Shown piece by piece: positions 1 to 64,000 of a stretch of DNA of 64,000 nucleotides; the first letter of the stretch is position 1, and each line of letters opens with the position of its first letter. The translations under genes were made by a program, and so were the position numbers. The notes beneath the pieces were generated by a model. It saw only the letters and a list, made by a program, of their open reading frames with translations. It was not told the DNA's origin and did no database searches. The DNA is from Mactromeris polynyma (taxonomy: Eukaryota; Mollusca; Bivalvia; Venerida; Mactridae), in the NCBI GenBank assembly GCA_032209605.1, contig JASFXZ010000005.1:29562905-29626904 (forward strand). Direction: 5' to 3'.

Positions 1-1299
1 TTTTTGTGGCACAAACTATTCAGTTTGTTTACATCTAACGTTGTGTTTATGCTTCACACACCAGTTACGATTCCTTGTGTATATGATCTGTAGAAAGACG
101 ATTACTGTGATCTTATTTGTTTACAAATGTTGATGGACATCACAAAGCCAAGTGATATTCGCTCTATACATGTGAGAAAGAATTCCTGCAAAATTGCAAT
201 TCGGGCTATTACGTAATAACTAAATAACTTTGATTTATATCTAGAGTTCTCTCCCTTTGCCCCTTCTATATACGTTTATATACTAGAGATGGAAACTAAA
301 GAGAAAGAACCCTTGTCAATCGCTTGTGGTTTGTAGTGAAGTGTTGTCAACCTTGTTTTGAGAAATTGTTTCGTGTTGGGATGAGTTCATTTAATTGTAT
401 GCTCGAATGATACCAGAGCCCATCAGTTGGTGATGATCGATCGAAACAGTCCATATTTTTATTTGGTTACAACGAAATATTTATTTCTCATAAAGAACTT
501 TTACTTAGAAATAACAAATGATTCTGTTTAAAATAACTTAGAATAATGAGTCCTCATGACTAAATGCTTTAGGGTAACATTGAATATTTGTTACCTTATA
601 ACAAACTGTATTGTGATTAACACAAAAAATATTACGTTTTATAACGGAATAAAATTTCTGTGGTAACGAAATAAAAATGACTGACTTTGTCAATGGACTC
701 CATACTTATATTAATGTACGAATATTCCCTTTCAACGATGTCCTGACACTGAATAAAACCTGTGTCATATTGATATATTGGCTTTACTGTCATCGGATTA
801 ACTTTAACTAGTCAAAATATAAGTAAAACAAACATAAGTAAAAATGAAAAACAAAAGTAAAAACCGTTGGCTGCATCTATAGTTTATTACTAATGATTAC
901 ACTGTGAGTGAACTACACAAATAAACATTGAAAACCCTATATGAATACATTGTCAAACTTTATAAAAGTAAATAGAAAATATTCAAACTGTGATATATTT
1001 TGGTTTAGGTATACACAATACAGACAGCAAAATGCAGTACACATGTTATTTTCCAGGCATTTCCATTCATAGTGTCAAGCTCTGGTCAGTTTGACTGACC
1101 TTAATCAACCATTGAGTAAGTACTAAAATATTGTATTAGTCAGAAATAGCATGTATGAATGTATTACAGTGATTCTAGGTTGACACGCTATACTGACTTA
1201 AAATTGAAATATATACAAACTTAATGTCCTTAATACAGCGGTACCATGCCACCCGATGTGTGACACATACTCTACAGAAAAAGAATCGCACCACCTCAG
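1..1299. other. Noncoding AT-rich sequence
   Basis: No gene seen. At 240-330 there is an eroded copy of the gagttctctcccttt inverted-repeat family that recurs in the kinesin introns. Confidence 0.5.
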
Positions 1300-1627
1300 A
1301 GCTCTAGAAATTGTGTCCAAAGACATTTGTCCCGGACTAATGGAAATGTAAGATTTGACTTGTCTGCCATAGGAAGCTAGTTGTCTGAGAATATCGGCCA
1401 AATTAGTAACAAATAAACATATACAATGATAGCTCCACGATCTAAAATTATTAATCACATGTATGTGTTTGTGGGATTCTAAGGTTTGACTTACAACTAA
1501 ACAATTGCTGATGTTATAGTTAGCTTTAAAAATAGACTTGTCCGGAACTAACTTCAACTCAACTGTTGGTAGACCAATTCAGCATTAGACTAGTATGGGA
1601 CGTCGGGCTAGTGGATTTCTAGAGCCT
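1300..1627. mobile_element. MITE, GGGCTCTAGAAAT family, copy 1
   Basis: The ends are gCTCTAGAAATtg on the left and ggATTTCTAGAGcc on the right, a terminal inverted repeat. The interior matches 17376-17706 over most of its length (shared stretches such as GGCCAAATTAGTAACAAATA). No transposase is encoded. The hAT-like CAGGG terminus is seen in the other two copies; it is eroded here. Confidence 0.7.
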
Positions 1628-2088
1628 GTGACCTTATTTCTAGCAATTATTTTAATTCTACAGATGCATCACATACTTTAACAAGATGCAATTATAAAAA
1701 ATAGATTGAATCGGAAATTAGCCATATAAAATTCACAATTTAGTAAAGTGAATGCCTATTCCGGGCATAAAAATCATCATCATCCTTAGGTATACAAGAA
1801 TAGTGGCGTTTTTATTTTTGTCATGTGTATTCAAGTATTCGGGTAAAAGCACTTATGAATAAACAGCATACAATGGCATAGAAAAAAAGTCACATATAGA
1901 ACACTTTAAATACTATTAATCATTTGTTTAAGGCAGTGCAGTAATGTCTGCAGATATTTCAAGTCATCGCACAGTCAAAATCGTCTAAGTGTGGGTTCAT
2001 AGCAAACTATATATATCTCACATGTCACGTCAATTAGAATAATTGATACCAAAATCATCAAGAAACACGTTATATAACATTACATGAG

Positions 2089-3571
2089 TTACGTGTGAAT
2101 CAGCATGCCTGAGAACGTATTCCAGTAATTGTATGTAGATGTACTGTACTCATATAAAACATTGGTTGAAGGAGATCCATGCAAACACTTGATCCAAACT
2201 TTATGTCCGGCATTCAGGGGTAGCATACCGTCCGCTGTATAACACACATGGGTATCTGACTCATAGAACACTCCTGATGTATGAATATTGTTGTTGTATA
2301 CAAGACCGTAGTACATGACCTGTTTGTTAGTCACACAAAGGTGGAAAGTGAACAAATAAGTTCCACTGACAGGGGCTGTAAACATTCCAGTCGTATTGTC
2401 GTAACCATCTCCATAGTTCAACATGTTCTCGGTGAAGATTATAGTCTGTCCAGTCTCGAGACTTTTGTCTTGTGCAGAACGGGCTTTGAAAACCACATTA
2501 GGTGTTTCTGAAAAATAGCATTAAACTAGAATGTTTAAGAGCTGCATTGGAAGTAAGTTGTTATAAGTTTACTATATCAACTTTTATATAATGCATGCAT
2601 CATGACTTGTCTAGATCTATTGCAATGATTCCCAAAGTTCTTGATATTCTCAAATCATACACACAAATGTATTGGTTCACGTCGGTTCCAAGCTATCATT
2701 ATAATTCAAAAAAAATATTTTCCTGGAATCATTCCTTAACCAATACATATTCGTTTAAGTACAGAATGTCTACACCCAATTGCAAATATGCTTAAAATGG
2801 ATAAACAGATGAAACGAAGGGTGAAAACTTATTTTCAGTGTATACAAAATTGGTAAATCATACAGTTAACAAAACTTATAAGTATGCAGGTATAAATATG
2901 ACCGTATATGATATAAATGTGACTGCCATTCACGCTTAAAGATGATCTTTTAGAATGGAAAGAGTCTAATAGCATGTGTGCCCACCCTGACTCAATGCAC
3001 TGTGTTTATTAAATCGATAAATTCAATCCAAAGAATCATAATCTACATGTAGCCAATAGCCAATATACAAAATTTCATGTAGAAAATGTGTTTGTTTTTT
3101 ACTAGTTTTGTCTCTTAGTAATATGATTAAACAAGATTGTTTTAAATGGTTAAACACGGCAGTGGTTCTTATTAATGATGTTTTATACTATGTAACAACA
3201 CTACTAGATGAAGCCCATTAAAAACATTTATGTTCAGATGAGCTAGATACATCTTTAAGTGTAAGACAGTGAAATGGTACAAACAAGTATAACGATAACT
3301 CACCATGTTTCATAGTGCTGTCCTGCATTTCTTTATTCACTTCTGCGATATCACTGTTGAATTCCTCTCGCTCATGTTTAAGTTCTTCTAATGTCGCGAG
3401 TACATCAGCGTTTGTTTTAGTGATATGTTTTTCTATACCCTCCACTTTCAACTCCATTTTAATCATTTTTTCTAATAGTTTGTCCACATAGTAGAACTGT
3501 GAACAACTATGAGGTTCTTCACAGTTGCCGTAAGACATTGTACAGAAAATGAGCACAAAATAAAAGAACAT
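2089..3571 (-). CDS. Secreted coiled-coil C1q-domain protein (2 exons)
   Basis: Exon 1 runs 3571-3304 and exon 2 runs 2507-2089, joined in phase 1 (donor GTGAGT, acceptor TTTTTCAG), giving about 228 aa. The chosen ATG at 3571 opens a hydrophobic signal peptide (MFFYFVLIFCTMSYG). It is followed by a charged heptad-like coiled coil at about residues 27-90 (LLEKMIKMELKVEGIEKH and on). Exon 2 is a complete C1q/TNF-like beta-sandwich domain: it starts with VVFKARSAQD, contains YDNTTGMFTAPVSGTYLFTF and ends GMLIHT followed by stop. Seen: signal peptide, coil, C1q core and no collagen repeat. Known: C1q-domain proteins of this build act as secreted lectin-like or immune recognition proteins in bivalves and form trimers. 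Inference: haemolymph or mucosal recognition protein; the ligand is unknown. It lies on the same strand as, and downstream of, the kinesin gene, so it may be an independent gene or nested in an unseen kinesin intron. Confidence 0.88.
3090..3250 (-). repeat. Dispersed repeat, GATGTATCTGGCTCATCTGAAC family, inverted copy
   Basis: The reverse complement of this stretch matches the start of the repeats at 7645-7997 and 9197-9545 (shared TTCATCCAGTA-like, AACCATTGC-like and AACAATCTTGTTTAATCATA segments). It lies in and at the edge of the C1q gene intron. Confidence 0.65.
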
Positions 3572-3659
3572 TTTCAATTACTGTAGCTTGATGTTATCCA
3601 AAGAGGTGTTCAGGGAAGACTGAAGTATATTGTGGTAAAATGCGCAGTCTGAGGATTTG

Positions 3660-3668
3660 TTTTATATA
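3660..3668 (-). promoter_or_regulatory. TATA box of the C1q gene
   Basis: On the minus strand the sequence reads TATATAAAA about 90 bp upstream of the C1q-protein start codon. That spacing fits a core promoter with a 5' UTR of roughly 60 bases. Confidence 0.5.
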
Positions 3669-3999
3669 CTAACACGCAAAAGAAAGTGTACACTTTTCTT
3701 TTCATTATGATTTAGCTGCATCGTTTGTAAAGTGTTTATACATCACGTGAAGCACATCTGTCACTGTGTTAACCATCGCTTTAAATCGGTACATATTGGG
3801 CTAATTTTTGGATAACATCCCATATGTGATTTTGCAGGATTTACACATGCAATGACTGAACAAATTTTTTCATTACTTTCTTTCATATCCCAGTAGCAAG
3901 AATATCACGCAACATCTCGAATAATTCAAAACTTTCAATGTAATCAAATACACGCAAATCAATGCGCAAAACCAACTATAGTGACCGAAATAGTCTTTA

Positions 4000-4150
4000 A
4001 ACTAGTGATGTAAACGGTTAACCGGTTAATCGTTCGAACATGCGGTTATCGGTTAGTAAAATCACTAACCGGTTAATCAATTATTTTGATGAAAAAATCT
4101 ACTCTTCATCTCGTCAGATATCCGTTGTTACAATCTCAATATTTTGTCCC
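4000..4150. repeat. Probable hAT-type end fragment
   Basis: The sequence aaacggttaaccggttaatcg followed by cactaaccggttaatcaatt contains internal inverted CGGTTA repeats, as in many hAT-like ends. No partner terminus was recognised. Confidence 0.25.
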
Positions 4151-4509
4151 TGAAAGGTGTGAAACCTCGGCGTAAGGAGGCAACATAGATAATCAGCAAT
4201 TAACAGTTTGACACATATTTAAACCCATTCAAACTTGATAGAAACAGCTTATTAGTTCACAAATCACTTTCGCACATCATTTCATTTTCATGAATCATTT
4301 ATGATATTACTTCGGTGGGTTAACTTTGGAACTACTTCATTAGGTGAACTTTGAATGTGGATGTTTTGAACTTGTTCCCAGCTTTCAGTCTTTTTTAGTG
4401 GTTTGAAAATGGGAACCATTGATGTATGCCTCTCAAATTACCAGTCTACTATAGACTGTACCTAAGTGGTACCATCCAAAAACTGTCTGAACATCATCTT
4501 CTTGATGCT

Positions 4510-4800
4510 TAAATGGTGTTTGCCAGAATTAATTCAGTTGCTGCTTTTTCAGGGGCATTAAATTGCCAAAGGAGCACACAAAGCAGACTCCATGACATGT
4601 TCCAGCATTGGGACAATTGCCAATCACCCTCGATCCGGCAGACCATGTGTAATTGTCGTCAGATTAGGCCATCATATGGAACTGACACACACTAGACAGG
4701 GTGTCCAAACCACGTCTGCTACAGCGTGGCAGCAAGGATTCAGCAGGGAAATCTTAGAGAGGCTTCCTTGTCATTGTGTCATCACATCCAGACCATAAGG
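4510..4800 (+). pseudogene. Tc1-like transposase fragment, frameshifted
   Basis: Two overlapping frames together show the DNA-binding part of a Tc1/mariner transposase. The first frame reads CQRSTQSRLHDMFQHW. The second contains NHPRSGRPCV, the GRPR-like linker typical of Tc1, then THTRQGVQTTSATAWQQGF. A frameshift near 4610 and loss of the catalytic half show it is a relic. Confidence 0.6.
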
Positions 4801-5187
4801 GAGTGCTAAAGAGTGGTCATACAAGCAGCAAAATCGCTATCCCGGTTAGTGCATTTTGTTGTTTAGAACCTTGACACATGTAGCCGAGTTCTGTACGCCC
4901 TTAGAAATTGTTTGGTTTTGTAGGTAATTTATTAAGGGTACCATACATCATACATGTCATTTGGGATGTCAAGAAAATTAAGTAAAACTAATTGTACACT
5001 TTCTTTTGTGTTTCAGTATACAATTATATTTCCCAATGAGAATTTCTTGATCAAGCAGGTTTAAGAGCAGCACACTTATAAGAACTTAGTATGTGGGTGT
5101 GTTTGTTTAAAAATCAAGAGCCATCAGAGTGGAATATATTCAGAACACTAAAGGAAAATAATGATTTGTAGACGGCCACATAACTTG

Positions 5188-6125
5188 TACGAGGGCTGAT
5201 CAGTAAGTTTATGGACACCACTCAAAACAATGTATATCTCCGAAATAATTTGTTACCATGTAAAATAAAATAAATCACCATGCAAAGTTTTTTCTCGATA
5301 TATCTTTCATAAGCTTGTGAAATCGATCACCATAGCAACAGTGTGTGACAAACACACCGCAGCTCAACATTATGATAACTATTCCCCAGTTTTTACATAT
5401 ATTTTAAAATCAATTTGGCGCGTATCTCTTTTAAACTGAAATGACGTCAACGTCATGTCATAACGTCTCATTGGGCGGAAGTAAACAAACGTCAGCTTGT
5501 TATTGGATAATTATAAGAATGTCAAGGGATACAGGGTCGTCTGCTAAAAAGCATCATTCGATGTCAGACTTGAATCAAAGTAGAGATCTGTTATCAAATT
5601 TTGGGTAAAACTTGGAATGATGCCGACAGCAACTAAAGAAAACATAGAAAAGGCTTCTGGTAAAGAAAACATGCAACTTAAGAAATTGATGACTACTTAA
5701 GATGCGGTCGACCAACAGTTAAGCGCAATGTCGCCAACATATAGCTATGTCAAAGAAATAATGGACAAGGACAGAAGAACAACAATCCGGCAGATAAGTG
5801 AAGAGACTGACAAGAGTTATGGATTGATACAGCAAATATTAACAAATGACCCCTAAACATGAGACGAATCAGTACAAGATGGGTTTCCAAATTATCGGAT
5901 CAGGAAACGAAAAATCACATTGAACACTGTAGACGATTCTTACGGAGATACAAACGAGAAGGCCAGCGATTCCTCGATAGGATCATAACTACAGACGAGA
6001 CATGGTTAAACTACTACGACCCGCTGGAGACCAAACAACAAAGTAGTCAAAGGAAGACTTACCACCGCCTAAAAAAGCTTGAGTCATATATCCGTCTCTT
6101 AATTTGGTTTGATAGTTATTAGTGT
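5188..6125 (+). pseudogene. Mariner transposase relic
   Basis: The left end, ACGAGGGCTGATCAGTAAG at 5193, resembles a mariner terminal repeat. From 5700 to 5850 the frame reads DGRRPTVKRNVAN, KEIMDKDRRTTIRQISEE and YGLIQQIL, a helix-turn-helix region. A stop follows at about 5853. At 5859-6122 the frame continues as RWVSKLSDQETKNHIEHCRR, then FLDRIITTDETWLNYYDP. TTDETW is the hallmark block holding a catalytic Asp, and YDP follows it. The C-terminal catalytic part is missing and there are several stops, so the element is dead. Confidence 0.75.
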
Positions 6126-6301
6126 TATGAAAATTATCTAATATAGTAAAAGGAGTATATGTCAATAATTAGCGAAGAGTTTGTCAGTCAGTCTATTAAC
6201 AACAAAGTGAATATCGCTTGACACAAAATAAAAAAATTGGATATACATTGTATTGCTATTGTTAATAACGTTATGTAAACGATTTTAGATTTAAATTTGC
6301 T

Positions 6302-6475
6302 TTGATTGCCCTTTATGGTCAGCCAGACCATTCCTTAATGCATCCCTATTCCCATACATGTTTACCCTTGCACCTCCTCAGTACCTTATGTATTTTTAGA
6401 CTGTTGTTTCCTTTGGGAGGTCTGTTTAGGGAGGCATTGTCTTGTGCATGCTTGTGCAATTTAATCTCTCTCTTC
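6302..6475 (-). repeat. Single-copy relative of the 42-bp satellite's parent element
   Basis: Read on the minus strand, this matches the left flank of the satellite at 26430-26550 (ACAACAGTCTA, ACATAAGG.ACTGAGGAGGT, GCAAGGGTAAACATGT). It then has one unit equivalent ending GGAATGGTCTGG, followed by a flank like the satellite's right flank. It shows the unexpanded state of the element. Confidence 0.65.
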
Positions 6476-6959
6476 AATCAATGTAATATGTACAGCGTGG
6501 CTTGCATTATATTATAAACATATTATTTATTGAAGGGTTTTGCTTGATTTTCAGTAATTTTGGAACACCCTCTATCAAATTAATACCGGGAATAGCACTT
6601 AGCCAAGAATTTTTGACAAATACAGCTTTTAGGAAACCATGGGAAACATGACACTTTAACTGTAGTGTTGATAAGTGGTGACTCATCAATCAGGTATTTT
6701 GCCCCGATCTCCCGAAACATCTCAATCTGAGCTAAATCTCAGCTCAAGTATTGTATCAAATAGTTGAGATTTTCTATTCTAGACTGGACTCAAGATCGGT
6801 ATTACAAAAAAAAAAAATGAGATGAGTTTTTTTTCTCAGAAAATTTTAGAGATGCAAAATGAGATTGGTCTCAAAGTCAGGCTCGGATTCTGGATGACAC
6901 ACACAAGACTGATAGAATTTGATGGAGATAATATTGTTATTTCTAAAAATATAATTTAC

Positions 6960-9900
6960 CTGTCATTATGCTTGAGTTTAGTTTCGGATTTGATCTTTTG
7001 ACCATTCACCATGATTTCTTTAGCGGATGAATTTGGTTTGATAGAAACTGCCCCATCTTTGTTGATCACTTCCGCATGTTCCTTGGCAATACTAAGACCA
7101 TTCAACATTATCTCTGGTGCTTTGGCAGCTGTCTTGTTTCCAACTCTTGATTTGCCTGTAATGATAATAATATTCATAAATTCTTAATTTTCAGATGGTA
7201 ACTTATCAAGCTTAAACTACAACTACAACTACAAATAGTTTATTGCATTCAAAACATATTAACATGTTTTATAGCAATTATACAAAAATATTTCAGACAA
7301 ACAAAAGGCATAGATTTTCTGAAGAGCACATGATGTTACAGTGCATGTATACAAACAAAATATATCAAAATATGAGCATAACATTATTCAATTTCTAATT
7401 AGATTGGCGTAGAATATGTATTTGGCCAAATTAATGACAATAATGTTTGATGTTGCTGTCATAAGATTAGACAATTTCTGTTTCGTGGACCACGTGTAGT
7501 AGTATTTTTTTATATATTTTGATCTTAAATCTGAGAATTTTTGTATTACAGTTTTTACAAATTCTGTCGTTTCTATGTATATTTAAATATTGGCCACGTT
7601 CTACAGCTAAGTCATGAGATAAACAATAAATGTGTATATCTTATTTACAATATATCTGGTTCATCTGAACCTAAATTGTTTTAATTTGCTTCATCCAGTA
7701 TTGTTGTTACATAGTCTATAACATAATTAATGAAAACCATTGCCATGTATAACCGTTTTAAACAATCTTGTTTAATCATAATACTAACAAACAAAGCTAG
7801 TAAACAACTACTGCTTGTTAAAAAAACTGGAAGTGTTTTTAACGTTTTGATAATACAAACGTCTTTTTTGGACAAATACAGAGAAATACATTATAAATGT
7901 ATTCTGTGATAATGCATATTTATTGAAGTTTTAACTAGATAAAGTATAGTTTTCATGTTTGCTTAGGTAAACAAATGAACAAAAAATGAGCATAATTAAT
8001 ACATCTGTAACAAGATATAATTGAAACCACCAAAACACACAAAAATGCATACATACACGTTCGCGCAGACAATAAATTGTACAAGAACAAGGTGCATTAG
8101 TATCTGGATGTCTATCAATATTTACTTTCAAATTTTCATTCTCTCATCGATGGCTATCAAATTTAAATTAATTTTAAAATATTATAAATTTAAAAGCGAT
8201 CATTACACAATAGCACAGTCAATGTCAACATCCACTTCAGAAGAATATATGAAATAACGTATATGATTAAATATAATATGGATAGATAGATAATTTAGGA
8301 ATAAGGGCATTATGCCCATGATTTTTTATGAACAAGTTAATACATACACTGATATGCATACACTCATATACATACAATGAGATTTCCATCAAAACTACTG
8401 AGACATTTATCATAACCTACTCTGACTAACCAATATTTAGAGACTCAAAAAAGCTCAAAGTCCAATGAAGATGAATGGGTAATTCAAAAAAGTTTACACA
8501 TTATCCCTTCTAGAGTTCTGTCCCTTTATCTATGCTATGGTAATTATACATAATGCTATAGAAAAGATAAAGGGAGTGAACTCCAGAAGGGATAAATGGA
8601 GAGATCTCCGATGCTATGACTCTCAGAAATATTGTAGCAAATGCCATAAGCACCAATTGTAAAGATAATAGACTGGCATCCAAACAAAATCAGCATAACT
8701 ATTTTAACAGTACTTTTAGAGTGTATTCTTTAATTAAAATACCTTCAACTTTTTAGTCATTTTAAAGGTATTTTCAAGGACTTCATCAAATTCAAGGACT
8801 TTTCAAGGCATGGTTGTTAAAGTTACTCAATATTTGTGGGACATAAACATTTCTTATCATGTTTGTTTCATATCAACAATAATAAAAAAAAAATGTGTTT
8901 ACCTGATCTAGCAAAATGTACAATCATGCCAGTAAGGGCTGGATCTTCGTTTAAATTCCAGAAATGAGGGACTACTTTTCTGTCCCCTTCTTCCTTCTGT
9001 TGCATCTGCTCAGCTCCCTAAAATAGTAGGATCATGAGAATATACGAAGTTGACAGCCAATAGAACATCTCAAATATTAATATTTTCAATCTAACATGAC
9101 ATCTATCATCAAAATATCTTATATAGATCTACTCTGGATACCTAAAAATACGTTTTTTCCCACTAATCCTGTGGTACAAAAAATAATATACTGTTAAAGA
9201 TGTATCTGGCTCATCTGAACATAAAATGTTTGAATTGGCTTCATCCAGTATTGTAGTTATATTGGCTAAAGCATCTCTAGTAAGAACCATTGCAATGTAT
9301 AACCGATTGAAAATATCTTCCTATTAACGTATTACTAACAGACAAAACTTGTAAAATAGCCTGTTGTTAAAAAAACTTGAAGTCTTTTTAAATTTCATGT
9401 TGTACAAACATCTTTCTTCAACAAATATGGATTAATACAATATGAGTTCATTCTTTGTTAATGCATGTTCATTGATGTTTTAACTATAGGAAATATATTT
9501 TTCATGTTTGTTTAGGTAAACAAATGAACAAAAAATGAGCATAATATTACTTTAAAATCGTGCCTGAATCACCATGAAAACAAAGTTAGGACTCAACATC
9601 TGACTGAACTTCAATGGAACTAAACTTTAATTTTGTTTGTACCCCGGGTAAAATATATATAGCAAATATAATTTAAGTGCAGCAGTCATGGTTATACATT
9701 TTATTGTTGAGTTTGCATAAAATTACATACATTGTTTTTATTCAGAAAAGATGAATTTTTTATCTTGAAAATGACCTTTGACCTTGAAGTTTATTATGAC
9801 CTTGATATTGACAATTGCAACATCAGACCAGAATGCAGGTATTTCACTTCTATTTCACAACATAGTACATTTTTATGATTTAAACACTCGTTTTGAAACC

Positions 9901-12900
9901 TTACCACGTTCATTTGAGACATTTAAGATGCCATCTTGAATACCAGTGTTGCCATGGTTACTATTCTGAACAATTTAATATTGTACAATAAGCTTGACAT
10001 GTCCAGTTTATATTTATATAAACTACTTACTCTGCAAGTTGCGCAAGAATAACAGATAAATGAATCAGTTAAAATACAGATCAACATCTGCGCGTAATCT
10101 GCATAACACACTCAATACTGGTAGAAATCATTACTGTGCAATTAAATTTAATGGTTCAACAATGGACATTATATAATGATTCATACTTTCTGTGAATCTG
10201 CAAGTGTTGAGTACAAAAATAGTGTTCAATACCGAACAACTCCAGTGCTTTCAGCGCTTTGATTATAAAGTGCGTTCACACAATCGATATGGGGAAAAAA
10301 ATAAAGTGAGATACATCTATACAGTCAAAAAAAGGAATTAGCTCGGCCACACATATGTACCTTGTTAGCGCTAGCTGCATCAGTCATTCTTTGTTCGTAT
10401 GATTTTGTAAGATTTTCCAACTCCTCTTCTTTCTTCCTCAGTTCTTCTTCCATCTGTCGTTTCATTTCATCCATTTCTGCAATTATGTGCAATTTTCAAT
10501 GATTACATAAATTCATCATAACATTATGTTTGTGAATAGAGATTGAAAAAAACGGCAAATCAATGAATCAAGATTCAGAACTCCATCTGAGGCACAGGAG
10601 ATTGTCATGAGTTCTTTCCCTTTTTCCATTTGAGAGTTCTCTCCCTTTATCCCTTCTATAGAACATGTTTACATAGTGCTATAGATGAATACTATATAGT
10701 TCTATACTTGTATATTCTACAGAAGGGATAAAGGGAGAGAACTCAATAATGGATGAAGGGAAATAACTGTGACAATCTTCTGTGGTCTGAGGTTTAAAAT
10801 GTTTCTTTCAATCTCAATGCACAAAACTTTTTCATTTTTCAGTTTTAACCTTAATGCACACACATTTTTCATTGTCAATCTAATGTTTGTTTATATCTTT
10901 GGATTTTAAATGTGCTTATTTGAAATTTATAACTATTTATGTTCTATAATCTAAGGTGTTTAGTAATTCTGGTAAGACAGACGATCAAATACATGTATAA
11001 AGAAAGTATATAGAGAAGACAGAAAGTACAAAGTTTATGCATATTAAGAGCATTCTAATACAAGTTAGTACTCAACATCAGAATTTGAAAGATATGTTCA
11101 ACATTCATCTTAGATTTGAGATCATTTTGAAATTCAAAATCTCACATAAGTATCGTTTTTTTTTTTTTTTATATATACTGATAATTAATCAACGCAAACA
11201 TATCATTGATACATTGATATTGTTTCTATCGTCATGGCAGCCCTAGATGTCATCATGCTGACTGTTTATATATGTATGGTTTGCGTACATACTGCCTCGT
11301 AAAAATTTGTATATTGAACACAACTTTAGTTGACTAGAACTACGTTTTACTTGACCTTAACTTTTGTCAGTCCTGACAAGTTCGAGCCAACGAGAGACCA
11401 CTGTACAAAGGAAGACAGAAGAAAGAACAAAACAAACCTCGAATCAAAATTATATGAAAAATGGAAAAAAAATCACGCAATTACAAGATAAGCTGAGGAA
11501 ATTTTTAGAAGTTCAAGTGTAGAAAACAAATCTAGATGAACAGGTAATCAGCAAGTAACGAAACATCAAAATTTAATACACATATCTATAATTTTAAATT
11601 GAACACTCCATTTCGAATTTTGCAATTCTACGAAAAACATACCATTTCCGGAGCACAGTAAATACTGTTGCCATAGTAACACCATATTTTCATCATCACC
11701 TTTTAACACCATGATTATTTATAGAGATATACTATAATATGGCTATACAATTCCCAATCTAGTTTGTGCACATTTATGAGTAATAAATAAAATATTTTGA
11801 ATTATTTTAAATATTTTAAAGCACATTGAAGTGCCATATTTAATTCCATAGAATGCAAAATTATTACGACAATGCTTAGATTATCTATCAACAATACACT
11901 CAATTTTTTTCTATCAATCCAATATGCATTATAATGTTATATTTCTGTTCCTAATTTCTTTTTGAACACTAATGATGCAAAATTACACTCTAAACACAAA
12001 GCAAGGAATAGATAAAATATCATAATCCAACCGAGTCAGTGACCAATCAAATTACATCTATGAATAAATAACTAATCACACGGATATACGATGATAACAA
12101 TGTGTCGGAAAATGGGCAGAATATGAGAAAGCTTTGATTTTCTTAATTACTTAAACATTATTCATCATCTGCGAAAAAATATTGCAAAATATAAATATTT
12201 TCAATAAAAGATCAACATCCCAAACCTTTGCAATAAGCATAATAAAAATTGCATTAACACTTAATTGCAAAAAAAATTGCAAAATACAATTCTTACTGAA
12301 AAACGTCACGACGTACAGTAGATGAGCAAATACTTTCATAGTAAGAGTTTTTGGGAATATTTAAGCAATTATGATTTTATTTCGTTATAATAAACATGCT
12401 TTTATAGTTAGCAGAGATAGGTAAAAGCGAAATCAGTCTATCTGCTTCTATACTGATAAGCAGATAGACTGGTATCGCATTTAACCCAGAAGACGTAAAG
12501 TAGGCATAAAATGTGTACTCCAGATTTACACAAGACGATAGTCAATTGATTATAATTATTAATAAGAATGTAAAAGTAAGTTATAAAGTTTATGAAAGCC
12601 ATAAAAGTATATTTGATGGGTAGAAAATTAGAAAACTTATTTTCGTATTATGTTAAATTTAGGCGAAGAGAAATTCGGAATATTTCAAATTATCACCAAG
12701 ATCATATACCATACAGGGGGCTCGAACCTTAGACTTCCAAATTTTATTTGACAGTTGAGCGCAATACCGACAAAGATAACCAGTCATGCTACTATGCTAT
12801 TGTAGTGCTGTTAGATTGACCGCATACTTTAGGACTGATGTATGCCAATTTAGGTAAAGAAATGCTCTCATGCGAAAAGCTATAACTGCAGTTTGGATTA

Positions 12901-15900
12901 CTTTCTATCAATACAGAACCACAGATTTTTTCCGCAAAACAAACATGAACATTTCAATACACCTACTTTGAAATGGATTGGTCCACGTAATATATTCACG
13001 ATTAAGGAAACCGCATTATAATACGGGGAAAATGGCATTTTAAGTAACAGGGGTATCCATTTATTTTTTAATGCATTATAGAAGGTAGTATGTAAGCTTA
13101 CAATACACCGATTAACAGTTTCAAAGGGCCCTACATTTCTCCCATTTCTATTGCTTTTTAGCGAGTTAATATAGAATATTTCTGCACATAATGTTTATAA
13201 AAAATTCCCGATAAGTCATTTCACATAATAATCATTTTGAAATTGATAGTTTCTAATAGTCCTGATCAACTCTACAGGTAAAATGGACCAGTCAAGGTAT
13301 ATGATGGGATCAGTCTATGATCTAGCAAAGGGGTAAGGCAATGGATTAATTTACCATGCACATACTGGTATTTGTAATTGTTACAATCACAGCACTAAAA
13401 GTACACCTTATACACAGGGGATTGTCACGAGTTCTCTCCCTTTATCCCTTCCAAAGTTATCTCCCTTTATCCCGTAAATAGTTCTCTCCCTTAATCCCTT
13501 CTATAGTATATGCACATATACAGGGTGTTAAAATAGTTTATTCACAAAGTTTGAATTTAGATAAAATGAACGTTATGCTGTGTGCACTGGCTATAATTCA
13601 CATCATGAAAGATACTGGTGTTTTCATGAATATCTGTTTTATTGAGAACTGTCACTCAGAAGTCAACTTTTGGTCCATAGTGACGTAAATGGGAAGAACA
13701 TTAAAAAAAGATAAAAATTCAAACTGTGAGAACCAACTTTTTTAACACCCTGTTCATTTACATGTAGAAATATTATTATATATATATAAGGGAGAGAACT
13801 CTTGACAATCTCCTGTGACACAATACATATGATAACTGCATTATGTATATGGATACATCAAGGGGGTGAAAGCAATATGAGTCAATCTGCTTCTTCATTC
13901 ATATGCAGATCACAGGAGTTATTCTTGAGTTATCTCCCTTTATCCTTTCTAGAATTCTCTCCCTTTATCCCCTTCTATAGTATACACATACTTCAGAAGA
14001 GATAAAGGGAGAGAACTCCAGAATGGATACTTCTACAGTTATCTCCCTATATTCCTTCAATAGTACACATATATTGTAGAAGAGATAAAGGGAGAGAAAT
14101 CTAGATGGGATAAAGGGAGACAACTCAAGACATACTCCTGTGATGCAGACATACTAGTTTCACTTTCAATCCTTGAAATATAGACTAGCTGTTTTCCAAA
14201 GGGGATAACTGTGCTTAAACTATCTAAGGTGACTATATGCACCTGTTGGTTACATGAAATATGTCTCACCTACAGGGTCTTAATTATAACCATAACTTTA
14301 CATTCTGCACTCAGCCCTCAGATGCAAAACTTTCAGCTACTGAGTTTGTTTGTTTGTTTCATCGGGGTAAACACCGTTTCTCAACGATATTTCAGTTATA
14401 TACGGCGGCCGGTTCACCTAACCAGTTTTTCCTGGACTGAAATCTAACCAGTACTAACTTACCCTTCCACAAGGAGCCGACAACTTCTCCACATGAGGAG
14501 GAAAATCAACATTTTTATCAAATTTTCATGGAAGGGTATGACCTGCCGCGAGCGGGAATCGAACCCGGATCGCCGGGTTACAAGTCCAGCGCACTAACCA
14601 CTGGACCACGGATGCGGCTTTCAGATACTGAGTGTGAGCAAAGAGAATTGAGTGTCTGACACTTATAGATAGTTCCCACATTTACAACATTTATCTCCCT
14701 TGTTCTGAATTGTCAGCCATTGATAGGCAAAGTTCCTTAAAGTTTATAGGGAATATAATGAACACAATTATAAACTAATCAGATTTAAAAAAAAAAAAAT
14801 TATTCATTATGCTCATGTGGGCAGTTGGCTCAGTATGTTGAAGAAAAAATGGTTGTACCATGCAAATTCTCTTGGTTATTTCTCAATTATCTCATATTAA
14901 TTTGGAAAATACTCCTTTAAGGGCTTATCAGCTTTGCCTATCAAAATGGCTAATGATTAAGGACAATGGAGATAAATATTGTAATGTGGTTCAACTTTCT
15001 ATAACAATTCTGAGTACTTGTGTCCATTTTTTTTTTGAATTTGAGTTTAAAAAAAAATATCTGAGATTTGAGAGTAATAATTAATCATAACTGTACCACA
15101 CAGCTAGCACTGATCACTCACACTCAGTCTAAGATTCACACTCAAATCTCTAAGAAAGAATATCAAAAAGAATACTCAACACTCAGTGAGCATTTTAATC
15201 CATTTTAGTGACTTAAATCTGCAAACTCAGCAAAGTAAATGTTAACATCGGAGTTCGAAGCGGCACATGGTGGCTATAATTTTGTGCCCTGATTCCAGCA
15301 GCTATCTACGCGTATACTTCATGCACAGGAGATACAGATGCCCGCTACGGGTTTTTCAGTAGAATGTAAATACTTTGTTTGTAAAGGACAAATAATTTTG
15401 AAAACTATTTTTAAGTACAAAAAGGGTCATAACTGATAGTTTGTAAGTGAAATCAAACTGGACTAGTATTTTATTACCGTATGCTTAGGCCTAAAAACAA
15501 TATGTTTGTTTCAGGTTTCATGCCCCAAAAAAATAGGGTAGGTAGGTCGGAATTTTGTTTCATTTTTTTGAGATTTTTTTTTTAAACAAAGCAAATTAAA
15601 CATGGATTTAAATAAATATGTGTTAAAAGACAAATCCTCTCTCTTTTAACATGAATATTTTTTATTAGAGGTGAATATAATGCTCTATAGCTGGAATACT
15701 GGTAAAGCGTCTAATTACTAGGCAGAAATATGAACCTCACACAAAGAAACTTTACCAAAAAGAAAAGAAATGTTAACACATGAAAAAATGTTTTAGGGTC
15801 GGGGCAAAAAAATAGGATAGGTCGAGAATCCTGAAACAAACATATCTTTTTTTACACTTTGTGTGCCATTCTGAATTTAATCCATCTACCCATGCAAGAA

Positions 15901-18900
15901 TTAAAATTCAAATGGCGGGGGTAGAAAAATGCATCATCATGTCAATGGAAGATTTTGAAAACAGCGCAGAAAGAATGTTATTGATACCTGCCTAACTTAC
16001 TATACATTGTTATGAATATTCCCCCAATAAAAAAATCACAAAATCATACATTTTTTACAAAACTATTTTCTAAGAAATTTATCTTACAAGAATGAAAGGT
16101 TTGGAACATGACATTAACAGGACAGGAACACTTTTGTTCCTTTTTTGTTTTAAAAAAGAAGAGTCACTAGTATACGTCTATACAATATACCTGAAACAGC
16201 ATCTTACCTTCATCTAGAATAGTATAAATGTTTTTGCATATACTATAACATCAACTTTAATGAACCATGCTAATTTTTAAGCTAATATAGAGACCAAAAA
16301 TGTTTCTCAGACATAATTTTTTCTGATTTTTGTTACCAAAACTGCTAAAAGACACGTCAGCTAAACTGGACTTACATGTTTATTTATATTTGGATGTTCA
16401 TGCAAAATGATCCTATCTAAATGTAAAGTAGTTCAAAATAATTTCAAACAATGTCTAATTTCTAACATTGTTTGTACTTTGACATTTATATTTACAAATG
16501 AACCTGTATGAAATAAGCAGCTATCAGTTTTAAACAGGCAAAATAAACAATTCCCATTCAATACACCTGTATTAAACAGCCACATGCTTTTAATGAACAC
16601 ATTAAATTTTGAAGAATCATTTGAATAGCTGCTTAAGACAGGTTCAACTGTACTTATGATCATGAATATACGAGTGCCGCTGTACGATTACCAACCTCTT
16701 CTTTGAGTGACGTCATTTCCAGAAAACGTCATATATGACGCCACCATGTACTGACAGTAAGCAATATTCACTCCATATGGCAATATGAAAATGAAATGAC
16801 CATATGGAGTAAATATTTTTCCTGCTTGCAAATAGTGACATCTCATGTTGCGTTTCCTTGAAAAGACGTCACTTACAGAAGAGGTTGTAAATCCCATAGC
16901 AGCGCTCATATATTGTTTAAACTAAGCAACATTAAACCATAAAAGGAAATACACCAGAAACTAAATTTATCATCAAGATTTTCAAAGAAAAAAATATGCA
17001 AATGATGGCCTTTTATACATACAAGGCTAAAATTGAATTGTGGTAGAAAAACGTGTTTAAGTAGATTGTGTATTCTACAGAAAGTCAAATCAGAAGGTAA
17101 ACATCATATAACTAGGGGTCTGTGCAACCTCTCCAGAGTGGCCCTTTCTTGAGAAACAACCTCTCTTTAACAACCCTATTAATTTTCTGATGGTTTTAAA
17201 CATCATTATCATATAAGAGGACGAACTCTAAACATCAGTCGAAATTCAGTTCAGTAAACCTCCAGTTAAAGACCACCTCAATAATAAGACCACCTCAAAA
17301 TTCAGAACATAATAGTTTTGGTCCTTATTCAACCTCAGTATTAAGACCACCTCAATAAGAAGACCAATTGTTGGGCAGGGCTCTAGAATGCTTTTCAAAG
17401 ACACTTGTCACGGACTAATGGAAATGTAAAAATTTGACTTGTCCGACATAGAAAGCTAGTTGTCCGAGAATATTGGCCAAATTAGTAACAAATAAACATA
17501 TACAATGATAGCTCCACAATCTAAAATTAATAATCACATGTATGTGTTTGTGGGATTCTAAGGTTTGCCTTTCAACTGAACAATTGCTGATGTTGGTTAG
17601 CTTTAAAAACAGAGTTGTCCGGGACTAACTTCATCTCAGCTGTTTGTAACCCGATTCAGCTTTAGACTAGTCCAGGATGTCGGACTAGTGGATTTCTAGA
17701 GCCCTGAAGGGTGCAAAGGGTGGTCGTATTATTGAGGTTTTACTGTATTATTCTGAAGAGATTGCGCTGTAGTTGTTTTTTGCAGGAGTATTTCAGATAT
17801 AAAACTGTCTCATATAGAACCCTGGATTTGTGATGGCATAAATACCGTAGTTTTTTGTCATCAGTTACTCACCTCCATCTAAAAGCACAAATTGTATAAT
17901 TAATTCATTTCTTCTTTATAATGTAACCTTTTCAACCCTCAATCCACATGTAATGAAACACATTCAATGCATCAAAAAATGATAGCCAGATTTGAGATAT
18001 ATAAAAAATTTATTTGATAAAACTTGACTATTTTTTTATGAAACTTATCTAATTTTATTTTATCACATAACTTGCACAGGAGAGGCATAAAGCAGTGACA
18101 TAAATATCATATGTAACTAGTTACATAAATAGCCGAATCACAGCACTATTTAAAGTCTATTTAAAGATTGAAAACAATCTACTTATGGCGTTATGTGATA
18201 AATAGAATCTTACATGAGTGCTTATATCTCGTCATATTCAGTCGACTCGTTTCATTAAAACAATATCAAATAAGCACTCATGTAAGATCCTCTATATATT
18301 ATTTTGAGATAATTTTGCAAATTTTAGTGGTCTGATTGTAGCCATTTGACCACTACAAATACTAGTCAAGAATAAAATGGTGGACTTAAAAATATAAAAA
18401 AGGGTTTGATATCGGAACAATAGTTAAATATCAGAAATATGATAAATCTTTGACAAAATGCCACTTAAGTATTCATATTCCTTAAGAAAATATCTTATCA
18501 TGGACAAGAGAACTGTTTTTGATTCATCCAACAAATGATTATTTACTAAATTTCAGTTTAGTACAATAAGTTTGCTGAACAAAATTCCTCCATCTTTAAA
18601 CATGATTTCTGTTTCATTTGCATGTTTGGCAAACAAATGACCAACAGTGTCAGAAGCAAGCGAATGTAAATGTTTACTCATTACAACATAAAACATTACA
18701 AAATCGCAAACATGGAACAGGATAAAATATGGTAACATTTAGTCCTAAGTTTTGCCTTGAATATATACTTGAATATTTACAAGTATTGCTATCATTGATC
18801 TGACGGATGCTGAAGCTTGTCTGAGAAAATACTACAACAATCAAGTTACAACAAGCCAGATGAGCTAAAACAAAGCCACATAGATACATACAGGCGGGTG

Positions 18901-21900
18901 ATTGATAATTTAACGTTCAAGTAAACTCTTAATAATGGCCCTTATTGGACCCTTTAAAGAAGAGGACGACTGAAGAACTTACCATCAGAAGAAGCTCCGC
19001 CAGCCCCACCAGCAGGGGCCATCACCACTCCACCTGTTTTCAACATTTCCATCAATCGGGCGTTCTCCTCACGAAGTTCACGAATCAACTTATCAGTTGG
19101 GCTTTCGTTAATGGTGGCCGTAGTTTTAATTGCTTTGGCTCTGTCAGCTGTAATGTAATGTAATACACGTTTGACACATTATGCAATAGTCTATAAATAC
19201 TTATCTAAATAACATATCTGTTGCTGCATTGTCATGAGTTCCTTCCCTTTATCCCTTCTAGAGTTGTCTCCCTTTGTCCTGTCTAGAGTTCTCTCCCTTT
19301 ACCCCTTCTATAGTTCTCTCCCTTTGTCCCTTATAGAGTTCTCTTCCTTTATCTGTTCTAGAGTCCTCTCCCTTTGTCCATTATAGAGTTTTCTCCCTTT
19401 GTCCCTTATAGAGTTCTCTCCCTTTATCCTTTCTAGAGTCCTCTCACTTTATCCCTTGTAGAGTTCTCTCCCTTTGTCCCTTCTATAGTGCATTGATATA
19501 TAGTTGGTCAGTACAATTGCTTTACCTTTCCTTCACCGATCATTTTGGACATTTACTTTATGTAGCGATTGAACAACTTCTGATCAAAATTGTGAAAACT
19601 AGACATGTAAAAGAAACAAGAAATTGTTTTAAAAAAGATGGTTGGCCCAACCTGAAGCGTACAAATTTGTTGCAACCTAAAGGTTAAATATTTGTTGCGC
19701 GATATTAAAAATTGCCGAGTTGTTACGATTGCCAGCCATTCGATCAATATTGTACTATACATCCATAGAAGGGATAAAGGGAGAGAACTCATGACAATCT
19801 CATGTGGTTTCAAATAAGCACTGGCCTCAATACATATTGGTTCAGAAAAGTAATCGTCAGAAGAGTATAGAAACAGTTTGTATGAATAACAATAATGAAA
19901 TATCTATCACATTATGTTTAAAAGTGTTAGCTTGGCGTAACAATTTTCAACATTTTGAAAGAAACTACAGTCGGACCTCTTTTTATTTGACAACCTTCTC
20001 TCCGAATACTCGGTATCCTCCGATATGAATATCAGGTCCCAATGTATCTTCTTATGCATGTTAAATTGAGATGGGCTATTTGAAACCATGTAATAATCAG
20101 AAAAGAGTTTCGGACCGATGAATTCAAATGAACGAGGTCCGACTGTATATTTAATCTAGATCCTGATCATCTAAACTTATTGGTTGAGAACATAGGGGCC
20201 TGGTTCATGACATTGAAGATTGACAAAAGCACTGTAAAGTGGGCGCCTTTTATTATAAATGGGTACAACATGTTGGCTTCTTTGGTCAGTCAAACTCACC
20301 AAATCTGAGTGTAGACACGGTTTCCTCATAGTTGATGTCAGCAGGACTCAAAGCAGCAATCTGAAAAATTGAACAATCAAAGGACTTTATGTCAGTTAAA
20401 TAAACCAATCAAATTACTTTATGTCAGTTAAAATAGACCAATCAAATTACTTTAAGTCAATTAAAATAGACCATTTAAAGGACTTTATTTTCAGCTAAAA
20501 TTGACCAATCCAAGGACTTTATTTTCAGCTGAAATTTACCAATTTAAGAACTTTGTTTTCAGCTAAAATTGATCAATTCAAGGATTTTAATTTCAGCTAA
20601 AATTGAACAAACCAAGGATAAATGAATGTTGTTTGCATTTGAAATTCGATAATAAAATGAAAAAAATTAAAGGACAGTTGTTTTTGTATACAAAGTAATA
20701 CAAATTTGAAAGAAAAAATACATTTTTCTCGGTCAATTAAAAAGGTGAGGGGCGATGTCGCAATGGCCCAAACAGGATTCCGTAAAACTCACCATAATTG
20801 TTTTACTGTTTCCACCAAGAGCATTCTGCAAAAGTCTGGTCAGTGTCGAATCTCGGTAGGGAACTGAAAACATTGTCAATCAATTTCTTTGAAATGAGCA
20901 AACAAAGTTTCTTGTTTTTAATTTTGTTATAAAAGTCTTGGTCGATGAGTAATTGAAATTTTAATATTTTAAGGTGACAATAAAGTGTTAATTGGATAGA
21001 GTCTATCATAACTGTAATTTCAAGTTTTCTATTCAAAGTCATTAGCCTTCAATACAAACTGAAAAATTATCTCAATCTTTCCATGAGCATTAGTTTATTA
21101 CAGGCAAATTCTGCAAGGGGTCGAGGGGGCCGCTGAAGCCCCTGGCATCTAAGATGGCTTAAATTGTCTCAAAAACAGCCCATGCGAGCGTCAAATTCGC
21201 CTATTTCCGCAAATCCGTGGAAAATTCTCATGCCTGTATATATCTTGATACATATTGCAATATGTTCTTAATGTATTGCAATATATTGTGGTACATATAT
21301 AACACTGAACACTCATTATGAAGAATACAACCAACCTTCCCATTGTACCCACAACTTTCCCATACCTGTATTTACCTTGATACATATTGCAATATGTTGT
21401 TAATGTATTGCAATATATTGTGGCACATATATAACACTGAACACTCATTATAAAGAATACAACAACCTTCCCATCTTACCCACAACTTTCTTTTTGCCCA
21501 TTGACTGATCAGCCAAAGCCTTGATGACATTTCCCAGGGAGCTCAGTGATTGGTTAATAGCTGATCCCTCTTTCAACCTGTCCCCTGTGGCCCCAGTTGA
21601 ATCTGCTCTTTCACTAAAAAATGAAAACAAAAATTGATAATAACAAATAGCTGATCTGACATGGGCAAAAAGGAAGTTCACAACACTTCTAAGAACAAGA
21701 AATGTTTGTAAAACATTATGCCCCCTCATGGGAAACGGTTTATGTACAACTGACCAAAATCAATAGAGTTCCTCTGCTACCAAAGATGAATGTGTGGAAC
21801 AAGTTTAAGGATGATAGGTCAAGGGGTTCTTGAGTTATGGATCTGAAACGAAATGTTAGGGACTGACCAATTGTTATGGTCGGTCAGTTGGACGGTTGGT

Positions 21901-24900
21901 CCGTAACCTTTTCATTTCCGAACCGACCGACCAACCAACCATAAATATCGTATCATTTTATTCCTAACATTAAATCCGAAGTACAGTCATTCACCATACA
22001 ATGACAAAATCTGGCAGTCTCTGATATTTTGCTCAAATGCACCGAGCATCGTTTCAGAGGAAAAGGCAATAAAGATGACGTCATGTTTTCACATTAATTG
22101 CAACAGCTAATTGAAACATTTCAGTAAAAGATTTATGATTCGGCAATGAGCAGAAGCGAAACAATTATCGGTAAACATTGAGACTGCACTTTTTCAAAAA
22201 GAAAATAATAAATAACATATATTTGTACAATATTATTGTAGGGAGCAAGTAAAAAAGTAGAAAATGTAGGAAAAGTATGGCCCACCTGACAGCCTGTGTA
22301 AGAGGTAACAGGTAGAGCTTCAAAATTACTCATGAAACTTAAAACCTAATCAGTGAAGAAAAGGTAAAACATGTATATTACAGAAGGGACAAAGGGAGAG
22401 AACTCCATAAGTGATAAAGGGAGAGAACTTTTGTGTACTGACCTTCCCGCAAGATCTACCAGATTTACGGTTGATGTTCTAGTCATACTCTGTCCGGACT
22501 CGTTAGGTTGTTTCTGTGTAAACGTGATAGCAACGATGGTATGAGCTCGACTGAAAAAAAACCATTGAAATTAAAGTTCACCACCATTTAAATATGAGCG
22601 CCGTTATTTCCAGAAAACGTCACATGTGACGTCACCATGTACCAGCAGTAAGCAATATTTGCAATATAAAAAAAAGTGACCACATGGAGTACATATTGTT
22701 TCCTGCTTGCAAATAGTGACATAACTTGTTGCGTTTTCTTGAAATGACATCATTTACAGAAGAGGTTGTAAATCCCATAGCAGCCCTCAAATTATAGAAC
22801 ATCATACAGATAAAATTACTTCAGAAGTTGTTCATGCTATCGGGTGACCTCTCTCGAGAGAGATCCTCTCTTGAGCAACAACCTCTCTTCAAAAACAGTA
22901 CAGAAAAACATGACTTTAAGACTACCTCAATAACAAGACCACCTCAAAATTAAGACCATCTCAATAAGAAGACAATAAGGATCCCAAGGGTGGTCCTATT
23001 ATTGAGGTATCACACAACATACCTGCTTGTAGCATTCATGTTTGTGGCTGCCACAGTTCTGTTTCTAGTTCCATCATTGATTCTCCCATCAATTTCTTTG
23101 TAACTGTTCACACTGCTTGCTGTCAAATTCTCCACTAGAGATAAACAAGAAATATCTTGAAAAAAGACGGTCGGCGCAATTTGAAGGTTAAGATTTTTGT
23201 TGTGCAACATAAAACAATGACGAGATGTTACGATTGCTGGTAACTCCAGATCCAAAATGGATTTCGGTAAATTCACCGAAATTCGCTGGATTTCGGTACG
23301 GTAATGTACCCTTTATCTAAAGATTAACCAATACACGTCAATGTTACAAATGTTGTTCTGTTGAAGAGGAATTGCCTAGGTGGTTAACATACGATTTGAT
23401 TGGTTTACACAACACTGATATGCAAACAGCAAAACCATGTTAGTACGGCTGCGCCAAAAAAAGTACATATAGCTGTCAAGTGTCTTAAATGATTGTAAAA
23501 TTCAGGCAAAGAACATTTTACACACAATTACAATGCTTTAGCTAGAACTGCAAAACACAAGTCTGATACAGGTATTTCCTATTCTAGCGATATCTCGGCG
23601 CGTAGGTAGAGAATACTGGTATCTGAATCATGTATTTGTGGTTTTGGGAAACATGTAAGAAAGTGATAATGCAGTGTTGTAGAGTGCATTTTGTATGAAG
23701 GCAAATAACACTGATTTTCTCATATTTAAGACTAAGGGTGTTTTGTTGAAAAAATATGACGATGTACCTTTTAAAGGCAATTATAGCAAATAACTCATTT
23801 TGCTCACACAGTAATGGTATATTGATAGAATGTATGCAAACACACTGTTGTAACTACTTAAGGTTATCATTTATGCATGACTTACCATAAAATCCTTTTG
23901 TTGGATGCTGTCTCACTTTCAAACCGCCTTTAATTGTCATCGATTTTGCATTTAAAAGGTCACGCACTTGTTCATTGTAGATCTCCAACATACTTAGTGA
24001 AACCTGCAGTTACCATGGAAACAAGATCTTAATATTACTACTACTGACCCCTATTGTATACTGGTTAAACAGATACTGATACAATAGTTCCACAATTGTT
24101 CCTGGAATTGACCCCTGACCCCTGGAATTTTCAAAACGCCACATTTTGACCCCAAGGATTCTGGCTGAATGGTAAAATTTTCTCTTAATAATATGGATTT
24201 TGTCTATAAATTGTAAATTGGTGATTCAGCACCTATAGGAACCCCCGCACTTGTACTCATATTAATGCTCTAATGAAAGGCCTTATTCACAAAGACTACA
24301 TTAAATTTTGTCTTCAACAAAATAGCGTAACAATGGTCGCATGACCGCAAATACACATCAGCCACACCTCAGTGCTGAAGATGACAAGGAGTTAAGGTTG
24401 AAAATTACATGGTAAATATTTTTGCCTTGAGTAATGGAAATGAATGAGCGCCGCTGTACGATTTCCAACCTCTTCTTAAGTGACGTCATTTCCGGAAAAC
24501 ATTATATGTGACGTCGCCATGTACTGGCAGTAAGCATTATTCGCCCTATATGGCAATATCATAACGAAGTGACCATATCGGAGTAAATATTGTTTCCTGC
24601 TTGCAAATAGTGACATATCACATGTGTTGTTTTCTTGAAATGACGTCACTTACAGAAGAAGTTGTAAATCTCATAGCAGCGCTCAAATGCTTAGTGGGTC
24701 ATCCTAAGCAAAAAAATCTCTAGTCAAGAAATCTCACAATAAGATGATATTATGTGTAACTGAAAAATTTATCAGGACCCCAATTTGACAAATCCAAGGG
24801 AAAGCATAGTGCTGTTTGGTTACATGAGAAACAAGGTCATAATCATTTTACCTGATAATCTTCATCTTTTCCAGCTGTCTTTCGTTTCTCTTCAATTCCT

Positions 24901-27900
24901 TTGAAAATCTCATCACAGAATATAGGGACAATTCCTTTATTGGCCCCATATCCCACCATAGAATATGACTTTCCAGACCCTGTCTGTCCATATGCAAATA
25001 GGGAACAGTTGTAACCTTTCCAAGCATTGTCTAACACGCCACGTCCCAGATCATCGAACACCATTTGCTTGAAAATAAATCAAAGAAGAGTTATTTAAAC
25101 CAAGATTTATATGCAAAGTCATTAATTGCAATGGTGCAATCTCTACACAGCAGCCCCATTCAGTGATAATCTCTCTTGAGCGAGAACCTCTCTTGAGTGA
25201 GAACCTCTCTTGAGCAATAACCTCTCTTGAGCAATAAACCTCTCTTGAGTGAGAACCTCTCTTGAGTGAGAACCTCTCTTGAGTGAGAACCTCTCTTGAG
25301 TGAGAACCTCTATTCAACAATAACCTCTCTTCAACAACATTTTTTTACCAATTTTCGAATTCACCTCTCCAGAACAACAACCTCCCTACAACAGCCAACA
25401 TGTGCATCTCCATGAGGGTGTTGCTCTCGAGAGGTTGCACTCTATTACAAACTCAAAATTATTGGTAAGAAATACAGGGCTCTAGAAATTATCTTTAAAT
25501 ACAGTACGGATTAACAGTTTAGTAGGCTTGCATAACAGACTTGTCCCGGACTATTAATCCAACTTAAATGTTTGTAGCCCGAATCGGCAACTCGATTTCT
25601 CCGGGATGTCAGGCTAGTGGATTTCTTCAGAGCCCTGAGTGGAGTCACATTTAAAAATGCAGTATTTCTAATCAAGTTAAATAATCAATTTTCGAATTGA
25701 CCTTAAATATTTCTATTCCCCGCCAGTTAACAAACTCCACCTTGCTCCTCTGTTCAAATAAGACTATATTGTCTAGTGATGCCTGTATTTAATCATTACT
25801 TGATACCATAAAAGCTATGTGACAATGTTAAATACTCAGAACCAATACAACTGTATCAATTTTAAGCCTCTACTGATAACATACTATAATGGAAAGTAAA
25901 GCAGTATGGTAACTGTAGGCGCCGTATGAAAGTGTTCATATTATCATAGTGTCATCCTGATTTAAACATGGGTTTATTTTCTCAGCTGTTTTTATAGCTG
26001 TTTCTCAAAAAAAGAAGAAGGTTTAATTGGGTGATACGGCTGTCCATGGATTCTGCGGGATATCTTAATTAAAGATGACTGAAGAAATGGGAAGGGTGAT
26101 AGAGGGCTTAAGTTGTTACAGGGAACACCACATACATAAAACAAAGCCTCACCACATAGACCGCCGGGAAACTTACAGTCAACAAAACCTTAGGCACTAA
26201 GTACGTTCAAGGGTAAAAAAGTATGGGAATAGGGATGCAAGGACAGGTCTGGAATAATGTCCATAACTTACATTATATTCATTCAAGAGTTATCTTACTT
26301 AGATCTTTTTAAGAGGTTTGATGACTGGAAAGTTTTGTATTAAATACATGTAGTTACTGAGATATATGGGCATGATAGCACGCAATATGTTAACCAAGTT
26401 GTGACGACAACACCAGGATGAGTAGAATAGCTAAAGAGAGATTACGTTTCCACAGGGAACGCCACACACACAAAACCACGCCTCCCCACACAGATCCCTG
26501 GGAAAACAACAGTCTACAATACATAAGGCACTGAGGAGGTGCAAGGGTAAACACGTGTAGGAACATAGGCGCAAGGAATAGTCTGGGGGTAAACACGTGT
26601 GGGAACATAGGCGCAAGGAATGGCCTGGGGGTAAACACGTGTAGGAACATAGGCGCAAGGAATAGTCTGGGGGTAAACATGTGTGGGAACATAGGCGCAA
26701 GGAATAGTCTGGGGGTAAACACGTGTAGGAACATAGGCGCAAGGAATAGTCTGGGGGTAAACACGTGTAGGAACATAGGCGCAAGGAATAGTCTGGGGGT
26801 AAACACGTGTGGGAACATAGGCGCAAGGAATAGTCTGGGGGTAAACACGTGTAGGAACATAGGCGCAAGGAATAGTCTGGGGGTAAACACGTGTGGGAAC
26901 ATAGGCGCAAGGAATAGTCTGGGGGTAAACACGTGTGGGAACATAGGCGCAAGGAATAGTCTGGGGGTAAACATGTGTGGGAACATAGGCGCAAGGAATA
27001 GTCTGGGGGTAAACATGTGTGGGAACATAGGCGCAAGGAATAGTCTGGGGGTAAACATGTGTGGGAACATAGGCGCAAGGAATAGTCTGGGGGTAAACAT
27101 GTGTGGGAACATAGGCGCAAGGAATAGTCTGGGGGTAAACATGTGTGGGAACATAGGCGCAAGGAATAGTCTGGGGGTAAACATGTGTGGGAACATAGGC
27201 GCAAGGAATAGTCTGGGGGTAAACATGTGTGGGAACATAGGCGCAAGGAATAGTCTGGGGGTAAACATGTGAGGGAACATAGGCGCAAGGAATAGTCTGG
27301 GGGTAAACATGTGTGGGAACATAGGCGCAAGGAATAGTCTGGGGGTAAACATGTGTGGGAACATAGGCGCAAGGAATAGTCTGGGGGTAAACATGTGTGG
27401 GAACATAGGCGCAAGGAATAGTCTGGGGGTAAACATGTGTGGGAACATAGGCGCAAGGAATAGTCTGGGGGTAAACATGTGTGGGAACATAGGCGCAAGG
27501 AATAGTCTGGGGGTAAACATGTGTGGGAACATAGGCGCAAGGAATAGTCTGGGGGTAAACATGTGTGGGAACATAGGCGCAAGGAATAGTCTGGGGATAA
27601 ACATGTGTGGGAACATAGGCGCAAGGAATAGTCTGGGGGTAAACATGTGTGGGAACATAGGCGCAAGGAATAGTCTGGGGATAAACATGTGTGGGAACAT
27701 AGGCGCAAGGAATAGTCTGGGGGTAAACATGTGTGGGAACATAGGCGCAAGGAATAGTCTGGGGGTAAACATGTGTGGGAACATAGGCGCAAGGAATAGT
27801 CTGGGGGTAAACATGTGTGGGAACATAGGCGCAAGGAATAGTCTGGGGGTAAACATGTGTGGGAACATAGGCGCAAGGAATAGTCTGGGGGTAAACATGT

Positions 27901-30900
27901 GTGGGAACATAGGCGCAAGGAATAGTCTGGGGATAAACATGTGTGGGAACATAGGCGCAAGGAATAGTCTGGGGGTAAACATGTGTGGGAACATAGGCGC
28001 AAGGAATAGTCTGGGGATAAACATGTGTGGGAACATAGGCGCAAGGAATAGTCTGGGGGTAAACATGTGTGGGAACATAGGCGCAAGGAATAGTCTGGGG
28101 ATAAACATGTGTGGGAACATAGGCGCAAGGAATAGTCTGGGGATAAACATGTGTGGGAACATAGGCGCAAGGAATAGTCTGGGGGTAAACATGTGTGGGA
28201 ACATAGGCGCAAGGAATAGTCTGGGGATAAACATGTGTGGGAACATAGGCGCAAGGAATAGTCTGGGGGTAAACATGTGTAGGAACATAGGCGCAAGGAA
28301 TAGTCTGGGGGTAAACATGTGTGGGAACATAGGCGCAAGGAATAGTCTGGGGGTAAACATGTGTGGGAACATAGGCGCAAGGAATAGTCTGGGGGTAAAC
28401 ATGTGTGGGAACATAGTCTCAAGGAATAGTCTGGGGGTAAACATGTGAGGGAACATAGGCGCAAGGAATAGTCTGGGGATAAACATGTGTGGGAACATAG
28501 GCGCAAGGAATAGTCTGGGGGTAAACATGTGTGGGAACATAGGCGCAAGGAATAGTCTGGGGATAAACATGTGTGGGAACATAGGCGCAAGGAATAGTCT
28601 GGGGATAAACATGTGTGGGAACATAGGCGCAAGGAATAGTCTGGGGATAAACATGTGTGGGAACATAGGCGCAAGGAATAGTCTGGGGGTAAACATGTGT
28701 GGGAACATAGGCGCAAGGAATAGTCTGGGGATAAACATGTGTGGGAACATAGGCGCAAGGAATAGTCTGGGGGTAAACATGTGTGGGAACATAGGCGCAA
28801 GGAATAGTCTGGGGATAAACATGTGTGGGAACATAGGCGCAAGGAATAGTCTGGGGGTAAACATGTGTGGGAACATAGGCGCAAGGAATAGTCTGGGGGT
28901 AAACATGTGAGGGAACATAGGCGCAAGGAATAGTCTGGGGGTAAACATGTGTAGGAACATAGGCGCAAGGAATAGTCTGGGGGTAAACATGTGTGGGAAC
29001 ATAGGCGCAAGGAATAGTCTGGGGGTAAACATGTGTGGGAACATAGGCGCAAGGAATAGTCTGGGGATAAACATGTGTGGGAACATAGGCGCAAGGAATA
29101 GTCTGGGGGTAAACATGTGTGGGAACATAGGCGCAAGGAATAGTCTGGGGGTAAACATGTGTAGGAACATAGGCGCAAGGAATAGTCTGGGGGTAAACAT
29201 GTGTGGGAACATAGGCGCAAGGAATAGTCTGGGGGTAAACATGTGTGGGAACATAGTCGCAAGGAATAGTCTGGGGATAAACATGTGTGGGAACATAGGC
29301 GCAGGGAATGGTCTGGTCGATCATGAAAAAAAATCGAGACAATTTAGGGGGGACAACACTGGAGGAAACATTTAACGGACGAAATACATCATGGAACAGG
29401 CCAAATAAGTCAGTTAACTCTAGCCTTATACTTTGAATAGTCAAGCTCAAAATCATTCAACAATAGGAATTAGTTTTATGGCAGTTAAAAGGCGCAAATC
29501 AATACAATATGTACATCATGTAAAGAGTAAATATTGAGAACAATAAAAAGTTATAAAATAGGATTCAATAAGGTTTTAGAGCAAACTTAATCTTAGATTT
29601 AAACATGCATGTCTATAAATTGCGGAATGTTTTATGACATAAGCTTATTTTCAAAGGAATGTTTCGTTGCAAACAATTACATGGCAATGAATGAATAATT
29701 ATCCACTAGGTGGTGTGATTAAAGTATTGCGAAATAACATAAAACCGAAATCAGCCTATATTGATTAAGCCATAGGGCTACATTTTGAAATAATCCCCCC
29801 CCCCTCGGACAATGACAAATACAAAACTCGCTGATATATATATAACCAACAAATGCAGAGTATAATTGAGGTAATACGATTCAAACAAAGTACACGCCAA
29901 CGCTAAATGGAATCAAAACCTCTTACGGCGAAAAAATCTATACATAATAAATTAAGCTAGGTTAAATTACAGCTATTGAACGCAAAGTATTAAGTTATTG
30001 ATCAAACACTGGTACACTTGACCTGATAGTGATGGGCTTTATACATTTCTTCAAAAATCACATAAAGTAATACAATAATTTTTGCACTTTCTGTACGCAA
30101 TAAGAGAAGTGCATAAATACAGTATCTATCTAATTTGTGTAAAAATATATGAAGTAGGCATAGCCTTACATAGGTGGGTGGGGGAGCGCGGCCCGGCTTT
30201 TTTATTTTATTTTTTGTGCACATTTTTATCAGTATGTCTGAACGGTAAAGTTAACACACTTGGAAAGTTAAACTCGTCACAAGTTAACCATCCTCCAGTA
30301 AAAAGTTGTTGAGGCTCAGCCAGATTACTCGAGAGTCGAATATTTCCATTGCACACAAAACCTGAGTGATAGGATGCTTTTTCTTTTTAAGAACATAATT
30401 CAGTACCCTGGCTATTCATACCATATATGATACCCTGGGCAAATCAGCTAGCAAAACTTTGAAATACATGAGTATTCATTAGCCTTTCTAGTACAATGAA
30501 ATGGACGATAACCATATGAAGGAATCTCCTTTGTGAAGAGCTATCAGTATCACATGAGGTGTGTGTCATGCAGCCAATCAATCGGCTCGATGTCACCTCA
30601 TGAATTATTCATGAGAATGAGATTTTATAAATAAAGGGCAAGATTATGTTTTAAGCATTTTTTGGTTACAGTAATGTATGAATTGATATGACATCATATG
30701 TGATGTCATCAGCAGGAGACTGATCGTGCTACACAGAATGTGAAATATAGTTTTCTAGAATCACTTTAAATGCTGGAAATTTTGGTCTGATATGCAAGAA
30801 CAGCTCTCGACATGTCTGAGCAAATAACAAATAATTAGATTAAATAAAGATAAAATTAATTTAAAAAACAGGATTAAATCTAAGCTCCTATTGTCCAAAC

Positions 30901-33900
30901 ATGAAAGATTACATTATTACACACATGTTGTTGAACTTGTTCTATTAAGATTTTATCTAGTTCAGCGCAGTAAAGACTTAAGCTGTTATGCTTTGTGTAT
31001 ATAACCTGACAATAGTATTAAGTATTTTACGTCAATTTTAAGTGTTTTACAAGCATCGAAAATACGTACACCCTAAATTATCTATAATATAGTACATGTA
31101 TAAACAGCACGGGAAGAACAGAAATAAACTTGGTAATTTCAAATATTTCTTACATTTTGCCAGGCCAAAGTTAGGTTGTCAAGAGACTATAGGCAGGTCA
31201 TGGGTTTGAGCCCGTTTTTGAGCTGGGTTTTATCACACATACACTTCATAATGCCTAAATTTAGTGTGAGTACTGGCCTTTTTCTATAGTCCCCATGGGT
31301 CAGATTATCTGACCCATTCCAAAAGCCAGATATATTTATATTTAAAAAAATCCCAAACAGAAGCACCTATGAAAAATCATCTTCTGGACCGACCTGGTAT
31401 ATATCTTGAAGCTCTTTGAATAAATGGCCTTATTGTCCCTTGTGTCATAAATGTTTGTGGACATTTTGTGTGTCTTTTTGACAGTTGATATAAGAAATGT
31501 AGCTTAGAATGCTTGTTTATATAAAATTTAGATATGAAAACACCAGATTTATTTAACTTTGAAAATTCCCAAAATTGGATTTGAAGCGATTCGAGTTTTC
31601 CAAAATTGGTGAATTTTACGACACAAATTTTCCCAATTTATCTAGGGTCTTTTTCTCAAAATGGACAGAAAAAGGCCTGGCTTATGTAATGAAAATTTAT
31701 AAACTATTTAAAGCATTTATGTCATGTGAGGAAATTATTTATGTAATGTATTATGTTATGTGTTTTTTTTAAAAAATGTGAGTTTATATAATATTTATGA
31801 AATGTGAGAAATGTTGAAATTTATTGAATTTAGTGAATTTAGTGAATTTATTGTTGCAAAATGTTTAATATGTATTGTTTATTTGCGATGTTAAAAAGAT
31901 AAAGAAATAAATTGTAAAAAAAAAAAAAAAAAAAAAAAAAGGCCTGGCTTAAGTAACCAAGGAAGCTGTCATTGAGAGTGATAAGAATAAGTTGTAAGTG
32001 CTTGTTAAACAATAGATTCGAAATAAATAAGCGTACATTACAGATGTATACGTGTATCACCTACCTGTGTATGGTAAAATCAAGATAACACGGTGAAAAT
32101 ATAAGAATACAACATGAATTCTTTAAAGTTACACATTGTCTTGTTTTTCGACAAAAATATGATTAGTAACATATATATGAAAAACGTTTCGGTAGTATCA
32201 TGCCGTCATACAGATGTATTCTACAGCACCGATTTGTCCCTTTGCTTACATGGTCAGGGATTTCCCTGATGCAGGAATCTCGAGTCCCTGACTCCCTTTT
32301 CTTTCTAGGGACTCTGATTTTCCAGTTACTGTGCATCCCTGTGGGACCCATAAAATAAACCTTTGACAAATATAAACTGCATATCTGGGACCCTAGAAAT
32401 TTACAAAGGACCCCTAATTTGTCAAACAAGAGGGTCCAAGGACCCCTAGCTGAAAAATCCTAGGGAAAACCCTGCATGGTACAAAACCACAAACACTGCA
32501 TTCAGTAAATGAATCAATTATATAATGTCATTAACATCAATGTTATACTGCTTTTTTCATTGTGTACATGATCTGTAATTGTCCCTGTATAAACTTAAAT
32601 GAATAAATAAATTATACAAAAACGTGTTTGCAGCTTATCATATGTTTCATAACGTTCGTAAATTGGGTCCCTGTGTGCAGTGTATGTGATAGGGCGGGTC
32701 AGGGATACAAAACAAAACAGTTTCATAACGTTCGCAACTGTTAGCCGTAACTGAGCGCAGGGCTGGTATTTTCAATATTGACTTACGCCCCGAGTTAGAG
32801 CTAGCATAGGATATACGTACTTGTGTCTTGCAATTCAAGAACTTTTTCAAAACGTTATAATGAAATGTTTTAGAGAACATCTGTATGAAGGCATTATAAA
32901 ACAATGCCATTTTGTCAAAATTATCATAGAAAATCAACCTTTAAAACATTTAAGGTGCTGATAACATCAGAAAAAAATATATAAACAAAGCCACACAGGT
33001 ATTAGTAGTAATCACTTCCTGATTTATGACAAATCATGCACAGTCTATTGGTATCTTGATCATTATACTATCATGTTATTAATTATACAAAGACTGAACA
33101 AGAACAATAGTGCTTTAAGATACTATTCAAAGTTTAAAGTTTCAAATCATTAACTCTATTTAAACCATTACGTACATTATTTCAAATTAACAATGATTAC
33201 AGCACTTTCCTTTCTATCTAGATGGTACAAAAATACTTATTAGTTGGATTTATAGAACTCTGAAAGGTTTGATGTCTAACTAAGGCTCGGTATTCCAAAA
33301 AAAATTCCCATTTTGAGTGTTTTCTCAAACTTGGATCAGTAGAGCAGACTGTCATCGGACTGTACTTCCTCCATGATTTAGACCTCTGTACTTCATGCAT
33401 GTGAAGTAAATATTTTAATACCTCATATTTGAAAAAAGTAGGGTCGGTAGGGCTCTTTCAAGACAAAGTAGGGAAAAATTAGGGAGCAGGTAAAATAGTA
33501 GGGTCGGTAGGGCTCTTTCAAGACAAAGTAGGGGAAAATTAGGGAGCAGGTAAAAAAGTAGGGTCGGTAGGGCTCTTTCAAGACAAAGTAGGGGAAAAAT
33601 TAGGGAGCAGGTAAAAAAGTAGGGTCGGTAGGGCTCTTTCAAGACAAAGTAGGGGAAAAATTAGGGAGCAGGTAAAAAGAAGGGTTGGTAGGGCTCTTTC
33701 AAGACAAAGTAGGGAAAAATTAGGGACCAGGTAAAAAAGTAGGGTTGGTAGGGCTCTTTCAAGACAAAGTAGGGGAAAAATTAGGGAGCAGGTAAAAAGA
33801 AGGGTTGGTAGGGCTCTTTCAAGACAAAGTAGGGGAAATATTAGGGAGCAGGTAAAAAAGTAGGGTTGGTAGGGCTCTTTCAAGACACAGTAGGGGAAAA

Positions 33901-36900
33901 TTAGGGAGCAGGTAAAAAAGTAGGGTTGGTAGGGCTCTTTCAAGACAAAGTAGGGAAAAACTAGGGAGCAGGTAAAAAAGTAGGGTTGGTAGGACTCTTT
34001 CAAGACAAAGTAGGGAAAAACTAGGGAGCAGGTAAAAAAGAAGGGTTGGTAGGGCTCTTTCAAGACAAAGTAGGGGAAAATTAGGGAGCAGGTAAAAAAG
34101 TAGGGTTGGTAGGGCTCTTTCAAGACAAAGTAGGGAAAAACTAGGGAGCAGGTAAAAAAGTAGGGTTGGTAGGACTCTTTCAAGACAAAGTAGGGGAAAA
34201 ATTAGGGAGCAGGTATAAAAGTAGGGTTGGTAAGGCTCTTTCAAGACAAAGTAGGGAAATATTAGGGAGCAGGTAAAAAAGTAGGGTCGGTAGGGCTCTT
34301 TCAAGACAAAGTAGGGGAAAAATTAGGGAGCAGGTAAAAAAGTAGAGAAAAGTAGGAAAGTTCTACCACAAGCTGTCATCTTATTCCTGATCCTCCATCA
34401 TAGTTTGTTTGTTTGAATGCCTGACTTTTAATTACATATGTAGTACCCATTTGTTTTCAATGAAGACCAAAAGCATTGAACTAGCCAATTACAACTGACA
34501 TAATGCACTTATAAATGCTTTGCTCAAGAGGGGGGGACCTGAGCAGTGATACTTTTAACAGAAGATTGTTCTTACGAGTGGGTCAAATGATTATGCCCGG
34601 TCTTGGGTTGGATTTTTAATAGATCCTGTAAGTGGTGAATTAGACATGTCCCATTTCAGGAAGTTAGACAAAATGCTTGGCTCTAGGGTGGAGAAATAGA
34701 CCCCAAAAAAAAAAAATTGTCTAATACCCTTTGGTCAGCCTGCCGCTCCCTCCTTTGGGCAATTTTTTGATAGTTGCATAAGAACAAGCTGTTGTCATAC
34801 TTAGAGCTAACTGCTTGTTAGTTTAATCAGATCTGCACAAACATACAAATAACTTGTACATACAAACAAAACGGTTGGGCCAAAAGTATTAACAACATTA
34901 TCTAGGGCCCTCCCCTAACTGTTAACTAGATAACTGCAACTGTTAATGTCATAATAGAGGTGTAAATAACAATGCTTTGTTTGCCCCTTTACAAACTGTA
35001 AAATACATGTAACTAAGTTTGAAAGTTATCTAGTATTTCATTATAATAATGCTTTCATGATTGTGTCATGGAGTATTATAAGGAGTAATTGGGACAGCTT
35101 TATAATTATGTAGCGGATCAGTGGTCCAGTGGTAAAACGCTGGACTTGTAATCCAGGGATCGCTGGTTCGATTCCCCGCTCCATCACTGACCGTACTAAC
35201 AGTCTTTCGGACGAGACTTTAAAAACCGAGGTCCGGTGTATATTGCTTTACATCGAGCACGTAAAAGAACCAGGAGTGCTTCTGGAACTGGGGCATCTTC
35301 TGTATCATGCACTATCCTCCAAATCTAATATGACTAACATTCTTCCGGAGGCGTCGCCCATGTGGGAAACCGGTGGCAACGATAAATAAAAGCATATACA
35401 ACAGCTTTATAATACTCCATGACACAATCATAAAAGCATTATTATAATGAAATACTAGATAACTTTAAAACTTAGTTACATGTATTTTACATTGATCTTG
35501 ACACACATAATTACAACTTATTTAAATCACTCATAAGGACTCCTTTCTAAGTATAAACTAATTTAGTTTACACAGATTGTAAAACAAGTTCTTACAACTT
35601 ATACTAATCACTCTCTATGACTGCTTCCTGGCTACCAACCAAATTTTAGGGATTGTGAAGTTAGTGATCAAACCTGTCTCATTGTGGGGCTCGAACTCAT
35701 GACTTTTGGATCAGGGGTCAGGCGCTGTACCCTTCAACCACTGCGCATCCCTACTTTCTAGGTCACAAACCAGTAATTGTGACTAATTCATGGAATGTGA
35801 ACTGCCCAGTTCAGTCCTGCCCAAGGCAGAATTTGAACTCACAACCTTCTGATAAAGAGTAAGATACTGTACCCTTCAACCACAATTCTTAACCATAAAA
35901 TTATCATGTTGAATGGTATATCATATAATACTAGTACCATCTTACAACTTAGCCAGTCAAAACAATGTGAGCAGAAAGTGTAATCTCTTCAGAGTGGTCA
36001 TTATCCTGCTTTGTTCCAACTATAGGGCTGTCATTGATATATTTTTTTAAGTGTCTGCTGCTATTTTCGCGTTACTTCCGGTTTCGCAGATTTTGGTATT
36101 TTGAAAACAATACATACATTGAACCAATTTGGCATAATAGGAAAAATATAGAAAAGAAATGATATTGTCAGCATAAACTAACTGTAAAATATTTTAAAGA
36201 AGAAACTGAACACAAAAGAAAATCGAAGTATGAATTTCTTCTGTTTCATTATTTCGTAAGTTAAACCGAGAAAATACAAGCAAACAGTATACAATTAATA
36301 TCGATACATCAACAACTTTTTTTTCTATCGATATTGATCAATATATTCAATACACACTTGCAAATATCAATATTATGGTGGGGAAAATACAGAAGAATGG
36401 GTACAGTCTAAAAATAGGCCAAAATAGCGTAATGATGCTTTGTAGTCGGCCGCTTGTTAAACAGTGCTGTAGTCCATATAATCCGAGACTTCTCTGACCC
36501 TATAGCCTTTTTTTTTTTTTTTTTTTGCGGCGTAGGGTCAGAGGAACTCCTATAGTAAAAACCCGGGGATTACTGAAAACCACAGTCGTGTAGTCGTATA
36601 CTTTCAACGGTGTATGTGGCGTTTGGTCTCATTTTAACGAGAAGTTAGCCGAACAAATCGGTAAATTGATATTTAATTTACCAATCTGCATCGATCACGT
36701 GACAGCCAGGTGCTTTGACCCAAATACATATTTACATGAAGAAAATTATTTTTTTAGCTTACTCTGAAAAGGATTGACCGTTACAACGTATTGAAGGTTT
36801 TCAAAACAAATGTTACGGTTCAGATAGGTTTATTAATATATTGATAATAGATGTATATGCTTGAAATGTTAATCCAATGAATGTTTACATAGATATATTG

Positions 36901-39209
36901 ATTTAAAGTTCCTCTCCCGCGCGGGAGAGGAAATCCCCGGGTTTTTACTATAGGAGTTCCTCTGACGCTAACCAGCAACATGAAATATCAAAAATCGTAA
37001 AAGGGGCTGGTTTAGGGTCAGAGAAGTCTCGGATTATAGTCCATAGTGCAATCCAAATGTTGGCAATCTGGTAAAAGACTGTGTAGCTAATAATATGGAT
37101 CAATAGGCTACAAACATAAACATACAGAAAAATAGGAGTTCATAACAAGAGGAATAATCAATATTGGTCTTTCGATATATCAATATTGTTGATATTGCAC
37201 AAAAACAACGACAATCAAACAGAATGATACGAGTCGCGCGCTGTCACCTTATATAGGTAAAAAGCTCAAAAAAAATGCCCTAATTTGACAGTTTCAAATC
37301 ATCATAACTTTGGTCATAGTTGAGGTATTTTAAAAATCTGAACTGTTTTGTAAAGCTCTTTTCATGTTCTCTCTGATTATGAGATATATATAGAATTTCT
37401 AGTGCAAAACTGTTGCAAGTCCAAAAATGTCAATAAAATCAGAATTCATCATTTTACTGTGACCATAGTATTATATATGTAATTCTCATGTACTAATATG
37501 TCTATATATGGAAGAAAAGTGCAATAAAACATTTTTCAAGAAAACTGTGCAGTTTTTTCCATCTCCTGTAAAATTTTGCAAAATGTAGTTACAATAGTTT
37601 TGCACCGAGCCCGCGAGCTGTGGTTGCTAATGATAGATATAGAGATAATAGGGGACGGAAAAGATATTAGTTACCTGATCTGCATATTTGGCATTTCCAG
37701 GCTCATAATATCCATCAGCACGCTCGTTGAATCCATCATGTGACCAGTAAGAATGGTCAAAGGCAAATCTCTTTGGCTCAGATGACAAATCTTCCGGATT
37801 CTTTATTTCCGTACTCTTGCCGTTCATTGTAATGACCACCGTTGCATTTCTAGCAATCTCGCGAGAATTGTGTCAAAGGTTAAGGAGTGCATGATAATAT
37901 TTTATTAAAAGCAAGACAGATTTGGGGGGGGGGGGGCCCAGGGGTGCAGAGTCGCAGTGCATCGCCCCCATCCCCCCTCCAAAAGAAAAATATTGGCAAA
38001 CTTGTTTTAAAAGCATTAAAAATGAATGTACCTGGAACAGAAAAAATCATACCCTGTCAACATAATATTTTTATTAGGCATGGTGATACATTGAGTAACA
38101 TTTTTTCTTAAGAATAAGCAAGAAAGTGCCATTGGCTTATGGAGGGGAGGGGGGGGGCCTAGGTTCCCAGACCCCCTGAACAAGAGGCAACTGGTTGAAG
38201 TGCCCTAAAATGTAACCCCTTTATAACTTTGCCCATAACTTAATATCCTGTACACCCACACCTGAAGAGTTGAGATTATTATGAAATAATGTCTGATCGT
38301 ACGGAAATAAGACGGGTCCCACTAAAAAGTGCGACTAGGTGAGCCGAGGTGAGACGAAGTCACGAAGTGCGACGTAGCGAAAAAATACCTTTAATGCATG
38401 ATTTATGATTATAAATGAATGAAAACATACTTATATATGTTGATATATACTATATCTACCGATATATTACATTTTTTTTTAGTTTTGAATAGTTTAAAAA
38501 AATCGTCGTAAAAATCCAACTTTCGCAAAAACATGGCGGCGCTCTTGCAAATTGTGATTATCACAACGATGTTATCTGTACAGAGCGCCGCCATGTTTTG
38601 CGAAAGTTGGATTTTTACGACGATTTTTTTAAACTATTCAAAACTAAAAAAAAATGTAATATATCGGTAGATATAGTATATATCAACATATATAAGTATG
38701 TTTTCATTCATTTATAATCATAAATCATGCATTAAAGGTATTTTTTCGCTACGTCGCACTTCGTGACTTCGTCTCACCTCGGCTCACCTAGTCGCACTTT
38801 TTAGTGGGACCGAATAAGACCAGTTACCGGAATATGACAAGATAAAAATTTCTCCCTCCACTCCTATAGAGTCGGACCATTTATCTAATTAAGTTGATAT
38901 ACGGTTATAGTCCCAACTGATGTTAAAATGTGGATTTTATGGAATGAAAACAAGTGATTTTTTAATTATTTTTCTGTTAATTCATTAAATTAAATATAAT
39001 GGAATGTATGTTACACATTTAAAAGAAATCAATTCCGTAAAACGCACATTTTAACATCAGCTAAGGCTATGACCTGACATTGCCTAATTAGTTTGTGCTA
39101 TATATTAAATTAATGCATAAGAATGTCGTCCATAAATAAACTATATATATGCAAAGGATATAAATGGGCGAACTCGCACCGCCACTTTCACGTTTTCCGC
39201 CGCAGCCAT
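6960..39209 (-). CDS. kif28: Kinesin-3 family motor, KIF28/KLP-6 type (13 exons, 3' end not found)
   Basis: Exons in transcript order: 39209-39162, 37869-37675, 25067-24852, 24003-23886, 23134-23023, 22550-22443, 21613-21480, 20863-20793, 20360-20300, 19147-18983, 10476-10361, 9017-8903, 7155-6960. All junction phases agree, giving 551 codons plus two bases. The protein starts [16 protein letters not shown]. Motor landmarks: [13 protein letters not shown] (KIF28-like), P-loop GQTGSGKS at about 108-115, [11 protein letters not shown], switch I NATSSRAH at about 226-233, switch II DLAGSER at about 262-268, [11 protein letters not shown], then [12 protein letters not shown] neck/coil follows ([20 protein letters not shown]), then [17 protein letters not shown], then an FHA domain from about 487 ([22 protein letters not shown]). 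Role by family: microtubule plus-end motor for organelles, membrane or ciliary cargo. The remaining FHA and tail exons were not seen, so the gene may continue left or be truncated. Alternative: another kinesin-3 subfamily. Confidence 0.92.
7645..7997 (+). repeat. Dispersed repeat, copy paired with 9197-9545
   Basis: About 350 bp align almost end to end with 9197-9545: both begin ATCTGG.TCATCTGAAC and both end GGTAAACAAATGAACAAAAA then TGAGCATAAT. The two copies flank kinesin exon 12 in the same orientation. An inverted partial copy is at 3090-3250. Confidence 0.75.
8505..8602. mobile_element. Short foldback element, gagttctctccctttat family
   Basis: Left arm TTATCCCTTCTAGAGTTCTG, right arm AGTGAACTCCAGAAGGGATA, roughly complementary with TATGCTATGG near the centre. 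Reduced copy of the family seen in full at 10592-10785. Confidence 0.6.
9197..9545 (+). repeat. Dispersed repeat, second direct copy
   Basis: Partner of 7645-7997; same orientation, and together they bracket exon 12. No coding potential. Confidence 0.75.
10592..10785. mobile_element. Foldback MITE, full copy
   Basis: Left end CACAGGAGATTGTCATGAGTT; right end AACTGTGACAATCTTCTGTG, its inverse. Inner inverted arms GAGTTCTCTCCCTTTATCCC and GGGATAAAGGGAGAGAACTC flank a short AT-rich centre. It lies in the intron just downstream of kinesin exon 12's neighbour, exon 11. Confidence 0.75.
10790..12420. other. Intron 10 of the kinesin gene, AT-rich, nothing recognised
   Basis: No exon, RNA gene or element identified. 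A poly-T run of about 15 lies at 11156-11170. Confidence 0.4.
12427..12478. repeat. Short hairpin
   Basis: CAGTCTATCTGCTT and AAGCAGATAGACTG form a perfect 14-bp stem around a 10-base loop, with a further outer GCGA/TCGC pairing across a small internal loop. It could be a palindromic mini-element or a small RNA hairpin; no evidence of processing. Confidence 0.55.
12710..12800 (-). repeat. tRNA-like SINE fragment
   Basis: On the minus strand there is a B-box-like GGTTCGAGCC analogue (ggggGCTCGAACCTtag on the plus strand) and an eroded A-box region. Too degenerate to assign. Confidence 0.3.
13412..13818. mobile_element. Foldback MITE copy with a nested element
   Basis: Ends CACAGGGGATTGTCACGAGTT and GACAATCTCCTGTG. 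The left arm holds three tandem GTTCTCTCCCTTTATCCC-like units. A second element (13521-13752) sits inside. Confidence 0.75.
13521..13752. mobile_element. Nested TIR element CAGGGTGTTAAAA
   Basis: Begins CAGGGTGTTAAAATAG and ends CTTTTTTAACACCCTG, about a 14-bp terminal inverted repeat; 232 bp, noncoding. It interrupts the foldback element, so it arrived later. Confidence 0.65.
13910..14143. mobile_element. Foldback MITE copy
   Basis: Ends CACAGGAGTTATTCTTGAGTT and AACTCAAGACATACTCCTGTG. Both arms carry repeated TCTCCCTTTAT units in inverse orientation. It lies about 90 bp from the preceding copy. Confidence 0.7.
14346..14618 (-). mobile_element. tRNA-derived SINE
   Basis: On the minus strand the head at 14618-14544 starts GCCGCATCCGTGGTCCAGTGG (A-box region), has anticodon-loop-like CTTGTAA, and the B-box GGTTCGATTCC. 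A non-tRNA body of about 190 bp follows, with an AAAC-rich tail (AAACAAACAAAC). Likely target-site duplication CTTTCAG.TACTGAGT is present on both sides with one mismatch. The acceptor stem has mismatches, so this is a SINE and not a functional tRNA gene. Confidence 0.75.
15499..15846. mobile_element. TIR element ATATGTTTGTTTCAGG
   Basis: Left ATATGTTTGTTTCAGGTTTC; right GATTCTCGACC-side inverse ending CCTGAAACAAACATAT. Subterminal GCCCC(A)n TAGGGTAGG motifs are also inverted. About 345 bp, noncoding. Confidence 0.65.
16672..16907 (+). mobile_element. CRE-bearing MITE, copy 1
   Basis: Ends GAGTGCCGCTGTACGATTAC and CCCATAGCAGCGCTC; subterminal inverted repeat around TTGAGTGACGTCATTTCC / TTGAAAAGACGTCACTTACAG. 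A palindromic centre contains CCATATGG. Related copies at 22596, 24446 and 39831. Confidence 0.75.
17120..17755. mobile_element. Element with ACCTCAATAATAAGACC repeats, interrupted
   Basis: Internal repeated ACCACCTCAATAAtAAGACC units and right terminus GGTCGTATTATTGAGGTTTT then ACTGTA. Termini of the form TACAGTAAAACCTCAATAA resemble pogo/mariner-type ends with TA duplication (inference). A MITE at 17376-17706 is inserted in it. Related copies at 22845, 25170 and 40105. Confidence 0.55.
17376..17706. mobile_element. MITE, CAGGGCTCTAGAA family, copy 2 (nested)
   Basis: Perfect ends CAGGGCTCTAGAA and TTTCTAGAGCCCTG; 331 bp. Comparison with the uninterrupted relative near 40220 shows it sits inside the ACCTCAATAA element. 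Confidence 0.75.
18203..18293. repeat. Short inverted-repeat element
   Basis: AGAATCTTACATGAGTGCTTAT and ATAAGCACTCATGTAAGATC form an approximately 20-bp inverted repeat separated by about 45 bases. Confidence 0.6.
19224..19807. mobile_element. Foldback MITE copy with expanded left arm
   Basis: Ends GCATTGTCATGAGTTCC and GAACTCATGACAATCTCATGTG. The left arm (19250-19490) has about ten imperfect tandem units of GAGTTCTCTCCCTTTgTCCC and the right arm has one. The centre includes a segment (19608-19735) shared with 23144-23243. Confidence 0.7.
20365..20630. repeat. Degenerate ~36-bp minisatellite beside exon 9
   Basis: Seven diverged units of the form aaggactttatttTCAGctaaaattgaccaatc, starting within 10 bp of the exon 9 acceptor. 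Confidence 0.65.
21225..21490. repeat. 132-bp tandem duplication covering the exon 7 donor
   Basis: Two copies 132 bp apart share GATACATATTGCAATATGTT, GTATTGCAATATATTGTGG and CACTGAACACTCATTAT. Each ends with the last bases of exon 7 and its splice donor region (AAGTTGTGGGTA on the minus strand). Confidence 0.75.
22238..22290 (+). repeat. Single unit related to the 60-bp satellite
   Basis: GGGAGCAAGTAAAAAAGTAG and GTAGGAAAAGTATGG match the last unit and right edge of the array at 33438-34350. Confidence 0.45.
22380..22432. repeat. Fragment of the foldback MITE beside exon 6
   Basis: Two GATAAAGGGAGAGAACT-type units end within about 10 bp of the exon 6 splice donor. Confidence 0.55.
22596..22788 (+). 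mobile_element. CRE-bearing MITE, copy 2
   Basis: Starts GAGCGCCG then TTATTTCCAGAAAACGTCA, with a deletion in the left end; finishes AGAGGTTGTAAATCCCATAG then CAGCCCTC. Same interior as 16672-16907. Confidence 0.7.
22845..23012. mobile_element. ACCTCAATAA element fragment
   Basis: Contains CAACCTCTCTTCAAAAAC, ACCTCAATAACAAGACCACC and TCCTATTATTGAGGTATCAC, ending about 10 bp from the exon 5 donor. Confidence 0.5.
24446..24684 (+). mobile_element. CRE-bearing MITE, best-preserved copy
   Basis: Left GAGCGCCGCTGTACGATTTC and right inverse ending CATAGCAGCGCTC form terminal inverted repeats of about 45 bp with few mismatches. TGACGTCA palindromes lie at 24481-24488 and 24641-24648. 239 bp, noncoding. 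Confidence 0.8.
25160..25440. repeat. Tandem GAGTGAGAACCTCTCTT array and relic
   Basis: About eight units of (TTGAGTGAGAACCTCTC), 19-24 bp each, next to kinesin exon 3. It then decays into AACAACCTCCC sequence related to the ACCTCAATAA element. Confidence 0.6.
25475..25637. mobile_element. MITE, CAGGGCTCTAGAAAT family, copy 3 (internally deleted)
   Basis: Ends CAGGGCTCTAGAAATT and GGATTTCTTCAGAGCCCTG; the centre is shorter than in the other two copies. Confidence 0.65.
26095..26255 (+). repeat. Second single-copy relative of the satellite's parent element
   Basis: Shares GGGAACACCACATACATAAA-like, CAACAAAACCTTAGGCACT-like and GTATGGGAATAGGGATGCAAGG segments with the satellite's left flank at 26430-26560, but has only one unit. 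It lies about 300 bp from the array. Confidence 0.6.
26551..29316 (+). repeat. 42-bp satellite, 66 units in perfect register
   Basis: The unit begins ACATGTGTGGGAACATAGG and ends GGGGGTAA, 42 bp. From 26551 to 29281 is exactly 65 x 42, then a last partial unit, with no indel. Because 42 is divisible by 3 the unit stays open in several frames, producing spurious repeat proteins on both strands. Left-edge units carry ACACGTGT and alternate GTAGG/GTGGG; interior units are homogenised with point variants (GGGGAT, GTGAGG). It sits in kinesin intron 2. Confidence 0.97.
29330..31660. other. Kinesin intron 2, no gene recognised
   Basis: AT-rich sequence without exon signals. A C-run of nine lies near 29797. 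A weak B-box-like stretch (ATGGGTTTGAGCCC) near 31200 suggests an old SINE. Confidence 0.4.
31685..31940 (+). mobile_element. Retroposed 3' UTR-like insertion with poly-A tail
   Basis: AAAAAGGCCTGGCTTA occurs at 31669-31684 and again directly after the poly-A at 31936-31951, a target-site duplication of about 16 bp. The insert is roughly 230 bp, AT-rich, carries AATAAA at 31906-31911 and then about 25 A. This is the signature of LINE-machinery retroposition of an mRNA end. The source gene was not recognised. Confidence 0.75.
32252..32474. mobile_element. TIR element CAGGGATTTCCCT
   Basis: Left CAGGGATTTCCCT, right AGGGAAAACCCTG. A possible 6-bp duplication CATGGT lies directly outside each end. 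hAT-like termini (inference). The interior has GGACCC-type short repeats. Confidence 0.6.
33438..34350 (+). repeat. 60-bp satellite, about 15 units
   Basis: The unit contains AGGGTCGGTAGGGCTCTTTC, AAGACAAAGTAGGG and TTAGGGAGCAGGTAAAAAAG, 59-61 bp with small A-run and G-run indels. Unit variants differ in GGTTGG/GGTCGG. Long frames seen here on the minus strand are repeat artefacts. Kinesin intron 2. Confidence 0.93.
34996..35495. mobile_element. Foldback element split by a SINE
   Basis: Left arm 34996-35082 and right arm 35408-35495 are near-perfect inverse copies (GTAAAATACATGTAACTAAG, TATCTAGTATTTCATTATAA, GATTGTGTCATGGAGTATTA). A SINE (35107-35400) lies at the centre. Confidence 0.75.
35107..35400 (+). 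mobile_element. tRNA-derived SINE with conserved central domain
   Basis: Head at 35111-35184: A-box AGTGGTCCAGTGG, anticodon-loop-like CTTGTAA, B-box GGTTCGATTCC. Body includes AGTCTTTCGGACGAGACTTT and ACCGAGGTCCGGTGT, a central domain type shared by several animal SINEs (from memory, to be checked). Perfect 13-bp target duplication ACAGCTTTATAAT at 35094-35106 and 35401-35413 shows a fairly young insertion. Confidence 0.88.
35680..35895 (-). repeat. Two old tRNA-like SINE fragments
   Basis: On the minus strand, GGGATGCGCAGTGGTTGAAG with GAGTTCGAGCCCC (35755-35690), and a second weaker copy with GTGGTTGAAGGGTACAGTAT and GTGAGTTCAAATTC (35885-35815). Confidence 0.45.
36478..37037. mobile_element. 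560-bp TIR element ATAATCCGAGACTTCTC
   Basis: Ends ATAATCCGAGACTTCTCTGA and the exact inverse, followed by a second subterminal inverted pair (AACTCCTATAGTAAAAACCC at about 36544 and its inverse at about 36935). Target duplication AGTCCAT at 36471-36477 and 37038-37044. No coding region. Confidence 0.8.
37870..39161 (-). other. AT-AC (U12-type) intron 1 of the kinesin gene
   Basis: After codon 16 (TTT) the intron begins ATATCCTTTGC, the U12 AT-AC donor consensus. It ends ACTCCTTAACCTTTGACAC, with the near-perfect U12 branch site TCCTTAAC 7 bases before the terminal AC. Joining TTT to AATTCTCGCGAG gives [14 protein letters not shown], the expected kinesin N-terminus, in phase 0. No GT-AG alternative preserves this sequence. 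Confidence 0.85.
38314..38812. mobile_element. 499-bp near-perfect palindromic hairpin element
   Basis: Left arm 38314-38545 and right arm 38582-38812 are inverse copies differing only at the terminal base and by a one-base A-run change; spacer 36 bp. Ends GGGTCCCACTAAAAAGTGCG / inverse of CGGTCCCACTAAAAAGTGCG. Target duplication AATAAGAC at 38306-38313 and 38813-38820. Lies inside the kinesin AT-AC intron. Confidence 0.92.
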
Positions 39210-39830
39210 CTCTTGCAATATCCTCCAATTGCCGTGAATAAAATAACCTGCTTACAAATTTATCACACCGAAACAACTTCAGAGAGTTTATTCCAAAACA
39301 ATTTGTTCACTGTCACTCTGCTTTTAGCCTCCAAAAATATTTGACAGTTGCGAAATGAAATCCTGTGTCGAAATCATGTATACCCTGAACGTCACTTCCG
39401 TAAACAAACATAATTATTTATAGCAACGCGTCGCCGTAATGGAACGAAACGGTGTCAATTTACCAAAAACCGAAACGATGTCAATCAACAATCTCCTACG
39501 CAGTGGTCTCCCTTTACAAGTACAGACCATTTCGTTTATTTCATTCTTATTTTAATATTAGATATTTACATTGTTGTGTTTATGTCTAATGTAGTCTGTA
39601 AAATTAAGAAATAGACAGAAAAAAGACAATAAGACTGCGTTTTCAAGTAATCCGTCATTTATCACATATCTTTAACAATATGTTAACACAAATCTGTGCT
39701 TGTTATACGTACATGTATTCTATTGGAAACATATTAAAATATTCCTCGTACATGGATAGTTCTGCTTAGTATACGAATCACTGTTCACTGCATATGTAAC
39801 AACGCAGTAAATTATTTATATAATACTATT

Positions 39831-40073
39831 CTCGGATTTACAACCTATTCTGTAAGTGACGTCATTTCAAGAAATGCAACATGTGATGTCACTATTTGCT
39901 AGAAGGAAACAATATTTACTCCATACGGTCACTTCGTTTTCATATTGCCATATGGGGCAAATATTGCTTACTGTCAGTACGTTTTATGGAAATGTACATG
40001 GTGACGTCACATGTGACGTTTTCTGGGAATGACGTCACTTACAGAAGAGGTTGGAAATCGTACAGCGGCGCTC
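39831..40073 (-). mobile_element. CRE-bearing MITE, copy 4, upstream of the kinesin gene
   Basis: Inverted relative to the other three copies; right end TTGGAAATCGTACAGCGGCG then CTC. Contains TGACGTCA at 39857-39864, 40002-40009 and 40030-40037. About 620 bp upstream of the kinesin start codon. Confidence 0.75.
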
Positions 40074-40104
40074 ATATGTATACATACTCGTACCTGCATT
40101 AAAA

Positions 40105-40278
40105 CAGCACTGAAAGACCACCTCAATAAGAAGACCACCTCAAAATTTAAAAACACAATGTTCAAGTCCATTTTCCCTATTTTGCTCTTAAATCAACCAT
40201 AATATTAAAACCACCTCAATAAGAAGACCAGTTTTTAAGGGTCCCAAGGATGGTCGTCTTATTGAGTTTTTACTGTAT
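40105..40278. mobile_element. ACCTCAATAA element, uninterrupted copy
   Basis: ACCACCTCAATAAGAAGACC units and right end GGTCGTCTTATTGAGTTTTT then ACTGTA. Useful as the empty-site reference for 17120-17755. Confidence 0.55.
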
Positions 40279-40751
40279 CAGAGGCCTGTTGGTCTCTAGC
40301 GGGCAATGACCAAATATGGTATTATCTCACGGAAATATACGGAAAGTGGCGGCCACAGTCGGAGTCTAGTGGCGGGAAATACTCGAATCGTGGATACTCT
40401 TTCTTTCGGAGGTTTATACCGTTGATGAAAGACACGTTACACTTTGCTTATTGCAATTTTCACGACTCAAAGCGATATCGAGACGTATATAGTTGCTTAA
40501 AGTGTACTGTGTGTGAGATCTGCCCTCATTTCTTCCTGGCATTAGTCTGTTTGAGCACATAGTTTCTCTTACTTAGAAGATTTGGTTTTGCGGAATATTT
40601 GTATTGTATTTTCGCGATCCTTTCTTTTTGTGCTCAAAAAATCGTTCTGTAGATTATATTGCTCTGAATAAGGCCTCTGCCTTATACCGGACGTCCGAAT
40701 CTGTGATTGGGATCATTTCGTTTGTTGTTAGATTAGTGTAAAAGCTCTGGA

Positions 40752-41065
40752 ATAGGTGACTACCTACTTTTGGGGTAAGAACTTTTTGTTTTGACAAATT
40801 ATTGTTGATTTTGTTTTCTTTAGACTATTGTTGATTCTGTTTGCTTTACAATAGGTACCTACCTACTTTGGGGCGTGAGAATCAGTTACTAATCATTAAG
40901 ATCAGTTTGTTTTGTGATTAAGATTAGTTAATCGTTTTGGACTAGGCTGCTACCTACTTCCAGACGTGAGAATAGTTTGTTTTGTTTTTGATATTGTATT
41001 GATATTTAATTATTAAAGATTCTGACTTCTCAGTAGTAGGCTGCTACCTACTTTCTGGTGTGAGA
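40752..41065 (+). repeat. Four-copy ~94-bp tandem repeat upstream of the SGNH/transposase gene
   Basis: The core CTACCTACTTt....GTGAGAAT recurs at about 40760, 40859, 40950 and 41044, with spacings of 99, 91 and 94 bp. The last copy ends about 65 bp before the start codon, so the array is probably 5' UTR or promoter. Confidence 0.65.
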
Positions 41066-41126
41066 ATTGATATAAGCTTTGAATTTCTGATCTTTTACTG
41101 GCTTTCTATAGTAGATTTGATACAGT

Positions 41127-44100
41127 ATGGATTATGTTGATCGGTTGGAGGAAGTTTTAGTTTCAGGTTTTCCGTTAGCATTGGTTGCTGGTGATTCCAA
41201 TGTTCATCGAATCAACAATGTTGTGGATGAAGATGCAACAATAGAGTGTCTACCCGTCTCTGGTGAGTCTGTTTAATCTTTTTGAATCTATTGCAAATGG
41301 TTTTTACTTAACCACCACCAACACCACCAATTGCGTTAAGAGGGGGCATATATAGATTTGTCATCTGTCAAATTGTTTGTCTCCAATTTGTTGCATTTAA
41401 CTTTAGTAGTGTTTGAGCTACCATTACACTGTTCATTCATCAAACTAAACAGGAATATTAGTCTGCATCTGTAGTTACTAGGGGTGCAACGATACAGCCA
41501 ACCCGTATTGCGATATGTATCGCAATACATTACACACTTTTATGTAAAGAAAAACACAATGAAACTGAACCCATAGATTTATTTCCTTGTAGCTATAGCA
41601 TCAAAATCAAACAGGAATCAAAGGGAAACACTGAAGGCGGCATTGCCTTATACATCGGTTGGCTGTGGTGGCAACTTTTTGATGTCTCTACAAACGGCGA
41701 CCCATTTGATCTAAGATACTAGACATTCTAAAAGATGTAGCGGTCTTCAATAGTTTTAAAAGTCGGCTACATTGTTTGCAATATGTGCTGAAATATTAGA
41801 TAAAATATCGCAATACAGGGAAGTCGTACCACAATACGTATTGGCCAGACGCTGTATTGCAATATACCGGTACCGGTATATTGTTGCACCACTAGTAGTT
41901 ACCCAGCGTCTGCTTCGAGAGTGAAAGGTCCTCTGTCAAATCTCAGGTCGCAACAATACCACACAGTTATTTAAAATGGCACTGCAGGTAACTGGTAAAT
42001 ATTCCGTGTTTAATACTCATCATAGGTTAGTTCAAGGTAAATGCTCGTTCAACAGATTTGTAAAGATACCATTTTTGAAAACTGCTCTTGTTCATTGTAT
42101 AATTATTGCTTAATTTCATAATTTGTAGGAGCTAGATACATTGATGATAAGAAAATGTTCAGGAATCAGCTGAGTGTGTGTTTGAAGAAGGTCAGCTACA
42201 AACAACTGTACTTGTTCCTGGGATCCAATGATGTGCTGAACAATGATATTTTGTTCTACAGGTTGGTTATATAAGCACTACTTTGCTGATGTTTGATTGC
42301 CTTTTTTGCATTGAACTGTTATTTCTCAATCAACCAGATTTTGTTTTGATCTTCATGAACAGCTGATCTTAATATTTCTCTATTTATGATTTCTAAGAAG
42401 AAATTTGAAATTAGGTAACCTCATGATTTCAATTACCAAGCAGAGACTGAAACATGAATGAGTCCTGTTAATCATTAATGCTGTATTATTGTATCACCCT
42501 TATTTCATGACTGACTGACTGACTGACTGACTGACTGACTGACTGACTGACTGACTGACTGACTGACTGACTGACTGACTGACTGACTGACTGACTGACT
42601 GACTGACTGACTGACTGACTGACTGACTGACTGACTGACTGACTGACTGACTGACTGACTGACTGACTGACTGACTGACTGACTGACTGACTGACTGACT
42701 GACTGACTGACTGACTGACTGACTGACTGACTGACTGACTGACTGACTGACTGACTGACTGACTGACTGACTGACTGACTGACTGACTGACTGACTGACT
42801 GACTGACTGACTGACTGACTGACTGACTGACTGACTGACTGACTGACTGACTGACTGACTGACTGACTGACTGACTGACTGACTGACTGACTGACTGACT
42901 GACTGACTGACTGACTGACTGACTGACTGACTGACTGACTGACTGACTGACTGACTGACTGACTGACTGACTGACTGACTGACTGACTGACTGACTGACT
43001 GACTGACTGACTGACTGACTGACTGACTGACTGACTGACTGACTGACTGACTGACTGACTGACTGACTGACTGACTGACTGACTGACTGACTGACTGACT
43101 GACTGACTGACTGACTGACTGACTGACTGACTGACTGACTGACTGACTGACTGACTGACTGACTGACTGACTGACTGACTGACTGACTGACTGACTGACT
43201 GACTGACTGACTGACTGACTGACTGACTGACTGACTGACTGACTGACTGACTGACTGACTGACTGACTGACTGACTGACTGACTGACTGACTGACTGACT
43301 GACTGACTGACTGACTGACTGACTGACTGACTGACTGACTGACTGACTGACTGACTGACTGACTGACTGACTGACTGACTGACTGACTGACTGACTGACT
43401 GACTGACTGACTGACTGACTGACTGACTGACTGACTGACTGACTGACTGACTGACTGACTGACTGACTGACTGACTGACTGACTGACTGACTGACTGACT
43501 GACTGACTGACTGACTGACTGACTGACTGACTGACTGACTGACTGACTGACTGACTGACTGACTGACTGACTGACTGACTGACTGACTGACTGACTGACT
43601 GACTGACTGACTGACTGACTGACTGACTGACTGACTGACTGACTGACTGACTGACTGACTGACTGACTGACTGACTGACTGACTGACTGACTGACTGACT
43701 GACTGACTGACTGACTGACTGACTGACTGACTGACTGACTGACTGACTGACTGACTGACTGACTGACTGACTGACTGACTGACTGACTGACTGACTGACT
43801 GACTGACTGACTGACTGACTGACTGACTGACTGACTGACTGACTGACTGACTGACTGACTGACTGACTGACTGACTGACTGACTGACTGACTGACTGACT
43901 GACTGACTGACTGACTGACTGACTGACTGACTGACTGACTGACTGACTGACTGACTGACTGACTGACTGACTGACTGACTGACTGACTGACTGACTGACT
44001 GACTGACTGACTGCTTTCACTATTAATTATTTCCTCATATATTTTTTATGGTAACTAATGAAGGAAATATTGTGCAAATTTAGGAATGTGACTGAGGTGT

Positions 44101-45084
44101 GTGACCTAGTTCATGAAACTAGTCCAAGCACTGAAGTTATACTGTGTGAGATACCACAACGGGGACCCAGCCTGAGGAAGAACGTACCAATAACAACACT
44201 GAAGGCAATGCGGAAGTGGATTGTGTGTGCTAACATCACATTGAAGGAAATAAGTGCATGTACACCTTATGTTCGATTCCTCGCATGTGGTAGATTTCTG
44301 GTAAACAATTCTTTTATGAATTATGTCTTGACATTGAGTAGGAAAAATGAGTTCTTTTCTGTTAAGTAAATAGTATATATTGAAGATTAAATTACACCAG
44401 CTTTGATAACTCGGCTCAGTAGAGCTTCTGAGTGTGGGAGATTAGATGTTTGCTCCATAGTCCATAGCAAAGTCATACAAAAAAACATAATCTTAGTACA
44501 CATGTTTTCCATTGCTCAGCATGAAGATGGAAAACATGACTTCTTTTCTAGCATACTGTTGTGGTGATATTATGTTCCATCACAAATGAGGTGTCGAGAG
44601 TGATATGAAATTGAAATATCTCACATTCAATGTCTTAAAATAAATTGTGAAAATAGTCTTTTAAAAATCTGGTATACTTAGTGGCTCTATTAAAGAGGAC
44701 TGGTATATTGTTTTGCACGTCTGTCGGTAGACCAAAACCTTTTTAATTATTAAAGAAAACTTATACTAAGTACTCACAGTTGAACATATTACATGTTATG
44801 ATTTGTTATAAAAGCCATATTGTTAAATAATTTTTTGATATCATTAGGTTGCTCAACATTTGGGCTCTGATGGCCTTCACTTGAGTGTGGAAGGGGCAGA
44901 GTTGTGCCACAGGGCCATTGTAACCAACATTAGTGTAGAGGAGGAGCCCTTTTCTGTTAGCTCCCCATCCTTCATTGTTGAAGAATGGCCTGTTCTTGGA
45001 GACGTCCACACTGACAAGGACTTGGAGTCTAGAGCTGAGAACTACATTTACCACACTCCATATGCTGATATTGCTCGAGCTGAG
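41127..45084 (+). other. SGNH/GDSL-like hydrolase domain (exons 1-4)
   Basis: Block I is VAGDSNVHRI with the nucleophile Ser24. Block III is FLGSNDVLNND with Gly77 and Asn79. Block V is GSDGLHLSVEGAEL, with Asp170 and His173 in the D-x-x-H arrangement. These are the conserved blocks of the SGNH superfamily in the right order and spacing for a compact (~180 aa) domain. Similar esterase-like domains occur in ORF1 proteins of some CR1/L2-type retrotransposons (family knowledge). No signal peptide is present, so the product is expected in the cytoplasm or nucleus. Substrate unknown. Confidence 0.75.
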
Positions 45085-48000
45085 GTAATTCCATATATTA
45101 TGTCTGTATTTTGGGATATATCAATTCATTCATGGAAAAAGAAATTTTTAAAGGGTAGTTAATACTGATAATAGTACAGTCCATGAAAACATTGTCAGGA
45201 AAACCCACAACCGTATATAACTGAAATACTGCTGAAAAACGTCAGGAAACCTAATAGAACAAGTATATTGTATGATGATTGACATGTTCTTACTCTTTTT
45301 CTTTGTTTTAGTTTGTTTCAGGAGATATGGAAACTATGGAGCAAGTTGAAAAATGTAGGAAACCCAGAAATAAGAAGGTAATCATTTATACATTAACTTT
45401 GTTTATTGACAGGATTGTATATAAGTTTTCTGCATTTTAAGATAAGAAAAATCTTATTTATTTGTAATACAGTCAGGACTCGATATAACAACACTGTTTG
45501 TTACTGAGAAAAATAGTGATAAATCGAAAATGTTGGTATACTGAATTTCAGTAGAAAAATGTAGAATATTGAATGGGAGTATATATTGACATTTCGTGAG
45601 CTGAGGGTTCATGTACATATTTCCAAGTATAGTTACAAACTAAAATCATCCTACTGAAAATTTCATTTACATTGCAATTTTGGTTTCCGACTTTTTTGTC
45701 GGTATACAAATATTCTGTTAAAACCAATCCAAGTTATGTTGTAAAAGATTGATCCCCATCAAATTGATATTGTTATGTGAATTTGTCAGTATGACAGGTG
45801 TCATTGTAATAAGATTTGACTGTACCATAATCTTGTATATGTTATGTGGCATATAGAAAATTATAAATATAAAGCATTCGTTTTGTCTCAGGTTGTGAGT
45901 AGGAAGCGCAAACATCACAGAACAGGACAAAGTGAGAAGCGCATATTTAAACAAGGTCGCAAACGATGGCTGAAAAAGAAGGTAATGAATTGAATTTTCT
46001 ATTTTCTTGGACTTGTTACCTATATTTTATTGTTATAAGTGCCCTGTAGTAAGCCTCTGTCTGTTGGTCCACATTTTTCATTCATGAGATTTCTTTATAA
46101 CTTTCTAACCATTTAATGTATCATCTTTAAACATAAGGTAACAGAAGTACACTATTTATGACAAGTTATGCTTCAACTTCAAAACTGTTCCTACATGTAT
46201 ACTCCTGTTAATGTCATAATTATGTATAATATTCATAATACAATTTTCAGTTTGCAAGGAAATGTGACATGATGTATAAATTTAAAGAAGTTGTTATTAT
46301 TGAAGTTAAATTTAGCTCACCTGTCTCATAGTGACAAATGTGTGTTTTGTGATCACTCATTGTCTGTACAAGTGTCAACACTTGATCTGCAGGATAGAAG
46401 TGCTGATGACATTTGATTTAAGACTTAAGCATATGACCCCAATTTATTCAAATGACTACCATTCCACTATTGTTTCTAGAGTAACAGCCCCTGCAAAGAC
46501 CAGACATTAAGTTTTGTCTGCTCAAAAGAAGAATGAGGCTATACTTATAACAAAACCATAAGATCTAAAGGTTCTAGAATAACAGCCCCTATAAGTGCCT
46601 GAAATTTGATATTTTGATCTATGGGCCATATTTTTGTTTAATCTTCATGAGTCTTAGAGATGAGCGGCTCTGAGGTCCTCTTGTTTGTTTAATTGTTAGT
46701 TTGATTCAAGTTTTGTTACTTTGGAATGTTTAATCCAGTTTGATTCAAGTTTTGTTACTTTGGAATGTTAAATCCATTTTTGAATGTTATATATCCGTTA
46801 AATCATGCCGACTGACTCGTCTTACCAGTATAATTAGACTGTATTGTAACAAGTACCACCTTTGCAATAAGCAAGCAAGTTATGATGAGTCTTTCAATAA
46901 CTACCCTTATTGTGTTGGCCTTTGTTACTGTGATTATCTGTTATAATAAATAAATTTGACAATAAAGTTTGGTTACTTTGATAAGCATACCAGTAAAATG
47001 GTTGTATAAAGCCCGCATAAGTAAGAGTAATGAATTTGGTATGTGGTGGCCTGGGTTTGAACCTGGTACATTTGGCAATCATTAGTAATCTTCAAGCTTA
47101 AAAGTGTTAAATAAGTTTTTGTCATCAATATTGTAGGAGTGTAAAGCAACCACTAGATTATGTAGTTGTTTGCCTGACCAATGATGTGGCAATAGAGATT
47201 CCAGCTTCAATGACATCAGGAGCATGTTCAGTAAGTATAGATTTAGATAATCTTTAGTTGTTAGGAATACAACAAAGAATATTTTACTTCTTGTAGTGCT
47301 GTTGATTAAAGTTTTAATGAAATGTATATAGTCCCCAGATTATGATGAATCTTTATTATATAAACAATGAAAGAACATATGTTGATTCACATAGTTAAAG
47401 TGAGTTATGTATTTCAAGATTTTTAAATTTATTTTCCTTTAAAACATAATGATTGAAATTTTTTTGTAGAAAAGAAAGGAATCAACCACGCCTTGTGAAA
47501 CACAGCCTAAATCGAGACGCATTGTTAACCAAAGGACCAGATTGTCAAGAAACCAGGTAATTAGTTGGCTTATGCATAGTTATGTTTATGGTAAGATTAT
47601 GATTTGTAATAAAATATTCCTGAACCTATCTCAGGGTGAAACAATGCAGTGGTATGTTAGACATTATGTCTTTTATGTGAACATGATAAAAGTACCCTGC
47701 TAACTATGAGAAATGTGAAAATTGAATGACCAATCTGTGACTGCATGTGACTACTGTATAAAAAGTATTAATTTAAAACTAGGGACAAAGTAAGTCTAAC
47801 CTGTTTGCAAATACTAGAAATTATTAATGGTAAGTTTAAGGTCTTAGTTATGCTGTCCTTGAATCAGGTACCTCTGTCCTAGAATTCACATGGCCTTTAT
47901 TCTTATTAAATTGTAAAACATTAAACAATTTAATAAGAATAAAGTTTTACTCTATAATTATGATGAATTTATGAAATTATCTGTTTTTATGAAAGATATG

Positions 48001-51000
48001 GTTGCCATGTCCAGAGTGTAAAGTCAGATGTTCGAGGGAGGACTTTCTTCTAGACCATGTGATCCGGCGCCATGTCAACCAAAAGGCTGCACCTGAATCT
48101 TCTTCTCAGAAAGCTGCATGTAGACTTTCACAAACTACAGTATGTTTCAACAATTTATTTCTCCAGACAATTGTGCAATTCAGAAAATATTTATTATTTA
48201 ATGTGTGCTTTAGTCAGGAACAGGCATATTTGTGTTATATAGTTTATACTACATTACTTTAGGTTTTGTGTCAACAATTTCTTACAGCTTATACTTATCA
48301 TGAGCCACACCTCAATCCTGATGGTGTTCAGTGACATGAGGATATGACTGGGAACCTTTTGATGCTGAGCATATATCAATCTTTTGCTCATCATATTTAA
48401 AATCGTTTGTGACAGGATGCTTACACCCTTGTTTATTGCAGTTAAAAAGTGTAAACCCAAAACAAACAAAAACATCAGTAAAGTGTCCAGGTTCTAATTC
48501 AAGCAGTTTACAGTATGGGGTATCACTGTTTTATGTAAAATGTTTTAGTTTAGTGACTAAGATTATATCCAGGTTAAGATTGAGGTTATAGTTTGGATTC
48601 TTGGTGTTCACTGATAATGATGCTTCTTGTTTCCTACAGACAGACACTACTACAGATGAGGTATACACTAGCAGCAGCAAGGAGAACATTACCTGTCCTT
48701 CCACTGATCTATGTATGTATCATCATTTCAAGTAATAACATTCACTGGTCTTCATATCATTTTGTCTTTAACACAGGGTAATACAAGATACAGTGCAGGG
48801 CCTTTTTTCCAAAAATTGGGAAGGTGCCTTAGCCTTTCATTTTTTTTAGCGCGATTTTTGGCAAAATTGGGAAAAGGTTGACTGACTTTCAAAATACATC
48901 AATTAACAAAAGGCAGTCAGCATTCTATATTTGGTACTGATTTCCAACAATAACAACACTAAAAGTTCATGAATTGTATTTATTTCAAACATGTTTAGTT
49001 TATTGGCTTCATCAGGATATATTTAACACCAGTAGCCTGCTGAAAACTAAATTTCCCAAAAAAAAAAAAAATTTGGAAAAAAATGATGTTTTTGCAATTG
49101 GGAAGCCACCGAAATTCGACCCCTACTATAGAAGGTAAAAAGGCCCTGCAGTGTAGTAATTGGGATCAGTTAGCCCTTGTTAATATTTGTTCTGATTCAT
49201 ATATGTCTATCTGTTTAAAGACTGTTTTAAAAGAGAGACTGTTTTGTTTCAGTATGTTTAATAGCACAATTAAACATGATAATGCTTGATTTTAAGGTAC
49301 TGCAGAAGAAGTGAACTTGTCAGGAATAAGACTTCTCTTATCTAATGATGTGGAGACCAATCCAGGCCCGGTAAGTTACATTATTAAACATGATTCAATT
49401 TGCTGTAGCAAAAGTAAACATTTGCTTGGCATTGATGGAGATTTTTTTTAAATAAGTTGGCACTTTAGACATTAATAATTTTGATTAAACATTAAGTTGT
49501 CTTGTTAATGTTAAATAGTTCTATTATTATTAAACATGGTTTGTTTACTTAACATTTTTATTAATCAGTACTATAGGAAATTTTGTAATTAGTTAGTAAC
49601 TTTTTCTTTATATTATCAAAGGTATTTGCTTTCACTTGTTTACTTTAAAGACTCGCTTAGATAAAGCATCTCTGATACATACGAGTGTGCTTAACAGCGA
49701 AAGCTCTTGTTTATACGTATATATTTACTCAAAACTTATCTGGTATAAGGAAAAAAAATCATTTTTCAAATCTAGTATTTTTATTCTGTAGATCTTTAAC
49801 TGCAAATGGGAGAATTGTCTGGAGACCTTCTCTACAGCTGGAGAATGTGACGCACATGTTGTTGCACATGCTGCTAGCGATAAATGCTGCAGATGGGAAG
49901 ATTGTCAGAGATTCAAAATTGAGACCCCAATTCATCAACTTGAGATCCACACCATCCGACATGTTTATGACGTATGTGTTATTAAATGTTCATTGGTTTA
50001 TATCACTATAATTTAAAAACCAAACAATCATCATATTTCTAAATTAATTTTTGACTTATAGCCTTCTTCTATATCATAAGTTTGTGTTTCTAAGATTGTG
50101 AAAAGAAATGAAAAAGCAGAAATTACTTATAAGTCATGAATCTTATTTAACAAAAATCAACCGAAAATCTGTTTTACGGTGCACCAACACAGTATAGGTG
50201 CCTAAAAAGAAAAATTAGCTCAGCTCCACATGATATTTACATCAAGAAAAAAATATAACACATGGAATATCAGCAAAATATCAAGCTTCATTGGCAAACA
50301 TTAACTGTCAATGTTATATAACAACTTAACATGTTTCAGAATGAGGCATTATTCCCATCATTTGAAGAATGGATTGCAGCACAGCCAGGTGGGAAGTTTG
50401 ACCAGACACAAAATTTACATTGTTGCCCAAAACATTTGGTAAGTGTTGTGAAATTGCCTCAAATGCTTATATTCGTTTTGGCCTAGTGAACGCTTTAATT
50501 TCCATCCACTGAAGCCCTTGTGTCTGTTTTCCTTGTTTGATCATCCAAAGTAAGGATGAACATACATTTTCTGCTCAATGATTTGCTGTTAAACAAGTAA
50601 GTTACTATAAACAGAGACATTGATACCTATGTTAAAACTCATCGTATTTTAACTTTTCATTGTAGAGATCAAAGCTGCAGATGTTATTGTTTGATGAAGA
50701 TTTTGAGATTTCAAAGCAATATTACAGTACAATCAATCACGGGGAGTATCTATCATTTCAATTTTATCATTATCCTACTAAGTTTTTACAGGATGAGAAT
50801 AATTTTTTGTCAAAACGTAGGTTACTAGGAGAAGATTGGTCAAGTTATATAGGTCAGGCTTCCTCAAGTGAACCGACTGCTTCTACTTCAGACTCACAGT
50901 CCGATTCGAACCACCAAGCCCAAAGACAATTTTATTCCGTGCCCTCCAAGACCAAGTACGAATTTGTGCAAACCACTAGGCCGGAATTATCTAGTAGGTA

Positions 51001-54000
51001 CTATTCAGGATCACATCTAAAACCAAAGAAAGTTTCAAAAAGAAAACATGAAAATTTGGTGACTGTAGATTTAGATCAAAACAATATGCCATGGTTTCAA
51101 CTTTTACTATCCAATCTATCCAATTGTAACAGGGCTATTTGTTACCAGCATGAAATACTGGACAAAATTCATGAAAGTGGCATGATTGATCCTAATAATC
51201 CAACTTTCTTTAACATTGAACAGGAAGCTGCCAAATTATCATCAACTGAGAAATGCACTGCTGGGACCTTCATTTGCTTTGTTTTTAAATGCATTATTAA
51301 TGAGGAAGAATTTATCTATATTAGGTATTTAGAGTCTGGTTGTTTCTCTGGTTATATGCACCAAAAGCATATGAAGATTCTTTCTGATAAATATCATTTT
51401 AGTGACAATAACTGTTTTGTTCATTGTGTGTACACTGTAGAAGATTTTGAAGATATGAAAAAGGTAGCTGACAACAAAAAGACGAAAAGAACAAGACCAG
51501 ATAAAATACGTAAAAATGTTGTTAAAAATACTTTGCCATTAAATGTTTATCATTTGCAGAATTTGATTTCATCACCTGTGGAAACATCAAATGTCAATTT
51601 GGAGTCTTATCTTGTGAACATTTGGCCATATAAACCAGACACATCAGTTGAAAGTCCTGAGACCCCATACCTTGAAGTCAGTAACCCTTTATGTCTGGTT
51701 GATATCAAAAATAGTTTGATAGATTTCAGGATTAATAACCTACAACGACAGACAGTGACCTCCAGCAATATTTTTCAGAAAGAGCTTCTTACTAATAACA
51801 GTTCTTTATTTCAGCAATCTATAGTCCTCAATTGTTTATCTAGCAACATTAAAAGGGAGCAGAGTAAACATTTATTCAAACATCCAGGAAGATACAATGC
51901 TAATTTCTTGAAGAGTCCTTGTTATACCTCGTCTCTTAGAAATCATATTTTTATTTTATATTTAGCGAAAGACTTAACTCTTCTGCACTCATTCCTCATT
52001 AGATATTTTCCAGAACTAGGTGATCAGTTAGCAGCGATTCCAGAAACTTCAGTAACGGCTGAGGAGCCATGTGCCAAAAAGAAGAAAATTGTTGTTGTTA
52101 AAAGTGTTTCAGTAAACAAGTCGGTTCTGGAAAAAAGGCTAAAACCAGATGCAACCAACATTTCATCAACCACAGAGACAGACACGATACCATTATTTGA
52201 TACTTTTTGTTTTCAACTTTTACAGCATGGGAAATTATCTATTCAGTCTATAGATGAATCTGGGGATGTTGTATGTGCCATGAATGATTACAGCGAGACT
52301 GATGGTTCATTTCGTGAAACAGATTTTGTTTATACTTATAACATGTCTCAGGATGGTGGAAAATATTTTTTTTGTAGCTGCCGTACATTCTCTACTCTGT
52401 TACATATTGATGACTCCCGAAGTAATAATGAATTTGTTGTTTTAGGTTCTGCAGGAGAAAACTGTGTCACATGTATGCACTGTAAATTTTTAAGCCAATA
52501 TGTGCTTCCTTATGTACATTCTGAAATTTCAGATAGTGAATCTCCTGTCAACAATTTTATTCGCAAGGCTGTTGAAGACAAAGGGAAGGAGATAGTTGAA
52601 CTTGTTAAAAAAAATAATACACGCAAATTTTCAGTATTTTTTCCAGAAGAAGGACAACCAAGTTTTGTAAATTTGACATTTAGTTCTAGTATAGGGAAAT
52701 ACATTGTGTCATGTACGAATGGTCAATGTCTGTCCAAAAAAGGGCACAAGAGAAATATTGAAACTTGGGAACAAACGTCTGTGTGCAAACATCTGTCTAC
52801 TCTTCGAAATCATTTAGAACATTGGCAAGATTTGAAAAGCAATGAAACTTTTATTACTAATGAAGATGAGAATAACAATTTGAATGAACTTGAAAATGAG
52901 GTTACCTCGGTAGACAGTATAATAGTTTCGTCCGAGTCGGCAACTAATTTTGATGAACAAACTGGTCATTGGCAATACAAATGTAAGAGTTCTCATAAAC
53001 CAAAAACTAAAGGTAGTGAATCACTAAAATCCAATTTGCTAAAAAGAGATCTTTGGAATGATAACAATTTAAAGAGAGATCAAGATGGTTGCTTAATTGG
53101 TCCTAGTTTATTTCCAGATATGCCAGACAACACGTGTGACTGTGGTGCTGGTTGGTTAAAGAGGGATGATGATGATAATTACCATCCAAATGGAAGGACT
53201 GTACAGGAAAATTCCAGGGTTTTAAATGTTTATACTTTTGTTGCACCTGTAAAATGCCAGATTCATAGTCGGATTTGCTACAATGATCAAAATCCATGTA
53301 AAATTAGCTGGGATGAAGGGAGTTTAGAATCTTTGCATGTTTTAAGTAGGGACACAGCAGCTGGGGATGAAATTGGGTGGGAGTTTGTTTCTATGGTAAT
53401 GAATTCTGGCTGTACATTTTCTTCATACTGTAAACTTAAAAATGAGTGTTACCAAATTAGAGATTCTAGAGCTAAATTTATGGATGCAACTGTTTTTCTC
53501 AATTGGTGGTTTAGTTGGGCAGCTAATATGAAAATTGATTTCAGGGAGGCATGTGATGTGTGTGGGTATGAGCCTAAAAGGTTGTGCTGTGATGGTACAA
53601 AAGTAGGGGTAGGCTTCAGGCATGCTAACTTTGTAGAAATTGAGAAGGTTAGTTCTGATGCTCCTGAGCATCCTACATTACATCGTAGAATGGACAGATG
53701 TTTTTTAAAAAATGGTGTAGGAAACATTACTGTTTCTCAGATGATTAAAAATAGAAAAATAATGGATTATTTGGCTAGAGAAAAATTACATGAGCTAAAA
53801 ACAGAAGAAATATTAACTCCTGAAGACCGAAGTCATGCAGTAATATCATTAAAGTTATGTTTGCCTGAAGAATTTTTTCTTTCATTTGATAAATTTGAAC
53901 CTCTTGATAGACCATCTGATATGCCTGAAGGTGAACAAGCTGCTTATGCTGTGCTTCTTAAAATGTTAGCAACAACTGCCTCAGTAACAAGCCTAGTACC

Positions 54001-54904
54001 CCCGAAATATTGTCCAGAATTACAACGCCTGCTTGAACCCACCATTGATGTCATTACATTAAACAATGTCATGAAAAATATGCGATATTATGCGCCTGAA
54101 CTTAGAGATTTTATTTCTGAATCACTGTTAGCAAATCCTTCAGATGATGGCAAATTGGAAGAATATATCTCCTCATTTTTGAGGTATTTAATTGATGAGT
54201 CATTAAGTTTGCCTGTTCATGAGGCAGATCCAGCAACACCTCAGCCTGGCTCATATAATCCTGCTAAATACGGTAGAGCATATTATTTTAATAAATTGGG
54301 TTTAAAATTAAGGGAAGTAAGAAAATTCACAATCGATTGTAACAAATCTTCTAAGAATAATGATGATCATGATGATGCTGCCCAAGACTTTGAGAAGTGC
54401 CAAAAGTTATTTTCCAAGGCTCACATTTCTGCTAGGGGTACAACAAGTTTATTTCTTTGGTTCTGTGCTGATCATGGTCATTGTTATGGATTTCATATGA
54501 CATATGCTGAGGGTAGAAAAGATCCATCTGCCTCACTTTATTCTTATCTTGAAACTCCACCATCAGAAGTATTTTATGATTATGCCTGTGGTCTTCAAGA
54601 GTATAGTTTAAACAGGGAAAATGCATATTACAAGAATGTTCGATTTTTTCATGACATCTTTCACAGTTACTCTCACAAATGCTCACATGCGTTTAGGTCA
54701 TCCCGCTTACAAGGATTTGAATCTGTTAACTCTGAAATATGTGAACAATTTAACAGTTATTTACAAAACATAAAAAAATCGGCCAGACAAATGACACAAG
54801 AACATTTCTGTTTTTATCTTCAGTTCTTTTTGCATCAGTGGAACATCAAGAAAAGAAATGTTTATCAAAAGAAGATTAAAGTTGCATTAGCAGGATTGCA
54901 TTAG
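41127..54904 (+). CDS. SGNH-hydrolase / zinc finger / 2A / KDZ-like transposase gene (15 exons)
   Basis: Exons: 41127-41262, 42129-42261, 44084-44300, 44848-45084, 45312-45377, 45892-45981, 47138-47230, 47470-47556, 47996-48139, 48442-48519, 48640-48712, 49297-49370, 49792-49971, 50340-50438, 50666-54904. Every junction has a GT donor, an AG acceptor and matching phase, giving about 1,981 aa. Domains in order: SGNH-like hydrolase 1-180 (GDS 22-24, GSND 77-80, DGLH 170-173); basic linker 242-350; C2H2 finger 358-379; 2A motif 469-476; paired C2H2-type fingers 480-533; transposase-like region 570-1981 with SWIM-type CxC...CxH at 1139-1174 and a candidate D1545, D1874, E1926/E1929 triad. Inference: ribosome skipping yields a ~475-aa esterase-like protein and a ~1,506-aa DNA-binding transposase-like protein. 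Whether it is mobile or domesticated is unknown. Least certain exons are 5, 7, 10 and 11. Confidence 0.75.
42508..44013 (+). repeat. 1,506-bp uninterrupted (GACT)n microsatellite
   Basis: About 376 copies of the tetranucleotide with no substitution or indel visible, in the intron between exons 2 and 3 of the SGNH/transposase gene. It reads as Ser-Val-Ser-Gln repeats in any minus frame and is not a gene. Length may reflect assembly limits. Confidence 0.98.
46699..46776 (+). repeat. Short tandem duplication
   Basis: AGTTTGATTCAAGTTTTGTT then ACTTTGGAATGTT.AATCC occurs twice about 39 bp apart, in the intron between exons 6 and 7. Confidence 0.7.
47895..47944. repeat. Perfect 20-bp-stem hairpin
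   Basis: CTTTATTCTTATTAAATTGT and its exact inverse are separated by 10 bases, about 50 bp upstream of the zinc-finger exon 9. Possible branch-point region structure or a mini-palindrome. Confidence 0.75.
47996..48139 (+). other. C2H2 zinc-finger exon (exon 9)
   Basis: Reads WLPCPECKVRC then SREDFLLDHVIRRH: C358-x2-C361-x12-H374-x4-H379, a C2H2 finger. It belongs to the protein half before the 2A motif, together with the Lys/Arg-rich exons 5-8, suggesting nucleic-acid binding by the esterase half (inference). Confidence 0.75.
48796..49149. mobile_element. TIR element CAGGGCCTTTTT in the intron before the 2A exon
   Basis: Starts CAGGGCCTTTTTTCC and ends GGTAAAAAGGCCCTG; CAGTG flanks both sides as a possible 5-bp duplication. 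Subterminal AAAATTGGGAA / TTCCCAAAAA is also inverted. Noncoding. Confidence 0.65.
49297..49370 (+). other. 2A-like ribosome-skipping exon (exon 12)
   Basis: The exon reads TAEEVNLSGIRLLL followed by SNDVETNPGP, a full match to the D-V/I-E-x-N-P-G-P consensus with the usual upstream hydrophobic helix. The final proline codon CCG is the last codon of the exon, directly followed by the donor GTAAGT. Skipping would separate Gly475 from Pro476. Known: 2A-like motifs are functional in some non-LTR retrotransposons and host genes of marine invertebrates. Confidence 0.88.
49792..49971 (+). other. Paired C2H2-type finger exon (exon 13)
   Basis: Two fingers with C-x4-C spacing: CKWENC...HVVAH (C480, C485, H498, H502) and CRWEDC...HTIRH (C509, C514, H529, H533). 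The C-x4-C and W patterns resemble GLI/ZIC/AEBP2-type finger pairs. It is the first module after the 2A site, so it would be the N-terminus of the transposase-like product. Confidence 0.75.
50666..54904 (+). other. Transposase-like exon 15, KDZ/HMGXB3-related
   Basis: One intact 1,412-codon exon. Zinc-binding clusters: FFCSCRTF to CVTCMHC (SWIM-type, C1139, C1141, C1172, H1174); SCTNGQC to VCKH (C1252, C1257, C1276, H1278); CDCGAGW; CQIHSRICYNDQNPC; CDVCGYEPKRLCCDGT. The catalytic-core candidates are CCDGTKVGVGF (D1545), VFYDYACGLQEY (D1874), FFHDIFHSYSHKCSHAF, and SEICEQFNSYLQ (E1926 or E1929). This order matches the RNase H-fold transposases with CxC clusters called KDZ, and the transposase-derived part of HMGXB3-type proteins (family knowledge, from memory). 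No internal stop or frameshift. An in-frame ATG is at 50681. Confidence 0.7.
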
Positions 54905-55002
54905 TCCAAGCTTTGTTGATTTTAATCATAATCATAATTTTGTATGTTTTTAGCTTTACTATTTTAGTAATAATTTTATGTGCAAGTTGCTATATCTCAA
55001 CT

Positions 55003-55920
55003 GCTCAGGGGTGATGTGTTAATCACTACCGACCTGTCCAAATATATTACCATATACTCGGGGGTGATGTGTAATTCACTACCGACCAGTCTTAATATAT
55101 AACCATATACTCGGGGGTGATGTGTTAATCACTACCGACCTGTCTTAATATATAACCATATACTCGGGGGTGATGTGTTAATCACTACCGACCAGTCTTA
55201 ATATATAACCATATACTCGGGGGTGATGTGTTAATCACTACCGACCTGTCTTAATATATAACCATATACTCGGGGGTGATGTGTAAATCACTACCGACCT
55301 GTCTTAATATATAACCATATACTCGGGGGTGATGTGTTAATCACTACCGACCTGTCTTAATATATAACCATATACTCGGGGGTGATGTGTTAATCACTAC
55401 CGACCTGTCTTAATATATAACCATATACTCGGGGGTGATGTGTAAATCACTACCGACCTGTCTTAATATATAACCATATACTCGGGGGTGATGTGTTAAT
55501 CACTACCGACCTGTCTTAATATATAACCATATACTCGGGGGTGATGTGTTAATCACTACCGACCTGTCTTAATATATAACCATATACTCGGGGTGATGTG
55601 TAATTTACTACCTACCTGTCATAATATATAACCATATACTCGGGGGTGATGTGTTAATCACTTCCGACCTGTCTTAATATATAACCATATACTCGGGGGT
55701 GATTTGTTAATCACTACCGACCTGTCTTAATATATAACCATATACTCGGGGTGATGTGTAATTTACTACCTACCTGTCATAATATATAACCATATACTCG
55801 GGGGTGATGTGTTAATCACTACCGACCTGTCTTAATATATAACCATATACTTGGGGGTGATGTGTAATTCACTACCGACCTGTCTTAATATATAACCATA
55901 TACTCAGCAATGATGTGTAT
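55003..55920 (+). repeat. 53-bp minisatellite, about 17 units
   Basis: The unit contains CTCGGGGGTGATGTGTTAAT, CACTACCGACCTGTC and TTAATATATAACCATATA. Units carry GTGAT...ATCAC, a 5-bp inverted repeat. Starts about 100 bp after the transposase stop codon, so it is in or beside its 3' UTR. Confidence 0.93.
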
Positions 55921-55934
55921 ATCACTAACATATT

Positions 55935-57120
55935 TATTACCATATATGTCTGGGTAAAACAACTTTAGGTTACAAATATGACCAGCTATTTATTGAAACA
56001 CCTTCACAGTGTTTGTCTATGTTCAATACTGTGTTTTCCGGGGTGGGGGGGGGGGTTATGTTATGATGCCCAAATTGCAGATACATTGTTACTCTTTGTA
56101 CGGCATACTATTAATCAAACCTGGTCACAATCTTTGTCTATACAAAACCTTGGTCTATTTGTTAGTTGAATTCAATTACTTAGTACTAGGTTGTCCAGTT
56201 TAAAAACTAGGTAATGAGGCTGAATTCTAGAAATGCAGAGAAATCAACAGGTCATATTGGTTTGTTATCTTAAAGAAGTCTGCTCTAACTGTTTGTCTTT
56301 TTGAAAGTCTTTATTGCATTCTCAGGAGCCCAAATATATGTAACAAGTAAAAATCATTGAAATACCCATACTAAGATTTGGTATTTGTATACTGCATTAT
56401 TAAGAAATACCCATCCACATGGAGTTTCCCTTTTAAAAAGCTGAACCAAGCTAATTCCGTCATCTTGGGTAAAAATTAGGTCACTAACCCAAATCAGAGA
56501 CATTAATTACAGGTTAAACTTCAATCAAATCTCTGGTTTATTACTGAAAAAAATTAGGTAACTGCACCAACGTCGGGTCCCAAGTCCCGAGTGCAAAAGC
56601 AGGAGGGACTAATTACTTCTGTACTAATTTTTAGAATTTTGCTTCAGTTTCTGGAGATAATTTAAAAAATATAGCCTACATGCTTTTTAGTGCAATTCAA
56701 CATTAAAAAATTCAGTTTCATTTAATATTCACACAATTGGTAACACCATGGAAACTTTGGATATCCAAATGGTCTAAGTAAGGACAACTGTTATTTCTTT
56801 ATTGAATACAGTAAGTCTGGGTTCAAACCCCAGTTTGGATCATAGTTTTCAGTTATCATTTAATTGTGTATATATCTTTAAATATCTAAACTGAATTAAT
56901 AAACTTACTTATTTATCTAATTTTAAAACAATAATTATATGTATAATGGACATGTTCTCTATTTCAGTGAAGTAATAATCAGGTTATTTCTTGACAAGGT
57001 CAATAATGTCGAGATTCTGCTACAAGAATCACATATTGCTTAATGTGTTTTAAGCAAAATATTTGTTTTACCATATGTTAGTGAAAATAAAATTGTTAAA
57101 CTGCTTGATACTGTTATTTT
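55935..57120. other. Noncoding, low-complexity
   Basis: A G-run of about ten lies near 56048. A tRNA B-box-like GGGTTCAAACCCC is at about 56819-56831, probably a SINE relic. No gene seen. Confidence 0.4.
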
Positions 57121-57124
57121 TTAT

Positions 57125-57560
57125 TGAACATGTCCGCAGTACAGGACAACTTTGTCCCAAATGAACGGGATAGGTGCATGCTGAATCAAATGTCTGTATG
57201 ATATGACCAACTATAGATTGAATCAAATATTTCCGTAGTATAGGACCACGGACATTATATATAAACTCCATGATAAGACGAACTATGTTCGCAATGAACA
57301 GGTACATGTTGGATCAAATATGTCCGAAGTATAGGACAAACTATATCTCGGATCAAATATTACCATAGTGTAGGACCCGGGATCAAATATGTGTGTAGCA
57401 TAGGACAAACTATATCTCAGATCTTTCCATACTATAGCACCACGGACAAACTTTCGAAATGAACCGGTACAAGTTTGATCAATATGTCCATTGTATAGGA
57501 CAATCTATGTTCACAATGAGCAGGTACACGTTGGATCAAATATTTCTGAAGGACAATTAA
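57125..57560. repeat. Degenerate tandem repeat
   Basis: Diverged units built on GGATCAAATATGTCCGTAGT and ATAGGACAAACTAT, with AATGAACAGGTACA. About seven to nine units of variable length. Confidence 0.55.
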
Positions 57561-57667
57561 ACTACTACATGAAGATTATTGAAGTATGTCAAACATGAAC
57601 AGGTGTGCACACGTTAAATCAAATAGTCGGTGCACTTAGTTGGCAACAGTAAATAAATACATGTGTA

Positions 57668-58595
57668 CGAGGGATGATCAATAAATAACGAGAAAATGCT
57701 TATATCTTTTATTTGATCTTACTCAAATTTAAGCAAAATGTGGTAAAATATATTAGCAACCAATCGCTAATTTTTCAAGATTACAGTGACACAGTGCTCA
57801 TATCTACGGTAACGCCCAGTATGCTAAGGCGGGGCATTTTGCAGGTTTTCGCCTATTTTCATGCAAAATAAAACGCTTACAACTTTTATATTAGGAATTG
57901 TAATTTAATGACAATTAGTAGTTATGGTCACCTAAGACTCGCCTTACTGATAATGATCTCATACACGTGTTGTTGTTTCATATATTACGTCATACTTGTG
58001 TAGACCAAACGTTCGAGAAAACGAAAAGTTATGAAGTTATGAAGTAAAAAGAAAAAAAAATATTTGTGCGTGAGAATAAGTATACTTTGGTGATCATACT
58101 ATGACAAAAGATATGCTTTATATAAAGCAGGAGAGTTTTAACAATGTTTGAGAAAACAGTAGTGATCTACCGCGAAATGGCGAAATGCGACGTCGACATC
58201 AGATCACCGTACACAGAGTTGTATGGGCTGACCGAAATTCCATAGGGTGACTATTTGATTCACTTTACAGTATACAGAAATATATGAATGGTTAAGGAGA
58301 GTATAATGAAAACTTTTGAAGAAAGAACAACAATAGGACTTATTGAGTATTGTCGTCACAATGATAAACGTTATACTCAGATTTACGTAAAAAAAATATA
58401 TAAATGACTTTGCCCCGCCTACGGCATTCATAGGTCGGCAAAAATGCTCTTAACAATTTATTTTTCAATATATTTGCTCATTGTTTCGTATGATTTCTGA
58501 TAATACATGCTTTAATCACCATATGAAATATTTCAAGAAAACAATGTATTGTAACAAAGTTATAAGCATTTTCTCGTTATATATTGATATATTGC
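57668..58595. mobile_element. Mariner-like nonautonomous element
   Basis: Left ACGAGGGATGATCAATAAAT then AACGAGAAAATGCTTATA. The inverse of the last part recurs at the right end (TATAAGCATTTTCTCGTTAT). The left terminus resembles that of the mariner relic at 5193. No intact transposase frame. Confidence 0.65.
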
Positions 58596-59039
58596 GAACA
58601 CCACCCCGAGTATGACTCGAGAGTTCCCGATCCATTCGTTGTTCGATCGGCTGCATATTAGAGAGAATAGTCGGTAATAACTAAAAGCACTCATGTCGTG
58701 AATTTAGTCTGACGTCGTTGACGTCAACCGTGTGCGCAAGGTCGACGTTATTGCCCTTATTCAAAACTGGTATTTTTAGACCCTGTGTATGTTTCAGTTT
58801 ATAACTGAACTGTCTTTAGGAGAAATTTTCCGCTTTCTACAGGATCAAATGTTGATGTATATTATTCAACCATATCGAGTTTTATGATAATGATCCGGTT
58901 TATCCCACGTATTTGTTTATTGTGTCTCATGCAAATTGTTTTTAAACGACGTTCCTTGAACTGCCAACTATGAAGCGGTATGTTGAATAGACATCTCCGT
59001 ATTTACGTATAAACCGTATCTACCGGGAGAATGTTAAGT

Positions 59040-59100
59040 GTGGTCTTAAACAAATGTATATTTAAAATTGTCGTAAAAATACAAACTGATCTGTAAGGTG
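59040..59100 (+). other. Possible splice donor of an upstream exon
   Basis: GATCTGTAAG followed by GTGAGTTC is a strong donor-like sequence, preceded by GC-richer sequence with several CGs (58,610-58,760). It could be a noncoding first exon of a gene outside the window. Weak. Confidence 0.2.
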
Positions 59101-59977
59101 AGTTCTTATTTTTGTGTATTCAATACTAGATGCTTATGGCGAAATAGCTGTAGGGAGGTTGCGAAAAGACCCAGCATATACGTGGAAAATAATAAAAAGG
59201 CATGTTGCGAAACAAAACGTGGACGTGTAGACGTACAAGTTGCAATTAAAATTCACTTGCTAAAACAACGTGAGCGTGTATAATCACTTGAAAGTTGAAG
59301 CATGATTTCTTCCTTAATATATATGAGTGTTTATAATAACTCACTATGGATATGTTCTATACAGTCATGTATGTACCGTGCGTGTACGTTCCTTATAGTG
59401 TGTGTCGTATAAAACTAACTACTACAATTGACTACCGCAGTAGGCATCATTGTTTATATCTCAAATTGTATGGTTAACTCGTTCTCATGTGTATTTCACG
59501 AGCGTTGACATTCTCAAAGTTACCATCAATCTTTTTCTTTTGCCCTGTGCAAACTAGCCAGGCCCTAACCTAATGTGGTGATGCTAGCAAGCTATGAACA
59601 ATGATGTGCATATAATCCACTACTTGTGACAGACTTACAGTATGAATGAGGCTTGGCTCTGTGGGGTGACAAGAAAGCTCCTATGCTATTCGACAGCATG
59701 ACAAAGCCTTGAACACAATGCTTCCTTTTGATATTGACTTTCTATTTGCATATCTTGGTCGAATGAGGCCATGCTTTTTACCAAAGCTACACACCACCTT
59801 ATTATGTCACAGGTGCAAACTATTTTTTTCACAACAGCCCTATTTGTGCTGGTGGCAGTCGAAAAAATAGCCTCATACATATAGTCAGTGATGTTATCCA
59901 TATTAACTCATAACTGGTGTATGTGAAGTAAGTCACATTGATATCGGTTGTTTGTGCAACTTTTCCAGTTTGCTGCG

Positions 59978-60070
59978 ATGGGCGAGTGGTTTAATGCGTC
60001 CCTATTTTGCATTGCTAGGCAATGGTGCCGATCAGTATGGGTATGAATCCTGCTATAGCTGCAAACTTTT
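59978..60070 (+). repeat. tRNA-like relic (long variable arm type)
   Basis: GCTGCGATGGGCGAGTGGTT matches the 5' half of tRNA-Ser/Leu-type molecules (A-box), and GGGTATGAATCC matches the B-box. Stems are imperfect and the anticodon is unclear, so it is a pseudogene or SINE head. Confidence 0.55.
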
Positions 60071-63000
60071 TGTGTAATTTCATGGTGTTTTAACTATGTC
60101 AGTATATTATCATTATTGTACATGTACAGAGATTAGACTCTTATAAAGATGTATGTGCCATTCTAGTGTAGAACTGACTGACAAACGGATTAACACTAGC
60201 TTCTCAAATTTACAATAACTGAAGATCCTATCATAAATATAATAATAAATCTAGTTAACATTTCACCAGTTTCTTTGTAAAATATAGTTGCATAGTTACT
60301 CATAAGATAATCAGATAATTTTCACAAATTCCTATCATCTCTTCCTGAAAAAAGGCTAAGTTTGGGGGGTGGGCGGAACTGCAAATTAATTGCGAAAATT
60401 ACACAAACTTTCATGAAAAGGATATAGCAAAATGTAATGGTATCCACAGGTACAGACATACCAAGTATGCTGATCCTCAATGGAAACATGCTCATGTGTT
60501 AAAAATTTATTATTCGTAACCATTAGGAGCTTTAAAGCTGACCAAATGACAAAAGTGTATCCTTCTGTAAGGTATCAATAAACCCAGTTTGATAAGTACA
60601 TATACTAAACAAACAGCTAACCGAACACTTTAAGGTTTTCTATTAATACGTAATATACGATGGATATGTTTAGTCATTTCTCGTATTTAAGCTATTTTCA
60701 ATAGGTATTTCCTAAAATTTGGACTGAAATAAAAACGATTTGTCAGAACTGCGTTGTCAAAATTTTAATTGTTTACTTTATTTCAATTATGGTTTAATTA
60801 CAATTTAATTAACAAAGATGAAATTTAACAAATTTAACTCAAACGCCATATAGGATGTACAACTTAGAATTGCAAAAACATAGAAAATTAAAAGCCATCG
60901 TTTTACGGTAAAATTGAAGTTTAAATAATGTTTAAAATAATCTGTGAATAAGCTAAAAAAGGGAGGTAATTACAAAAGAGTTATCACGCTTAAATTTAAT
61001 ATTTTACTAACTTCTTTCATTTTCAGTGTTTTTATATTTATATCATGACGTATAGTGATGCACACATGAGTAAAAATAAAACAAAACAAATTAAGCACGA
61101 TATAAAACTGAGCGACAATGTTGCAACCTTACTGGTAAGCAAATCGATCTACCATTTTCGATTTCATAGTAGCAAAGTGTCCTTGTCTTCAATTTTTTTT
61201 TTTTTTTTTTTAATCTGACCTATTCATGTGCTATAAAATAGGTGCAACATAATCGTAAATGAGACACGTCCTCGAGCTACTTGTGCAAAAATGTGATTTA
61301 ACCTAATTCGATTTGGATGAATGATTATCAATAGATTCTCAACTGCATTTGATGCATAATATAATATTTCAGTTTTAAGTGTTTGGATAAAAAAATAAAA
61401 AACAAAAATATGTTCAAGATATAACAGTCTGTATACATTGTAGAACAGAAATCCAAAAACGCAATTAACTCATATTTCCCTGTTTTCCCTGACTGAAAGG
61501 TGATTTCCCCTGAAATTCGTGCTGCCTACAAAGCTCAAATACAGCTTGCATATGTATGACCTCAAACCTTCCCTAATAGCCATACAGAGACTACCATAAA
61601 GCAAATCTCATCATTAACTGAGATCCTTTGTGTTTTTGGGTTGGTCAATTGCTTTTAAAGTAAAATATATGGCAAATAGTGCTTTCTACTAAAGTCAGAA
61701 AGAGACACTACCAATAGCCAAGATTTTTTCATTCCAATTTCAAAGTAAAATTCCCCGTTTTTTCCATGCAGGGAATTTATAAAAAGCTACAAACCAACTT
61801 ATTTTCGCGAATAAAAAATTGGGTGTTACATTTTGCCCATTATGACTACAAATGTTGGTGTATGCAAGTGCAGAAAAATTAAAGAAAATGGTTATAGAAC
61901 AAATTTGCAGATATTTAAGTTTGCAGATTATTTGCAGAATAATTTGTTGGTTTATAGTACTCCCTTTTCCATGTTTCCTTGATGATCCAATTTATCTAAA
62001 GATTTTACAAAAATTATTATTTCAACCAAGATAATCATGAAGATGAAGTGAAATTGTGACACCTATTTTCAGCAATGTATTGACCAGGTTTGTCTTAAAT
62101 AGATGTCTTTCAAAGCAATTGATGACTACGGACAGATGAACAACAGACAAAGAGTGATAAAAAAAGCTCACATTGTTACTTCATGACCCGGTGAACTAAA
62201 AAGCAAATCATTTGTCCAACATTAGATACATGTTCATAATATAATGTCTTGCAAAAGAGGAATATTTTAGACAGCTTCTTCTGATGGCTGTTTCATCAGA
62301 CCTTGGTTTGATCTATTTTCATTTGGATCTTCACAATAGTGTAACAGTGACATCTAAACCTGAAAATACTAAATAATGTCATTCAGAGAATAAACTAGAA
62401 TTCATACATAAGGCCCTTACAATACCAACTTGTCACAGAAGCAGATATTTTGCCGTGGAAAAAGAGTATAAACTCTCCAAAAATTTGAGTTACATTCTAT
62501 TGACTACAAATATTGTGGTCAGCACTGTAATGAAATTTTTAAAGTTCAAATACATATCCTATTTTGACCCAAAGCCAAAAAGTTACCAAAACAGCCATCA
62601 ATATACAGGTAATTTGGTCAGTGAATCTGTTTTGGTTATCAGTAAGTACGAGCAAGTAAATGTGGGGTTTTCTATTGTTCTTTTTTTTGTTTTGTTGCAC
62701 CCCACAAGTGACGGAATAAATTGAATCTAAAATTAGCCTACTGTTCCACACCCCACAACTACCTCTGGGTGTGTACGAACGCACAGACAGACAAAAAGAC
62801 AATTATTTACAGTAAAAAGGAAATCAGTTTTTATTACCATTCAATGGTCCTGGCAAGTCTTGACACTGATCTTTTTTGTCAATTCTCTCCAATACAGCTC
62901 CTCCTTGATTGACTGTAAACCATCAGTTTGGACAGCGTTCAGCTTACACTTACAAATCAAATATGTCACACCATTTAAAAGCTGAAAATCACAATTTTCT

Positions 63001-63130
63001 GAGATTAGGAACAAGAGATTGCAAAAGGCCCTTGGTCGCTCACCTGTTGTAGCTGAACCATTGACCTAGTTCTTGACACCCAGATGACTATTTTGGAACT
63101 CTATCTAGATTTTATCTAGACAAGCATTCC
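60070..63130. other. AT-rich noncoding sequence
   Basis: No coding exon with convincing splice context or recognised domain. A poly-T tract of about 20 lies at 61191-61211. Confidence 0.45.
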
Positions 63131-63135
63131 GACCC

Positions 63136-63808
63136 AGGGGCGGATCCAGGATTTGGTGTTAGGGGGGGCGTAAATATTGACAATCCCAACCAAAGCCCCG
63201 CCCCCCCCACACACACACACATACACACTTTACATGTTTATATCTTAGCAGAATGCCTCACACACTCGTTCTCTACCTGATTTTTTTTCCAAAAAAGTAA
63301 CTTAGTTATTGTTTGAGCGAAGCAAGCTTGAAAAATAATTATTCAAGCAGCATAATCCATAAAATCGTTCTTTATTTGATAATAATGACCAATAAAGATA
63401 ATATGCGAGAGAAGAGAGCTAGAAAAAAATCGCAATGTTTACATATGCATCATTCAGCTAAAACTCATTTTGTACCAAGGAATATTGCAATAATAGTAAT
63501 ATGCGAGCTAGAAACAAATACGTTATCTATAAAGCATTCCACAAACCTTTTTATGTACTAAGGTCTAGTCCATTAAAGGTACAAAGTGAGCGATGCGAGC
63601 TAGAAAAAATGTGTGAGTTTTCCTTGCACCACAAACCTTTTTTTGTACTGATATGAAGTTTATTCCAATAAGGTATTATGCGAGCGAAGCGAGCAAGAAA
63701 TTTTTTTTATCATGTTCTATCACTCAGAATGAAACACAAAAAACCTATGCTCCGGCGATTTTAGGGGGGGCGCGCGCCGGGTGCGCCCCCCCTTGAATCC
63801 GCTAGTGC
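63136..63808. mobile_element. TIR element GGGGCGGATCCAGGATT with G-rich ends
   Basis: Left GGGGCGGATCCAGGATTTGG then GGGGGGGCG; right CGCGCGCCGGGTGCGCCCCC then CCTTGAATCCGCTAG, roughly inverse. The interior has repeated GCGAGCTAGAAA / GCGAGCGAAGCGAGC motifs. No transposase. Confidence 0.65.
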
Positions 63809-64000
63809 GACCAACTTTTACTAAGATACAGTGAAAAGACCAGCCTATAATGCATACCACCGTTTTGACTATGATTTGACTTAATGACCTAGTTTCTAAC
63901 CAAAATGACACAATATCAATATTTACCTTAATTTATTAGAGATGATCATTGTGACAAAGTTTCAAAAGATAAGGATGAAATTGTAACCTCTAGGGTTTCA

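Follow-up and report, generated by a model that had tools for sequence, protein, structure and literature searches.

The stretch of DNA analyzed here (the window) is 64,000 nt from the bivalve Mactromeris polynyma (GCA_032209605.1, JASFXZ010000005.1:29,562,905-29,626,904, forward strand). The gene model, domains, copies, boundaries, and inverted ends described below were read from its sequence and that of the same genome, and the two protein folds were predicted. A 13-exon GT-AG model at positions 41127 to 54904 of the plus strand gives a single 1,924-aa frame without an inner stop, with splice phase continuous through 13 of 13 exons (Table 1). The last exon is open for 1,412 codons, compared with a longest frame of 171 in 300 base shuffles of that exon. 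By tblastn with ten homologues, 10 of the 13 exons were matched collinearly (exon 6 only at an E value of 0.064), while exons 5, 7, and 9, which had no match in these ten, are placed by splice sites and frame. A preliminary description of this DNA had put all of the modules in one open frame at this place, which agrees with our model, but it had counted 15 exons and 1,981 aa, and the two extra exons were not reproduced.

One candidate additional exon was rejected as an exon of the long frame because it breaks that frame. Its acceptor score is 4.4, lower than those of all twelve acceptors used; a companion exon of the needed length was sought and none scored. It is possible that this exon would instead yield a short SGNH-only form. 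Two short SGNH homologues, P0076 and P0077, terminate close to the exon 6 end, which is about where the candidate exon would stop the protein. In another frame, the same exon resembles, by eye and unscored, a block found in P0005, P0016, P0075, and P0078.

Table 1. Positions of the gene, of the proposed active-site codons, and of the surrounding element in the window.
Feature	Position	Strand	Remarks
Element, part within window	40279..64000	+	total 31,879 bases; window holds 5' portion
5' terminal inverted repeat and 5' boundary (CAGAGGCCTGTTGG...)	40279..40319	+	copies diverge upstream
Four imperfect ~95-bp repeats upstream of ATG (CTACCTACTT..GTGAGAAT)	40746..41067	+	
Exon 1: start codon, SGNH block I (GDS, Ser24)	41127..41262	+	
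Exon 2: Gly46 region and GSND (Asn79)	42129..42261	+	
Exon 3: SGNH core	44084..44300	+	
Exon 4: final SGNH block DGLH (Asp170, His173)	44848..45084	+	
Exon 5	45312..45377	+	splice sites and frame alone
Exon 6: basic stretch, end KRWLKKK	45892..45981	+	weak match to P0077, E=0.064
Candidate alternative exon, outside model	47137..47230	+	in-frame stop after ECKATTRLCSCLPDQ
Exon 7	47470..47556	+	splice sites and frame alone
Exon 8: C2H2-like finger CPECKVRCSREDFLLDHVIRRH	47996..48139	+	homologue match
Exon 9	48640..48712	+	splice sites and frame alone
Exon 10: 2A sequence ..LSGIRLLLSNDVETNPGP, terminating precisely at exon end	49297..49370	+	
Exon 11: two C2H2-like fingers immediately after 2A	49792..49971	+	
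Exon 12	50340..50438	+	homologue match
Exon 13: KDZ transposase, 1,412 codons	50666..54904	+	
Asp1488 codon (CCDGT), proposed first catalytic Asp	53591..53593	+	conservation, fold
Pfam KDZ match (PF18758)	54317..54844	+	
Asp1817 codon, proposed catalytic	54578-54580	+	
Glu1872 codon, proposed catalytic	54743-54745	+	
53-bp minisatellite, 17.5 units, within element	55004..55927	+	length varies among copies

The N-terminal part of the protein retains the SGNH hydrolase blocks (GDS at 22, GSND at 77, and DGLH at 170), with Ser, Gly, Asn, and His present. The Lipase_GDSL_2 match of the window protein is below the Pfam cut-off (E = 8.5e-4), while that of homologue P0077 exceeds it (E = 7.4e-11), and the α/β/α SGNH fold is strongly predicted for a homologue, in line with the esterase-like domain of the preliminary description. 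When the SGNH family profile was compared with the PDB, the best sequence match was the zebrafish LINE ORF1 esterase ZfL2-1 ORF1p (4c1b); a search for full-length homologues with residues 1 to 512 returned only 3 proteins. The C2H2 fingers claimed earlier are present as pattern matches but fall below Pfam cut-offs. The claimed 2A site lies within the joined frame as a perfect octapeptide, DVETNPGP, at residues 412 to 419, which fits D-V/I-E-X-NPGP and is conserved at the same place in homologues. Motifs of the 2A/StopGo type are reported not to be all active (PMC11512398); from its sequence, we infer that this one would be.

The C-terminal part matches the Pfam KDZ family (PF18758) (E = 6.3e-10; 39.6 bits, cut-off 26.6), in agreement with the KDZ-like transposase claimed at first. 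The SWIM/CxC cysteine cluster claimed along with it was not among the Pfam matches of the window protein; the CxC domain PF18717 is listed only for relatives, many of them, and is below the cut-off in P0023. In an alignment of the window protein with 48 of 75 hits, a D, D, E set has one invariant D and two residues conserved in at least 90%, which suggests that these are the catalytic residues. The predicted fold of the KDZ half has a modest match to DDE transposases, giving modest support to a transposase fold. Compared with a viral fold library, the KDZ model had no significant match, and viral contigs contained none of the six peptide patterns searched for. The same module order occurs in bivalve proteins, every such gene model being incomplete somewhere, and models from Mercenaria, Mactra, Mya, and Mytilus link sequence from both halves.

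With the window itself counted, a search for paralogues in the same genome, as suggested in the preliminary description, scored 33 matches for the last-exon ORF, of which 32 are full-length and lie on many contigs, and 40 for the 5' end of the element, all 100% identical over 848 bp. Last-exon DNA is identical in all eight copies compared, and near-identity between copies extends over kilobases. All 13 exons were checked in the copy on C201, and the 1,500 bases upstream of the last exon at L001 to L008. The C201 copy, of which pieces were fetched, aligns with window positions 40276 to 64000, with a 20-base gap inside 41128 to 49166 and about 150 bases absent near 56555 to 56705. The lengths of internal satellites vary from copy to copy. 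Dozens of near-identical copies suggest very recent jumping, and the element was probably mobile until very recently.

The copies for which an end was read (16 on the 5' side, 9 on the 3' side) have different flanks but common end points, which on the 5' side agree within about 6 bases. The 3' end of the window copy was read at C245:29635061, 8,157 bases past the window. Inverted alignment of the two ends covers 41 columns at 88% identity (E = 1.6e-8), defining terminal inverted repeats of ~41 bp with termini 5'-CA..TG-3'. Among the 16 copies, 9 have two extra bases (AT) in common before the start at 40279, and in 2 the start is shifted a few bases inward. No target-site duplication was found in any of the eight copies with both ends read, where true pairs of flanks matched no better than crossed pairs. 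A search within the window alone for inverted ends with 6- to 9-bp duplications had yielded no credible candidate, as the 3' end is outside it. On its 5' side the window copy is flanked by a common repeat of ~180 bp, of which two further copies revealed no empty site. The gene is the only one recognized in the element, the rest of which contains satellites and other insertions. In the ~16-kb 3' part, no ORF outside satellites exceeds 115 aa, which is the result that bears on the question of a reverse transcriptase, and 5 ORFs of 76 to 115 aa have no Pfam match. The ~95-bp repeats upstream of the ATG are possibly a promoter or a transposase-binding region.

Our reading, to which we give a probability of about 0.8, is that the window holds part of one copy of a KDZ-type DNA transposon, ~32 kb long, whose 13-exon gene encodes a 1,924-aa 2A polyprotein with an esterase proposed to aid movement. 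The long intact frame, the many introns, and the retained SGNH catalytic residues would also suit a KDZ transposon gene that the host had domesticated and fused to an SGNH part, but the 32 full-length last-exon matches on many contigs, with common inverted ends and differing flanks, contradict the domesticated gene of the preliminary description and make it very improbable. Near-identity over kilobases is what segmental duplications, or an assembly artefact multiplying one locus, might leave behind; with 16 5' ends and 9 3' ends that have the same end points but differing flanks, and internal satellites of differing length, we find this scarcely credible. Multiple copies with shared boundaries, inverted ends, and differing flanks favor the other option offered at first, a new autonomous transposon architecture.

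Two further explanations concern how the element is built and how it moves. We consider it quite unlikely that the transposon carries two genes, one for the SGNH hydrolase and fingers and one for the transposase, wrongly joined in a model built from genomic sequence. P0076 and P0077 end near the end of exon 6, the alternative exon would stop the protein there too, and no homologue matched exons 5, 7, and 9; against this, phase is unbroken over 13 exons, the 2A site is meaningful only in the joined frame and is conserved at this place, and both halves are linked in the Mercenaria, Mactra, Mya, and Mytilus models. The polyprotein could also coexist with a short isoform. It is also unlikely that the ~32-kb unit spreads otherwise, by a circular or recombinase-mediated step or within a larger carrier, with the KDZ protein a passenger or non-duplicating. 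The missing duplication in eight of eight copies, the unusual length, and the ~16-kb 3' part without a recognized gene point that way, but the ~41-bp inverted ends with 5'-CA..TG-3' termini do not, the only large intact gene seen is that of a DDE-type transposase, and a Pristionchus Zisupton is likewise described with inverted repeats and no detectable duplications (PMC9297572).

For the KDZ-type transposon that we favor, we infer expression, catalysis, and a role for the esterase. StopGo/2A activity at residues 395 to 419 would cause the ribosome to release a 418-aa SGNH-hydrolase and zinc-finger protein and then to continue, giving a 1,506-aa zinc-finger transposase whose first residue is proline. 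The transposase (Asp1488, Asp1817, Glu1872) would recognize the inverted ends of ~41 bp and mobilize the element, and the esterase may aid movement through membrane or lipid contact or through deacylation, a proposed helper role modeled on the LINE ORF1 esterases, which are those most similar to it. That the ~32-kb transposon is jumping at present, without target duplication, with the 2A polyprotein as machinery and a LINE-type esterase as helper, is a tentative proposal that we would lean slightly against. Having the esterase in one frame with the transposase makes the helper idea directly testable, and near-identical copies by the dozens with defined ends make excision and integration assayable.

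No esterase-2A-transposase polyprotein was found among the literature matches listed, and to that extent the novelty first suggested for this combination holds; it does not extend to the introns or to the pairing of an SGNH gene with a transposon, which have precedents in Zisupton and texim. Many introns are unsurprising, given that Zisupton is reported to be multi-exonic (PMC9297572). Like Zisupton/KDZ transposons as described (PMC12730594, PMC9297572, PMC12062965), this element has a KDZ domain above the Pfam cut-off, a multi-exonic gene, inverted ends, and dispersed copies, but it is ~32 kb long and has, in addition, a 2A site and, at the N terminus, an SGNH hydrolase. Target-site duplications are given as 8 bp for Zisupton and Dileera and 7 bp for Kyakuja, and because no 7- or 8-bp duplication was found here, we do not file the element as any of the three. 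It shares 5'-CA..TG-3' termini and a KDZ transposase with Kyakuja, which is described as having 7-bp duplications and no inverted repeats (PMC12730594), the reverse of what is seen here.

There is precedent for an SGNH gene next to a DNA transposon: texim are multi-intron SGNH hydrolase genes mobilized by fish Helitrons, with described relatives in LINE (CR1) esterases and PAF acetylhydrolase, and a helper role in transposition has been proposed for them (PMC4021074). As in texim, a multi-intron SGNH hydrolase rides on a DNA transposon, but texim is a separate gene beside a rolling-circle Helitron, whereas here a 2A site joins the hydrolase in frame to a DDE-type transposase. Teratorn, as described (PMC10175614), is likewise a very long DNA transposon of an animal host; in contrast, no viral or cargo gene was recognized here, where a lone gene sits in DNA rich in satellites. 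The element shows that an animal DNA transposon with one gene can reach ~32 kb, with satellites and other insertions inside, and yet multiply. The SGNH blocks, the fold, and carriage by a mobile element are shared with ZfL2-1 ORF1p and the LINE and Penelope esterases (PMC3905857; PDB 4c1b), which sit in retrotransposons with reverse transcriptase (PMC3905857), and D-V/I-E-X-NPGP in a mobile-element polyprotein is shared with the 2A/StopGo sequences of non-LTR retrotransposons (PMC11512398), whereas this is a DNA transposon. SGNH esterases have been put forward, as a proposal only, as helpers of LINE (PMC3905857) and fish Helitron (PMC4021074) movement. On our reading, a 2A-split polyprotein and an ORF1-type esterase, both known from retrotransposons, occur here within a DDE-type DNA transposon; if the tentative proposal of a jumping element with an esterase helper is true as well, the LINE-type esterase would be a working module across mobile DNA classes (LINE, Helitron, and KDZ).

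The gene at 41127-54904 on the forward strand, in a window of 35% GC over 64 kb, has 13 exons and encodes a product of 1,924 aa; every intron is GT-AG, the phases agree, and there are no inner stops. When ten homologues were compared with the gene by tblastn, exons 1 to 4, 6 (E=0.064), 8, and 10 to 13 were covered, and exons 5, 7, and 9 gave no match. The preliminary description, in which an SGNH esterase-type hydrolase, C2H2 fingers, a 2A ribosome-skipping motif, and a KDZ-like transposase were fused in one gene, was largely right, in that all of these lie in one frame across the 13 exons. The 15-exon, 1,981-aa form given there was not recovered, because the segment 47137-47230 disrupts the frame and no companion exon reached a score. 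When this segment is translated in frame, the protein terminates 15 residues further along. Because two homologous proteins, P0076 (300 aa) and P0077 (287 aa), stop at about the same place as this truncated protein, a short SGNH-only form is possible and provides a lead. In another frame (DYVVVCLTNDVAIEIPAS), the segment resembles, by eye, a block in the homologues P0005, P0016, P0075, and P0078. An exon that has decayed or is used alternatively may lie here.

Features of the encoded protein (residue numbers), the large element, and its surroundings (window positions)
Feature	Position	Description
SGNH blocks	residues 1-190	GDS 22, GSND 77, DGLH 170
C2H2-like finger	residues 327-348	one, by resemblance
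2A octapeptide	ends at residue 419	same point as the end of exon 10
Two further finger-like stretches		directly 3' of 2A
KDZ domain	last exon	exon length 1,412 codons
Minisatellite	26545-29316	42 bp, 66 units; upstream of large element
Minisatellite	33432-34345	60 bp, 15 units; upstream of large element
Perfect inverted repeat	38315-38811	216-bp arms, 65-bp loop; 1.5 kb outside large element
Miniature element, hAT-like (by eye)	41479-41894	intron 1; inverted ends, perfect 8-bp duplication GTAGTTAC
TGAC repeat, pure	42508-44013	intron 2; 1.5 kb, 376 units
Second miniature element	48796-49148	intron 9; CAGGGCC ends, CAGTG flanking both sides
914-base element	57676-58589	33-bp inverted ends

Searching the genome for further copies, as the preliminary description had proposed, gave at least 33 scored matches to the last exon (window counted; the best 33 of 135 candidates) and at least 40 to the element's first 848 bases (window counted; the best 40 of 67 candidates), the latter all at 100%. 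Thirty-two of the 33 last-exon matches are full length (1,412 residues), although in four of these the frame is 1,409; of the 33, 31 lack inner stops. The 4,239-base exon shows no differences in any of the eight copies fetched with it (L001 to L008), and the 1,500 bases 5' of it differ at a total of one position in these copies.

On the 5' side, 20 stretches besides the window were compared; the end was visible in 13 and unreached in 7, of which 2 more showed it after refetching, and homology among copies begins at window 40277-40285. The 3' end, located via its inverted similarity to the 5' end, is present in 7 of 9 stretches and then in 2 of 8 further ones (of these eight, two were cut inside the 3' end and four short of it), and the sequence that follows is different each time. 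The ends are inverted repeats of ~41 bp, with CA at the start and TG at the close, and the window copy is 31,879 bases long, with its 3' end at C245:29635061. Near-identical copies with common ends and different flanks support the earlier suggestion of a new autonomous transposon architecture; the alternative offered with it, a domesticated gene, is not supported. Among the 16 5' junctions, eight of the nine on contig plus strands have AT before CAGAGG, as against one of the seven on minus strands, a skew that is probably chance, since contig strand is arbitrary. The window copy abuts the end of a ~180-bp repeat (40097-40276) that is very common in the genome (best 40 of 7,307 candidates scored), and the 3' end of the copy on contig C201 (L033) adjoins sequence resembling a host-gene kringle-domain exon (frame translated; named by eye).

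Twenty copies were compared with the window on the 3' side, with at most three aligned pieces per copy. Seventeen match as far as 58589, and three of these rejoin the window match after 1,117 extra bases, part of which resembles window 35195-35395 (87%). The C201 copy (L013) still matches at 59782, where its stretch ends; a C250 copy (L025) skips from ~55965 to 61735; and in the copy at C245:35710161 (L015), only the beginning of the stretch and satellite matched. Farther 3', the match with C201 is 100% through to the end of the window, and that with a C1 copy is 99.9% across 4,000 bases. The ~16 kb 3' of the minisatellite inside the large element at 55004-55927 (window plus C201 continuation) contain no ORF of >115 aa outside satellites, and five ORFs of 76 to 115 aa there have no Pfam match, so a single gene is recognized in the large element. 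The hAT-like insertion in intron 1 is also found in three other large-element copies (L040, L048, and L051), so it predates the burst of the large element.

With the transposase half as query, 75 proteins were retrieved, the top match being P0001 (75% identity); the named top matches are from the bivalves Dreissena, Mactra, Mercenaria, Mya, Mytilus, and Argopecten, followed by Hydra, Lineus, and Clytia, which points to a bivalve as the probable host. A D-x-E-x-NPGP motif is present in 10 of these 75 and in 14 of all 86 homologues, excluding three additional NPGP sequences without D-x-E; most of the 86 begin downstream of the 2A position, where absence of the motif says little. All seven proteins that extend ≥100 aa upstream of the projected last-exon start have it. 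SGNH, 2A, and KDZ-exon sequence occur within one protein in five cases, each incomplete: P0005 (Mercenaria, 1,921 aa) is without the first SGNH blocks, P0016 (Mactra, 1,701 aa) ends prematurely and passes no Pfam cutoff, P0019 (Mya) has a KDZ score below the cutoff, P0075 (Mytilus) has no KDZ match, and P0086 (Mya) ends upstream of the KDZ domain. Mya P0011 and P0038 are 98.4% identical over 832 aa. The longest stretches of P0008, P0010, P0030, and P0086 are 91 to 99.6% identical and other stretches as low as 73%. The contigs that encode them are of different lengths, but P0008 may derive from a different annotation for the same species. In P0080 (Mya arenaria, 413 aa), an SGNH domain of the kind described here precedes a fragment of endonuclease-reverse transcriptase type, both below Pfam cutoffs; the fusion may be genuine, or the gene model may be a chimera.

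We propose that transcription would initiate near four ~95-bp repeats and that ribosomes translating the spliced mRNA would omit one peptide bond at the 2A motif, which closes exon 10. The first product would comprise the esterase, a basic stretch, and one finger; the second, beginning with proline and carrying fingers and the KDZ core, would bind the ends and move the element. The esterase could anchor complexes to membranes or strip off acyl groups, functions that have been proposed for LINE ORF1 esterases and discussed for the texim genes in fish Helitrons (PMC4021074).

Among the literature matches listed (titles and abstract openings), none concerned a KDZ transposon bearing an SGNH domain or a DNA transposon containing a 2A sequence; a Repbase consensus of either kind is possible. 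An SGNH gene carried by fish Helitrons was among these matches (PMC4021074), and a bivalve survey of DDE transposons worked with 17 superfamily profiles, KDZ not among them (PMC10294476). A consistent target duplication was not found in any of the eight copies that were read at both ends. Near the junctions, the longest common word averaged 4.1 in own pairs versus 4.6 in 56 crossed pairs, and the C101 copy has a 7-mer common to both junctions, with crossed pairs reaching 8. We conclude that the element has a KDZ transposase gene and behaves as a DNA transposon. It is placed in none of Zisupton, Dileera, and Kyakuja because, unlike the published members, for which duplications of 8 bp (Zisupton and Dileera) and 7 bp (Kyakuja) are reported (PMC12730594), it has no duplication that we could find. 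In combining inverted repeats with an undetectable duplication, it is like the Zisupton element described from Pristionchus (PMC9297572).
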